A DNA stretch of 64,000 nt, from positions 1,550,001-1,614,000 of the forward strand of contig CM065887.1 in assembly GCA_033439255.1 (NCBI GenBank), read 5' to 3'. The translations under genes and the position numbers were made by a program. Below the pieces are notes generated by a model. The model saw nothing but the letters and a program-made list of their open reading frames with translations, made no database searches and was not told the DNA's origin. Shown here one piece after another: positions 1 to 64,000 of this stretch (the stretch's first letter is position 1; each line of letters begins with the position of its first letter). This DNA comes from Hericium rajendrae. Its lineage: Eukaryota; Basidiomycota; Agaricomycetes; Russulales; Hericiaceae.

Positions 1-341
1 CCGGAGTGGTCGTCCCTACGCTAGATGGACCAGGTGCCGACTGGCACTCCTGAGAAGCTCGGCTACCCGCACCAGTTCGGTCTTTGTCGGTCCGCGTCTG
101 AAGTTGTACTAAAGATTGGGCCTTGGCCTGGATCCACACCATAGGTACATCTGAAACCGATGAGATCATGCAACGGAAATGATACATGAACTAACCTTTT
201 CCCGGGGCGGTCTTCGGATCGATGTTGTCGTGCGGCAGAGAGCTCGGACTGCTAGCCCGGAGATAACGACTCTGGACGATTGGCCCGTGGAATGCTCTGC
301 CAGTGATCGCACTGGGCGGCGGCGGTCGTTGGAGTGCAGGT

Positions 342-1209
342 TCACAATTCCGCCTCTTTGCCGGTACTATAGGCATCGTCGGCATTAACACGTCTCCACT
401 CCCGATGACCTGCGGACTTCCTACACAACAGCTGTTAATGTGCAATACAAGATTACTATGAGACAACACACCTTTGCGAGTTGATCCATTATCCTCATTG
501 CCCAGCTTATCCTCCACTGCAATTAGGCCCTCCTTATCCCCATGCTGACGCTTGTCTGGAGCTGAGGGCCTAAATCTGAAATCAGTGCAGAACAAGGAAC
601 ATACAACAAAGTCATTACCTTGTCCTCCCTCCAACATTGTCGTCGGTCTGATCCCTCCCCTCGACATCCGGAACCTTTCCATTGCCCGTAGGAGTGACTC
701 TACAATGGTTCCATCAGGTGCTAGCATCACCCCACTGCCTCCACCATAACAAGTCTTGTACCACTCCGCAACCTTGATGAGCAAAGGGGGGAAACTCTCC
801 AAGATGCATTTCCCACCTGAGGGACGGTCAATCCGAGTGCTAGCTTCGAGGCGCTTGACTTCTGCAATCGCCTTTTCGATGACGACCTGCGATGCGCGTC
901 AGGGTGTACGTAGCTGGAAGATAGCATAGACACTTACTGCGTCACTGCAAATGCGAGCGAGGCACCACGGCCTGTCTACCATCCCCGCATCTGCCACGTC
1001 GTCAAGATCTCTTCCAATCCGATATTCCATACTCTCAACAGTGGCCCGGAGAGTCGTCCAGTTGAACGTTACGCTTGTGGAAGAGCGAGAAGCGGTAGTG
1101 TGGCAGGGCATTGGACAAGGACATTCCGCACGATGGGCCTCCCTAACACTCACAGACGACAGACCATGCATCGCAAAGTCATTCCATCTCCGACCGGGAG
1201 TTGCCGCAT
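342..1209 (-). CDS. Unrecognised 205-aa protein, five exons
   Basis: I do not recognise this family. Exons 1209-1154, 1073-938, 886-619, 561-472 and 409-342 join in phase with GT-AG introns and give 205 aa without a break. The N-terminus carries a CMVC pair. The middle (about residues 60-150) is the best coding stretch, with segments such as KVAEWYKTCYGGG and LAPDGTIVESLL, and looks like a folded alpha/beta domain. The C-terminus is polar and charged. The first ATG of the in-frame exon was taken as start. It is divergent to the A-family gene that begins at 1525, so the 315 bp between them probably holds both promoters. The last exon could be read in another frame, ending at 191, so the C-terminus is less certain than the core. 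Confidence 0.55.
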
Positions 1210-1524
1210 GCCACGGAATGCCTGCCCTTTGATTCGGGTTTGAGACAAAGTCAGTTTTGAGTCAGGTTAAGGTTAGATGACATAAGATCCAGATAACCGG
1301 GCTGGTCCGGCCGGACCGACTTGACTAGGACCGGACGGTCAGAACCGGATTACATCAGCACGATGTGACATCATTTTTGTGATGATGAAACGCGCAACAC
1401 GTGACAAACAAAGCAGCATCAAAGTCCGCGCTCGGTCTCCTTCCCTCCCCCCACATCATTGCCTTCCTCAGTCACTATTAACCTGCGGTCTCTGTTTTCA
1501 ATCATCGCTCATCCTAGCTTTATC
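1210..1524. promoter_or_regulatory. Divergent promoter region with CCGG palindrome
   Basis: These 315 bp separate two divergent start codons. A perfect 14-bp palindrome, GGTCCGGCCGGACC, lies at 1304-1317. It is followed by more CCGGAC/GTCCGG words and an ATCAT...ATGAT inverted repeat near 1371-1387. No clear TATA box was seen. A regulatory role is inferred from position. Confidence 0.35.
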
Positions 1525-2563
1525 ATGTCTTCCATTGCGGACCTCAATGCAGCGTACTCCGCTGCTTGTGACTCGGTCGGTCTTGGTCTTGTTGCTGCAA
1601 GGGCAACATCCCCGTTGATGCCTCCGGGCATGCGTGTCGCCTGGGTGCATGGCTTCATCCAGTGTTTGGTGTGTCACCCTCGGCTACCATCTCCGCTTCT
1701 ATTCAGTGCTTTGTAGAAGCATGCCGACGCCATTCGAGCGAGCACGGCCAACGTGTCCGAGGAGACCGCACTAGTCCCCGTCCCCTCGTTCATGCGCAAC
1801 ACCATGCGAGTCCTCTCGTCCATGCGGCCCGAGAACGTCGATCTCCACGCGCTCTCCGATTACGCGTATATCGATGGTCTCAGTCCGTCATACTGGATGG
1901 CAAGGTCGGAGCAGTTCTGTGGTCATCGCTGGTGGGAGGATGGTGCGTTCCTGATTGTCATGAACAAATGCGTCAGCTGATGTCCATCACAGTACAGATC
2001 TCTGACGCATCTTTCCCCATCTTTTACCTTCCAGAAGACCTGGTCCATCCAATATATGATCCCACCCCCTCCGCCTATACCCTCCCTCCTCCGGAGCTCA
2101 CGCTCGCAGGCCCCATCAATGCTGACGCCTGGCGCGGGTTGTTTGCAGAGTCGCCAGAGTCTCTGCAATATGAAGGGCATCGCGCTACCAGTAGTACGTA
2201 TCCCTCCTCAACTCTTCTGTCATTGCTTTTATACTGACATCGCACCGCTCAGACCAGCCGGACCAGCCTGCTGTGGGTCGCACGCCTCCGGATGTCGACA
2301 TGGGACATCAATCTCATGCCTCCGCGCGGCGGCAGCGACCCGCAATGATGAGTTCCGGAGGGCGGCTGCCCCAGCCTTTGCGCGTTGTTCCGGCACCGCG
2401 CGGAGTCTCCGCGCGCACGCCGGACAACACGCCGGTCGACCGCTCATTGGTCCGAGAGGGTCTTCGACCGCTTGCTGCACTGCGGAGGCCAGCCCCGCCC
2501 CCCGTGTTCGGTATACCGAAGCGGCCGATGCGCAAAGCCGCCGGTCGCTCCAGGGTTGATTAA
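1525..2563 (+). CDS. A-family protein, 279 aa, with LRRPxPPPxFG tail
   Basis: I do not recognise this family; related copies lie near 8.1-8.7 kb and 13.3-14.8 kb. Exons 1525-1668, 1717-1942, 2035-2193 and 2253-2563 join in phase and give 279 aa. The N-terminus (SSIADLNAAYSA) and a middle segment ending in RWWED match the 13.3-kb copy. The C-terminal 110 residues are proline- and arginine-rich and end in a conserved tail with the pattern GLRPxxxLRRPxPPPxFGIPKR, then a basic end. No membrane or signal segment is seen. The basic tail suggests nucleic-acid or protein binding, but that is only inference. It is divergent to the 205-aa gene. Confidence 0.6.
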
Positions 2564-3209
2564 TTTCTTGCATGTAATAGTAGCTAGGCATTTATCATAA
2601 TTCACCCATATCCTGCACCCCGCACGACCTATCCCGCGTCCAAAACCTCTCCCCCGACCCAACGACTCGTGCACATTATGCTGTCATGCAACATATCCCA
2701 TCGCCGTGGAGAACGAGTCGCAGAGCGGCCTTGGGCCACGTACGGAGGTGAGCACACCGCGAGCAACATGCAGGGAGGACACGTACCTCGGGTAAGCACC
2801 CCACCCCTCTTGCATCGCATACGCATGCCGAGACATTGAACAACATGCCCGCCCCGCTCCGCCCCATCACACGCCCATATATGCCCGCCAACGAGCCCGG
2901 GGACCACCGTGGAGTCCGCGCAGATGACATGACCAGTGCTAATCAGCACCACGCCCCCAGTCCCGTCCCTTCGCAAGTCCCCGCAACTCTACCCACCAGT
3001 CTGGTGGTCCGGTGAAGACCGGCGCGTTTTGGACCCCCGCAAACGCATCGCGTGCCCACGAAGACAGCGCTCGCCAGTCTCCCCCCTCCAGTCCGCTTTG
3101 AACCGCGAGAGCGAGCGCACACAAACGACCCCCGAACACGTCCAACACCCGTGTGGGAAAGGACGTGATGCCCGGCGGTTGCATGGCAAGCAAGGCGCGG
3201 CCTCTCGAA
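2564..3209. other. No convincing gene; decayed coding-like stretch
   Basis: Both strands have short open frames but no coherent exon chain. The words GTGAGC near 2751 and GGTAAGCACCCC near 2791 look like intron donors. The second matches a donor context near 8163, which hints at an old relative of the EEG-type gene there. Confidence 0.3.
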
Positions 3210-3814
3210 CTTGACGATGACGCCCTTGGCATGCCATGGAGCTGTGCGCGAGACTGGCAGACGGCGCTCGAGGACGCGGGCGCAGGGGCAGAGTCGGTGG
3301 ATGAGCGAGATCGGCAGGCTATCATCAGATAAATGTGTAAGTGGTACATAGCTCTATAAAGTCTATATAGATTTCATAGTTCCATAGCACTGCCCTTTTC
3401 TCTATAGCCAGCATAGCTAAAGGGGAATGCTATGTAGTGCTATGAAGCTGAAGGGTGATGCTATGGAGTGCTATGATACCTATGATAGCTAACTATGTAG
3501 CTATGATAGTCTAACTAGCTATGAAAACTATAAGTGTCTATTAAAGCTATAAGGCTTATGTATCTTACATATTCTATATTCAGTATGTATCTCATATATC
3601 CTACATTTAATATGTGTCTCATATATCTTATATTTAATATGTAAGTCTGATATATATATTAAATAAAATCTATTGAAATTATAAATATTTTCTACAATGA
3701 TATCAGAATTAGTAACAAATGATCACACAAGTATGAACTATTTCAATGCATCAAGATTATATTGATATCATAAACACTACTACTAATTAAAAAGCACAAA
3801 CATAATTAAGAAAG

Positions 3815-4020
3815 TAAAAAATAAGATAAGATAAGATAATATTAGATAAGTACAAGATAAGATAAGATAAGTAGTGAATGATAAGATAAGTAGTGAATGA
3901 TAAGATAAGTAGTGAATGATAAGATAAGTAGTGAATGATAAGATAAGTATAAGATAAGATAAGTAGTAAAAGATAAGAAAACATTAGTCTTAAAAGATAA
4001 AGATAACACATGAAAACTTA
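3815..4020. repeat. GATAA-type tandem repeat
   Basis: A roughly 19-bp unit, ATAAGTAGTGAATGATAAG, is repeated about four times between 3860 and 3945, flanked by simple AAGATAAGATA runs. Confidence 0.8.
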
Positions 4021-4706
4021 CCAAAGTAACAAAAAGCGAAATCTAAAAGACAACTTAAAAGATATTAGTATTAGTATGATCAATAAGAAAAAACAATGAA
4101 AGGTTACCTTAAAGACAACGAGCAAGAAACAACAACGAGCAAGTAAAGAATGACGACAAGCAAGTAAAGAATGATGACGAGCAAGCAAAGGACGTCGACG
4201 AAGGCGTCGACGTGGCAAGAGATGATGGGGGTTAAAGAGCAAGAGGCAACGCGCGTCGCGCGAGCCTTATATACGAATCCCGGGCGGAGCCGGGATTGGT
4301 GGTTGCCGGGCGCTTGCCGAGCGTCGCGTCGAGACTGGGCGCCAGACTTTACTGAATGGACTTGGCTCCCTGTGAGCTTCATGCATAGTAGATACTTATT
4401 ATGCTCATTCGTTCGAATTGTATATACAATTTATAGCCATACTGTTTTTTTCTAAATTAATGCGATTTTCCTTGATTTGTAGTGGCTCGAAGAACGTAGC
4501 TTCGCTCGTTCGGTGGCTGAAGCACCGAAACGCGCGTCGAAGCTCGCCTCCACTTTCCACTCTCCACTCTCCCCTCTCCCCTCTCCACCCTCCACCCTCC
4601 TCCTCTCCCTCTGACTCGTCGAATCGCATGCCGGAGGGACTCAGTAGGATGCAGAGGGCCGCGCAGGTGAGTAAAAAAACCTTTTATTCCGTTAATTCGT
4701 GCTAAT

Positions 4707-4742
4707 GTCGAGAGTATCGCTCGTTCGAGCGATACTCTCGAC
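4707..4742. repeat. 17-bp-stem hairpin
   Basis: GTCGAGAGTATCGCTCG is followed, after a TT spacer, by its exact reverse complement. It lies inside the candidate insertion. Confidence 0.8.
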
Positions 4743-4789
4743 TTCTTTCATTCTCCCGCGCCCTCATCCCCTCTCGCCTCCGACTGCCG

Positions 4790-5670
4790 CCCATCCCGCA
4801 ACACCCTGCCCTTCACCGACCTCGCCGCCACGCTGCCACGCTGCCACGCTGCCACGCCGCCACGTCGCTAGCGCCCAGCGCGCCGCCTCCAACGACCACG
4901 ATCAGCGGAGTGCGCACGGTCGTCCGCGACCCGGGACGGGCACGCCAGCGCACGCACGTCGCGCGGGGCCCTGTCCGTCCTCGCGACGTCTACGCCATCG
5001 CGCCTCGCGTGCACGCCTGCCGCGTTGCGCACGGGCCCGCGATAACCCGAGGACTCGCGCACGAGCTCGCGCCGAGCTCGACATTTCGTGCCCGGCCCCT
5101 GCGCCTCGTGCACGGTCCCGCCGCCCTCGACCTTCGCCCACGCCCTCCACGCACCTCGCGTTTCCTGCGTGCAGGCTACCGCGTCACGCACGAACCCGCG
5201 GCAGTCTCGTGCGCGAGGCACGGGCCCGTGGCTGCCCGACGCTTCGCGCACGGGCCTGCCGCCCCCGACGCTTCACGCATGCCCTCCGCGTCTCGCGCAC
5301 GGACCCTGCGCCTTGCGTACAGGCTGCTGCCTCGCGTACGGACCCCATGCCCCGCACCTCCTGCGCGCACGTCTGCCGCATCGCGCACGGGCCCGCTGCG
5401 GCCCAGTGCCTCGTGCACGCCCCGCCGTGCCTCGCGCACGCCCCGCCATGCCTCGCGCATGCCCCGCCGTGCCTCGCGCACGGCCTTCTCGTCTCGCGCA
5501 CGCCCCGCCGTGCCTCGCGCACGGCCCTCTCGTCTCGCGCGCGCAGGCCGGCCACGCCTCGTGTGGCGCGCCTCGTGTCGCGCACGGGCCGGCCAGTGCG
5601 TGCACTCCCGTGTATGGGCCCCGGGCCCGCGACGGCCTCCCGCGTCGTGGATGCATGCCCGCATTGGCCC
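4790..5670. repeat. GC-rich low-complexity block
   Basis: Degenerate repeats of words like GCCTCGCGCACG and CCCCGCCGTG fill this stretch. All six frames stay open for long distances because stop codons need A/T, so the long open frames here are not evidence of genes. Confidence 0.7.
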
Positions 5671-6953
5671 TAATTACATAGTTACTTCTAATGTAGTAGA
5701 ATTAGCTATTGTTTATTATTCTTGAGCCCATAATTTAAATATTTTGAACCTAGACACTTAGCTTAAGATGCTCTTGCCTTAGTATATTTTGGGGTTCTAG
5801 GTATGGTATGATAGGAATCATAGCATTGATAGCAACCCTATGATGTTATATAGCTAGCATAGCTGTCACTCAAAACTACATACCTCTATATACCCTCCAC
5901 CAACAGCTATAGAACCTATGATAGATCTTATAGAGCTATATAGCTGTGCTGCCAAAATACATAGAGTGCATAGCACTATCATAGGAGCCATATCATTGGC
6001 TGGAAGCTATGTAGAAAACTGATTTTTCTGATGATGTGCACGAGAAATGGTAAGCAAGATCCCATTCCGCGAAGCAAAGTACAACTCACTCATGGTGTCG
6101 AATCCAGCCGAACTCCGAACCGGCTCATCCGGGAAAGGCGTCAGCGCATGGGAGATCGAAAAGCGCAACGAAAGCAGCCAGAAACTGAATGCCAGATGAG
6201 ATCCGCGCATCTAACTTGACGATGACGCCTTCGGTTTGGAACTGGCGGACGGCACTCCAGACTGGTCCTGCGGAAGGGTATGCGATCAGGCGCAGAGTCT
6301 GTAGGCGAGCGAGATCAGTAGGGTACGCAAAGGGGAAATGGTAAACAAGACCGCCTTCTCAGAATGAAGCACGCGGCACTCACCGCATTCTCCAGTCCGA
6401 TTCGAACACATGCACACCATGAGCAGCGTCATCGAGAGGATAGAACGTGATGTCGAAGGATTCAAGAATGCGAGAGTGTGCAGGGCATGCAACGGACGCT
6501 GGGAAACCACATCGCGCTCGATGTCCAGCTGGAGCGCGTGACGCCCGAATCGCAGACATGACCCGTACTCAGCACGCCCGGGCATCGCAGAGCGCCCACA
6601 ATGGTGCCATTCTGGTGCACGCGCTAACAGCGGAGAGCGGGCGCCACGAGCGAAGACGCGTCCCGCCTCCACATACTTGACGATGACGCCCTCGACATGT
6701 CTAGCTCAAGGTGCTCAGGCGGACAGCAATGCGACGGCACAGCGGATGTATGGATTTCGAAAGTGCCGCGCAAGAGGGGACTGGCAGAGCGGGAATACGA
6801 GGTGAGTACCACATTATCCCCGTGCGCAAAGGCCTCCTCCCCCAATCTTTACTTCTAACTCCATGACGTGCCCTGCGAGCGCGTGCGAACATACGCCCAG
6901 TGTCGCCACCGCTCACCACGACGATGAGCACTTCATCTTCGGAGTGTGACTGC

Positions 6954-7800
6954 TGCTCGCCGCGGGGCCTGAAAGCCACATGTCCGGGCAACGAAAATTT
7001 GTTTTTCGAGCTCCTGGTCTGTCCACCTTCCCCTCGGTTCATTTCGATGAAAGAGACTGACCGCGTCACATAGCGAGTCAGTGCACGCGCTGGGCTACGC
7101 CCAGCGCTCGGATCAGTGTGAACGGAAGTCCATTCGCATTGCCAACGAATATCTTCCGTCTACCACGTCCAACTGCCGCAAGCCTCGGGAGCCTGGACCT
7201 CAAAACTCCGAGGCGACAAACGCCTTCCACGAAGACATCAAGTCAATAACTGAAACGTCGTCAAAACCGCGCGCTCGGAACACTCACCAGCATCAAGCAT
7301 GCGCGGGGCTGCGCCCCACGCCCGTGCCGTTGCTGACAGCGCGTGAACTTTTGCGGAATACGAACATTTGCTCTAATGATAGCGGTCCCCGCTCGCCGCG
7401 GGGCCTCTGGGCCCGATTTTTGAAACCAAAATAACTGTTATTGGCGACCTCAAGGTGAGCTCCAATTCACCTCGGCTAATAATGAAAAAGAACTCACGAG
7501 AATGACACCACAGATCACACTGGGCTCCACCCAGAGCTCGCGCGACTGTAAATGTTGACGTTCACGGACATCGACTCCGACTATTTGGCCTAATGACGGT
7601 GCTCGCCGCTCGCCGTGGGGAATCTGGCGTTGAATTTTGGGCCGAAAAAAGCTGCTTGTTGCGAGCTTCTTGTGAGTTTCAGTTTCTCTCAGCTAATTAC
7701 CACGACAAACTCACCAGAACAGTGTCATAATGGTGCTAGGCTGCGTCAATCTTCGCATGTGCCGTCCCTGCTCGGGGTATCAACGGACACCTGTTGAATC
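6954..7800. repeat. Repeat units with GCTCGCCGCGGGG box and GGGC-TNC-GCCC hairpin
   Basis: Boxes GCTCGCCGCGGGGCCT at 6954 and 7391 and a variant at about 7608 alternate with hairpins. The hairpins are a perfect 9-bp stem with TAC loop at 7087-7107, GGGGC-TGC-GCCCC at 7305-7317, and a weaker one near 7520. A GTGAG...CGGCTAAT segment lies between them. The spacing is about 215 bp. The same parts recur at 48201-48403, so this is a dispersed family. No gene is convincing here. Confidence 0.55.
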
Positions 7801-7893
7801 GGACCTCGAAAGGTCATCTCTCCAGCCCGAGAACTCGCTCCCTGTAGGGGCCTGGACTGCGTCTAACAATGCCCCGCACCCACGCACAACGAC

Positions 7894-8700
7894 GTGAAAC
7901 CGCCGACGACTGGCATCGAACTGGGTGAGCCCCATACGGCTGCCACTTACGAATCACCAGAGTCTGAGCCGGACTTCGTCGATCGCACGCTCCACAACGA
8001 CATCGTCACCACCGCGATCCAGAACGGCTACGAGGCAGGTCTGATGGCTGGGCGAAAGTCAGGTTTCGCGAGGGCATGAGGGGTTGGTGGGAAGCACGAA
8101 GGCAGGACGGAGCGCGCGTCATGAGGAGGGTCCGAGCGAGTGCACTAAGCAGGGTAGCCTTGAGGTAAGCACCCCCGCATCACTCGCCATGTCAATCGAT
8201 GAGATCGACACTGACTTCCTCATGCACATATGCAAAGAGGCAGAGTATGGGGTCTGGGAGGAAGGACTAGAAGCAGGGATAACGATGGGGAGGAAAGAAG
8301 GCAGAAATGACACATACCGGGAGGGATACAAAGCCGCGAAACGCGAGGCGAGTACCGCAACCAGCGCCCCAGATGAAGCTCCTGCAATCGACACATTCCC
8401 GCATCTCATGATGTCTTCGACACCCCGCACCAACTCGACACCCCCTATTCCATGCCTCGCACCACAGAGCTATTGCTTGCTCCTGGACTGTAACACCCTT
8501 GGCCTGCACCCATTGTCCCGATACCGTGCAGAGTCTCTGACCGTGCACGGGACAGCACACCGGTTGACCACGCATTGGTCCGAGATGGCCTTCGTCCTCA
8601 TGCTACCCTGCGGAGGCCAGCCCCGCCACCGGTGTTTGGTATACCAAAGCGAAAGGCTCGCAAAGCTGCCCGTCGCTCCAGGATTGATTACTTACTTTCA
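7894..8700 (+). pseudogene. Decayed A-family/EEG-type gene copy
   Basis: Short frames 7894-8079 and 8084-8700 encode glycine-spaced charged helices (NGYEAGLMAGRKSG; WEEGLEAGITMGRKEG). From about 8540 the DNA is clearly homologous to 2400-2563, and the conserved tail GLRPxxxLRRPxPPPxFGIPKR is present, but in a different frame from the upstream helices. No splice pair joining the frames was found, so a frameshift is likely. Homology to the intact 279-aa gene covers only the tail. The helical part resembles a segment (YQQGWHEGYETGLDDGYSE) in the LTR-element ORF near 51.7 kb. Confidence 0.5.
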
Positions 8701-8900
8701 TGTATTGAACTGGTCACCCCGCTGGCACTATGCGGGGGTCACCGGCAAGGCAACAGGGGTGAGCTCTTACTTGGAGGAATGCTCAATGTTTACATCATAA
8801 GTGAGAAGGAGTTCCTTTCGGCGATGCGTGAATTAAAAATACATGTGGTAACCAAATTTCGTAATTCGAGCCAGGCTCCCCCACAGGTTCCGCGCACCCT

Positions 8901-10883
8901 TCAATCCTCTCCTGTCAACGGAGACTGCAGATAGTCCCATTCTACATCTGCAAGGCTTCGCAGCTCCTCCACCTGGTTGATCGTGATTGTGCAATGCTTG
9001 ATGACGAGAGTGAGCCGTGTCCCAAATGCCGCATAGCGATGGGACAGGGATTGCTTGAGAATGTAGCCAATGGCATAGGAAGGACGAGAAACCTCATATA
9101 TGGACCATGGACTATCCCGAGGCCTGGGGTAACTTGTATTAAAATCGACTTCCATGAACTCGATACGTAATAGATTTCTGAAGAGGTGCGGGAACGAGTC
9201 TGGCATTGGGACCTCGTCGACTTCATCTGAGTCCAGGATTGTGATCGGCTCGACTTCATCTTCCTCCGGAGGAGGGGGCATAAAGGAGCGGGGTGCGGCT
9301 AAAGCCATACAGAGCGTACGGCCACTGTCGCCCTTCACCGCGATGGTTTCAATGCCGGTGTAGGCATGGAAACCAGAGAGCCAGTCGCGAAAAGTGATCT
9401 TCTCGATGATGTAATTGTCCCAGTGTTCCAAACCGTGGTCCTCTCCAAAGTCCAGAACAAGATGCCGTATCTGACGTTTGGTCTCTGTGCTTGGGACATG
9501 ATTGAGGTCCTCTATCATGGGGCGCCTCTCTGGAGGTCTCTCATCGTCATACCCATCGGTATTGGCGTACACGACAACCGAGATGTTCGGGAGATCTGGG
9601 TCAAAGGTGGGATGGCCGGTGTGATCGGAGAAGGGAGGATATCCTGATAAGTAGATGTCCCAGGCTAGGTTATAAGAGATAAAACCGATGCGCATGCTCA
9701 GGGGATGGGGTGAGATGTGGCTATCAATGAATGTTGTGAGTGGGGCAAATTCGCCGGCCTGAGGGTGATCGCCGAGGATGAGGATATTGCAAGAGGGAGG
9801 TACAGTGATGTGCTTGATGACATGCGCCATGTGCAGGAATGATTTGTCCTGACATGTGAATTTTTGTAGAGAACCGAATGTGACCACAGGCACGACGGGA
9901 GGAGGGGAGGGGAGAGGAGGGAAGCAGTGGGAGAGAAACAGCATTTGAAGGTTGGACATCTGACCGAGAGCTTCGAGCATCTCTCTAAAAGCGTTGACGC
10001 TGGGTGGAGCAACAGGAGGTGCCTCTTCAGATGCTACATAGTCCGATGGATGGTCGAAAATAATCTTGTGGTCAGGATCAATATTTAGCAGATCTGATCG
10101 GGTGGATTTATTATTAATGTGGAGATTGGTGAGACCACGTAGAATACTCCCGGACCACACCGGGACGACGCAACGAAGCGTCATCTTACGTAGCAATGGA
10201 GCATGATTGTCGAAGAGGTCAGCGGGGAGCATATCGATACCTTGATAGGAGGACCATCTAGGGAGCGCATAAATCACCGATTCAATCATCGGGGCTGGAT
10301 GGGCCATGGATGGCCAGAGGTTTTGCATGCTGCTGACAAAAAGTTTTGGAGGGAAAGGTCGCGGATGCGATGGATTGTTCTGGAGAGCAGCTCGACAGTA
10401 TCCAAGGTAGGGGGTTCCATCTGGTGTAGGTGATAGAATAAGAGAGGGGCAGAGACCGGGACCGGATGACCATTGCGTTTCGCAATGGCGTACAGAGTCC
10501 GTCGCTGATGGTAGTCCAGAGGCTTGGATCCTCGAGTGCCCTGGATCTCAAAGTGCGGCAGACATGGGTGACATTGACCCACCCTAGGTCTTTGGGACCC
10601 GGCCGCTGGTTGGCAGCGAGAAAATGGACTATGCGCGTGCACACTTCGGTGGGGATGCAGATCAGGGGTGATAATCTGTTTCGCCGGGCACGAGCATCGA
10701 GGGTGAGGAGGAGTAGCTGGTTTAGCTCCTCGTCAATGGCAGCTCGCTGCTGTTCTATATCAACTGGGTCAGGGTGTACAGGAATCCTGGAAGGGGATGC
10801 GAGTAGTCAGTAATCCAAACATTGATGGATGAAAGATCCCGCCGGACTTGCCTCAAGATCTGGAAACTTGATCCGGTCGACAT
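8901..10883 (-). pseudogene. F-box-type protein gene, frame broken
   Basis: After a short first exon (ATG at 10883) the coding exon follows the intact F-box paralogue at 27748-29667 from end to end. It has IPTEV...LGWVNVTHVC...DPSLWTTI near the N-terminus, a long leucine-rich body, and the same ending (QSPLTGED against QSPLTAED). Two frame changes occur relative to the paralogue. One is near a C-run at about 10408-10415 and one is near 10330-10345, and neither has usable splice sites. The remaining 470 codons to the stop at 8901 are open, so decay is recent or the C-run is a sequencing error. F-box proteins normally bring substrates to SCF ubiquitin ligases. The orientation is opposite to the paralogue. 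Confidence 0.6.
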
Positions 10884-12100
10884 GATGTATTTTCGGGTGA
10901 CGGATACAGCAACAATAAGTAAGGGTAGTCGTCGAGGCAGAGAAAAACTAACAAACGTGGACTATGGATGAGCAGTTTATAAACAGCTGGCCAGGGTGAC
11001 AGGTGTGTGGCGTTATGACTACATTTGACCGGATTGACAGTTGCATGATGCAGCGGTGCATGAGAACCCCATATAATTGGTATGGACTGGTATACAACCG
11101 GGGTCAATTTTTTTAAAGCCCGTGTCCGGACAGCCCAGTCGGAAGGCCCCGAATCCGTGCCGATAAAGCTTTGGTTCCAGCCTGATGTTGTACAATTTCG
11201 TCGGGATTGTGTACCTGATCCGCTGAAATTCAGATTTTCTCCCAATTTTTTCTCCTTGGCGGGAACCCTGCAGGCCCCCATGTCCGGACAGTAACCCAGC
11301 TTCCGGCAAGCTTGGGCCAATTTGTCTTCACTCTAACCTAGCTGATGTGGAGCACGCGCGGCTATAGCTTAACCTTACAAGACATCGACAGTGTTGGGGG
11401 TCTCTGGCAAATCCGCTGCATCGTCGTGGGCTCGGTTAGAAAGGATGTCGCACTGGATATCTAGACAGAGCCAATGCGAAGGTCCCATGGTGGGCATCAT
11501 CATGTACCCGCTGAGAGATATCGAGATGGTGGTTCTTTCCGCCACGCCTTTTCAGTTTCATTCTCTCTAAATTGCAAGGTTAGGGTCGTGTATGGACCAG
11601 GTGCGCTCTGTGGAAGTGGACATGATACGCTCGCATATACATGGGAATACCTGGGTATCATAATCTGAGAAGACAGCACTATATCGAGGGAATGAGGCCG
11701 GAGTATGAACACGGTTTTACTCAGTACCCCCGCCAACCCATTGTGTCCCATTGACCTACCGCGAACCTAACTTTGTCTCACCTTCGTGTCCCCATTGGAA
11801 ATTTCTTACAATTTCCTAGTTCCTATTCTAAGATCCATACTTCCATACTGATATTCAATCGTTGGCGCTTAGCTGAACTCAGCACCAAAGCTATCATACA
11901 TTTGACGAGCCTTCGCTTGCGTTTCTCTCACCCTGGGCATCCGGAGGGATGGTATATGAGGCACTCAATAACTCTAATTGAGCTGCCCGAGATTCCAAGT
12001 CCCGCAACTCCCGGAGCAGGGACTCTCTCCGATCCGTTATCCACCTGATATGAGCTAGATAGCAAATGAATATGGTTCCGAAAAAAAGTGAGAAAGAACC
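10884..12100. other. Intergenic, nothing clear
   Basis: No coherent exon chain is visible. The word TGTCCGGACA occurs near 11107 and 11282, in keeping with the CCGGA-rich character of the DNA from here to about 33.4 kb. Terminal inverted repeats of the KDZ block were looked for here and not found. Confidence 0.4.
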
Positions 12101-12239
12101 ATACCACGAAGTGCACCTTTGATCCAGATAATCCGGGATTTCTCATCGACCGGTGCTCTCGGAGGCGGGGGTAGGAATTCGCTATCGGGAAGATCCTACG
12201 AAGAACATCAGCGAGATGTCTCTCAAATCTTCACCTGGC

Positions 12240-12805
12240 TCAACTCACCTGGCCGAGGGCCGCCAACACCGATGCAGAATGTGGAACCGGGGTGCGTAAG
12301 CCATCCTCCATTTCAACATCCTGAGACGTCGGAACCTGCTCTTGAGAGGGCGGCACATCTCCGACATTGGACTCCGCATTGGCCAGGTCGGCAAGGGGGC
12401 GTCCGTCAGTATGCCCTGGCATTCCCCTGTCAGTTAACTCGGTGCGGACTGGAGGTAATGAATCGATGGTGCCATCTGTTTTACTACAATATGGTCAAAC
12501 GTCAAATGTCACACCGAAAACCTGATCTACATACGGTAAATTGTCCTGGCTCCCCTCCACTTCGGAGAACTGATCACCCAACTCCATCATCAGGTTCTGA
12601 AGATTGTCAGTTGCCTCTCGCTGATGTCCAATGTGATCCCACGTACCATGCCTTCCTTCAACTGCCAGTCCGACTCCTGACTAAGCGGTGGCACACTGCT
12701 CGGCGCTGCATCCTGGCCACTCATGTCTCCGGCCACATTCTTCTCACCAACAAGCTCTGTGTCATGCGCCAAAGCTTGAAATCCTCGATGTGTGTTGATA
12801 GGCAT
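12240..12805 (-). CDS. Small acidic unrecognised protein, exons unresolved
   Basis: Coding-like pieces lie in order on the minus strand. The first runs from ATG 12805 (MPINTHRGFQALAHDTEL, then PPLSQESDWQLKEG). Next is a piece around 12610-12540 (LQNLMMELGDQFSEVEG) and then one at about 12434-12245 (RPLADLANAESNVG ... SQDVEMEDG). They are serine-, glutamate- and glutamine-rich and probably disordered, with one helical segment. The splice between the first two pieces would need an unusually short intron, so the model is incomplete. It is divergent to the A-family gene at 13294, repeating the arrangement seen at 342-2563. Function unknown. Confidence 0.35.
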
Positions 12806-13293
12806 CACCGCAAGGATTGTACGATTTATTCAACAATCGTCAGAAAGACACAAAGACCTATGTAATATGCGGCATACCCATATTACTTCCGGAGCTCACG
12901 ACCAGAGTTGAGCAAAGGACGGTAGGCTGCAGGACGTGAGGACGAGGGGCGGAAGGGGAGATGGAAGCTGTGATAATGCGGAACCTCTCTTAACACCGCG
13001 TGTAACGGGCATGCACAAGGTAGGTCCGATCGGATTAGGGGCGTGGGGTTCCGGTCCGAAAATGACAACACAAACACGAATGATCCAGACCCACCGGACT
13101 ACGCAACATCAGTCATCTGATCAATGGTGGCTTGAAACAAAATTTCAAACCTCTTGCGGTCCACGCCTGCGATGACGTAACACATGACAATCACTGCATG
13201 GGTGACACGTTGGCAGTCCAATTGTGCATCTTGATCCCCTTCTGCGTCACTCTCTCTCTCTCAGACTTTCATTCTTTCTTACCTCTGGCTGCT

Positions 13294-14841
13294 ATGGACA
13301 GTGTCAACGTTCTGAATGCCAGCTACTTGATCTTGTCGGTGCGTGTTGGGCTCGCACTTCATGCTGCTAGCAGAGCACCTGTTCGGTTGTCAGAGCATGC
13401 ACGGCGTGCCTGGCAGACAGAATTCACAAAAGAAATGGTATGCTCTTTTCAATTCACTGGTCTCCACGTTGCTAAACTATGTTCAGGTCTCAGCAAAGAG
13501 GATCAGGGAGTCGGCCATGGAGGCAGGTGTCAGGGAAATGATGATGCTGACCCCCGGGTATATCGCCACACAGCCCGCTACCTCAACTTCTTGCAGAGCC
13601 AGACGGACCCGGAAGGCTTATTCGATCTACGCCAGCTCGCAAGCTTTCTTGATCCTCAGGATCGCGATTTGAACGTCAAGGCGCAAAATATGGATTTGGG
13701 CCTGCGCTGGTGGGAGAACCGTAAGCTCGCTATTGTAATCTGCAAGGATGTAGCCTGACATTGTCCCTGATAGCGGAATTACTTGTCCCTGCACATGATG
13801 CCGTCCGCTATTCGACTCCGGACTCCCTCGTCGATTGGTTTGTCAATTCGTGGTGCAGCAATGGGGATGAGACAAATCAGGGAATGACTCCCCCACCAGA
13901 CCAGCCTGTGACGCTCCAGCAATGCAGTCATTGTCCGACCTGGGTATGCTCCCTGCCCGCATGTATCCCTTACAGTTTCCCCATATAATCAGTCTACTGA
14001 CGATGTGCTTGTTCAGGCGAAGAGAGCGAGGAAACCGAGGAAAGCCAGTCAGGCCTCCCCCGGTGCCAAGATTGGCCCTCCTCGGTCACGCATGGTTCAC
14101 AAGCTGCCCTATCATTCATTGGCCAGTTCCACGGAAAGTCAGGTTCTGCATCCCGATGTTGTTCCCGCATCACAATCTGCATCGACATTCGCATCTAGGG
14201 CGGTCGCGGTGGGTCGTTCAATGCAGCGGTCTGGTCTTCGGCCACGCGAAGTACTCCGAAAACCGTCTCCGCCGCCCAAATTTGGCCTGTATAATCGGCG
14301 GCGCCAGCCCAGTAAGAAATCTTGGTACAACCCGTACCTAACCGAGATTCCTTTTGTGGGTGGATCTCCTTGTCCGATGATCCCCCTCCTGACAGTTGAG
14401 TTCTGGATAGCCATTTCGATGCAATGGCTGCGTGAAACACGGTGACCGCTGTGCCACCCAAGAGGGCCATCCAAATATCTGTATCGGTTGTGACATCCGT
14501 CGGGAGCGTTGCAGCCACAACACACCTCAGAATCGTAGGGCCCGGAATGCAGCACAACACCGGGAGGCATTCAGGATCCATATCCAAATCACAGCATCCG
14601 GCTGCCTCCCGCTCCTCGAGCGTTGCCGGCCCATCCCGTCCCAGGAAGCCTGCGGCTAACAAGGTCATTGTCGGTATGTGTGTACATATCATTCCCCTTC
14701 CTTCTAACATTGCTTGTAGAGATCCTGAAAGAACCCACACAAGGGCGCATTCAGGCCGCCAAACCCCCGTCAGAGGTTGATCTGCAAGCACTACTTGCGG
14801 AGATGTCTCGGGCGAGTTCAGCAGACCTGGAATTTGTGTGA
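13294..14841 (+). CDS. A-family protein, possibly frameshifted
   Basis: Related to the 279-aa gene at 1525. It starts DSVNVLNASYLIL, has the same second-exon start (VSAKRIRES), and a middle segment ending GLRWWEN. The tail appears near 14230-14300 as SGLRPREVLRKPSPPPKFG, then continues in a longer C-terminus that may end at 14841 (LLAEMSRASSADLEFV). Between VSAKRIRES and RHTARYLNFLQSQT the frame changes at a C-run (13551-13555) with no good splice pair. One inserted base would restore the family alignment, so this is either a young pseudogene or a sequence error. It converges on the KDZ transposase. Function unknown. Confidence 0.45.
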
Positions 14842-15135
14842 CGGTTTGTAGAGGGGGAGGCGCACCAGCAACTGCAGTGAGATGTACCCAAGGACAGCAA
14901 AAAGGGAAGTCATGCTGCAACTAAACGTACACACAGTAGGACCGGGACTGGCTTGAGATACTGTGTTGTTCCTGATTCAATCCGACCTTCCGTGAGGCGT
15001 GCTCCATTTTTGGTCCAGCCATCTGCCTGAGAATAATATTACTTGTACAGTCATTCTTTGTGATGTTTTTAATGCACATTCTTCGTCTCCGGGTTTGATA
15101 CCACAAATCAAAAAGGCATGAACATTGTTGAAGTA

Positions 15136-18100
15136 CTATTGTGCCAATGCCTCTGCAAATGCACTCTCTGCCTGATTGGCCATGCTAATCCAGAGTGCCA
15201 TCTGTCTGGAGGCATAGCTTTGGTGCCCTGGATCTGTGTTGTTGGCCTTCCATTTTCCCCACCGTTCTGCCCTCTTGGTGAAGTAATTGATCGTTCGTGC
15301 CATCTCCCTTGGAAGGGCTTCCCGCTCCGCACGCCATTGCTTCATCTGGGCCCGAGACCGTAGCCAGTGAACACGATAAACTACAATTCTCCATCAGTGA
15401 CAGGGATCATGTTGAATGCAGCAGACCGGACCCACATTCCATTGTCCATTTACTGTCATTCTCGCCTTTCCGTCCCAGTCTCCAGAACCATGAAAGAGGT
15501 TCATTACGAGATCCCCGCATGCTTGAGTCAATGACAAATGTCTGCGCCCGTAAGTCCGACCGGTGCAAGACCTTATAAGTCTTCAATGTGTCAGAATCTG
15601 CAAGCCCAAGGCTGTTTAGAGCACATCGTGCTCGGTTGTAGACACGGCACTGCTGTTGGACAACCTTGTCCGTAGTCTCAATATCTGCCCAAGCCCTTGT
15701 CCGCTTTCGTTGTGATCCGCGGGCCGCCCGCACCTTCGTCCGGAACTGGAATGCCTTCTCGCTGAGAGCTATACGGAGCTGACTAAGCGCATCGTTCATT
15801 TGCCCGATCCGAAGGTCAATTTCCTGTTCCAACACGCCGTGAAGTCCATGAGTAGTGGCCAGTGCCTTTCCCACAGTGGAGGGCAATGGAAGGGCAACGC
15901 GCTCTGGCGGAATTGCTGCATCGTCGTCGATGAGAGGTCTCGAATATTCAGTGCGGACGTCCTCCCATAGTTCATCGTATTCGGCGCCGTCATCGATCAT
16001 CCGTCCGATAGTGAATCCGGGGATCCAATCCTCGCCTTCGGACATGTAAGGCAGACTCCGCCGTTCAAACTGATCAATTTGGGTCTGCAGCCGTCGTCGT
16101 CGTTCTGCGATGGTGTTCTGCTGGTTTAATGTAGCAGTTTTACCAACGCTTCGGACGTATGCTGCCAGCTGTAGCCTAGCATGACCATTGGCTCCGTCAG
16201 AATAAAGGAATGGTAAATCGGACAACGCACTGAGCCTCTTCTATCTTGAGTCCCGAGTGAATCCATGCAGCGCAACCACGAAGCCTGTCAGACTCCACTG
16301 CAGCCACAAGTCGGTTTTCCATTTCCGCTTTTCCTGGTACTGTCTATGACATTAGCAATTGTTCTCCAGGCTGAGGATGGCTGGGAGCATACGTCCGTCG
16401 ATCTGCAGATCATATACGTCCATTGCTTTTATATCCCGTAAGCGGTTCTTCTGTGCAGTCTCTTCTATCTTCTTCCATCCATCATGGACGTCGTCAGGCA
16501 CTGTGTGATCAAAATCTGCGAATGCTGTCTCAGCAATCTCGAGACCTGTTGCTGACTTCTTCCACTTCTTGCACAATGACTTCACTGCTCCCGACTTTCA
16601 GTACTGGTCAGGGAGCTCATACAATGATCGAAACATGCATACCGCTGTGTACAAGCTTCTTCCAATTTGAGTCATTCATGTGATCATCCAAAATCTCCCT
16701 CCTGTGAGAGATAGACATCCCTCTCGTACTTCGTGAGATCTCGTTCAAAGGAGCCCACAATGTCTCCAATATCTCCCCATCCACCTGGCGTGCGCCCGGA
16801 ATGAACGTTGGTGAAAACCGAGCGAGGCATTCTTGCCGGTGACCGTGGATGTGGAAAAGACCAATACCGGATATAATTTCCATGTCCGGAGGTAGTTCCA
16901 AAAATTCGCTCCGGTCCACACGTGAGTAGAAATTGACAAACCACTGGCAAGCGATGTCATACAAGAGTCTCGCTGTAGTCAGACCTTGCGACTTGTACCC
17001 CAACCCTTGGCAGACGGAGTAATCCATATTGACTTGACTGCAGACTATCTGTCAGCACAACATTATCTTTGTGGACTGACAGAGAGATACACCTACCGTT
17101 CACCCTTTTGAAAGTCCACTGTCGTGTGTGGTATAAATGCCCCATGCATGCAGGCAGCGGACCCCAAACCGGATGAGTATAAATTACTCTTCCGGGCATT
17201 GGCTTGATTCACCGCGCGGTGGTCATTGCATGTGGATCGCTGTTGCAGGCAAAACGGTTACCGACCACATAATGCAATATGCTACTTAGTTGCACCTCTT
17301 GCCTGACCTCCCGATTGCTGCGGAGATGTTGATGGTATCTTTTGCTCTCGACCATGAACCCGGTGCCATTGCTCAAAGCGAAATCGTTGTCCGGTCTTCT
17401 CATCTTCTCCAGCTGGGCAGTAAAGTTGCCATCCTGCATTTGTATACGTGCATCGAGGTCACTGAAAACCAGCAGTCAACGAAGAGAACTGGATGGGAAA
17501 TAATGGACTCACAGTCGGTCTTCAGGCAGCATGTTTTCTCCTGGTTGAGGACATGTGGGACAGAATAATGCCAAGTCTCCATTTCCTGGCATGTCAGTGC
17601 GATGACCGAAACCATGCCATCGCATATACTGCAGGTGCCTCCATACCCGCAGAGACCGCATAAGTTCCCGATAACGGTCCTATGAGAATGTGTTAGTGCC
17701 AATGAGAGAACTGTTAAGGCATGCAACGCAACAGGAACCGAATCCGGAAAGGCAGGGTTGGTTAGTCAACGGAGCTTTCCGAAGAACTGGAAAAATGAGG
17801 TTTTGCATTCAAGATTGTCCAAACGACAGTCTTCTAACACCTGGAATGTGAACGCAGTCTGGGGCCGACGGAATGATGCTGGAAATAGATTGCTCCGAAG
17901 GAGTTGACGGTGCAGTGGTTCATCAGTAGAGCAATAGCAGTTCACCACTCCTAATTCGTGCACTCCGGACCGATCAACAATGGTCAGGATATGATCCGGT
18001 GTATCTTCGCTAGCATGGAGCCTCTGACTCCGGGCCTGACGTTCAGCCTCCGCCAAGGTATCTTCCTCGTTGACATGCTCCCAATCGGTGTCTCCATCAT

Positions 18101-19648
18101 CCTCATGGACATAATCATCGTCATCAAGGAGGCTCGCAGCTAGCGTACATGGCCGGTCCTTCTGGAAGACACCACATTCTATGGCTTCCTGTTCAGTCTT
18201 CGCCATGTAGGCAGAAGCACGTTGGAACTCGTCAAAGTGGATGGTAGGCACCGGACTTGGTGTCCTACAATTGGGCCCCGGTCCTCGGTGGTCGTCGTTG
18301 GACTGAGCTCCATTATGTGAGCGTGTAGTCATCCTTCGGGTTGATGATAAGGGTGTGGGTGGTGATGGGGATGGTTGTCGGCTGTGATGAGGTCGTGTGA
18401 TGAGGCGGCCGCGCATGGATTTGGAGGCAGCTGGTAGTGACTCAGCCTCAGATTCTGAAAGTACATCGGACACCAGCCCGGCTGATCGTCCAATATCCCC
18501 TGTGTCTCCATGAGTACTAGTGATGCGACGATTGGGGAGTAAATGCATGGATGTGGCTGGAGTATCAGTGTCAGAGTCATCAATGTGGGGTTCCTGGGAA
18601 GTCACAGTAGAAATGGTCCCTTCTTTCTCCTTCCGGTGGCCTCTACCAACATGGACGGTCTCTAAGACTGACCGGATATGTGACCTGCTGGTGTTGCTGG
18701 TGGTAGTCGATTCACTTGGAGACGGCGGACAAGTCGTAGCAGCCCGTGACACAACTTCTGAATTACCGATCTCTGAGTACCCATCCTCTGAACCTGATAG
18801 GATGTCATTCGTGGCAGGGGGTGAAGGGCCTCGGGAGGAAGAACTTGATGGTGAACGGAATGCTGTGAATGAATGGTTCGGGTCTTGAATAGAATGGCTG
18901 GATGGTCGAGGAGTCATCCCGGAAGAAACAGTCGTCCTGGATTCTGCGCTATCTGAATCATGGCCATTCCCAGCAATAGACGGACAGCGTGAGCCAGCAT
19001 GTCCCAGATATATGAGAACGCCGAGTTCACTGAGCCAAGCCGGCTCATAATGCGTACCGGTCCATTTTTGAACACGGTGGAATGGCAAATGACTGTGGCA
19101 CCTTTTACAACACTTTGCGCAGAATTGCGGACTGGAGAAGCAGTCCTTGCACCGCCATTCGGGTTTCCGTTTGCATTGCACTGTGGCGCATGTGTCCTCT
19201 CGGGCCTCACCCTGGAGAATCGTGTGAATGTAGTCATCTTCGGTGTCTGTCCATTCGGTCAGCCATGTTCGGTCTGTCTACATGAATGATATTAGGACAG
19301 AAATGAATTCCAAAGCTGGAGACGTACACGGGGTTTCCGCGGTTTAAGTGACTGGGCATGATACAGCTCCCAGTCTTGCTCGGTCATGACCGGAGCTTCT
19401 GGGGAGACGTGTGCAGCTCCATCGGCCTTGGCTGTAGATCCTTGGCGGGTAGTCCGTGACGAATCACCCTTTCTGTCAGCACGGGCACACTTTCCGCTTC
19501 CATTCCGGTCTGATGAGGCATCATCGGCCTCCTTGGTTTGCTTGGGTTGAGCCGCTGGCCGACTGACTTTCCGTGTTCCACGCCCAGTCTCAAGTTCTTC
19601 TTGCACGACGATCCGTATGCCACGGCCTTTCTTCACTCTGGGTGGCAT
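15136..19648 (-). CDS. KDZ transposase with CxC2 cysteine cluster
   Basis: Transposase of the Kyakuja-Dileera-Zisupton class, expected to cut and move the element's DNA in the nucleus. The start at 19648 opens a basic N-terminus (PPRVKKGRGIRIVV). The second exon (about 19280-17770) carries the CxC2 cluster (QCKRKPEWRCKDC ... CAKCCKRCHSHLP) near 19120-19200, then a long serine-rich linker. It ends in the segment PQTAFTFQVLEDCRLDNLEC. Downstream exons hold the RNase H-like core: YDIACQW near 16957, then FHIHGHRQECLARF, VDGEILETLWAPLNE and a C-terminal helical region ending SAFAEALAQ. About ten introns are needed. No internal break was seen in the exons I followed, though not every junction was resolved. 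It lies head-to-tail behind the TET/JBP gene, 157 bp apart. Recognition is firm. Confidence 0.85.
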
Positions 19649-19804
19649 CTATTAAAGCGGTAAAGAGGATATTGGGAAGGGGGAGCAAAGTCAGGCCAGC
19701 AACTGAAGAAAATGGTACTGAAGAACTGCAGACGGAGGAACAGCAGAGGAAGGGGATTGTGGGGACACAAGGAATCTCACAGCATCGGGGATAAGAATAT
19801 GCTA

Positions 19805-21403
19805 TTACAATGAAAAAGGTAATGATGCGTGAGTCTGCGATGACTCGTCCGTTACGTCGGGTTCGGATGGGATGTTGAACTGACTGTCATTGCACCAGTC
19901 CGGTGCTTTGACGATCATGCGCTCGTGCACTGCATCTCTCATCCAAAATGCATAACACACCCTGTCCGGTTCACATTCTGGGACTGCATGGATTACCATT
20001 TTTGAGCAGACCGCAGCTAGTGTCCCGGACCTGTATGCAAACCTCAGGTTGAGATTCTGGAGGTGCAGTTCTGCATCAGGATATGTGCCGATCGTCGCCA
20101 GGAGATCTGGCCATTCGGCGCGACCTCCCATATCTCTATGCGGCATGGTGGCCCGGTTAGAGATGATCGAGACACCACTAAATGCAGATGTCCAGTGGCA
20201 CATCACTTCACGAAACTCCGGCATATCTCTGAGCCGTTCCAACGTGCATATGCCAGCCTCGTGTAATTCTGGGTATATGACCCCAAGAATTGCACTCATG
20301 ATCGCGCCTGATTCCTGGAATGCTAGCAGCCATTCTTTTGCCCGCTGTGTCTTGAGGGAGACAGACGTGTAGAGGGGAAAGTGAGTGTCCTACAGCGAAA
20401 TCCAGGTACACACTGAATTCTACATCGACGATAGAAGGAAGGGTCTCATACCTCATGGCCGAGTGCAAACCATGCTGGGGACAAATCTACAAAGCCAGGA
20501 TGCAAGGTGCAGACTACCGGATTATGATAAAGGTTTTGAGCATGACGAGTCAGAGACTTCATGGCTTCGGACCTCGTTCCCTTGGACCTCGAGCCTGCTG
20601 CTTGCTTCGCGGACTTGACAATGCCCGATCCTGCTGGTCCTGGATTCGTCGGCCCATTCTTTCTGTAAATTTCAGTCCAGCTCCTTTGGAAGAGGGGCTC
20701 GAGGATCTTTGCAGCATTGAACATGATGGCCTGCACAAGCAATTGATCAACACAATGACGGGTGATGTCAAATGCGAGTTGCCACCTGTCGTTCCAGGGA
20801 CAGCACACCTGGTAGGTACCACACCAGGTGATTGGTGTGTGTATCCGAGACCGTCATTGGGACATCAATCAGAGGCCACGAGGTATTGTTGGTACCCCAG
20901 GTTAGGCCCGGGTAACGCCGGTGTAGGGATGCTTCTGTCGGTGAGTTGAGTCCGGTGTATTTCTTCGGAATGCGGCTGGCGTAACGCTGTGCATCCCAAG
21001 TCATCCGGACTGAAGTTACATCAGTTTTCAATCATCTCATTTTCAAATTGATACACATACTACGGTTTAGAAAAGCAGCAACCAACTCCCGGGCAATATA
21101 ATCCAGCTCGCAGCGCAGGCTGGATGACAGCATCCAGTATGGGATCGGGGCAGGATTGGCAAAGTCGACCTTCTGGTGGTTAGCCAAATAGCAATGAAAC
21201 ATGTGTTTCAGATAGATTGAGATTGCTTCGACTTCGGACATCTCACTTGGGGAATGAGCGGAAATGAGGATCAGCGCGGAAAGTAAGGCTGGTTGGTCGC
21301 GGTCTTTGATGTGGCAGAGGTTTGTCACCAAGCATTCGGCTATCCACATGTGCTTCGGCAGGAGATTGCCGGTGATGGATTCCTCATTCGGCCTGTACAG
21401 CAT
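19805..21403 (-). CDS. TET/JBP-family 2-oxoglutarate dioxygenase
   Basis: Fungal TET/JBP enzymes oxidise 5-methylcytosine in DNA using Fe(II) and 2-oxoglutarate. The last exon (about 20310-19805) has the diagnostic order: SNRATMPHRDMGG with the metal-binding His/Asp of HRD at 20140-20132, the distal His in SKMVIHAVPE at 19990-19988, and Arg in DRVCYAFWMRD. Upstream exons include LSPAWFALGHE near 20470, VWYLPGVL near 20820 and an N-terminal helical exon from 21403. The start at 21403 is the first ATG of that exon, and a further 5' exon cannot be excluded. Basidiomycete TET/JBP genes are known to ride with KDZ transposons, and here the transposase is the next gene downstream. All metal ligands are present, so it may be active. 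It is divergent to the gene at 21576. Confidence 0.82.
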
Positions 21404-21575
21404 TGGACAAAGATCGGATCATATTGGTTACCTTTGAAGACCGTATGTCTGAGGACGTACATGAAAAACAAAAAAAAAGTCAGTCCATGTCGTTCCGCTG
21501 CACTATAATCCATTTGCTGATCAGTTTGCCTTCTTCCGCCCCTTCCCTCAGTTCGCCCCTCCTACTTTCAATTTA
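21404..21575. promoter_or_regulatory. Short divergent promoter between TET/JBP gene and partner
   Basis: Only 172 bp separate the two start codons. This leaves room for one shared bidirectional promoter and suggests co-expression. No TATA box stands out. Confidence 0.4.
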
Positions 21576-24407
21576 ATGCCGAGAGGTCCCCTTCCACAGA
21601 AAAAGTCCAAGTCTGTCAAGACTGATCTGTCGGAGGACGAGATTGACTTTCTCAAAACACAGTTGAAGGCCTTTAAGGAGACCGGGAAGGCTGGACGACG
21701 TCGTATCATTACGGACCTCAAGGCACCTGGTGGTCAATTCTTTGGCCGTTTTTCATACAGGGGTCTTGAGTTGACCAGGGTCCAGCGGGTATGCCTGCAT
21801 CTGTTGATGAGCTGTCGCTGCTAACTCACTTTCGCTATATAGTTGATACACGAGTGGCTGCTAAAACATGGCAGGCACCGGCTTCGGAAGGCGGACTCAT
21901 TTAAGTATGTCCGAACATGGACACTCAAGGCCGTAGTCCAGCACATGGAACGCGATGCCATCATGGAACATGCCAAAGTACTATCTGGTGGTGCGCAGCC
22001 TGGAAGCAAAGCCCACATTGCGATCTACTCCCGGGCAGTGAGTCAGGTGATGAACAACCTTACTCCGGACAAGATGACCCAATATGAGGAGTATGCTGCA
22101 TTGTGGACAAAGACGGAGGCTCCTCCTGATGTGCAGGCCAGGTCCGTACTGTTGCTGTATGTCCAGTATCTGTCCTCATGTCGTCTCTATGCAGACAAGC
22201 ATCTAAGCATGCTGGCGAGTACACCAAGTCGTTCGCCACACAAATGCGGTCACATCTTGGGATGTCCGTAGTGGTCCTGGGGACATGGCTAGACGAAGAG
22301 GGGACGGCGGTGGTCCGGAAGTATGATCTAACCTTTTCCATAGTCGAGTGATATTGAATGAATCCAGGTTCGATTACAACGGTGACCTCGGACGGCCAAC
22401 CCTCGCAGAAGCAGTGAAGGACTGGGATGAGCAGCCAATGATGTCGGCCTGGACATCCTATGCCGAAGCTCTATATGGTATGCAGAATTTCATGCTTTGG
22501 TCTGCGGTGCTGACTCCAGAAGGTCCCGGGGATGATTCCAATGAACCGGGCCACGCAGTAGAAGTCCAGGAAACCAACTCTACAGTTGATCTACAATCCA
22601 GACGGAGGTGTTACAATACCTGCGGATTTCGAAGAATACACGCCAGATTTGTTGATATCGCTGATAAGGGAGTTTCTAACCTTTCATTACGGTGTGTATT
22701 TTCTGTGATGAACATGCTTGGCCCGGCTAATGCATTAATTCATCAGCACGCGCCAATCCGAAGGCATCGGCAATTCCCTGGGCGAAGATAAAAGCTGACG
22801 GCTTCGAGAACTACATTGACCCGATGTACCTTCCTACGGGATACGTTTGGGAAGATCCATCACGCATTAATAGGCAGGAACTCAAACCCATCATCGAATT
22901 CTGGCAGAACCGGGAGTCCGATGGCCTCACTGTATTAGAGTTCAAGGCGGTCGTCGTGAAGGGCGAGTGGACCCCTGTGATGGAGATTCCATCCGACAGC
23001 GAGGGCAACACCGGGGGAGGAAAGACTGTCCGGATTCGTCGACGGAAGGAAATTCAAGCGCGGTTTGCAGACCGGGATGTGCCCAACCCTCAGGATGTCT
23101 CGGACGCGGAAGCTGAGAAGGATGTCGAGATGGTTGGCATTCCCTCGGGTCGCAAAAATGCTCGGACAAAGGATCATAATGGTTACGACGAACATGGAGA
23201 GTTTTTCGACCTGAGCTCTTTCGGATCTGAAGAGGAGGATGTGGATGATGTCGAAGACGTTACGCCATTGGAAACCAGTCTACGAGTGACAAATGCTGGG
23301 AAAGCTAAGGCTTTGCAACAGCTTAGGGAACGGCGTGCGGGGACCATGCCTTCGAACAATAAGTCCAAAAACAAGGCTCGGATTGATCCACAAGTCGGTC
23401 TGGACTCAGATGGCAGTCCGCTGAAAACACCAGGAAACTCGGCAAAAAATGAAAAAGCCAAGTTTGCCTTCCTCAGCGGTCTTTCTGGACTGCAGTTGTA
23501 TCAAGACCTCGTGCTGGAGATCTCATTGTGCAGGGTACGCTGTCCCAAAATATATGTCATGTTGGTTATTTGATCATACCTTCAGCAGGGACATCGCACT
23601 ACAGCAGACCCAGACCATCCTGACTGGGCTACATTTGACTATCCAAGGCCATGGTTGCCGCGCCATGTTCATGCCAATGTGAATCCCAAGTCTGAGATAC
23701 AGTGGCTATTGGACCCCAAGACGCCTTGGCGTAATTGCGATGGAGACATCTTGAGCAAACCAGCACTGATGGAGGTGGCCTTGGCGTATGGGCAACTGCT
23801 CCGGGATCTTGAAACTGCACAGATGGGTGCATCGGACTCTGATGATGAAAGTCGGCCTGATGCAGGGGTCCCGGACTATGTTCAGAACTCTACAATTCCG
23901 TTCCGTTACCTCGGAAAGTATGTTGAACCGCAATGCATTACCATGAAGGAGGATCTAGAGAATGCTCGCACAGCATACTCTGAAACCACTGGAAAGAATA
24001 TGTTGCCTGCAGCTGCACCATCTGCTGGTCCCAGCAAGAGAATTCGCAAACAGGCTCTGCCTGCTCGGGCTCAGATCGAGAAGAGGGGAAAGGTACAATC
24101 ACCATCGGATGCCCCAGCTGCACCTGAGAAGCAAAAGTCACAGCATCAGTCGTCCCGGGCTGCACCCCCTCCAGCCGCCTTGTCTGAAGCCCTGCTTGGC
24201 TCTCCCAGCAAGCGGAGCGGCCGCACACGGGTGCCCACTAAGAAGATGGCAATGTGAGTATGCCATGTCATTGACTGGTGGAAATTCGAAAATCATTGTT
24301 GTCGTAGGATCATTCCAGAGCAGACGGCCCAACGGGAAAAGAATGCCGCTGCTTACAAGAAGAGACAGGAGACTGCGGAGAAAAAGAAGGCTGCTGCACG
24401 TCGGTGA
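21576..24407 (+). CDS. KDZ-associated unrecognised protein, multi-exon
   Basis: I cannot name this family. Exon 1 starts PRGPLPQKKSKSVKTDLS and continues through LTRVQR. Exons 2-3 (VQHMERDAIMEHAKVL; KHAGEYTKSFATQMRSHLGM) form helices. A middle exon reads LIYNPDGGVTIPADFEEYTP, and a later one has FENYIDPMYLPTGYVWEDPS. A long acidic and serine-rich stretch follows (about 22980-23560). The last exons are basic and end IIPEQTAQREK ... KKKAAARR at 24407, with a clear coiled-coil character. At least seven introns are needed, and not all borders are resolved (one near 22500 is unclear). A DNA-binding or scaffold role is only a guess from the basic ends and position beside the TET/JBP and transposase genes. 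Confidence 0.6.
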
Positions 24408-24680
24408 GCCTTCTGATCCAAGAGCCAGGTTTTGGTGCCCTTGGACAATGTCTGCTGCATTTCTGTGAACTGCATGGGCAACCGGTCTGCGATGATGTGC
24501 TATTTGTTCCTACGGCATAGGCTTAGAGTACTTTCGAATAACACAGTCATGAGAGTACAATGCACTGGTATTGATTCGCTTGCTCCGCATCACTCTGCTC
24601 TGAGTTCCAGGACATGTCAGTGTTCATGACAATGAGATGGTCGATGGCCATACCAAAGCCGCAGCCCGCGGCTTGAGTGA
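24408..24680. other. Intergenic, right flank of the KDZ block
   Basis: No gene is seen. The stretch ends in a GGAAGGAAGAAAGGAAGG simple repeat (about 24680-24705) that borders the LINE. No inverted copy of the 11-12 kb DNA was found here. Confidence 0.4.
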
Positions 24681-26130
24681 TGAAGGAAGGAAGAAAGGAA
24701 GGTTTATTCCGCAGTGGTCCCATTCCGGAACAGAGCGGTGTTCATACTACATAGTCAGGCACAAACTACGCTATGTACACTCAAGTCATGTAACTACTCC
24801 GATCGCTGTCGAGGATGACGCACATAGACGACAAAGTAGAAAAGACAAACACACAGAATTGAACAGAGAGAGCAGTGTAGCGGGTGAACTGATGAAAAAC
24901 CCACACCAGGAAAATCTCTTTTTGAGGGAAAAACCTGTGTGTGGGTAAACCAGGCCGCCACAAGACACATGAATCACGACCCGATGAAAGATCCATGCAA
25001 AGGAAAACCTCAGATGAGACCAAAACCGACGCCATGGCAAAACCGGGTCAGTACCGAGCGGCGGGGATGAGCCCGCGGCAGGAAAACCTCCCGCGAGGGT
25101 AAACCCATGCGCGCGAGAACCTCGTGGCTATGAGACCGGGTCAATCCTAGACAACGTCCCATAGAGACACGACAAGAGTGTGAGGGACCGGCCAGCGCAC
25201 GAGCAAACAGAGACATACCACATGCGAAACTTGTGCAGAAGCATGAATGAACACGGCCGAGGCAGCAAAGACCTCGAGCACATCGAAGGTGAACTTCGCA
25301 AGCATGTCGAGGATGCCCCGCTCGCGCACAAGGCTCTTTGTGATCGAGCGTGTATCGTGAGACCCGAACAGCGTACGAGAGCGCGTTGGACCCAGGAACT
25401 GAGAGGCACGTTCGAGGAAGGAAGTGCGGAGGGAGCAAAGTGACGGGTGAGCACAGCATTCCAACAAGGCATGTTCGGGGGATTCTACAGCTGCTTTACA
25501 GAAGCGACAAAGGCGTCAGCATCGCAGGATGCGAGGCTGATGTGCAGAAGGACGGCGCAGGTCCTTGCAAGCCAGATGGTGGTCGGTGAAGAGGAGGCGT
25601 GTGAGGGCTAGTCGGTGAGGTGGGATTCGGACCTGGAGATAAGGCCTGAAATGGAAAACCGGCTGGCTGGGCAACTCACCGTGATGTACAATCTCCGTCC
25701 GTCCATTCAAAAGCGTCGCACGAGGGGAAGCGTTGATGACAGCAGACCAATGTGTGCGCATGGAAGCGGTAACACGTGCGAGAATGTCTGGTATTTGCTT
25801 TGCTGTCAATAACGGACAGCATGACGTGTACCGGGAGAGGCAGAGTGTGCAGGATATAAATAACGTCTGAAGCCCATCCGGGCACGCCATCAGCCGCCAA
25901 GTGGAGAAATGCGCGGAATGCATGGCATACGAGGCGGTCCGGCGGCTGCAGCGAGGCGTAGTGAACGAATGGGAGGAGGAGGAGTTGCACGCGGCGATAG
26001 CGCAGCGGTTCCAAACTTGTCTCGGTATAGAGGAAGGCGAGCGTCGACCGGGCGGAGAGACCTAATAAGTGGCGAAAAAATGCATGCTGAACATGCTCCA
26101 AAGATGCGAGCAAGGTTGTCTGCCTCGTGT
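24680..26130 (-). mobile_element. 5'-truncated LINE (non-LTR retrotransposon), 3' part
   Basis: The minus strand encodes the region after the reverse transcriptase of a fungal LINE, with VQHAFFRHLLGLSARSTLAF and FLYTETSLEPLRYRRVQLLL near 26090-26000. Further on comes the C-terminal zinc-knuckle area with the ending LLECCAHPSL near 25460. The pieces are in different frames, so the copy is decayed. The 5' end stops near 26130, before any polymerase motif, which is the usual outcome of incomplete target-primed insertion. The rest, to about 24680, is 3' UTR with an AATAAA word and a TTCC-type simple repeat. Target duplications were not identified. Confidence 0.65.
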
Positions 26131-26137
26131 CGTCTAC

Positions 26138-26298
26138 GTCATGCTTATTCGCCGTGTATAGGCTAGAATTGGTCTATGTGGTGCTTGTTCGCCGTGCATT
26201 TAGGCGACAACTGTTCTATGTGGCGCTTGTTCGCCGTGTATAGGCGACAACTGTTCTATGTGGCGCTTGTTCGCCGTGTGTAGGCGACAACTGTTCAT
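26138..26298. repeat. 40-bp minisatellite, four copies
   Basis: Units start at 26138, 26178, 26220 and 26260. The core is GTGGCGCTTGTTCGCCGTGT followed by a variable base and AGGCGACAACTGTTCTAT. Each unit contains the inverted words TTCGCC and GGCGAC. It abuts the truncated LINE end. Confidence 0.85.
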
Positions 26299-26570
26299 GT
26301 GTTCTTGCTCAGGACAACTGGTCCCATGTAGACGTTTCACGTTGAAGATCATTGCCGTCTGGGCTGTTGGTCCGGGCGGATTTCCAACACCTTTGCACCC
26401 TTCTTCCTGCAAGCTGCAGATGGACATTCCGGGTGTCGACCTCAAGTCATTTCGCAGTCGCCTGCTCGTGAGTAGTATAAATATGTCCCTGTTCCTCCTC
26501 TTTCTCTTCACTGCTATCTCTTCCACCCGCTGCTTCCCGTCTCCCAACCCACTCGCTCTTTGTGCTGATC

Positions 26571-27426
26571 ATGCCGTCTCTTTCTCCCTTTTCCTCGCCA
26601 TCTGCAACTGCTCACACTGCTCACACCGGGATCCGACGTTCACCTTCATTCGAGCGGATGCGCGAGCAACTTTCTCAGATGGAACAAGCAGTTGCCATCG
26701 CCTCTCGCCAAGTACACCGTCTTCGCGAACAGTGTGGCGAAATGAAAGAAATCCTTGGCACTGTCATCCACAACTTCTACGACGCGCAAGACAGGATTGA
26801 CATCCTCCATCTTCTCATCCGTGACCGACGTCATGGCCTAGCTCAGAATTCCGGTCAGTCTCTCCTCTGCATTTCCCTTCCCTTACCATGTTCAACCACC
26901 CCCTCCAGACCTCCCTCGTCACAACATGCCTCCGGGAACCCCGTCCGCCCGATCCTTTCCACCACAAGACCGCGTGGAATATTGGTTATACCTCTACACA
27001 ACGTATCCGCATCTCGCACCGGCTGGCATTTCCGGTCTCGATAATACCGTAACACCGCATCTCGTTCGCGCATGGCGATTCGGCGTAGAGACGGGGCCGG
27101 ATGAGGGGGACGAAGGGGATGGGGTGCTCGAGATGATTTGGATGATGGAGCTGGCCAGCATTTTCTCGGTCGCTGGGTTATTCGCCCAGATCGAAGTTGC
27201 GATGACTCGTCCGCGACCGCGGTCTGACTTTGGCTTTCCCCGTCCTTATCCCGGGGACTGTGGTCACATCACCCCTCCCCAAGTCGTCGACCACCTACTT
27301 CGATGTGGCATCAACGACAACCTCATTGCCGGTCTCGAGGAGATATTCATTTCCCGAGCGAGATCCTTTCCAACTGAGCCCACGACGATCCCGCCGGATG
27401 CACCGGATGCCGAGGATGTCATGTAG
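26571..27426 (+). CDS. Unrecognised 266-aa protein, two exons
   Basis: Exons 26571-26853 and 26909-27426 join in phase across a 55-bp intron to give 266 aa. The N-terminal 95 residues are serine-rich, then a coiled coil (FERMREQLSQMEQAVAIASR ... LREQCGEMKEILG). The second exon looks like a folded helical domain with EYWLYLYTTYPHLAPAGISG and a short acidic end (PDAPDAEDVM). There is no membrane segment. It lies in tandem, about 320 bp upstream of the intact F-box gene. Function unknown. Confidence 0.6.
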
Positions 27427-27747
27427 GGTCCATCCATCGCGGCGCAGGCTCCACGTGGCTTTCAGAGGATCCTCATTATTAGATATGCGTCGTGTTTTGA
27501 TGCACGCCTTGTTTTGATGCCCGCCTGTTTGCTTGTTATTGATTCTCTAGGTCCGCAACTGTCAGCCCTGTCATGTCGATGTAACGTAGTGTGACTGTTA
27601 TTCTCCCTTGTGTGTAAGCCGGACACTTCGTGTACTTAGTCCTCCTCCACTCAATTCCCATTTCTCTCTTCGTTACCAAATATCTGTGCGTTGAAAAGAA
27701 CACCATGTCTGACGGTACAATGCAAGTCTGCTCTCGATCCGTTGTCC

Positions 27748-29667
27748 ATGAATGGTAGTGTCTCACATCCCTGTTACAGGATCCCCACGCACACCGACCC
27801 GCATGATATCGAGCGAGAGCGACGTCGGCTGGACAAATTAATAAAAAATGTAGATGGAGAGCTCGTTGCTGTCCGCGCCTGTGGCAACGACCCGCATGGC
27901 ATGGGGGACGTCATCCGAAGACTGAGGACGGACCGCACTGCCATCTGCACCAAGCGAAATACACTATCACCTCTTGCCTGCATCCCCATTGAATTGCAAA
28001 ATCGTATCTTGCACTTCTGCGCTGCTAACGAGCCAGCATCCATGAAAGGCCTGGGGTGGCTTCACATCACGCATACCTGCACCTTTCTCCGAGTCGCCGC
28101 ATTACAGGATGGCAGCCTGTGGACAAATATTTGCACGGGATTATCTCAGCCCTGGAGAGAAGCCCTGGTGGAACGCTCCCACTCACTGCCCCTGTCCTAC
28201 AGGGATGTATATTGGAGGCATAACATCCCCACCCCGCATACCGTTGCACTCCTGGCGCAATGCATGCGTCGCATCCGCCATCTTTCCCTTGTCAACTTTA
28301 TCTCAGGTTCCTTCAACCTGATTCGATCCCTGGTCCATCCGGCGCCGATCTTGGAATCGGTATTTCTTGCAGTCCGGTTACGGAGCGGCCGTGTGGGTAT
28401 CCTCCCCGCAGACCTCTTTGAAGAGCAAGCGCCTTCGCTCCGCATGATGACGCTACATTACCTTGTCCCGACATGGTCCGCATCATTCATGCGCAACCTC
28501 ACCAAATTGCACATAAATAATCACTTCACGTCAATTTCCGACGTTATGAACATTGATTCTGAACATGATGGCATTCCCTACGCTGAATCCGAGCATGAGC
28601 CACCCCCTGCTGCTGGTCCATCCCCCGAGAAGGCCTTTCTCGATCTCATCCTTGCTTTATCGCAAATGTATGCACTAGAGACATTGTTCATGTCTCACTG
28701 CTTCCCTTCCCAGCCTGACCCCCCTCCGGACGTGCCCATGGTCCAACTGACTCGTCTCCGTCACTTCACATGTGAATCAAACTCATTCCTCCACATCGGC
28801 AATGTCATCCAGCATGTCCACATACCTCCCTTATGCGATGTCTTCATCCTAGGCTATGCCCCTGAGGTGGACGATTTTTCCACCGTGACCCATTTTCTCA
28901 ATAACCATGTTGCACCTTATCCTATGACGATGCGAGTCAAGCCTGTCTCGTCATCTGAGTCCTGGGACCTGTCTTTCTGGGCCGATGTCCCTCTCCCTCA
29001 AGACACGGACTATCCCCCTGGCAGTGCAGATATCCCGTGCGCACGTGTGGTCGCCCATGTCGCCCGCGGGAGGTCTGAGGGAGTATTGCACAGGCACCTC
29101 CTCGAGCCCTTGGACCATTGTCCAAGCCCAGAGACTAAGGTCTCCATCCGACACCTGATCGTGGAGTCCGGCAAGGATCACGGTTTAAACTGGGCCCGCA
29201 AGTCCGGCCACGAGAACCTGCAGTCGAGCAACTGGATCTCCCATTTTGCCAGTTACACCAATATTCACACTGTATCCGTCAAGGGCGACGTTGGCCGCAC
29301 ATTATGCATGGCACTTGCTGCCCCCTGCTCGTACATGCCGAAGCTAGAGCACGATGAAGTCCAAGAAACGATACCCCCGGACTTCCCGCATCTCTTCAGA
29401 AATGTCACCCAAATCCATTTTTCAGAAGTGGATTTTGACACTGAGCATCCGAGGATTGAAAACCGTGAATTCTTTGCCCCTCGTCCTTCTTACGCTGTTG
29501 GCTACATTCTCAAGCAATCCCTGGCCTATCGCCATGCAGCGCTTGGGACACGGCTCACTCTCGTTATGCAGAACTGTGCAATCACAGTCAGCCAGGTGGA
29601 GGCCTTGCGAACCCTTGCGGATGTGGAATGGGACTCTGTGCAGTCTCCGTTGACAGCAGAGGATTAG
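27748..29667 (+). CDS. F-box protein, 639 aa, single exon
   Basis: Likely substrate adaptor of an SCF ubiquitin ligase. After an N-terminal coiled coil (DIERERRRLDKLIKN) comes an F-box-like segment, CIPIELQNRILHFC ... LGWLHITHTCTFLRVAALQD, then a long leucine-rich body with RLRHFTCESNSFLHIG and IPPLCDVFILG. This is the architecture of the large F-box family in Agaricomycetes. The frame is open for 639 codons. I took the ATG at 27748; an upstream ATG at about 27704 with a short intron, as suggested by the paralogue, is possible. The minus-strand gene at 8901-10883 is a broken paralogue. The two face away from the KDZ block. Confidence 0.75.
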   Translation: MNGSVSHPCYRIPTHTDPHDIERERRRLDKLIKNVDGELVAVRACGNDPHGMGDVIRRLRTDRTAICTKRNTLSPLACIPIELQNRILHFCAANEPASMKGLGWLHITHTCTFLRVAALQDGSLWTNICTGLSQPWREALVERSHSLPLSYRDVYWRHNIPTPHTVALLAQCMRRIRHLSLVNFISGSFNLIRSLVHPAPILESVFLAVRLRSGRVGILPADLFEEQAPSLRMMTLHYLVPTWSASFMRNLTKLHINNHFTSISDVMNIDSEHDGIPYAESEHEPPPAAGPSPEKAFLDLILALSQMYALETLFMSHCFPSQPDPPPDVPMVQLTRLRHFTCESNSFLHIGNVIQHVHIPPLCDVFILGYAPEVDDFSTVTHFLNNHVAPYPMTMRVKPVSSSESWDLSFWADVPLPQDTDYPPGSADIPCARVVAHVARGRSEGVLHRHLLEPLDHCPSPETKVSIRHLIVESGKDHGLNWARKSGHENLQSSNWISHFASYTNIHTVSVKGDVGRTLCMALAAPCSYMPKLEHDEVQETIPPDFPHLFRNVTQIHFSEVDFDTEHPRIENREFFAPRPSYAVGYILKQSLAYRHAALGTRLTLVMQNCAITVSQVEALRTLADVEWDSVQSPLTAED

Positions 29668-30440
29668 GGGGGATGAGGAAGTTGTAGGGGAGCCCGGCTT
29701 GCATTATGCAATTCCGTGACCGCATATACCTGTACCTCATGTGTCGTCTTGTCATTTTGCTGGATCGAATGTCATCTGTGATTATTCACCCTGTTACCAA
29801 AAGGACCTCCATTCTGGCTTATGATGCAAATGATGATATACACCTCCCTCGGACCCGACGGTTGACGCTATCCTATCATTTGAATCCGAAATCGTACATG
29901 GTCCGGTTATTGTCCCCCAGCGATTGCAATGTCCATTACCACTTCCCAGGTACGCCCTTACCGGACTGAAACATCCAGTGCGACGGAGCTATATCATCCC
30001 CAGTCATACCAGTACCGCACCGGGGTATGATTCCCTAGCTATGCCAATCTCTATAACCAATTCTCTGGCATCAATTTCTACGGTTCCACTGGGTCATTAT
30101 GGTGGATGTGACACCGTGGCAGATCGAAGGACTCGGGCGATGTTCTAGATGGTGACTGAGTCAGTGGGATCCTGTCCGGAAAGCCGGAATGGTCTGCCGG
30201 ATCTGGCCATGCTTCCGAAAGAATGGTTCTCTGGGACAAGCCGCTTACCGAGCGTCGTTCTAGACATGATGCTGGGGTGGCCTACATCCGAAGACAGTTG
30301 CCGTCCGGAGGAGTGTTTGCATGTCGGATCAGCTCCGGCTAGGACTAGGACCCTGACATAAGATGACCCGCAGCATGTCCCATTGCAATCTAAGGATAGC
30401 GTCCAAGCCTTCTAATAAGTTGACTGAGTCTACCAGAATA
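29668..30440. other. Intergenic, nothing clear
   Basis: CCGGA-rich DNA with no exon chain that I can support. Confidence 0.4.
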
Positions 30441-30446
30441 TTTTAG

Positions 30447-30920
30447 CTACTGCTCTTCATAGAAAAGCTCCGAGGTTTTCTGTAATTGAATATGGAGCTC
30501 GATGAGCTCCCGCAATTCCTCCGTCTTCCACGCAATCAAGCGACGCAAAACGCCAATTTCTTCTAATCGGCTCGGTCTGCTCAGTTGAGTCCGGTGTGAA
30601 GGGTAGGCGCTCACCGGTCAGGACCTGGTGCTGCCAGGCCTTCCTGTCCGGTTCTGACGGAAGGGTCAATGTCGACGTAATACGGAGCCACTGTACCAAT
30701 GATGAAGATGCGGCTCTATAGCGTAATGATGAAACTTGCCTCAGGTGGGGTGATATCAGAATCATTCCGGCTCGAGGACAGAAAAGATGAATTCTGTCCA
30801 GGCTGATGGGACTCGGTTGAGACATGGTTCCGGCGGTTTGGCGACTGGCGCGAAGCAAGGGTGGAGTCCTGTACATGCAACACAAGGAGGCAGGAGCAAT
30901 GGAGTCCAAAAAGAGACATG
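30447..30920 (-). CDS. Possible small coiled-coil protein
   Basis: The best piece is the last exon (about 30573-30447), which reads RLEEIGVLRRLIAWKTEE and then LRELIELHIQLQKTSELFYE before a stop, a clear amphipathic helix. Upstream, an exon with SPISLDRIHLFCPRAG or a serine-rich alternative frame could belong to it, with an acceptor at TGAGCAG. Start and introns are unresolved. Function unknown. Confidence 0.3.
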
Positions 30921-31218
30921 TTTAAGTGGACTAATAGTGACAGGTTTACAAGTGCATTCTAACCTTGTTCAGGACTGTTTGTTTTGTGGTATTGTCAGAC
31001 ATATTGTTTTGAGAGGACAAGAACAGGACAAGCAGACGGGACCCAGTAAAGGCGTTCTCGGTCTGCATGGAGGTGTCGCCAATATGTTGTCACAGTCACG
31101 CATCACGGTCACCTCGGATCGCCCATCCAGCGGCTATTGCCGGATGCTGTGTCTGCCAGCACAGTTGTACTGTTCCCCCTCCCACGCTCACTTTGTTGAC
31201 ATTGTTCGCCCACCCGGT

Positions 31219-33076
31219 ATGACTACTACTTCAGAACTCCTCGGCAACCTTCAATTGCACGAGGCCCGTGTGGGGTGTGCCCTGGTCGCTTTGAAGAAGG
31301 CCATTGAGATTCAGCCGATGTCGAACAAGCGCCGGGAGTGGTGGCACCGCCGATTGTTGAAAGAATGTGTAAGTTCTGTTCTAGCTTTTAGCTTGTACAT
31401 TTAGCTTACTGGGGTCATGTTGTTAGGACACAGCGTCTTGCATCATTCAAATGCTCAAAGGGATGGACAAGAACAAGACATTCGCATTACCCCCGCTGAT
31501 CCAGAGTGTTGGCAGGAATTTGGTTGGTCTCATAAGGGCGAAGAGATTGTTGGATCCGAAGACCTTCGCGGGCACGGTGGACTCCTTTTCGGAGGGGAGG
31601 GATGATTGGTCGAAGTGTGTGGGGAGAATTCCATTGTCAGAGCGTTGGTGGGTTTCAGAAGATTTGGATCACAACACAACCGTGCCCTCCCCCTCTCCCC
31701 CAGTCCCGGGAACATCACGTGGGGCCACAGAACGCCTTCCTACCGAGTCTGTGCGGTCTGCTGAGTCCGTTGACGGTGGAAAGACACCTGCTGCGTCAAC
31801 CAGCAGACCGATCCGACCCCCTGCTGTACAATCCGCGGGACATGCCATCTTAGCAACGACTGAAATGGCCGTTAAGCCTGTCGGTTTCACATCTGCACCC
31901 CATCCGGCACCACTAAGCACTACTCAGAGCGCAACAACTGATGATCCTCTGGAGAGAAACGAGCAGAGGCCATCCGGATCTTCGATCACATTTACAGAAG
32001 ACCGCCGCATCCCAGCCCAGATTCCCTCTGGAGCTCCAACGACCCTGGCCCTGACTGCGCCGGCTCCACCAGTCCAGTCCGGCCTCCAAGTCGCACATAA
32101 TGAACAGCTCGATGTGGTTATGGCAGGCAGTCCGGGGGATCAGGAACTGGACCGACCCCATCACGCCGAAGCGGAGAGCTCTCCGGACGTGCAGGATCCT
32201 CCTGCAGGTAACGGAGCGGGAAAGAAGGGTAAAGGGAGTCCTATGCCCGATGGGCCCCCAGACGACCTACCTGTAGTGGTAAGCATATCTGCCTTTCTCT
32301 TGTTTGTTCCTGCATGCTAAAGTCTTCATTCAGTCCCCACCTTGTTCCCCCTGTAGTCGAAAGGGTACTCGATGCGTACGGTCTGAAAATTCGAATGGAG
32401 CATGCTGGTGGTGTTGGAAACGCCGGGCTAAGTGTCCCTTGGCAGGTGGGCGGGGCAAGACCCGTAGAACAGGCAAGAGAGGTTCCGACGGAGAAGGCGG
32501 GGAGCGGGAAGCCGGGGAGCAAGCGGCAGAACGAGCTACCAACGTCTCGGGACGGAAACGTAAGGTAATCCACTCCATCGCCGAGAGTATGGGGGCTCAT
32601 TAACCATATTTCTAGGCCCTCCGAAGTCTGCGGAATATGTTGTCACGGACGACGATGGAGCAGAACCAATTCCTGCTGCACCTCCTGTGGGGAAGAAACC
32701 CCGCACGCTGCCCCCACATCACCCGGACCGAGAGGGTAGTCCGTCTGCAGCTAGAGGATTGCCAGGCGCCAAGAACAGCTCTAATAGTCGTGTCACTCTG
32801 ACCAGTGATGTGAGCTTGCACTCAATTGGGGACCTCGCACAACGCTCATGGTCAACGGCGCAGTCTCTCCAAAGCCAGGTTGATGACCTCAAGGAGGAAG
32901 TGTGCAAGCTCCGAGGGCTCATCAAGACTCACGCACGTGACAACAGTTTGGGGCAGCAGCGCCTGGAGGAGGACTACGTTGTGCTGCAGGGCCAGATGCG
33001 AAACCTCCAGGTGGACCAGAACACGTTGAAGGACCAGGTGGCACACGTCACAAGGATCCAGGTCGAGAGTGCGTAG
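31219..33076 (+). CDS. Protein with Zn2Cys6-like cluster and coiled coil, 562 aa
   Basis: Exons 31219-31368, 31427-32278, 32334-32559 and 32616-33076 join in phase and give 562 aa. Residues 1-110 are helical (QLHEARVGCALVALKKAIEI; LVGLIRAKRLLDPKTFAG). A long proline/serine-rich disordered stretch follows. At about residues 335-375 lies C-x2-C-x6-C-x8-C-x2-C-x6-C (PCSPCSRKGTRC ... ACWWCWKRRAKC), the spacing of a binuclear zinc cluster but internal and with a WW pair. The C-terminal 100 residues form a coiled coil (LQSQVDDLKEEVCKLRGL). DNA binding as a dimer is plausible but inferred. The exact family is not recognised. Confidence 0.65.
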
Positions 33077-33199
33077 TCACAGTCAGTTCCTCATTATTTA
33101 CATTTTATTTAGTCAGGCATGGATTCTCGTGCGCGTTTATCAGTAGTTCCCTTCATCGTGTGGATAGTCCGGCTGAGAAAGTAGTAGTCCGCAGACAAT

Positions 33200-33480
33200 A
33201 CAATTGTATTCTGATTCTCGTATACCGGTCCATTGCACGCTGAAACCGGTTGGCCCAAGTCCGTTGAGTGAATCCGAATCTGCCGCCAGATTTGAGCATA
33301 AGTCCGAGGCCTAAGGATCTGAGAATCTGAAATTCCGAGTCCGAATCCGAACCCTAGTCCGAATAATATAAGTCCGAATCCGAGTCCGAGTCCGAGTCCG
33401 AATGTGCATGCAGTGGTCCGAGACCGGGCTGGTGAATCCGGACAGGGACGAGGCCAGTTGAGCTGGGCCGTAGTTTGCGA
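33200..33480. repeat. GTCCGA-type simple repeat
   Basis: Imperfect runs of GTCCGA/ATCCGA lie around 33250-33420, including three to four perfect units of GAGTCC near 33380-33400. Confidence 0.6.
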
Positions 33481-33511
33481 GGCATTAAATATGGGTGACC
33501 GAGCTGCACCG

Positions 33512-33680
33512 TAAACTGCGGTACATATCTATGCAAGCCGACCCGTAACCTACGGTCTATTCCCAAATCCAGCTGGTTCGTGGCTTACGGACCAAAAACG
33601 GTGATTCCAGCTGGCTTTGACCAGTCCGTAACTTACGGCCTTAGGCCACTTTTGTCTGGCCCGTAGGTTGCGGCGAAAGT
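33512..33680. repeat. Array of CCGTAAnnTACGG-type palindromes
   Basis: Five imperfect palindromes occur in about 170 bp: CCGTAAACTGCGG (33512), CCGTAACCTACGG (33543), TTCGTGGCTTACGGACC (33576), CCGTAACTTACGG (33627) and CCCGTAGGTTGCGG (33660). The fourth overlaps the stop codon of the neighbouring transposase-like gene. Confidence 0.6.
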
Positions 33681-35772
33681 CAATGTATTGTGTGGAAAAG
33701 CGATGTAATCGAGCAAATATGTGATCAGCTCAGCGGCAGCGTCACAGTGAGATTGGAACCTGGTATTGCTTGTCGAAGGAAATTTCACACCACATTTCTT
33801 GTCCTCGAGCCGATGCTTGACTTGCTCAAAATACCATCGGTGGATATCTTGGTGTCCTTTCTTGTCATCTTTATTGTTGAATATTGCACCGGCAAGGCTT
33901 GTGAGTTTGATCCCGCCACGCCCACTAACTTCAGCTGCTTGCACAGCCGCTGCTTCGGTAGCAGCGCTAAGCTGAATGGTAGCGGCATTTGCTTTGTTCG
34001 CAAGAAGCATAGGCGGCTGTGCATTGATCTTCTCCCATTCTGCTTGCATGGCATCGTTGCCGCCCTTCACGGTGTTCAGGTCTTTGTGCATGCAGCAGCC
34101 GCCTCGTACGAAGAACAGGAGTTTGCGTTCTTCGTCTGCAGGTAACTCTGCCAGCGCCTCGGCCCCCAGCTCCTCGGCAAGTGTAGACAGGGCAGCCCGA
34201 ACTCGCTCATCACGTTTATTGGCGTCAAGCGATGACCAAGCCTCAGAATTAACCTCGGTAGCAAGAGCTTCAGCCGACCGACGATCAAGGTCCTCAAGCG
34301 ACATAGATGCCATACGAGCCCACCCAAGATCTCTCTGTGCGACAGTCGTCTTCCATTCTTGCATTGCTCGTGCAGTCTTGAGCTGATCGCTGGCATGGTC
34401 TCCATGCATGCCCTTGATTTTGCGAGCGAAGTCATCAGGTTTGAAGGTGACACCCTCAGCCTTCGCAAAAGGTGCCTCGTCAAGCAGTGCTGACATCTCG
34501 TTGACAGACTCCCGCCATCCGGAGACTTGAGTCTCGCTCGTATGATCAAGCGCTTGATCAACGCCGACTAAGCGTGTATGATGTGTCGCTGGACCAGATG
34601 GATTTTGATACGATGGTACGAGAACGTTGACATGACGAGCCTCATAGTTAATCTTACGATGTGTCGTTCCATCACTGCTTGCCGTAAAACCTTGCAACAA
34701 GGTCAGTCTCAAATTATATGAGACTAGTTTCATATTACTGACCTTCCGTTTGTGCCAGCTCGTAAGCAACCTGCATTTTCGATGCAATACCGCCTTCGTT
34801 CACTGCTCGTTGCACCGTTCGCCGGCTCATGGTGCGCGTGACCTTGATTCCAAATGCCCGACCAAGCGCAACAATTGTCGGACCAACCGCAGCCTGAGAA
34901 CAGCCAGCCTTTTGGAGCAGACGAGCAGTTTTCCGTGCATCGGATGTGTACACGCCATTCTCGGTGAGCTTCCAAGTCAGAGCACGTTTCTGACCAAGCG
35001 CGGCTGCCCGAGCACGTTCTAGCGCCTTTTTGCATGCCCGTCTTGCACGGAGGTGCTGCATCTGGGCTGCCTTGGTTTTCCTTCGAGATCCTTGAAGCTC
35101 CTTTTGCAAGGTCATAGCCCGAGCACCAGAGGTATCCACAAGCAAGGTGAGTTCAGCTATCTTGTTATGAGCAACCTGTAGTCTGTTCGAGTAAGCCTCA
35201 AGAGCACCCGAGTTCGCCAGAGCAGCCTCCGTGTGAGCAAGCGCAGCCTCATGAACAGCCTTGGCTTCACGGTCAAGTAGTATTGCTGTCGCTTGAGAAG
35301 AACGCTTGAGATCCTCGCGAAGCGCAGCTCGTTCCGAGATCAAGACCGCTTCTCGTTTCTTGGCGCGGGACAGTGCTTTGCGTCGCGATTCGAGCTTCTT
35401 GAGGATTCCCCGAAGTCGTAGAGCAGTGAGACTTTCTGATTCCAGTGAGTTCCCGAGCTTTTGTTGACAGTCCCCTAGTGCTAACTGTAGATCCCCGAGA
35501 AGAGCTGCTACTTCAAGCCGGCCTTTCTCGGCATCACAGAGAGAGGACTGCAGATCAATAACTTCGTCCTCAAGAACAGAAATGCGCTGCTGAGCAATCA
35601 ACAGATCAAGACCAGCATCAGCCTTAGATGTTCGAGTCCGAGAAGTACGCGAGGATGGTGCGCGCTGCCGCACAAGAGCAGCTTTCTTTGGTGAGCCTTC
35701 CATTTTCCTCTTAAACTTGTGCAGGTTCTTTGACTGCTGTTGCCGCAGGGATGAGCGTCCAGAAGGCGGCAT
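33633..35772 (-). CDS. Transposase-like protein of the CMHKDLN family, 3'-truncated
   Basis: I recognise this as a widespread Agaricomycete transposon protein without being able to name its superfamily. Two exons, 35772-34743 and 34690-33633, join in phase across a 52-bp intron. Residues 1-270 form a long coiled coil (ISVLEDEVIDLQSSLCDAEK). A small DNA-binding-like domain follows (ENGVYTSDARKTARLLQKAG; MSRRTVQRAVNEGG). An RNase H-like core comes next: TASSDGTTHRKINYEARHVN with a candidate catalytic Asp, GMHGDHASDQ, GGCCMHKDLNTVKGGN and FPSTSNTRFQSHCDAAAELI. Relatives continue well beyond that point, while here the frame ends about 25 residues later inside a palindrome, so the C-terminal part is missing. 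An in-frame ATG at 35904 is an alternative start. Probably a dead or non-autonomous element. Confidence 0.6.
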
Positions 35773-35904
35773 GATGTACTCGAGAGTAGGTTCAATGGAA
35801 GGAGAGATCACAATGGGAGATGATAAGTCTTGTCTATCTTTCGTGTCGAGCGGCGACGCGTTAGACGACGCGTTTTGACGCGTCGCGTCCTCGCACCCAA
35901 TCAT

Positions 35905-36351
35905 CCATGGTACTCACTGATGCGTGTCTTTCCTCTCTACGAAAACACACTTTCTCGCCACTTCTCAATAACAAGACCTATTCTGTGAATAGCAAGCTAG
36001 GATTTGGTGTTGTGAATTGAGAAGTTAGTGTGTCTTCGTTGAGATATTCATTTTTCTCGCATATTTTATACCTTTTCTCATTCATTATCGCAAAATACGA
36101 GGTTTCCTTCCACCAAATGGAAGATATACATGTATACTATCCGTTCGCTGCATTCGTTTTGTATAAAATTGTACATAGAAGTTCTAGTTCGAAATTTTGC
36201 GAGGGGGTCTCTGCGCGGACACCGCGAGCCAGTCGCGTCGACGGCCGGGGTGCCGAGAGCGATATTCTCACGCTCGACGCGACATCCGCCATGCCCACCT
36301 CCACTCAGTTGACGCGACGCGTCTTGCTTGCTTTGATCAACCACCATCGTT
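35905..36351. promoter_or_regulatory. Upstream region of thymidylate synthase gene
   Basis: AT-rich DNA with ATATTTTATACC near 36060 and GTATAAAATTG near 36160 as TATA-like words. CG-rich repeats of GACGCG type (36225-36330) lie just before the start. Such GACGCGTC words (GACGCGACGCGTC near 36313) resemble the MCB cell-cycle element ACGCGT that controls this gene in yeast; use of it here is inference. Confidence 0.45.
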
Positions 36352-37315
36352 ATGGCCTCTCCGGCTCCTCACGACGAAGTTCAATATCTCAACCTCATCC
36401 GAAACGTTCTAGACACGGGTGAACATCGTCCAGATCGTACAGGGACTGGCACCATCTCCGTCTTTGCCCCGCCATCCCTCCGCTTCTCCCTTCTCGATTC
36501 GACCTTACCACTCCTTACAACCAAACGCACATTTTTACGCGGAATCATCGAAGAGCTGCTATGGTTTGTTAAAGGGTCTACCGATTCAACCCTATTGTCG
36601 AAGAAGGGCGTGAAAATTTGGGACGGAAATGGGTCCGTGGAGTTTCTCGAGAAGCGCGGCTTGGGGCACCGGCGCGAGGGTGATTTGGGACCCGTGTATG
36701 GGTTTCAGTGGAGACACTTTGGCGCAGAGTACATCGATTGCGATAGGGATTACAGCGGACAGGGCGTCGACCAGCTGAAGGAGGTCATACGCAAAATCAA
36801 AAAAGATCCCACCGACCGCCGCATTATTCTCAGTGCATGGAATCCCGCGGGTGCGTCTTGAAATACATTTACTTCCTTGCTTCACTCTGACGCGTCGCCT
36901 TTACGCAGATATTCCCAAGATGGCGTTACCACCTTGCCACATGATGTGCCAGTTCTACGTGCACCTCCCCCGCGAGGCCTCCGCCCGCCCGCAGCTCTCC
37001 TGCCTCATGTTCCAGCGCTCCGCCGACCTCGGCCTCGGCATCCCCTTCAACATCGCGTCGTACGCCCTGCTCACGCACATGATCGCGCAGGTGACGGGCA
37101 CCGAGGCGCGCGAGCTGATCATCCAGCTCGGCGATGCGCACGTCTATAAGGACCACGTCGATGCACTCGAGGTGCAGCTCAGGCGCGAGCCGCGGCCGTT
37201 CCCCAAGTTGCGCTGGAGGCGGAAGGTGGATGATATTGAGGGCTTTGAGTACGATGATTTTGGGGTCGAGGGATACGACCCGCATCCTGCGATTCAAATG
37301 AAGATGAGCGTGTAG
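36352..37315 (+). CDS. CDC21: Thymidylate synthase, 301 aa
   Basis: Makes dTMP from dUMP with methylene-tetrahydrofolate, the only de novo source of thymidylate. Exons 36352-36850 and 36909-37315 join at WNPAD across a 58-bp intron. The 301 residues match the family's usual length. Visible motifs are [10 protein letters not shown] (phosphate-binding Arg), [49 protein letters not shown] with the catalytic Cys 176 in [22 protein letters not shown], and GDAHVYKDH. The protein ends at the canonical region with no extension. No break was seen. The upstream DNA has an MCB-like ACGCGT word, as expected for an S-phase gene. This marks the start of the ordinary host-gene island. Confidence 0.97.
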
Positions 37316-40230
37316 AGGCTTGTATTGGTGACCATTATACCCTTTGTACTCTGTGATCTCACGGCTAAAATTCAAGGATGTGTAGCTCTTTTCTAATGGA
37401 GGGAATTTTTTTTTAGCTGTGGTGCCTTGGAGCCTGCTCGCAGATACTTATGCTGTGTCCAGGATAGAATATCCTGGCCGTCCGGCGGACTCCAGTTGTC
37501 CGGCCGCTGCGCTGGCGGTCGACCTAGGTCACTAGCTGCGTCACAGCTTTTTTTCCCTGCTTGAAATGACATCTGTCTATTTTGTCTGGCACTAAAGGCG
37601 GCAAGTTTAAACATAGACACTGAACCCTGCAAGGGTAGTGTAAACTGTCACTTCACTTGTCCGAAGTGCCTTCGCACACAGTCGGCTCTGATGGGGCACC
37701 GAAAACTCCTCCGTTCCAGGGCTGAACGGATGTCCGACGATCCCTAGCGGAAATTGACTTATATCCATCTGCTCTGGAGATTGCACTAGATACGCACGAC
37801 TTTGTCGAAGAGACCCTACCGCACAGTATTAATGGACTTGAAGATCCAACCGAGGATATCTGCCGGCTAAAACTTCCTTGACAATGTACGGTGGACATGA
37901 CACAAGGCTGGCCAAAAGACACTGTGTGACCGACTGACGTCGCCCACCTGTGCACTGCAACAAGTCTTCTAAGTTAAGTTCAGTCGAGCCTCAGGGTCGC
38001 TTCAGAACGAATTAATCTTCGCAAATGTTTCCACGATGCCCTTGCGAGCCAGGGCACGATGGCAGTATGTAGCGCTCGCGCGCCAGCGGTTTAGCGCCAC
38101 ATATCACCAGCCGTTTGCGGGGCCGATTGATTTGCAGACTGTTTGGTTGGCTATTTCAGTATTCCTTTCCTTCTGATATTGCTCCACTTCCCTGTCGAAC
38201 GCTGGCTGTGGGACGAGGAACTTGGTCGAGTAAATTTAGTTCTTATCGGCATTCAGATCCCCTTCACACCCGCTCGACTGACCTAATCATTCGAGGGGGA
38301 TATCAGACCGTCATTGGCGCAGTTTACGATACCTCCGCGGCAGGAAGGACACCACTGAAGGAGCACGAAAGACTACCCAGGGATATTTCTGTGAGGTGAG
38401 GCAGCAACAGAGATTCTAAGAAGCGGTACAGCTGCTGACGTCGTTAGAAATTGCGCGTCGTCGTGGTTCTGATTCCTGAGCCTCGCGTGCGCATTGTCGC
38501 GCACACGCGGCCTCGTCTGAGGTGTATGCACTGGTGCAGGCTGTTACGAACGAAGGCGGGGATATGTAAACCTCCATGCGGGCATATAATGTTCAGTATC
38601 GGGTCGTTCGTCCGAGCCAGCTTCTATGCAAAGTTCTGCACATCCGTCAGATCTCCACAGGGCTTGACAGCTGGTGCGATGAGTGGCAAGAGCGCACAGC
38701 CTGCGCACAGAGACGAATGGTCGGCCCCCAAGGAGATATGAGCGACGGGTGTTGGTCCGTACCTTCATGCGGCCAGTTCGTCAATTATTGTTGCTCCTTC
38801 CTGTGCGCTTACATCGGATGGGGAATTAACTTCGTTGGCCAACACAGATCAGAGGGAGATGAGGACGAAGTCTAAATTTATGCGCTGAACGTTTTCTTGA
38901 CGAACTAAGATTCCGTCAACATACAAATAACCAAGGTAGACTCTTGCAGTAAGTATATCCGGGCTTGAAACTAAATTAAAATAAGATGCGAGAAATCTGC
39001 AGTGTGAGGTCGATACTACTAAGTGGGTGACTTCCCGTAGCCATCTGGAACGGTTTGCAGAATAGATTTCGGCCGCATTCGGTCTGCCGAATGATGGCCG
39101 AAAGCCAACCAAACCTTTGGGTCACAAAACGGTGTTTCCAGATTTCGAGTCTGGAGGAGGGGGGGACCCCCCTCGTCCAGAACAATATCTGTATCAAGAT
39201 AGATTATTCACTCTCCCTCAACTCTCCGCCGTCGCATATCACCTCTGTCTCAATGCTCAGCTCTTACTCCGCCTCTCTCCGCTCTGCATATCTGTATCTT
39301 GGTTCAGACACTGCGATTGCGTGCGGGCTGCAATGCTTCCAACACTAAATTTTACTTCTTCTTCGATGTCCGCACTAGGTATCTGCATGCAGTCTAGATC
39401 CTGCGGGAAGTCATCCAGTATAGGAATGACTCGCGTGACTCACATTACGACGCGCTAAACATAGTTTCGTCATCGAGCACACGCATGCAATCCAGAACTG
39501 CATCTCTGACGTAGTTCCAGAGGCAGTTTACCCGCTGAAACACAAATATCAAAAGGACCCACCGAAAGCTACAAGTTGAAGATGCGAACGCTGCCGAGGC
39601 GGAGGACGAGTGGACACGGAAGCTGCCGCGACGGCATTGCGCTGCCGAAGCTGCTCGGAGTTCCAATATGCCTCAGAAGGAAAGGCGCGCGACTGGCGCA
39701 CGATCATCACCATCTCGGGAGAAACTGCTTTCCGCACAACTTTCGAGCCAACGGCCGCCCTCCTCGACACAACTGAAGACTCGGGCAATATGCGCACGAA
39801 TGCTGGGGAAGGTCGTCGTCGTTGTAGCCTGGCAAAGCCCCGGTCGTTGTGATTGGCGGGCAGATGCAGGAATGCTCGAGCTCGCGGTTCCTGCTCGTCC
39901 CGAGCCGCGATAGCATCGAACCGGAGACCGCAAATAGCAGCTTCCGAAGCATTGGCGCAGGTGCCGCCTGTGTTGCAAGTTCAAGCAGATTCTGCTCGGG
40001 CTTCGTCACCGTATCCAGATCCTGAGGCCTTGAGCAGGCATTTCTCTCGTTTCCCTATGAAACACCGTAGGCATCGGCACAGCTCGTGTACGGGTCCTCA
40101 CGTGCCCTCCGAGGTTCATTTGCTCAACAGCCCGATAGGCGATGCTAACTCTCATCCGTACCATGCAATGCATAGTCAACGCGCCCGGCGTACCAGCATG
40201 CGTACTTCTCATCTATTTGGGAGACGCCTT
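37316..40230. other. Intergenic, 2.9 kb, no supported gene
   Basis: Only short frames on both strands. A possible fragment at about 39610-39852 (+) reads CRSCSEFQYASEGKARDWRT and TIITISGETAFRTTFEPTAA, which looks coding, but no flanking exons were found. Confidence 0.4.
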
Positions 40231-40240
40231 CGTATATATA
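40231..40240 (+). promoter_or_regulatory. TATA-like box of the Zn2Cys6 gene
   Basis: CGTATATATAGAG lies about 120 bp upstream of the ATG at 40357. Confidence 0.5.
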
Positions 40241-40356
40241 GAGTGACGATCTCCCAGTCCTCGTCATCAAGTTCTCCGGGGTTTCTTTCGTGATTTACAT
40301 TCGCTTCAATTGAAGTCAATCCTTCGTATATCCTATCCTTCTTCATTCATCTCATC

Positions 40357-42582
40357 ATGGATCCAACAAGTAGCTCTTCAAAGTCATCTAGTGCCTCAGG
40401 CTCCTTGCAAAGGGGTAAGGCATGTCTCACCTGCAGGTGCGTGAATTATTTCTTTGACGACCCTTCTCGGATATTTACTCCTTAATTATCCAGGCGACGC
40501 AAGATGGTGGGTCCCTAATGCAAGGCTCAAAGGTTTCATCGTTACTGATTTCTCGTGTGCGATTATCTAGAAATGCGACGGCGTTCGCCCCGTCTGCGGA
40601 CCGTGTAGTCGAGCCAATCGCCCGGATGACTGCGAATACACGGATGGCCAAGGGCGGACCAGAACTCAGATTCTTGAAGAGAATATAGCCCAACTGCAAG
40701 CTCGTATACAGGAGCTCGAAAATCCAGAAAGTGCCCCGCCGCCCATAACACTTCACGACCCACACTCGCGTGGGTTTCAGCCTGTCTCTCCTCCATCTGG
40801 AGTTCTACACTCGCCCAGCTCGTCCCGTTCCATGCAGCCCCCTTATTCCTCTGGGACTTCGAGCCCCGTCGTAGGTGAGTTCCAGAGGTTGAGCCTAGGC
40901 TTGCCATGGCAATTCGACCCAGAGCCTCACATAGATCCCCACGGCGACACGAGTTCTCCAGTATGGTGGGATGCGGACGAGCCCCCAACGGTGATCTCGC
41001 AGCAATTGTGAGTGTGGTTTCTTTAGGCTTGATTCTATATTGATTATCTCCTAGGTTGGACCACTTCTTTCAGCATGCCTCACAGCTCGGCTGGTTCTTG
41101 AACGTCACTCGTTTCCGACATTCCGTCTTGCTCGCGCTAGGCAACGTCAACCGCCCGATCCCTGCTCTGATGAACATCGTTTACCTATGGGGATCATTTT
41201 TCTCACGCCATGCACCCGACGGCGACCTATCCGCTCACGAAAACTTGTTCCTCCATCGCGCTCTTTCTCAAATGGGCCACGCATTGTCCGGCGCGCCGTC
41301 TCATCAAGTCCTGCAGGCCGTGCAAGCGAAAATCCTGCTTTCGATATACTACTACTGTGCGGGGAAGTTCATCGCCGGTCGGCATCAGTCAGACTCGGCC
41401 GCGGCCCTTGTCCTGGCTTGCGGCCTCCACAAGATTCGTTCAGCACAGATCAATCAGCAGGCATCAAGTTACGTTGACCGCCTGCCCATTGCACTCGTAG
41501 AGGCTCGCGATCAAGTGGAGGAGGGCGAGCGCATTAATGCCATGTGGACTGCGTTCTCGATGGATCGGTGCTGGGCTGTCGCTTTTGGCGTGCCGTCGCT
41601 CATTTCCGACAGCGACTCTTTAGGAACTCAGATCGACACCCCTTGGCCTTTGGACATGGAGACGTATGAAAACGTGAGTCATCATCATTATTTTCTGTTA
41701 CGTTCGTGAATACCTACATATCTCCTCTAGGGTCAAATATTTCCCAATCTCCGCACAAGCTGCACTTTACGAAACTTCCTCGCCGGAATCAACACAGGCT
41801 GGCCCTGGGAAAACCAGTCTCTACTTGCACAAGTCGGCAAGGTGTCTGCATTGTTTGAACGCGCAACACATCTCGCCGAGTGTTGGCGGCCGGGTATGAC
41901 CGTCTCTGCTAATAACGAGGGGTTGATGAACATGTTCTTCTCTTCCTCAGAGATACCCAACATGAACACCTTCTACACCAACTTCGTCTCCATGGACCAG
42001 CGAATAGAGGAATTCAAAACCCAGCTGTATCCCCTCGACAACTTGGAGCACGTCGCAGCGGACGTCGTGCGCACCGTGCACACTATCCATTGCCTGGCCA
42101 ACGCGGCATCGATCCAGCTCCATGCGGCCTTTGCTCAACAGAACGTCGCGTCGCGCATCAAGTGCTTGGATGCCGCTCGCGCGATTGTACGCGCGAACGC
42201 TGCGGCGCGTGCATACGAGTTCTCCGTCGTGAATCCTATCCTAGGGGTGAGTACTCGAGTCTCGAAACCTGTCATCCAAAGGCGTCTCTGATATCAGTTA
42301 CTCCTCGCAGATCCTCTGGGCCGCTGCATGCCAGGTCTTCATCCGAGAGTTGCTAGCGCTGCGGTCATATCCACTCCAGGCGGGACCGGTGTCTGCCGAG
42401 CAGGACGCGGAATTGCGGTCGTCCCTCGACCAGCTGGAGGCAGTCATGGCGATTTTCGCGCCTGTCTGTGCCCTCATCGGTTCGTCTTCAACATCTCCCT
42501 TTCGGAGTCAGCCATGCTTAGGAGTTGTGCCATCCTAGGCTACCAGCTTAGCAAAGTGCAGCAGGAGCGCCTTGGTTTGTGA
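40357..42582 (+). CDS. Fungal Zn2Cys6 transcription factor, 625 aa
   Basis: Nuclear DNA-binding regulator; the target pathway is unknown. Exons 40357-40436, 40494-40506, 40571-41007, 41055-41673, 41731-42246, 42311-42479 and 42539-42582 join in phase and give 625 aa. The zinc cluster has Cys 23, 26, 33, 40, 43 and 52 (ACLTCRRRKMKCDGVRPVC then GPCSRANRPDDC), with a short coiled-coil linker (ILEENIAQLQARIQEL). A proline/serine-rich stretch follows, then the helical fungal-specific regulatory domain from about residue 175, including LSIYYYCAGKFIAGRHQSDS, LVLACGLHK and INAMWTAFSMDRCWAVAFGV. Exon 2 is only 13 bp and splits the zinc cluster, a common trait in this family. The last intron could be retained, giving a slightly different C-terminus. 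No break was seen. Confidence 0.92.
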
Positions 42583-43094
42583 CCAGCGCTCTAATCGAGC
42601 CAGTCATTTCAAGATTCCCAGACCTCCATCTAGAGTGTATGTTGTCTGTTCTAGATTCTAATCGTTGTTGTCTTATTTTCGCGCTAATCATCGAGGACTG
42701 TGATGCTGCGACGCAGGATACAGGCCTTCCACCTTAGTAACTAATATTGTACCCTATAACCTAGATAATGTATTGTAGATATCGATACATTCCGTCAATG
42801 CCACAGCTACATCACTCTGACCAATATCGATGGATGGACGCGATACGCGCCCTGCGAAGCGGCTGTGACATGACTCCACGTGACCGCGTCGCGTTTCTGT
42901 TGTTCAAACTGGCGGTCGCCTTCGCCAGATGATCTTGACCATGATTTCGTCACTTCCTTTGCAATTGTAAGCTTGCTTCGCAGCTTGTACTTCCTCGCTT
43001 TTCCTCCGGTCTGCTCTTGACGCTTTGTGTCTCTTCTATCCTGGTCGAAATTTGTATCTCTGATTCTGCAAGAGCAACGGTTGTCCAGCACATC
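42583..43094. other. Intergenic between transcription factor and kinase genes
   Basis: Contains the 3' flank of the first gene (AT-rich, near 42750) and the likely promoter of the kinase gene. No motif stands out. Confidence 0.4.
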
Positions 43095-45797
43095 ATGTCG
43101 TCCTTCCTGGACCTGTACGAACCCCTCGATATCATAGGCAATGGGTCCTTTGGTATCATACGAAAAGTGAGACGAAAGTCGGATGGTGTCGTGCGTAGCT
43201 GCTTGTTCGTCTCGCTCTCCGATACTAATTGTGCCTTCAGATCCTTGCACGCAAGGAACTGAATTTCGAGCGGATGAGCGAGAGAGACAGGAAGCAGATA
43301 GTAGCTGAAGTGTGAGTACAATCTCGCTCAGTGCTGATTGATGCCACTGACCAGAGAGGCTATCAGAAATATTCTTAAGGAATTAAACCAGGAGCATATC
43401 GTCCGCTATCATGATAGACACGTCGACCGCGATGCAGGCATTCTGTATATCCTCATGGAGTACTGCGGTGGAGGAGATCTCTCGACTGTGATCAAGCTCG
43501 CGCAGAAACACAACCGGCCCATTCCGGAAGACACGATCTGGAACTATTTCATGCAGATTCTGCTCGCGCTCCATCACTGCCATCATCCGAATGGGCATTC
43601 GAGGTCGGGAAGCAATGGATCGGACGGCGAAGGAAGGGAGAGAAGAGCGCAGATCCTCCATCGCGATCTGAAGCCCGATAATGGTGCGTTTCTTTATTAT
43701 CGCGTTCAGCACGGCGTGTTGAACTGTCGACATAGTATTTTTGGACGAGAACAACACTGTGAAATTGGGCGACTTTGGTCTTTCGAAGGCTCTTGCGCAA
43801 GCGAGCTTCGCAAATACTTATGTTGGCGTGGGTACCCTGCTTCAATCTTCATTATCCATGATAAAGCGATCCCCTTCCAGACGCCGTATTACATGTCTCC
43901 TGAGCTGATGCAGGAGAGAGCTTATGATTCCAAATCTGACATTTGGTCACTTGGATGCCTCATCTACGAACTGTGCGCGCTGAAGCCACCGTTCCACGAA
44001 GCGAAGACGCATTCCGAGCTCAGCATTTTCATTCGGTGAGGTCTTTCCATCACCAATCTGCTTCCTGCTGCTGACATGCCCCTTCACAGCAATGGACGAA
44101 TACCGCCTCTGCCGCGAGGATACAGTCAACAGCTGTCTAGCGTCATTAAGGCCATGTTAAATTTGAACGTAAGAATCGCGCATTGCTCGGTTGTCCAATG
44201 CACACTGACACTCCGAAGCCGGCCATGAGGCCGTCTGCTGCACAATTATTACAGCACGAACGCCTCGAGCTGTGCTTCAAGGTCTCAGAAACCCAGAAGA
44301 TGTCCGTGACAAAGTCTCACATTCTCTGAGCGTTTGACTGACACGGTGTTTCAGGCTGACGACAGTCAAGTCCCACAAGACGGCGCTGCTCGAGAAAGAG
44401 CGAGAATTGCTCGCACGTGAAGCAAATCTGGTGGCTCGGGAATCTATACAGGGCGGGCTGGCCCAGAAGGACGCGGAGATTGCAAGTCTGAGGGCGCAGA
44501 TGGCGGAGATCCAGTCTTCGGTGGCTGCGCAGATCCACCAAGCCATTGCGAGGCGCGAGGATGAGCTGCGGATTGCCGTTCTGAAGCGTGAGGAGGAGGT
44601 TGCGCAGGCGATGCAGAAGCGCGAAGACGAGATTATGGAGGCAGTGAGGAGACGAGAAGCCGAGGTCGAGGAGGCTTGGAGACGGCGGGAGCAGGAACTA
44701 CGGGAGGAGTGCGAGCGCGAGGCAGAAGAACGGTGGAGAGGCGAATGGGAGAAATTATTGAAGACAAAGGAGGATGTGGAGAAAAGGATGAAAAGCATTG
44801 AAGATGCGCAGAAGAAGGGTGGGTCTCTGCCCTTTTTTCAGCCTGATCGGTATCTCACGTCGATACAGCACCTAGCAAGAGAGAGAAGGCTCCCCTTGAA
44901 GACGTCCACAACATCATGGCGCCTCTCCAGGAACTCACTCAGGATCTTCGTGAACAGACTCCTCCCCGCATCCGTCGATCGGCCTATGAGACACCGGTTA
45001 ACCGGAACATATCCAAGACCGCATTCCCGGTGGCTTCAGCCATGAAAGGCGTCATTCTGACCGAGACGGGCGAGCCGCTCGCAACGCCTACGCCTGCAGA
45101 GTTCGCCAACCTGTTTATAGAGACGCCCAAGGCCAGTGATCTGGGCTTCGCCAAGATATTCAACTTTGACGAGGACAGCGGCGATGAGGGCGAGAACAAG
45201 GCGCCACCTCCGTCGCCTTTGAAGCAGAAGGGCAGGCCTGCGGCTGTCGAGCAATCAGCTCCAGTCTCGAGATCAACTGCCTCAAGCGATTCCCAGAGCC
45301 AGAAACCAGCGACTGGCACAAGACTCAGACGACCTTCGACCCGTACGTCTCGGCCGAATTTACGAGGAAACACAGTCCCTACTGCGTCATCGAGCACTTC
45401 AAATGGAGAAGACTCGAAATCGTCCTCATCAGCGGCCAATTCGACGACGACAGAACGCCCGCAGCCGACACGGTCTGCCTCTGCGCCCGCCCCGATGTGG
45501 GACCTTGCAGATGAGGAGAACCTTCCCAGCCCATTTTTGAAACGGATAGATCGGGAGAAGATGGGGGGCGCCGCGGCCAGCACGAATGACAACAAAGCCA
45601 GCATGCCTGTCCCCCGCGTGAAGCGGCCAAGTGCAGGAAATCTCCTGCGCGCCGTCGCAGCTGCGAATAGCGCGGCTGCTATTACCAACCGAGCGTCAGC
45701 AAAAAGCGGCAATGCAGGCGCTACCTCCCAGACTCGAGCGTCGACAAATGGCCGCAAAGCTGGTGAGGAGACGAAGAGGGCTCTCCTGCGTGCGTGA
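43095..45797 (+). CDS. nimA: NIMA-type serine/threonine kinase, 761 aa
   Basis: NIMA kinases drive mitotic entry and spindle or nuclear-pore events. Exons 43095-43190, 43241-43311, 43367-43683, 43736-43827, 43881-44035, 44090-44168, 44219-44301, 44355-44818 and 44869-45797 join in phase and give 761 aa. The kinase domain (about 8-285) has the glycine loop GNGSFG, Lys 37 in ARKEL, Glu 55, YILMEYCGGGDLS, HRDLKPDN at 154-161, KLGDFGLSK with DFG 174-176, and YMSPE. A Gly/Ser-rich insert of about 20 residues precedes HRD, as in other fungal NIMA proteins. A long coiled coil follows (LLEKERELLAREANLV and onward), then a disordered basic/serine-rich tail with PEST-like character. All catalytic residues are present. 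The acceptor at 43366 was preferred to one at 43354 because it gives AEVNILKEL. Confidence 0.95.
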
Positions 45798-47600
45798 CCA
45801 GGAATTGTGGACGTGGTGTTCAATTTCGGGACTCGGTCATTGGATGGATGTCTATAATCTCCTAACACTATTGTCTATCTGCAATTTTTGTAATTTATAA
45901 GCAATCTTTCTTTCGCATGCGCATGTCATACGATACCTTCACAGTACATACTGTAGATGCAATGTTGAGTTATTTCTCCCTTCAGCGCGCGCATGCTCGC
46001 GCGCAAGTAACTTACTCAGATTGTTCGACTTATCGCGGCCCGAGCGCTTCGTGGCGCGCCAATCGAACAATCTGGAGAACGTTCGGGACATGGAAGTCCG
46101 CGTTTTTTCTCGGACGTGGACGTGGACGCGGACGCGGACGCGGACAGGTCGGACGTTGACGCGGACGTCCGCATTGCGACCGCGGACAGCAGGTGATGCG
46201 TCCGCGCGTCATGTGAGTCCGATAAACGTGACGTCGGAGTCCGCGTTTTCTGTCGGACGGCGGGACGTCTCATTTGGGACAAGCATTTGTGACATGTTAC
46301 CTTACGTCAGGGTCGTGGGCGGTATGGCCCGCGGGTCGCATCGGGTCGTGTCTTCCTCAGCCTGTACTGTGCACTTGTTCTATCATCTCCCTCGCATCTC
46401 CCGTCGGCGTGCGTCGCCCATTCGTGACTACGTTCGCGGTAATCAGGCCTGCATCCTTGCTCGCGGTGCTGGTGTTGCAGCATTGTCGTTTTGTCGGGTG
46501 CAGCGAGGTAAATCTGATTATTTCAGGCTTCCAATGCAGATTCCAAGTGGGACGAAGGTATTCAGTACGACGGTTCGAACGTTGTTGTGTCCCAACTATA
46601 CCACTGCGGCAAGTCGCCTTATAATACCTATCTCATTGTATCTATGTATGTAGCTTTTCAATCGCATCGTTATCTACCGATGCATCAGTATTCCGTTGAT
46701 GGATCTATCGGTATCAGCGCTGATACCGATAGATCGGTATCATCTCACTGTAAGCATCAAATTCTCAGTTCGTGAACATGCGAACAAAGTGTGCCGCCTT
46801 GAAAATCAATAATGAGAAGGCTTTAAGTAAGACATACGATTCTATGCAAACAAACACAGCAAACACAGCAACAAAACAAATGCGACAAGATAGCAACATA
46901 AACGCAGCACGATAACAAACTTTCTACCACATTCGTCAACGCTGCGATCTTCCCCGCGTTCGCTTCACACCCCACACTCGCTGACCGCCCTCTATTCCTC
47001 GCTTTCGTCCTCGTCCTCGCCGTCGTCTCTTCCTCACCGTCGCCCTCCCTACCCTACAACCCCTCGTCCTCCTCTTCATATATGACCGGCAGGCCGAAGC
47101 GCGTCAAGACGAATGGATGTGTCGCACTCGTTCAAACCATTAGCATGCACCCTCACTCGCAGTAAACAGGAACTCACTCAAGGCCCATATCGACCAGAAC
47201 GTGGCCCTCGTTCGCTCCCTCGTTACCCATCCCCCCGCTGGCCCTCCACGCGAACGCTGCGCGAAGACGCCGCCCGACAGATGCGAGCAGACGACGGAGG
47301 TGGTGCAAGGCCGTGAATAGCATGGTTAAACGTTTTTTGACGAAAGATATATGTGGATGGCGAGCGAACGGCTAGCGGCAGGTGGATGTGGTGGGTGGAT
47401 GTGGTGAGGGTGGGTGTGGTGGTTGTGGTTATAGGTGAGTGTTGCCACAGCTTTTAATTACACTTACAAAACACCCACAAACGAACGCGTACGAACCGCG
47501 TACGCTCACCCGACCTTGCACACCCTCGACTCGCGTGACGCCGCCCCTCACACTGCTGAAGTCGCCGTCCAGAACAAAACGGCGATACCCCGCTCTCACA
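45798..47600. other. Repeat-rich stretch without a supported gene
   Basis: Holds a GGACGC/GGACGT hexamer run (about 46117-46160). The words GTCCGCGTTTTTTCTCGGAC (46087) and GTCCGCGTTTTCTGTCGGAC (46240) form a direct repeat. A perfect palindrome lies at 46702-46735. Short frames here show no exon chain. Confidence 0.5.
46702..46735. repeat. Perfect 34-bp palindrome
   Basis: GATCTATCGGTATCAGC is followed directly by its reverse complement with no spacer. Related ATCGGTATC words flank it. Confidence 0.85.
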
Positions 47601-48200
47601 AGGAAATCGTCTCGACTCGACAGGCGACGAGCGTGTCCGGAGCGCGCGCCGTGATTGTGCGATTCGCGCTGCGGCCAGGACCCGCAGGTGCTTGCGACAC
47701 CCACGGGAAGCGTGAGGTGGGTCTGCAAACGATCGCTAGCATCGAGGCGGGAGATGGAGGTGAGGATGCGAGAAGGGTGCCGGACGGAGGGACAGAGCGT
47801 GCTGCCGGACGTGCGTATGATCAATACGGCAGTCGTAGCGCGATAGGACGGAACGCGCACCAGCCTAACGACACCGACTACAGCATCATACGGACTCCGC
47901 ATCGCCCGTGACATGTCCCACAGCGAAGGATACGGCGAGTGCACGGCACGACTAGTGTACGGCGGAGAAATGGCCGGCAACGAGTCCCTGAGGATGAAAT
48001 TCTGTATGTCGTGACATCCAAGTCAGCCTCCGTCGGATCCGACAGTGAAGACGAAGAACTGACCTGCGAAAGGAGATAGGCGACCGCAACCTCTGTGCCC
48101 TCACATTCCAGACACCTTCCATGTCCCGAAGGCGTCCGTCGGACTCTGCCCGACTACCGCCAACGCGACGCACTCCTCGTGAGATTTGCTCTATGGACCC

Positions 48201-48860
48201 GCTCGCCGCTCGCCGCGGGGCACTGGATCCTGAAAAAAAGGTGCCAAGAAATGCATTTTCCGCGGGCCTCGTGAGTCCTGCCTCGACTCGGCTAATTTCA
48301 CGTCAAAAGACTCATCGAGCGGCATCGTGCAGACGCTAGAAAACGAGTCCGCGACGCATGAACGACCCTCGCAAGCAAAGAGCGTCAAGCGGGCTGCGCC
48401 CGCCTTCCGCGTGCGCGATGTCGCGGCTGCGCCTGCATCGCAGCCCGCCGCGCGTCTTCATCTTGGCGCACCAAACCTGTCGCGTGATGTCCTTCGTGGC
48501 CCGGGTGTGTATGACGGTACGACGGCCTCCTGCAGACCGCGACTGGTGCCGTTCGACGCTCCCGTGGGTGATCGCCACCATCTCTTGCCCGCATCGTGTC
48601 GACGCCAGACGTATACAAGCACGCAGCTTGCTACTGACACCGGCCCGAGTCCGCAAAACACTAATTGTGAGTTGCTAACTTCGAAACTAGCTGAACCGAA
48701 TTCGCGCTTATCCCAATTTCCGTAGAATCGGCATTTTGTAGCCTGAAATTCTGCGACCGGGCGACGCGGCGAGCAGCGTCGACGTCCGGAGGACAATGCC
48801 TTCGAGGATTGCGTCGCAGGTGTGTCGGGCTGCGCCCGACACACGCCCTCGCGACGCAGT
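48201..48860. repeat. Second locus of the GCTCGCCGCGGGG/hairpin repeat
   Basis: The box GCTCGCCGCTCGCCGCGGGG (48201-48220), a GTGAGT...CTCGGCTAAT segment and the hairpin GCGGGC-TGC-GCCCGC (48389-48403) repeat the parts seen at 6954-7800. At 48821-48843 TGTGTCGGGC-TGC-GCCCGACACA forms a perfect 10-bp stem, framed by GCGTCGC (48811) and GCGACGC (48851), which could extrude as a cruciform. Confidence 0.55.
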
Positions 48861-50580
48861 TTCTGCCGAATATCCGGTCACTTTTCATTGCAACTAGCCG
48901 AAATGAAATCGTGCTCACCTGGACATGCAGGAAACGTGTGTTTTGACATCAGGTTTCCAAGATTCGATGGCCCGCACCGAGCGGTGACCGCTCCGTGAAG
49001 CAAAGTCTTCGGAGTGAACGTGGACGGGAACCATCGATTCTCAGGTCTGACGGCACTGATTTCCGGGTCTCTGCATTCCTTCAAATCCCGACGGCGCGTT
49101 GTGGTACATTAGTTTGTGTTCAAGTTGATCAAGCATCTTGTACACTTATCCAGACTCGCAGACTGGCGGATGCCCAAATCCGAATTTCGAGGGCCCGCGG
49201 CCGGCAGGAAGGGCCCTGGGGACGGCAAAATTTCGCGATTGACTCGACGGGGTGACGGCGGCGGGATGAATGTATCGTAGGTGAAGACATGTTGCTGGGG
49301 CTTGGTGAGTACGCAATCATCCTCAGCAGAGCCGAGACTTACCCGTCGCATTAGCCCTTGCCTCCGGCCGTCTGTCGTAGGTCACGATGCCCATCCAGCG
49401 ATCGACCTGGCGCTGTTGTTCGACGTTGGCCTCGGTGAGTATGGCGCCTCGCTCCGCGTTCTGTCCACTTGCGACGCGATTTTGTTGCGTCGCGCGTGGA
49501 GACTTCCGTTCGCATGTAAACTTGCTTGGGACGCAAGGGCGTCATCGTCAAGTACCTACGCATGACCCGACAGGTGGATGATGCGTCTCTTCGCATTCTT
49601 GTCACATTTTCACGCAGCTCGTTCTGCCGCCTCCTGCCTCCAAACCACCTCCGTGCTGTCCTTCCCGGTCCCTTCGGACGTTCAAAATCCAAGGGCGGCG
49701 CGTGCTTTGGGCCGCCTTTGGAAAATCGGCATGGTGAGATCAGTGGTATGACGAGCGGCAGCGCGGATTCGAGTCAAGTACGAAAGAGTAAAACAAGGGC
49801 ATGACAATGCGCATTCAATTGAGCTTATGCAGTCTATGCAGTGAATCCTTTATACATGGGGATAAAGCAGACTGCTCATGCTATTTTCATAACTGAGCGA
49901 AAAGACGCTTAAGATGCATTAAAACAACGTACGTTCCTCCTTGTCCTCCAATGCTGGCCTGGATCAACACCAATGATGAGCATGGCGACTTGCGGCTATG
50001 GTCATGTACACGCACCACCCCTCTCTCTCTCCGCGCTGAGTACAGACCATGTCTCGATCCGTCGTCCCATCCCCGCCCTCTTCCTCCAACAGTTCACGAG
50101 GTCCCATCATGAATAACGCCACGTACCCATGCTACATCTCCCAGCAAGTTGCGGATGGACTGTTTGATCTACGAGTGCGCCAAGTTTTGATGTAACCTAG
50201 GACAGCCGTAGCGCTTCACGGGGGCCATATGCATGTCAGGCATAGGAGAGATCGCGCAGTACCCACATGCTGAAGAACTTGAATGCATGCCGGCAGCAAA
50301 TTATCGGTCGTCATGTTTTCCCACGACCCTTCTTCACAATGAAGATAACTTAGGGCCCGGGCCTTATCGATGCGGCCCGGCCTCTTGAGCCTTTCCAGAG
50401 CCGGCGCCCCGTAAACTGTCTTACAGCTAAGTGAGTAGTCGTAGATACGGCTGCACGAAGGCAGGTAAGCACTTACTTGAATTATTTTATAGATACTTCC
50501 TGCGGTCCAAACATGTTTAATCACATCAGTTCAACACGACGGACGCCGCCAGAAGCATTCCCCTAGGAATGCATCCGCAA
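48861..50580. other. Intergenic, repeat remnants
   Basis: A reverse copy of CTTGACGATGACGCC lies at 49538-49552, in an exon-like stretch (GVIVKYLRMTRQ) near other possible exon pieces (VGHDAHPAIDLALLFDV at about 49380-49430). No complete gene could be built. Confidence 0.35.
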
Positions 50581-50587
50581 CATCTGC

Positions 50588-50594
50588 TATATAA
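50588..50594 (+). promoter_or_regulatory. TATA box now cut off from its gene
   Basis: CTGCTATATAAGTTGG lies 47 bp left of the LTR element. Joining the flanks at the target duplication places it about 165 bp from the ATG at 53137, a normal distance, so it probably served that gene. Confidence 0.5.
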
Positions 50595-50634
50595 GTTGGA
50601 TTGTGAGTCGTTGTCTCAACCATCCGCTTACCGC

Positions 50635-50776
50635 TGGAGAGGCCAAGGGCTATAGCTATGCCCAGTGATGGTATGCGATGATGAAGGCTAGCTACACATG
50701 AGGAACCTCGCTATGGACGATGCTGACTAAGCTCGGCTAGTGGCCTCCTCTCGTGCTCCCCAGACCCACTGTCCCA
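50635..50776 (-). repeat. LTR, left copy
   Basis: 142 bp, TGGAGAGG...GTCCCA on the plus strand, identical to the right copy. Confidence 0.85.
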
Positions 50777-50823
50777 TGTGCCCCCCTCGAAAATGGCGAC
50801 GTCCTCGTCGCCTCGGAAGAACC

Positions 50824-52566
50824 TCACCCAGAACCAGAACGAACCCAACCCAAACCCTGAAGAACACGACCCAGCTCACACAAACGTGGGTCTGCATCCC
50901 AATCGAGAGGAGCTACGTGTGGCACCACGTGCGTCGGAGCTGGCAATGATTGGATGGTGACTGATGGTCGACCTGTGCGTAGACCGGATGGATGGCACCG
51001 TGTGATGATCGGAAGAGGCGGAGGTGGTGGTGGTGGCTGTGAACGAGTACGGCATGCAGGACGTGTGCGAGATCGACGTGCACGACGCTGGAGGGACTCG
51101 AATGGTGGCCGTGAGGAAGGACTACGCAATACTGAAAAATCCCGAGTCGGTGATAAGGCGAGCGGGGTGACATTATTGACAGGAAGGGACGCGACGTCGT
51201 CTGCCCATGAGAATGAATGGAAAGTCGTATGTGCTGTTGAAGGGTCATTAATAGGAGTCGTAAAAGAGGCGTGTGACGTCGGAATATCGTCGAGTGAAGG
51301 GGTATGTGGGGCACATGCGATTGCGGGCATCAACAGGCATGAATCGGCATGAATCGTGTCATTGACGAGCATTTGGGAGGCGGAGTCGATGCGGGTGGGC
51401 GGGATGGCGTCGTCCGTCTGAACGACGGCGACAGCGATGCTGCGCGCCGGAGATGCGGGCGGCGGGATGCGCGGGTCGACATGCGAGCAAGGTGAACGGG
51501 GCAGGGTATCAGCCTGCACGGCTGCATCGACGCGTGGAGTCAAGAGGCGTGGGCTGGCAGGAGTGGCCAGCGGGGGCGTGGGGTCGTCCGATTGCGTGCC
51601 TACGTCGGTACGAACGGGTGTGGGAGGAGGGCTTACCTCCGAATACCCGTCATCGAGCCCCGTCTCATACCCCTCGTGCCATCCCTGCTGGTATGCTGCT
51701 TTCCACTCCTCGTCTTGCGGCTGGAGCTTCGCCGCTCGTCGTTCCAACCGCCGGCCGTCTTCCATGATCTGCGCGAGGAGATCTGGATGGATCTCCTCTC
51801 GGGTCGTCGCCAGACGCGGAGGTGGGTCGTGCGCGCGCATCGCGGGCGCGGGGCTCGTGAGGCTGCCGGATGCGACGGGGAGTTCGGCACACTCGTCGTC
51901 GAACGCGTGCGTGGGTGTCGTGACGAGAAAGGCCAGTGGGCCTGCAGCGTGTACGCAGGCTGCTAGCGTGGCCATGGCAACGGTGGAGGGCGTGGACAGC
52001 GCCGGGAACGGCGTGGGTTGCGTGGGCTGTGACGGAGAGGCGGCGGCTGGCTCATGCTGGGTGTCTGCGGTCGTGGTTGGTGCGGGTCGGGGTTCGCGTT
52101 CGCGTGTCGCGGCACACGCGTTCGGTGTGTGTCCGTCGTGCGTGTGGTGTGGATCAGGGGTGGTGGTTGCGAGCACGTCTGGCGTGTTGTCAACGCGGGA
52201 CGGGGAGGTGGGCACGGCTAACGCAGATGGGGCGGCGTGGCGTGCGGGACACGCGTACGACGCGTGGCCGTCGTGCGTCTGCGTTGCGTCTTCAACGGTG
52301 GATGCGGGCTTGGCGTCGGCAGCGGGAGCTGTTGGCTCGCGAACGTGCGAGGGTGCGGGGAATTGCGCGGGACGCGCGGCTGCTGCGGGCGCTGTCGGGC
52401 TCTCACGTGGTTGCTGTGGTGTGCGCACGGGGAGTTCGCCGACGTCGGGTGCGGCGGCGTGCGTGTCGAGCGAATGCGGGGGGCTCGGAGTAGCTGCTGG
52501 TAGCGTTGTAGTTGCTGCTGCTGCTGCTCTCCAAGCAGCTTTCGCGGCGCGCTTGTTCTTGCCCAT
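50824..52566 (-). CDS. 580-aa internal ORF of the LTR element, unrecognised
   Basis: The frame is open from the LTR side. I took the ATG at 52566 (GKNKRAAKAAWRAAAAA), giving 580 aa. The protein is basic at the N-terminus, then alanine-, proline- and threonine-rich and probably disordered. At about residues 260-310 is a charged helix with spaced glycines (YQQGWHEGYETGLDDGYSE). Near the C-terminus come a tail SVLRSPSSRPPFESLQRRAR, an arginine-rich stretch, a run of prolines, and a final conserved-looking segment DWDADPRLCELGRVLQGLGW. No zinc knuckle or polymerase motif is visible, so it is not an ordinary gag or pol. It may be a gag-like packaging protein or captured host sequence. The open frame in a GC-rich element argues for recent selection. 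Confidence 0.5.
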   Translation of the reverse strand: MGKNKRAAKAAWRAAAAATTTLPAATPSPPHSLDTHAAAPDVGELPVRTPQQPRESPTAPAAAARPAQFPAPSHVREPTAPAADAKPASTVEDATQTHDGHASYACPARHAAPSALAVPTSPSRVDNTPDVLATTTPDPHHTHDGHTPNACAATREREPRPAPTTTADTQHEPAAASPSQPTQPTPFPALSTPSTVAMATLAACVHAAGPLAFLVTTPTHAFDDECAELPVASGSLTSPAPAMRAHDPPPRLATTREEIHPDLLAQIMEDGRRLERRAAKLQPQDEEWKAAYQQGWHEGYETGLDDGYSEVSPPPTPVRTDVGTQSDDPTPPLATPASPRLLTPRVDAAVQADTLPRSPCSHVDPRIPPPASPARSIAVAVVQTDDAIPPTRIDSASQMLVNDTIHADSCLLMPAIACAPHTPSLDDIPTSHASFTTPINDPSTAHTTFHSFSWADDVASLPVNNVTPLALSPTRDFSVLRSPSSRPPFESLQRRARRSRTRPACRTRSQPPPPPPPLPIITRCHPSGLRTGRPSVTIQSLPAPTHVVPHVAPLDWDADPRLCELGRVLQGLGWVRSGSG

Positions 52567-52875
52567 ATCGGGTAATCGTGCGGGGCTCGTGTTGTGGTGT
52601 AGAACGCGACAGTGGGGGCGTGAAAACGGTTCGCGGGTGCGGAAAATGGGCGCGCGGGACACGCGATGGGAGCTAGACACTAGAAAACGCAGGTAGGGGT
52701 CGCAGGACGCAGGAAAACGAGGAGAAATGGCACGCGATACGAGGCGCGTGAACGAAACACGAGGTGTGACGCGAGAGACGAAAACTGGCACGAAAAAAAG
52801 ACGAAAAAGCCAGAAAAAGACAGGACAGACTCGACTCGAAGCTGAAATGAGTCGAATCACACTCTCATCACCACA

Positions 52876-53017
52876 TGGAGAGGCCAAGGGCTATAGCTAT
52901 GCCCAGTGATGGTATGCGATGATGAAGGCTAGCTACACATGAGGAACCTCGCTATGGACGATGCTGACTAAGCTCGGCTAGTGGCCTCCTCTCGTGCTCC
53001 CCAGACCCACTGTCCCA
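52876..53017 (-). repeat. LTR, right copy
   Basis: 142 bp, identical to the left copy. It is the 5' LTR if transcription follows the internal ORF. Confidence 0.85.
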
Positions 53018-53136
53018 CCGCTTTATTCCTTCCTCCTCGCCCTCCCCCGACTCTTTCTCAGTCTTCTCTACCCTATCTCTCTCTCCTCCTATATCTCTTT
53101 CCCTATATCTTTCTCCATTTGCTGCACTGTCTTGAT

Positions 53137-54386
53137 ATGCCCAAAGTCGACAAGGAACCCTCGTCGAAGCAGCACCCCCCTCGATGCGGCATTCGATATG
53201 CCTCCCTTTCAGAGCTTATCACAGGCCGCGAAGCTGTGAGTTGAATTGATTATTCATCCGCTTTCCCTCGACGCCCTTCCTCCTCATCTGAACCTCCCCT
53301 TTCAACGCCGTTCAGTCGAAGTCTTTGCCTAAAGACCATAACGGCTTGACCTCGCACGATATGGCAGCGATACGTTTCTGGCAGTCACTTCCGCAGCCGA
53401 GATTCAAGTGGCTCACGCCCCCTGGTCCATATGCTTCTACGTCGGAGATCTCGGCCTGGGATCACGCGATGGAGTTGCAACAGAAGGTGCAGGAACCGTC
53501 AGCTGAGACAGATGCTGCATTTAAGGCGGCCGTCATTGCCGTCGACATCGCCGACGTGGTCCGAAGGAAGGTCTGCGTCGACTACGACAAGCCAGGAGCG
53601 TGCGACTCGGCCCATCCAGTGGACTGCGACCGCTGTAGACATCACTGCATGCAATCTGGGGATGACTGCTGCAGCGATGCCCATAGAGGGCATTCAGACG
53701 TGAGTTGGATCGTTACCTCGCTTTCTCTCAATGATCTCCCTCATGAAAGCTCATCTTCCACGGCCCTTCAGTCTACATCTCAAGAGGGACAGAGGTGGCC
53801 ATGGCCGGGGCCGCCATGGACAGGGCTGCTATGGGGCCACCGCCCCGATCCGGATACCGCCATGGAGGCTGCCTTGGCCTGGGACGTTGCGAAGGAGGCG
53901 CAGGACAAGTATCTCACTGCTTCGAAGAAGGCCGCGGCGGCACGCATAGACGCCGAACGTGCTGGAGAGATTGTCGATGAGATTCGCTTGGCGGAAGTCT
54001 GCGATGGGTACTACGAGCCAGGTGGCTGCGATTTTCAATTTCAACGAGGCCGGTCCTGCCACCGCTGCCGACATCACTGTGTTCAACATTTCGGCAATGG
54101 CACCTGCTCAAGCGAAGGCCATGGCAATCACGGCAAGCATTGCATTGTCTCTGACTATGCGCGGACCGACGAATCATCTTCCTCTGCCATTCCTCTTTTC
54201 CCATCGCGTCTTTCGCTTGCCACACATTCCGTCGCCTCTGACCACGCGCTGAGCAGCACATCATCTTCCTCCTCCTCTGTGTCATTGGCTTCGTGGCCGG
54301 ACGCACCCATCTTTTCCCCGGATGCTAAGACTTGGTCGGCTACGCCCACCACACCCGAGGACAGCCTCTTTTCCTATGGACCCTAA
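53137..54386 (+). CDS. Protein with duplicated Cys/His cluster, unrecognised
   Basis: Exons 53137-53235, 53316-53699 and 53772-54386 join in phase (total 365 aa). The second intron is in frame and could also be read through. Two homologous units are visible. The first has CVDYDKPGACDSAHPVDCDR and CRHHCMQSGDDCCSDAHRGH. The second has CDGYYEPGGCDFQFQRG, SCHRCRHHCVQHFGNGTCSS and EGHGNH. Each unit is preceded by an alanine-rich helix (AAVIAVDIADVV; ARIDAERAGEIVDE). The shared CRHHC core with flanking Cys and His suggests a zinc-binding fold, intracellular because there is no signal peptide. The tail is serine-rich. The LTR element lies 119 bp upstream, between this gene and its likely TATA box. 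Confidence 0.55.
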
Positions 54387-54843
54387 TCAGTGAAGCAATC
54401 TCCCTTTTTCTGCGATTCTTCAGACCCAGCATATGTCTCGTCTCAAATCTGACAAACTCTCTTCGCACAATCTACCTTTGTGTCATGGGTTTTCGATATC
54501 AGTCTATCTCATCTTGTGTAATCTACAATTCTCTACCCCGGCAGCAAATGATATATTGGAATCCCTGGAATTCAGTTTCTGTGTGCGTATATTTGTTCTA
54601 CAGGCGTTCTACATGCGGGTCATACTCGATGGGACTTCGTAAGAAAATCAACATATTTAAAACGTGCCATAGCGATCCGGGGGTACCTTGTAGGTAGATA
54701 CAAGAAAGGGAGAAGTCCACGTTTGTGCGAGCCAGCGTTATTTCCTAAAGTCCGGAGGGATGCACAGGGGATGCGCACGGCGTGATTTAGCTGTCGATAT
54801 CCATAGCCCTGTCTGCATCGCGAGTTGAGATCATTGTGCCAAT
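54387..54843. other. Convergent intergenic region
   Basis: 3' flanks of the genes on both sides; no gene seen. Confidence 0.4.
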
Positions 54844-57168
54844 TTACATCACAGACGGGATGTACAAACCGTTGGATCTCGACGCGGAGTTCTTCTCCCT
54901 GGGGGTGAGCATATTTGGATCCCAGATACCGGGCTCGCAGCCATCCTTGATTAGCTGTTCCTTGGTCCGGGCGTTCCTCCGAAGGATCATTTCGTCCAGA
55001 AAGAACTCATAACGGTCCGTACGCATCTCTCGAAGCATGGGTAGGTACCGTTTCAGCCACGCATTTGTCTGCTCTGCAATGGATGTGTTGAAAAACCATT
55101 TACCATCATCTGTCCTCAACTCCGGGTACTTGTATTGATTGCAGTGGTCCTGGCACCAATCATCCCCTGCGGCGTGCTTGCAGAAGAAATGGAAGATATC
55201 GACCGTCCAAGTGACGAAGTCGAATTCCTTCCAGTTTTTGACCATTCTCGAAATCTTACAGGCCGTGTCGTAGCAGGCGTGTTCTGGTCTAAGACGTGGG
55301 TCCGAATAAACACGGAGGAACATTTCCTTTAAGCCAGCCTGCCATCAGTACTGAATGTCCAGACTTCGAGTTCAAACGCTTACGATTACGCTCGAGGGCG
55401 ATTCGTGATTGAAGAAGGTCTCGCGGGCGAAGATCATCCCACACGACCCTAAAAACGTCTCCTCGCAAGCCGTTCTCTTTCGCGTGAACGAAGCCTTGAT
55501 CGTCGCCTTGATAGTCTTCTTCATCTTCTTCATCTTCGTCTGCTTCTTCTTCTTCTTCTTTCCATCCTCACCCTGGTCATCGTCCACCGGGACGTCCACT
55601 TCAAACGTCTCCTCATCCACTTCGGCTTCCGTTTCAGAGTTGGTATCTTCTTCAGGTACGTGCTGAGCTTGCCTCTCGGCGGCGGCTTTTCGATATGCAA
55701 GCCGGTCCTTCATCTTGCGCATTGTGGGATTCTCCTCTTCCCGTTTTGCTTCGATGTCCTTGTGTAATTTTTTGTCACATGTCTTGAAACCCGTTCTGGC
55801 AGGCTCATTGCATCCGACCACAACACATTTGAGGCGAGAATCGTGGTGTTGAGCACAGAATCGGTCTCGATTGTTGTCTAAAGGATTCTTGCACCAGGAT
55901 CCATCTTCTAACTGTTGCGAGCATCGATAGTGGCCAATGACCACGCCGTCGATGATGACCATAGACGTCTTGCCTATCGTCGGCTTCCGGTCAACAGGTA
56001 GCAAGAGTGGGAAGAGCTGAACGTACTCACTAGCAGGAATGCCTTTCTCTTTGTCCTCAGGGAAGAATCGGGTACAACGAGTACAATGGTGATGGCGCTC
56101 TGGTTGGCCAACCAGCGACATGTGAATATTACGGGCGCGGACAGCCTCGGAGTACCTGTCCTTCTGGTCGCCATCATCGGGCAGGACGAGTGTACGGTAC
56201 CGGCGAACGCAATCCTCGATCAGGGAAAGGACGGTGAAGGCGTCCCAGACATGATCCGTGCGTAAATCTGGAATAAACGGCCATACTGGATCCCACCCGT
56301 GTCCTCCGCTCAATGTCTCATTATATGTCTGTGCAAGACCACTCGCAGATGCCCTATCAAAGAAAAATCAACCTTGAGGGAGGTCCGGCACGAATTGAAA
56401 CTGGTGCAAGACGTACCATTGCCTCAGCATGGCCGAGATCCACATCTCAATCAGCCGCCGCTCAATAAAGTGATGCTCTGAGACCTGGATGTACAGCGGG
56501 ACCTCCCCACGGTAGTATGTGCGCTTTTTTCCCTTTACCATAAAATTATTATGGTAGTTGGTGTTGCAATCTGATCGCGCAGGTAAATTCCCCGCTGCAT
56601 CGAGCATTAAAAAAATATACTGACGTTCACAGTAGAGATGGATGCTCCACGCCGAGAGGGCTCCCTCCCCTAAGGTACTGATGACGACTTGTCGCTTCTC
56701 CGGCTTCTTTAGAACCTTGTTGAAATAGGCACAGTCAGGGGTGATGCAGCAGGAGTTGGGAGGATACAACGACTTGTACGCTGTATGAAATCGCGCTGTG
56801 TCAAGAAAACATGTAAAAACGCTGGACGAAACGGACGGACATAGTCTTTGCGGGGAGCCATGCCTGATGAAGAGGCTTTGTATTTCAGCCTCGGACGGCA
56901 TTCCATCATTCCACACATGATCCTTCAATAGAGGCCAATAGGCATGGACCTGTTCAAGGCTGAAATGGCAGCTATCCATGAGAAAATTGGAAACGCTGGG
57001 AGGGAGGGACTCAGGAGGGTCTTCAAGTCCCCACTTGGCGGGAAGAGTGAGTCCGATATGGTCCTTTATGGCGCAACAAAGCCTGTAAAATTTAAATATT
57101 CCAGGGAACTCGACGGGGTCAAATTCCAGACAGGCCGAGTCTTGCAGCGCTGCACTATCGAGACTCAT
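54844..57168 (-). CDS. CxC5/CxC6 KDZ-type transposase-related protein, 738 aa
   Basis: Belongs to the KDZ-related proteins carrying CxC5 and CxC6 cysteine clusters. Exons 57168-56417, 56353-55384 and 55338-54844 join in phase and give 738 aa. Exon 1 has the CxC5 region (CCITPDCAYFNKVLKK and a following CERQYIF). Exon 2 has HHHCTRCTRFFPEDKEKG, then the CxC6 cluster (HYRCSQQLEDGSWCKNPL, FCAQHHDSRLKCVVVGC, KTCDKKLHKDIE). A very lysine-rich acidic/basic insert (about 55640-55540) follows, probably nuclear-targeting. Exon 3 carries the RNase H-like part (YDTACKISRMVKNWKEF; WFFNTSIAEQTNAWL; FFLDEMILRRN). The start MSLDSAALQ is the first ATG in frame. No break was seen, so it may be active or domesticated; no terminal repeats were found. 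CCCGGGT repeats lie upstream. Confidence 0.8.
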
Positions 57169-57304
57169 TGTAGAAGTGGACGAAAGGGGATAAGTAGCAC
57201 GAGCCGCGATGCGGGTCGCATCTGAATGGTGCACCCGAACCTTACGAACTTTGCAAAAGCCAACCGGAACAAAGAATGACGTCGCCCTGTCAAGCCGGCC
57301 GGCG

Positions 57305-57460
57305 CGGGCGGTCTGTCTTATGGCGCCCGGGTCATATAAGCTGGGGCCCGGCTGACGCGTACGGCCCGCGGTCTCATTTCTTATGACCCGAGTGCCATCT
57401 CTTATGACCCGGGGTCCATCTATTATGGCCCGGGTTCCATCTCTGATGACCCGGGCGCCA
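57305..57460. repeat. CCCGGGT-type repeat cluster upstream of the CxC5 gene
   Basis: Four units of about 21-23 bp, TTATGACCCGGGGTCCATCT and variants, run from 57378 to 57455. A further GCGCCCGGGTCATATAAG lies at about 57323. Each unit centres on the palindrome CCCGGG or a near copy. Confidence 0.65.
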
Positions 57461-57720
57461 GCGTATTTCGTAGTGACCGTGAACGTGGGGGAACGAAGAC
57501 ATGGTTCTTGAACAAACTAAGGACATCATTTTACATAGGGTGTGACTGGTCTGTAACATAGAAAGACTATGGAAATGGGTCGAACGTAACAAAACAAACA
57601 ACAGCAGAAAGTAAGATGCAGTAGAGTAACAGGCTACAAATCAAGAGATACGAAACAATCTCGGCCACAACACGTCCAGACCAAAGGCAAGAGGGGAATA
57701 CCGCTGTATGTAGTTGGCCA

Positions 57721-58224
57721 TCAGGCATCGCGGGCCGCTATGAGCTTGTTCTGCCAGCTTAGTGCTAAGCTGTTGCTCCAACGGAAGTACCCGCAGAGCC
57801 GTGCTGGGCACTGATCGAGAGCCTCAGCACTGCGGCGGCCAGGTACGGCACTGGTAGGGACTTACGGATAGAGCCCACCTTCCGGCATTATTGCCGTTTC
57901 TAGTTTGGAAGCTCTTGCAAGGAGTCGTGCATCTCGGGCACGGAACGCCCTGAAGACTGCGGGGGGGCGGGTCCTCGCGATAGCGGTGCGCGGGCATGGC
58001 AGGCACTATGTATGGTTAAATGTCATGTCGCTTAGCCGCAGGCTCGGGAGGAAGAAGGTGGAGGGAAGATACTCACCGACATGGACGTGGACAGGAACTG
58101 GGCCTTGATGTGCTACTGTGAACAGTGGCTGCGATGCGGCGTGTTGCCATGGGGTGGTCGCTAGAAATTTAATGAGTGTGGGCCGGTATGAATAGCTGGA
58201 CCAAAGCGCACCTGCAATGGGCAT
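57721..58224 (-). CDS. GRF-like zinc finger protein, 108 aa, four exons
   Basis: Small protein with one GRF-type zinc finger, a fold that binds single-stranded DNA in other proteins. Exons 58224-58212, 58160-58077, 58005-57866 and 57810-57721 join in phase and give 108 aa. The finger is split by the last intron: PCPRCTTPCKSFQTRNGNNA, then GRWALSCPARLCGYFRWSNS. This gives Cys pairs, the N-x-GR turn and the C-x-xF-x-W ending typical of GRF fingers. A short helix (ALSWQNKLIAARD) ends the protein. A TATATAA word on the minus strand at about 58326-58333 lies 105 bp upstream. The finger could be the surviving part of a larger domain fusion. It sits between the CxC5 and JmjC genes, all on the minus strand. 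Confidence 0.65.
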
Positions 58225-58813
58225 CGTCGTACGTGTGAGAGCGGTGAAGGTGGAGGTGAAGGTACGCCAGTTGGAGGTAATTTAGAATGTCAAAAGGGAT
58301 GGGGGTATTGTGCATGTCCACCGGCCTTATATACAGGCAGCGACAGATGCATTCAATCCGGGAATGGCCCCTGCTGGCCCGTTTAAACCGACGGTGAGGA
58401 TTGGATAACCAATGAGAACCAAAAATTCCATCTGATCAGCTCCCGACGGTGCTGATCGGCCGCAGAGGTTGTTGACGTTTAGTGAGGTGAGCGAGCGACG
58501 CAAATAGTGATAGCTAGAATGCTCACTGATCGACAAATGCTACAAGAACGACATGAGTGAGAACCGACGATCTCATCTGATCAGCTTCCGACGGTGGTGA
58601 TCGGCCGCGGAGCTTGTTGACTTTAATGAGGTGAGGGCACGACGCACATAACGGAAACTTTAGTGATAGCTAGCATGTTCACTGATCGACAAATGATACA
58701 AGAAGGACATGATCATGCTGATATTCTACCTAATCTAGTTTGTTCTACCTAACATAGTTTGTCGGCGGTGAACGAACGTCGACATTAAAACGGCGCTGTC
58801 AGGGCCGTACCTG
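58225..58813. repeat. 145-bp direct duplication in intergenic DNA
   Basis: The segment 58414-58558 is repeated at 58559-58708 with moderate divergence. Shared words include GATCAGCTNCCGACGGTG and CACTGATCGACAAATG. No gene is present. Confidence 0.7.
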
Positions 58814-61800
58814 TCAATCGATGCGGATGCATGTAAGATCCACGGGATCCACAGGGCACTCCTCCCACCCCGGCCCAGCGATCAAGGACTGTCGCCGCAC
58901 CGCGATGTGGACATCCTCCTCCGGGGGGACGATGGCCTGTGCATCCAGGACGGCCTGAACAATCCGCCGTGCCTCCTTCCATTCCTCGAGGTCCTCCCAT
59001 GCGTAAGCTGCATATGGCTCGTCTCGATAGTATCCTGATTGGTACGACTGTGGGGAGATCACCATGTCTGCCAAAGCAAGGAACGTCCGGTATTGGATTG
59101 CTGTAGGGACAAGATATGTGAGAGAAAGTCTAGAATCTGGGAAAGAGACACTCACTCCGTCGTAATTTCCGGAGGGCGATCACCATGCGACACACGGACC
59201 GACCGATTGTGATGTGTTCCGCATTGGTCAGGGATGAGTGAAGGCTCCGGTCGACAAATCGGCACCATTGCGTCAGGTGAATGGAGTTGTAGGTCAAGAA
59301 ATGACCGCCGATGGCGATCGTATTGACAGGCGTATACACCTCATGAATGACACCAAGCGGCATGATTCTGCCAGACCGAAGGTGTCAGCCTATACAGATT
59401 GCACATGTGCAACGCGAGTCGGACGTACAATGTGATCCCTTCGTGAAGGAACAGGGCGTATCCCTCGCTCCACTCGTAACCGACGATGGCTTCGTCGCCA
59501 GTTGCCATCGATTCGTAGAGCTTGATGATGTCCCGGACTTTGCCCCGTTCTAGCCTGTCCTTGCGGAACTTCCTGATGACCCACAGCTTTGCTCCGGTCC
59601 GAATCGTCGCCCAGGTCGCATATCCGTTTGCGTCAAAGTGCGTAGAGGTGTAAAAGCCGCCGGCTGTGACCAGCCTCCAGCTGCGTAGCTTGTGCGTGTC
59701 CATGCTGACGGCCTGGGGCCCTAGATCGTCGGCGGTGACGCCCATCTTGGTCTTCAGAACGCTGTTTGACAACGCGCTCCTCGCTCGTGCGCTACGCAGC
59801 GCCGCTACGTCAGCCGCCGCTGCCGCCGCATTGGCACCGGCGCCCTTCACTTTGGATTTGGTAGGCCTCTCGCGCGCGTTCTTGTCCTTCTTCTTCCCAC
59901 CTCTTTCCGTGCGACTAGGTCGAGACCGAGTTGAAGCCGTGACAGCGGACTTGTCCTTTCCATTGCGGCCGGTCGCATTGTGGGCCTGTCCCCCCTTGGG
60001 AGGTTCGGCTTGCATCCCAGGTGCGACCCCGTTGACGAATGCAGCTGCTAGACTTTGGCCGGCTTGTTCTGAAAAGCCGACGTTTCCGCTGGCCCTCCAA
60101 GCCGCCGTATCGTCAGCAAGCGCCCTAGAAAGGTTATCTTCTCGCCGCCAAAAGGTAACTGGGATGAGAACGGACCTGATAAACCATGGAACCTCTCCAT
60201 CGATATCGGGCGCGTCCAAGATATTGCCACATTCGTCCGGCTTCCTGGCCAAACGAATGAAGGACCTGAGAGGCGTTGATCGGTGGATGTCGCGTGACCC
60301 CGCGCTTGGGACGTCGTCATCCTCCTCGTCACTGCTACCACCAAAGTCGAGGAGACCTCCGTCGCTGCCGTCACTCGGATCTTCGTCCGTGTCGTCAGGC
60401 TCGTCAGCTTTCGAAAGGGAGCTCATCCTGTCGGACCGCTCAGCGTCCCGCTTACGCGCACCTGACAACAAGCCCGGGATTATGTCCCATTCTCTGAGAC
60501 TATGCACTGCTACTCACATTGCCATTCAACATTTGCATCGAGGTTGAAGTTCAACGCCTCTAATCCGGCCTCATCAAACTCCACGCGTGGCCCGGACGGC
60601 ATCCAGCCCGAAATGAGGGCGCACTTTCCGACGCTAAGGGCCCGGTCGATGGCACCCAGAACCCGTGTCTGCTCTTCTCTATCGCTGGACCCACTGGACG
60701 TCAATCCAGAAAGTTTTCCACGTTCATTGTCTCGGACCTTGATCACCGTTACGGGTGAGTCGTTGTCTCCCTCCTCCATGGGCAAAAAGCGACTGCGCGC
60801 CATGTTTGTCACGGCACAGGCGTCAAAGTTGAACTTGAAGGATACGGATGAGCCTATGAATGGTACTCTGCAGATTTTACTTATCGGCGTATTCGGACTT
60901 TTGACGTAGGGAAGGACGGTTCGCAGGCCGTTGAGCCATGTGATTTCTGGAGAGCCCCGTGGCCACTCCTTTCCATCTCGTCCAGTGACGCAGCAGTCTA
61001 GTGGGGGACCCTGCTGAGTGCTGGCGCTTTGAGGTACGCTCTCGGCGCCCCCGCTGAAAAGGGCTGGGTCATATGCAGGTGTGGATGGCGTTCGGTTAGC
61101 CGAGTGTGGATCACCCCCGCCATCGTCCTGCATGTCGATTACCTGATCCGATGGTCCGCCAGATTCCACGTCCTCTTTCGAGCGTTTGGGGTTTCGGCCG
61201 CTGTCTGGAGGGCTCGATCTCTTCCTTTTCACAAGACTGGGATCGCGCACGCCATCATCCTGCGTGTCCATTGCCTGATGGGATAGGCCACCAGATTCCG
61301 GTTCCTGTTTCGAATGTTTGGGGGGGGTCCATCTCTTCCTTGTCACCAAGCCGTCCTCAGGAGGATCGCCGTCGCTTTTAAGCACTTCCAACCAATTCAT
61401 CACCGCGTCGACATCGCTGCCCAAATTTGCCTTTGTGCCATTACCTGCGCGGCCTTTCTCCCTCATCCAATATCCAAATGCATTGTCCGCAGCGCGCTGG
61501 CGAGAACGACAGCTTCTGAGGTTCTTGTTGTTGTCCCACCAGTTCCACATGTGTTCTCCGCCGTACCAGAGATGGAGGTTGGGGAACCAGGGGTGGGAGA
61601 CGCTTCCAGCACTTTCATTACCTGGCCATCGAACACAGTTCCCGTCACCGTTGACTACCCAGACGGATTTGTTTGGCCCGGTGTTGACCCATACGTCTCC
61701 CGGTTCCCGATACGTCTCTACGGGTTCATGTGGCCCGTAGACGATGGCGCAGCGGTAGAGATACTCGGTCACCTTAGTTGCCGGCTGCTCGTTCTTTGAT

Positions 61801-62014
61801 TTCTTTTCGCGCGTGCATAGTGGTATTTCATAGGGACATCTGGGTCCTGTTGCTTCGCATCTTAGAGGAATGAAAGAGAACTTCATGGTGCCCTCGAGAC
61901 CGTCAGGGACGGGACGCCGGGCCGGGTACGGGGGTGCGGGTTTGACTGCAGAATTGAAATCTGTTTGTGAGCGATTGTGAGAGCAGAGTGCGCAGCTTAC
62001 CCTGGCCCGCCATG
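58814..62014 (-). CDS. JmjC-type Fe(II)/2-oxoglutarate protein, 990 aa
   Basis: Fungal JmjC proteins are usually protein hydroxylases or demethylases acting on chromatin. Exons 62014-62002, 61945-60518, 60461-59429, 59367-59156 and 59100-58814 join in phase and give 990 aa. The N-terminal 480 residues are mostly disordered with KRKRSSPPDS-like nuclear-targeting words, but start with a compact segment (CPYEIPLCTREKK ... LHLWYGGEHMWNWW). A lysine-rich linker follows. The JmjC fold has FYTSTHFDANGYATW with His 755 and Asp 757, GAKLWVIRK, GYALFLHEGITL, and the distal His 833 in MPLGVIHEVYTPVN followed by GGHFLTYNS. All three metal ligands are present. The 13-bp first exon is supported by clean splice signals. 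The substrate is unknown. CCCGGGT-type words lie upstream. Confidence 0.82.
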
Positions 62015-62339
62015 GATTTGAAGGGTGTCTTCGTTGGATATATGGTCGGCGTAGGAAGCGGATTTAAGCAATGTGGACTGGAGGCAAAGCGCCGTGGATT
62101 TTGCTCTAGGACTTTCGAGGAAACACTTGGAATAGTGAGCGGATATATGCTTGAAGGGGGGTTATAGTGTCAGGATAGATTCAAGGATGTGCAGGCCTCG
62201 TACCTTTATAACCAACTGTGGTATTGACGAATTCCAGAATTGTGACAGAGTCTCTAGTAAATAACGAGAAGAGGATGAGTTGTGTATAAGACTCAGCGTG
62301 TATAGACTTCAGCTCGAACACGCTGAGACAAGCGGCCCG

Positions 62340-62455
62340 TATTATATAATATGAACCCGGGTCGCAGTCGTGGGAACCCCGGGTCGCAGTCGCGCGACTC
62401 CGGGGTCTACGTTGTGGCCCGGGTTGCGAAGTGAGCCCCGCAGCACGCCCGTGTA
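62340..62455. repeat. CCCGGGT-type repeats upstream of the JmjC gene
   Basis: GAACCCGGGTCGCAGTCG, GAACCCCGGGTCGCAGTCG and GTGGCCCGGGTTGCGAAG lie in tandem between 62352 and 62440, a similar design to the cluster upstream of the CxC5 gene. Confidence 0.6.
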
Positions 62456-62682
62456 CAGTCTAGCCCGCGGCAAACAAAAATGACTCTAGAATGAATCTCA
62501 CACTCCTTCGAAACAGCTAATATTTTTTTGTGCTACTTCACGCAGAGCTTTCATCGCCGTCTTAGCTCGTTGCAGCTGAGACTTCGGATGCAAAATCTGC
62601 ATCCGTACGAGGGGGAGAAGGGGTGTTTGTCAACCTGGTTTCATCGGGAACCCTTCTCTGCCCTCCATCGTCAAACTTGGAC

Positions 62683-63378
62683 ATGCACCCATTCGCTTTA
62701 GAAGACAAGGACGAGCGCGAGGTTATACTCTCTCCTCTTCGTTCTTTGGTTCGCTTTCCTGGGGCCAGTCGTCCTCGCGTATACTGCGAGTCGATTGCAA
62801 CTTCTTCCCCGCTTCGTGCGATCCACCATCACCCCATCGAACTTGAGGTAGTCGGAATGCTTCACGACGGCGGGACGTACTCAATGGCTGAAGCCGACTG
62901 CTCTGACCTCTTCCCGTACGAAAGAGATCGAGGCGGAGGCCCGCCTGCTTGTGTCGCGAGCTTCAGAGTAGCCGCGCCGACGGAGGAAAGCGTCGACTTC
63001 AACCTGTGGGAGAAGACTACCCGTCAGCTCAAGAACATCGGCTGGCAGGCTCGTGAAGAATGCTCGACTACCGCACTCTACACCGGAGACCATTCCCTGG
63101 ATCTGCATATGTTTGGGCCGGTGCGCTCTGTCACGGTGCACTGGCGTGTGAAATATTCGTCTTCCGCGCAGGTCAGTATCGTCGTCGTGTCTAAATGCTT
63201 TCCCTAAACTCAGTTGCTCAATCGGATCTTTGATCTACCTCAGTATTCACATATTCTCGAGGGGTCCGTCGAGCGCGTGCGAGCGCGTGTGCGCTTCAGT
63301 GTCGCATGTCTTCCATATAGCGGCGCCCCTGGAGAAGGTCTTTTAATAGCGCGACTGATTTCCGTTGAGATACCGTAG
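62683..63378 (+). CDS. Unrecognised 207-aa protein, two exons
   Basis: I do not recognise it. Exons 62683-63171 and 63244-63378 join in phase across a 72-bp intron to give 207 aa. Coding character is good throughout: LEVVGMLHDGGTYSMAEADC, ASFRVAAPTEESVDFNLWEK, and SLDLHMFGPVRSVTVHWRV. The alternation of short beta-like segments suggests a compact beta-rich domain. There is no signal peptide, membrane segment or metal motif. The ATG at 62683 was chosen because upstream in-frame codons lack a good start. It is divergent to the JmjC gene (about 670 bp apart). Confidence 0.55.
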
Positions 63379-63556
63379 TTTGTGAGCGATGCTTTCTCTC
63401 AATGGAGAGGAAGATACTATATTACTCCAGGTAGACGATATCCACGTCATACAAAACGAATTCGACGGAGGTAATGAACCAGGATGAGTAGCGTGTGCGA
63501 GACTATGCTAAGAAGATGACGATACCGAGTGCGTAGGATGTACGGGACTAATTTGA

Positions 63557-63670
63557 ACGACTCGTGATGAGCCCGGATGATAGGATGTGCTAAATGAACC
63601 AAACGACAGGACGATTCGTGATGAGCCCGGATGATAGGATGTGCTAGACGAACCAAACGACAGGACGAGT
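63557..63670. repeat. 54-bp tandem repeat
   Basis: Units begin at 63557 and 63611 (ACGANTCGTGATGAGCCCGG ... ACCAAACGACAGG), with the start of a third at 63665. Confidence 0.8.
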
Positions 63671-63739
63671 CGGACCGACGAAGGAGACAGACAGACAACA
63701 TGTACGAAACCGAGGTGACTTGGAAGCTAACTGGATGAC

Positions 63740-64000
63740 TCAAGGACCAGGAGGAAGGGTCCCTTGACCTGAGGCGCCGCCCTGCTGCTTTTTTGAGCGA
63801 ACTTTACCTTTGCTATACTCGCCCCACAAGCCAGAAGGAGTATGGCCGTAGGACCGGTATTTATCTTGTTCTTCCTCTGGCATCTTTCGCCACACCCTGT
63901 GATGATCATAATAGGTTGAGCTGATCCATCTGACGCCCGTCATAGCCTTGAACCGCTTTGCCAAGACGTTGTCCTTCAGTGTTCTCGTAGCGCCGCGTTC
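63740..64000 (-). CDS. C-terminal end of a gene entering from the right edge
   Basis: The minus frame is open from the window edge to a stop at 63740. It reads LAKRFKAMTGVRWISSTYYD and WRKMPEEEQDKYRSYG, then a lysine/glycine-rich tail. The segment WRKMPEEEQDKYR recalls the last helix of an HMG box, but too little is present to say so with confidence. Confidence 0.35.
   Translation of the reverse strand, partial: ERGATRTLKDNVLAKRFKAMTGVRWISSTYYDHHRVWRKMPEEEQDKYRSYGHTPSGLWGEYSKGKVRSKKQQGGASGQGTLPPGP

Follow-up and report, generated by a model that had tools for sequence, protein, structure and literature searches.

The linkage of KDZ transposases with TET/JBP dioxygenases is said to have been described first by Iyer in 2014. 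TET-carrying Kyakuja and Zisupton transposons of Agaricomycetes have since been published together with the idea that they counteract methylation (PMC12730594); an earlier note on this DNA had likewise stated that the KDZ–TET/JBP linkage is established in basidiomycetes. TET-positive Kyakuja elements were found in five orders of Agaricomycotina (Kojima 2025, PMC12730594), the so-called AG-type TET enzymes are present in both Kyakuja and Zisupton, and Kyakuja is described as having 7-bp duplications, CA..TG ends and no inverted repeats (PMC12730594). The same study argues that transposon-encoded TET enzymes help their elements to escape from silencing, proposes that those of the AG type have no target specificity, and states that CcTET oxidizes 5-methylcytosine (5mC) as far as 5-carboxylcytosine (PMC12730594).

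Two further sets of fungal KDZ elements are close enough to be compared with the locus analyzed here. KDZ1–KDZ3 of Cryptococcus neoformans share the KDZ transposase and are 9–11 kb long, with inverted repeats of 139–241 bp and duplications of 4–8 bp; they differ in carrying CxC1 rather than the CxC2 seen here, and the part of PMC12810828 consulted, which gives their mobilizing genes, mentions no TET gene. The KDZ transposons of Pleurotus ostreatus are similar in that CxC2 precedes the transposase, yet the part of PMC7641404 consulted mentions no TET gene for them either.

Composition of the five-gene block

The window, a stretch of 64,000 nucleotides of Hericium rajendrae (GCA_033439255.1, CM065887.1), contains five spliced genes spanning 11,894–24,407, sequentially arranged as an acidic gene (−), an A-family gene (+), a KDZ transposase gene (−), a TET/JBP dioxygenase gene (−) and gene 21,576 (+). 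Short introns and the KDZ transposase give the window a fungal character, and its gene content points to a basidiomycete. The splice models were built by hand for GT-AG sites and reading frame, so that these sites are not independent evidence; the unspliced minus-strand frames of 12.2–21.6 kb give the same KDZ, CxC2 and Tet_JBP domains in Pfam as the spliced models. Four of the five models have open frames, the exception being KDZ. Codon usage, compared over six frames per gene after training on KDZ, TET and two further frames of the window, places the modelled frame at the top of the six for TET, gene 21,576, the A-family gene and the acidic gene; for KDZ the modelled frame is not singled out, all six lying within 0.016–0.034. 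The earlier note had described five genes in about 12 kb beginning at 12,240. The spliced models uphold the five genes, but the proposed start has to be abandoned, because the last exon of the acidic gene (12,054–11,894) falls beyond that limit and the block runs further, to 11,894.

The KDZ transposase gene (15,136–19,648, −) is modelled with 10 exons and 1,336 codons, of which one is an in-frame TGA. It encodes a KDZ domain (PF18758, E 6.6e-44, 150.6 bits against a cut-off of 26.6, residues 682–903) and, in the same spliced gene with the stop entered as X, a CxC2 region (PF18803, E 1.3e-22), in agreement with the previous description of a KDZ transposase with a CxC2 cluster. With both the KDZ domain and the CxC2 region present, the locus belongs to the KDZ transposons. 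The KDZ domain contains the acidic residues D784, D806 and E867, which we take to be the DDE catalytic residues. The TGA lies at 17,768–17,766 (codon 611), ahead of the catalytic domain, and because of it the transposase is probably broken in this copy. The TGA may also be a sequence error, and an intron beginning at an upstream in-phase GT could excise it, at the loss of part of the CxC2-associated region.

The TET/JBP dioxygenase gene (19,805–21,403, −), modelled with four exons and 475 aa, lies upstream of KDZ on the same strand; the adjacency given before is correct, and the distance from the TET stop to the KDZ start, previously put at 157 bp, measures 156 bp. Pfam identifies a Tet_JBP domain (PF12851, E 9.7e-18), and all metal ligands are indeed in place (His365, Asp367 and His415), together with the 2-oxoglutarate residue Arg424. 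Strong matches in the PDB are confined to CcTET of Coprinopsis cinerea (7vpn, E 2.4e-30; 8jkk, E 7.7e-30); 48 distinct sequences were listed within an E limit of 1, and the other 46 have E values of 0.62 or more. The alignment with 7vpn covers residues 112–455, i.e., most of the protein, and the metal ligands and most functional positions are kept. Among 18 CcTET positions compared by eye, 13 are identical (H326, D328, G331, D337, H376, R385, R321, T323, Y361, L339, V378, R205 and R393), whereas five are changed (F391W, W204T, R92K, R96L and S330G); the functional roles of these positions are taken from PMC11040006, except that of H376, which is taken as the downstream His described in PMC12730594. 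The features by which PMC12730594 defines AG-type TET/JBP enzymes are all present, namely the HxD motif, the downstream His, the relationship to CcTET, and Gly/Ser plus Asp at the CcTET 331 and 337 positions. The residues found there, Gly and Asp, occupy the positions tied to the joint 5mC/6mA activity of CcTET. The protein is likely an active 5mC oxidase, possibly also acting on 6mA.

Taken as a whole, the locus resembles published TET-positive Kyakuja (PMC12730594) in having a KDZ gene beside an AG-type TET gene with Gly and Asp at CcTET 331/337, and no long inverted repeats were found, with ends that are not fixed. It differs in that no pair of CA..TG ends flanked by an exact 7-bp duplication turned up, in that three accessory genes are present which the published text, as far as consulted, does not name, and in that the transposase of this copy is probably broken by the in-frame TGA. 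There is good support for the earlier note's view of the block as a KDZ transposon that brings its own TET/JBP enzyme, and elements of this kind are described in PMC12730594. In our view the block probably represents one copy of a KDZ DNA transposon carrying TET, most likely Kyakuja, which sits between two related genes and is decaying, and whose intact form would be moved by the transposase while TET counters silencing; the Kyakuja lineage is favored only because PMC12730594 reports Kyakuja from all five orders. In an intact element, the transposase would cut and paste the element, and TET would oxidize 5-methylcytosine, perhaps also N6-methyladenine, on the DNA of the family, whereby silencing would be countered and the family would stay expressible. 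The KDZ, CxC2 and Tet_JBP domains, the CcTET match and the four open frames speak for this reading. Counting against a TET-carrying KDZ transposon are the in-frame stop, the lack of any exact 7-bp duplication among the end pairs, a CpG loss that is not reduced, and the codon usage of KDZ.

Element ends and flanking sequence

Ends were sought as CA..TG pairs with the left end in 10,885–11,893 and the right end in 24,258–24,700, giving 3,060 pairs. None of the 3,060 has an exact 7-bp or an exact 8-bp duplication; one has an exact 9-bp duplication, CTTACAAGA at 11,383/24,351, and eight have a 7-bp duplication with one mismatch. Exact inverted matches of 12 bases or more are absent between 10,000–12,000 and 24,200–25,700, and the ends are not fixed. 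Two mutually exclusive candidates were compared. Candidate A (11,038–24,567), with CA..TG ends and a 7-bp duplication with one mismatch, encloses all five models; it ranks first of 2,176 pairs in a score combining the one-mismatch duplication with terminal similarity, calculated for the right range 24,408–24,700 only, and about 7% of 272 controls score at least as high. Candidate B (11,383–24,351), with CA..TG ends and the exact 9-bp duplication, has the wrong duplication length when set against the published 7 bp of Kyakuja, and its right end falls within the final exon modelled for gene 21,576 (24,309–24,407), itself uncertain. An exact 9-bp duplication of this kind occurs in 11 of 1,312 control region pairs, and 248 of the 1,312 contain an exact duplication of 7, 8 or 9 bp. 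Both candidates are weak, and neither was adopted. At the right edge, the CpG ratio rises from 0.54 (24.0–24.5 kb) to 0.76 and then to 1.05 from 25.0 kb, where sequence that looks non-LTR-like by eye sets in; this change fits the right end of either candidate.

Within 10,885–11,893, a single direct repeat was detected. This is CCCRTGTCCGGACAG, a 15-bp sequence with a palindromic core, TGTCCGGACA, which occurs twice on the plus strand just inside the left end of candidate A (11,119–11,133 and 11,277–11,291), a placement that speaks for A; the pair lies inside the element only if the left end is to the left of 11,119. Allowing up to three mismatches, CCCRTGTCCGGACAG has 10 matches against 3.86 expected, and its 11-base core with up to two mismatches has 25 against 20.69 expected, showing no excess.

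We do not regard an inverted pair at 8,840–9,088 and 29,728–29,480 as terminal repeats, since most of it lies within related coding frames of two flanking genes. These genes (8,840–10,806, −, and 27,640–29,667, +) flank the block head to head, are 80% identical over 249 bases, and are F-box-like by eye with no Pfam match. The segment at 24,600–26,300 is non-LTR retrotransposon-like by eye (RNase H-like on the plus strand and a reverse-transcriptase end on the minus strand), again with no Pfam match, and a 40-base tandem array (26,143–26,301) lies beside these fragments. Farther along the window are a 142-base sequence repeated identically in direct orientation at a spacing of 2.2 kb (50,635–50,776 and 52,876–53,017) and a frame at 59,341–60,513 (−) that looked JmjC-like by eye and has no Pfam family. 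Pfam searches of other window stretches gave nothing above cut-off, and the labels F-box-like, non-LTR-like and thymidylate synthase were assigned by eye.

The three accessory genes

Gene 21,576 (21,576–24,407, +) is modelled with eight exons and encodes 819 aa (pI 9.1); if its last intron is left unspliced, a stop codon closes the frame at 24,255–24,257. The A-family gene (13,294–14,841, +) has seven modelled exons and encodes 405 aa (pI 9.65), its first intron being uncertain since the frame stays open unspliced too, and the acidic gene (11,894–12,805, −) has five modelled exons and encodes 235 aa (pI 4.48). No Pfam match above cut-off was obtained for any of the three proteins; the best one below it is DUF4028 for gene 21,576 (E 0.0049, 17.1 bits against 25), and the A-family protein matches no family even at E 1. 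A PDB search gave no match for the gene 21,576 protein and no credible one for the A-family protein, whose single match has an E value of 0.79. The TET, KDZ and gene 21,576 proteins have no relatives in a viral contig collection, where seven stretches matched a pattern in one scan, none encoding a relative, and two stretches of prokaryotic genome contigs matched for KDZ, neither being a relative; such missing relatives say little because both collections are prokaryotic or viral.

The A-family protein contains a C-x2-C-x6-C-x9-C-x2-C-x6-C pattern (14,420–14,512), a cysteine spacing that is presumably that of Zn2Cys6 clusters; with no Pfam zinc-cluster match and only the spacing fitting, we did not file it as a Zn2Cys6 protein. 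The window holds the strict pattern at two places, the second being in a frame at 32,343–32,435, and 15 random sequences generated under the same dinucleotide model contain it nowhere; the two clusters themselves are only weakly similar (E 1.2). Gene-like frames at 31,400–33,100 (+) share this spacing and continue, by eye, into a coiled-coil-like stretch. The first 280 residues of the A-family protein align with a gene at 1,525–2,563 (score 143; 500 shuffles gave a mean of 40 and a maximum of 65), and a second relative is a fragment near 8,512–8,700. The A family is therefore not specific to the block. A gene at about 191–1,261 (−), divergent from the relative at 1,525, was tested as a relative of the acidic gene and rejected, showing no relationship.

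These observations bear on the extent of the element. It is possible, though we hold it to be doubtful, that the mobile unit is smaller, e.g., TET and KDZ only (about 15.0–21.5 kb), with some or all accessory genes being neighbors that belong to the host or to other repeats. A smaller unit would agree with the A-family relatives outside the block, with unfixed ends, of which those of candidate B would place the final exon modelled for gene 21,576 outside the element, and with the main text of PMC12730594, in which a term search finds no accessory genes named for Kyakuja. It is harder to reconcile with the tight and partly divergent packing of the genes (172 bp between the starts of TET and gene 21,576, and 294 bp between the ends of the A-family gene and KDZ), and both better-scoring end candidates, A and B, take in the A-family and acidic genes. 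A literature search over titles and the beginnings of abstracts did not find the accessory set named, which does not prove that it is undescribed, and the trio remains unexplained.

One far-reaching role for an accessory protein would be that the basic A-family protein binds the paired TGTCCGGACA palindromes (11,119 and 11,277) and brings TET to the element end, forming a self-targeted demethylation cassette. This logic is akin to that of plant Vandal elements, whose anti-silencing proteins act in a sequence-specific manner (PMC12730594). We regard it as highly improbable, and it is weakened because the palindromes fall outside the element under candidate B.

CpG depletion and the role of TET

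In 500-bp bins, the block has a median CpG ratio of 0.76 (27 bins), compared with 1.05 in 36–46.5 kb (21 bins, p 1e-7), and the ratios of the left flank (0.81, 4 bins) and the right flank (0.83, 15 bins) give p values of 0.41 and 0.055 against the block. The block was likely methylated in the past. No protection from CpG loss is visible in the block, where depletion is as in the flanks. The whole of 8,000–33,000 is CpG-depleted, with ratios mostly of 0.5–1.0 and of about 1.0–1.2 at 25.0–27.5 kb, and its CpGs are over-represented in CCGG. An excess of CCGG in the block (80 seen against 47 expected, ratio 1.69) was set aside as regional, given the similar ratios outside it (1.60 in 26.4–32 kb, 1.51 in 24.6–26.4 kb and 1.31 in 8–11 kb). 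The suggestion that the element edits methylation over itself is thus left plausible and proposed in print, but it gains no support here, as CpG is depleted to the same degree as in the flanks and a premature stop interrupts the transposase.

The unreduced CpG loss is in keeping with a TET enzyme that does not free the element, the oxidized cytosines being a further mark or spread untargeted across repeats, maybe along with repression. Published observations lend this some weight: heavily oxidized elements are linked to silencing of nearby genes (PMC8889193), oxidized forms mostly coincide with 5mC, also on retrotransposons, and action without target specificity has been suggested (PMC12730594). 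On the other hand, CcTET reaches 5-carboxylcytosine, so that removal is possible in principle, and PMC12730594 itself favors escape from silencing; we consider the further-mark interpretation rather unlikely.

The same depletion, together with the in-frame stop in KDZ, would also suit a dead relic from which nothing is expressed and whose open frames have merely not decayed so far. Such a state is at odds with the four open frames out of five and with the preserved catalytic residues of TET, and we think it rather unlikely. A decaying copy of a TET-carrying KDZ transposon remains the preferred reading. The kind of element that it exemplifies is published and not itself new, and a 2026 review describes transposon-encoded TET/JBP enzymes as functionally uncharacterized (PMC13297926). 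If the accessory genes do not travel with TET and KDZ, the block is one more copy of that published kind; if they do, they would be candidates for targeting or controlling transposon-borne demethylation.
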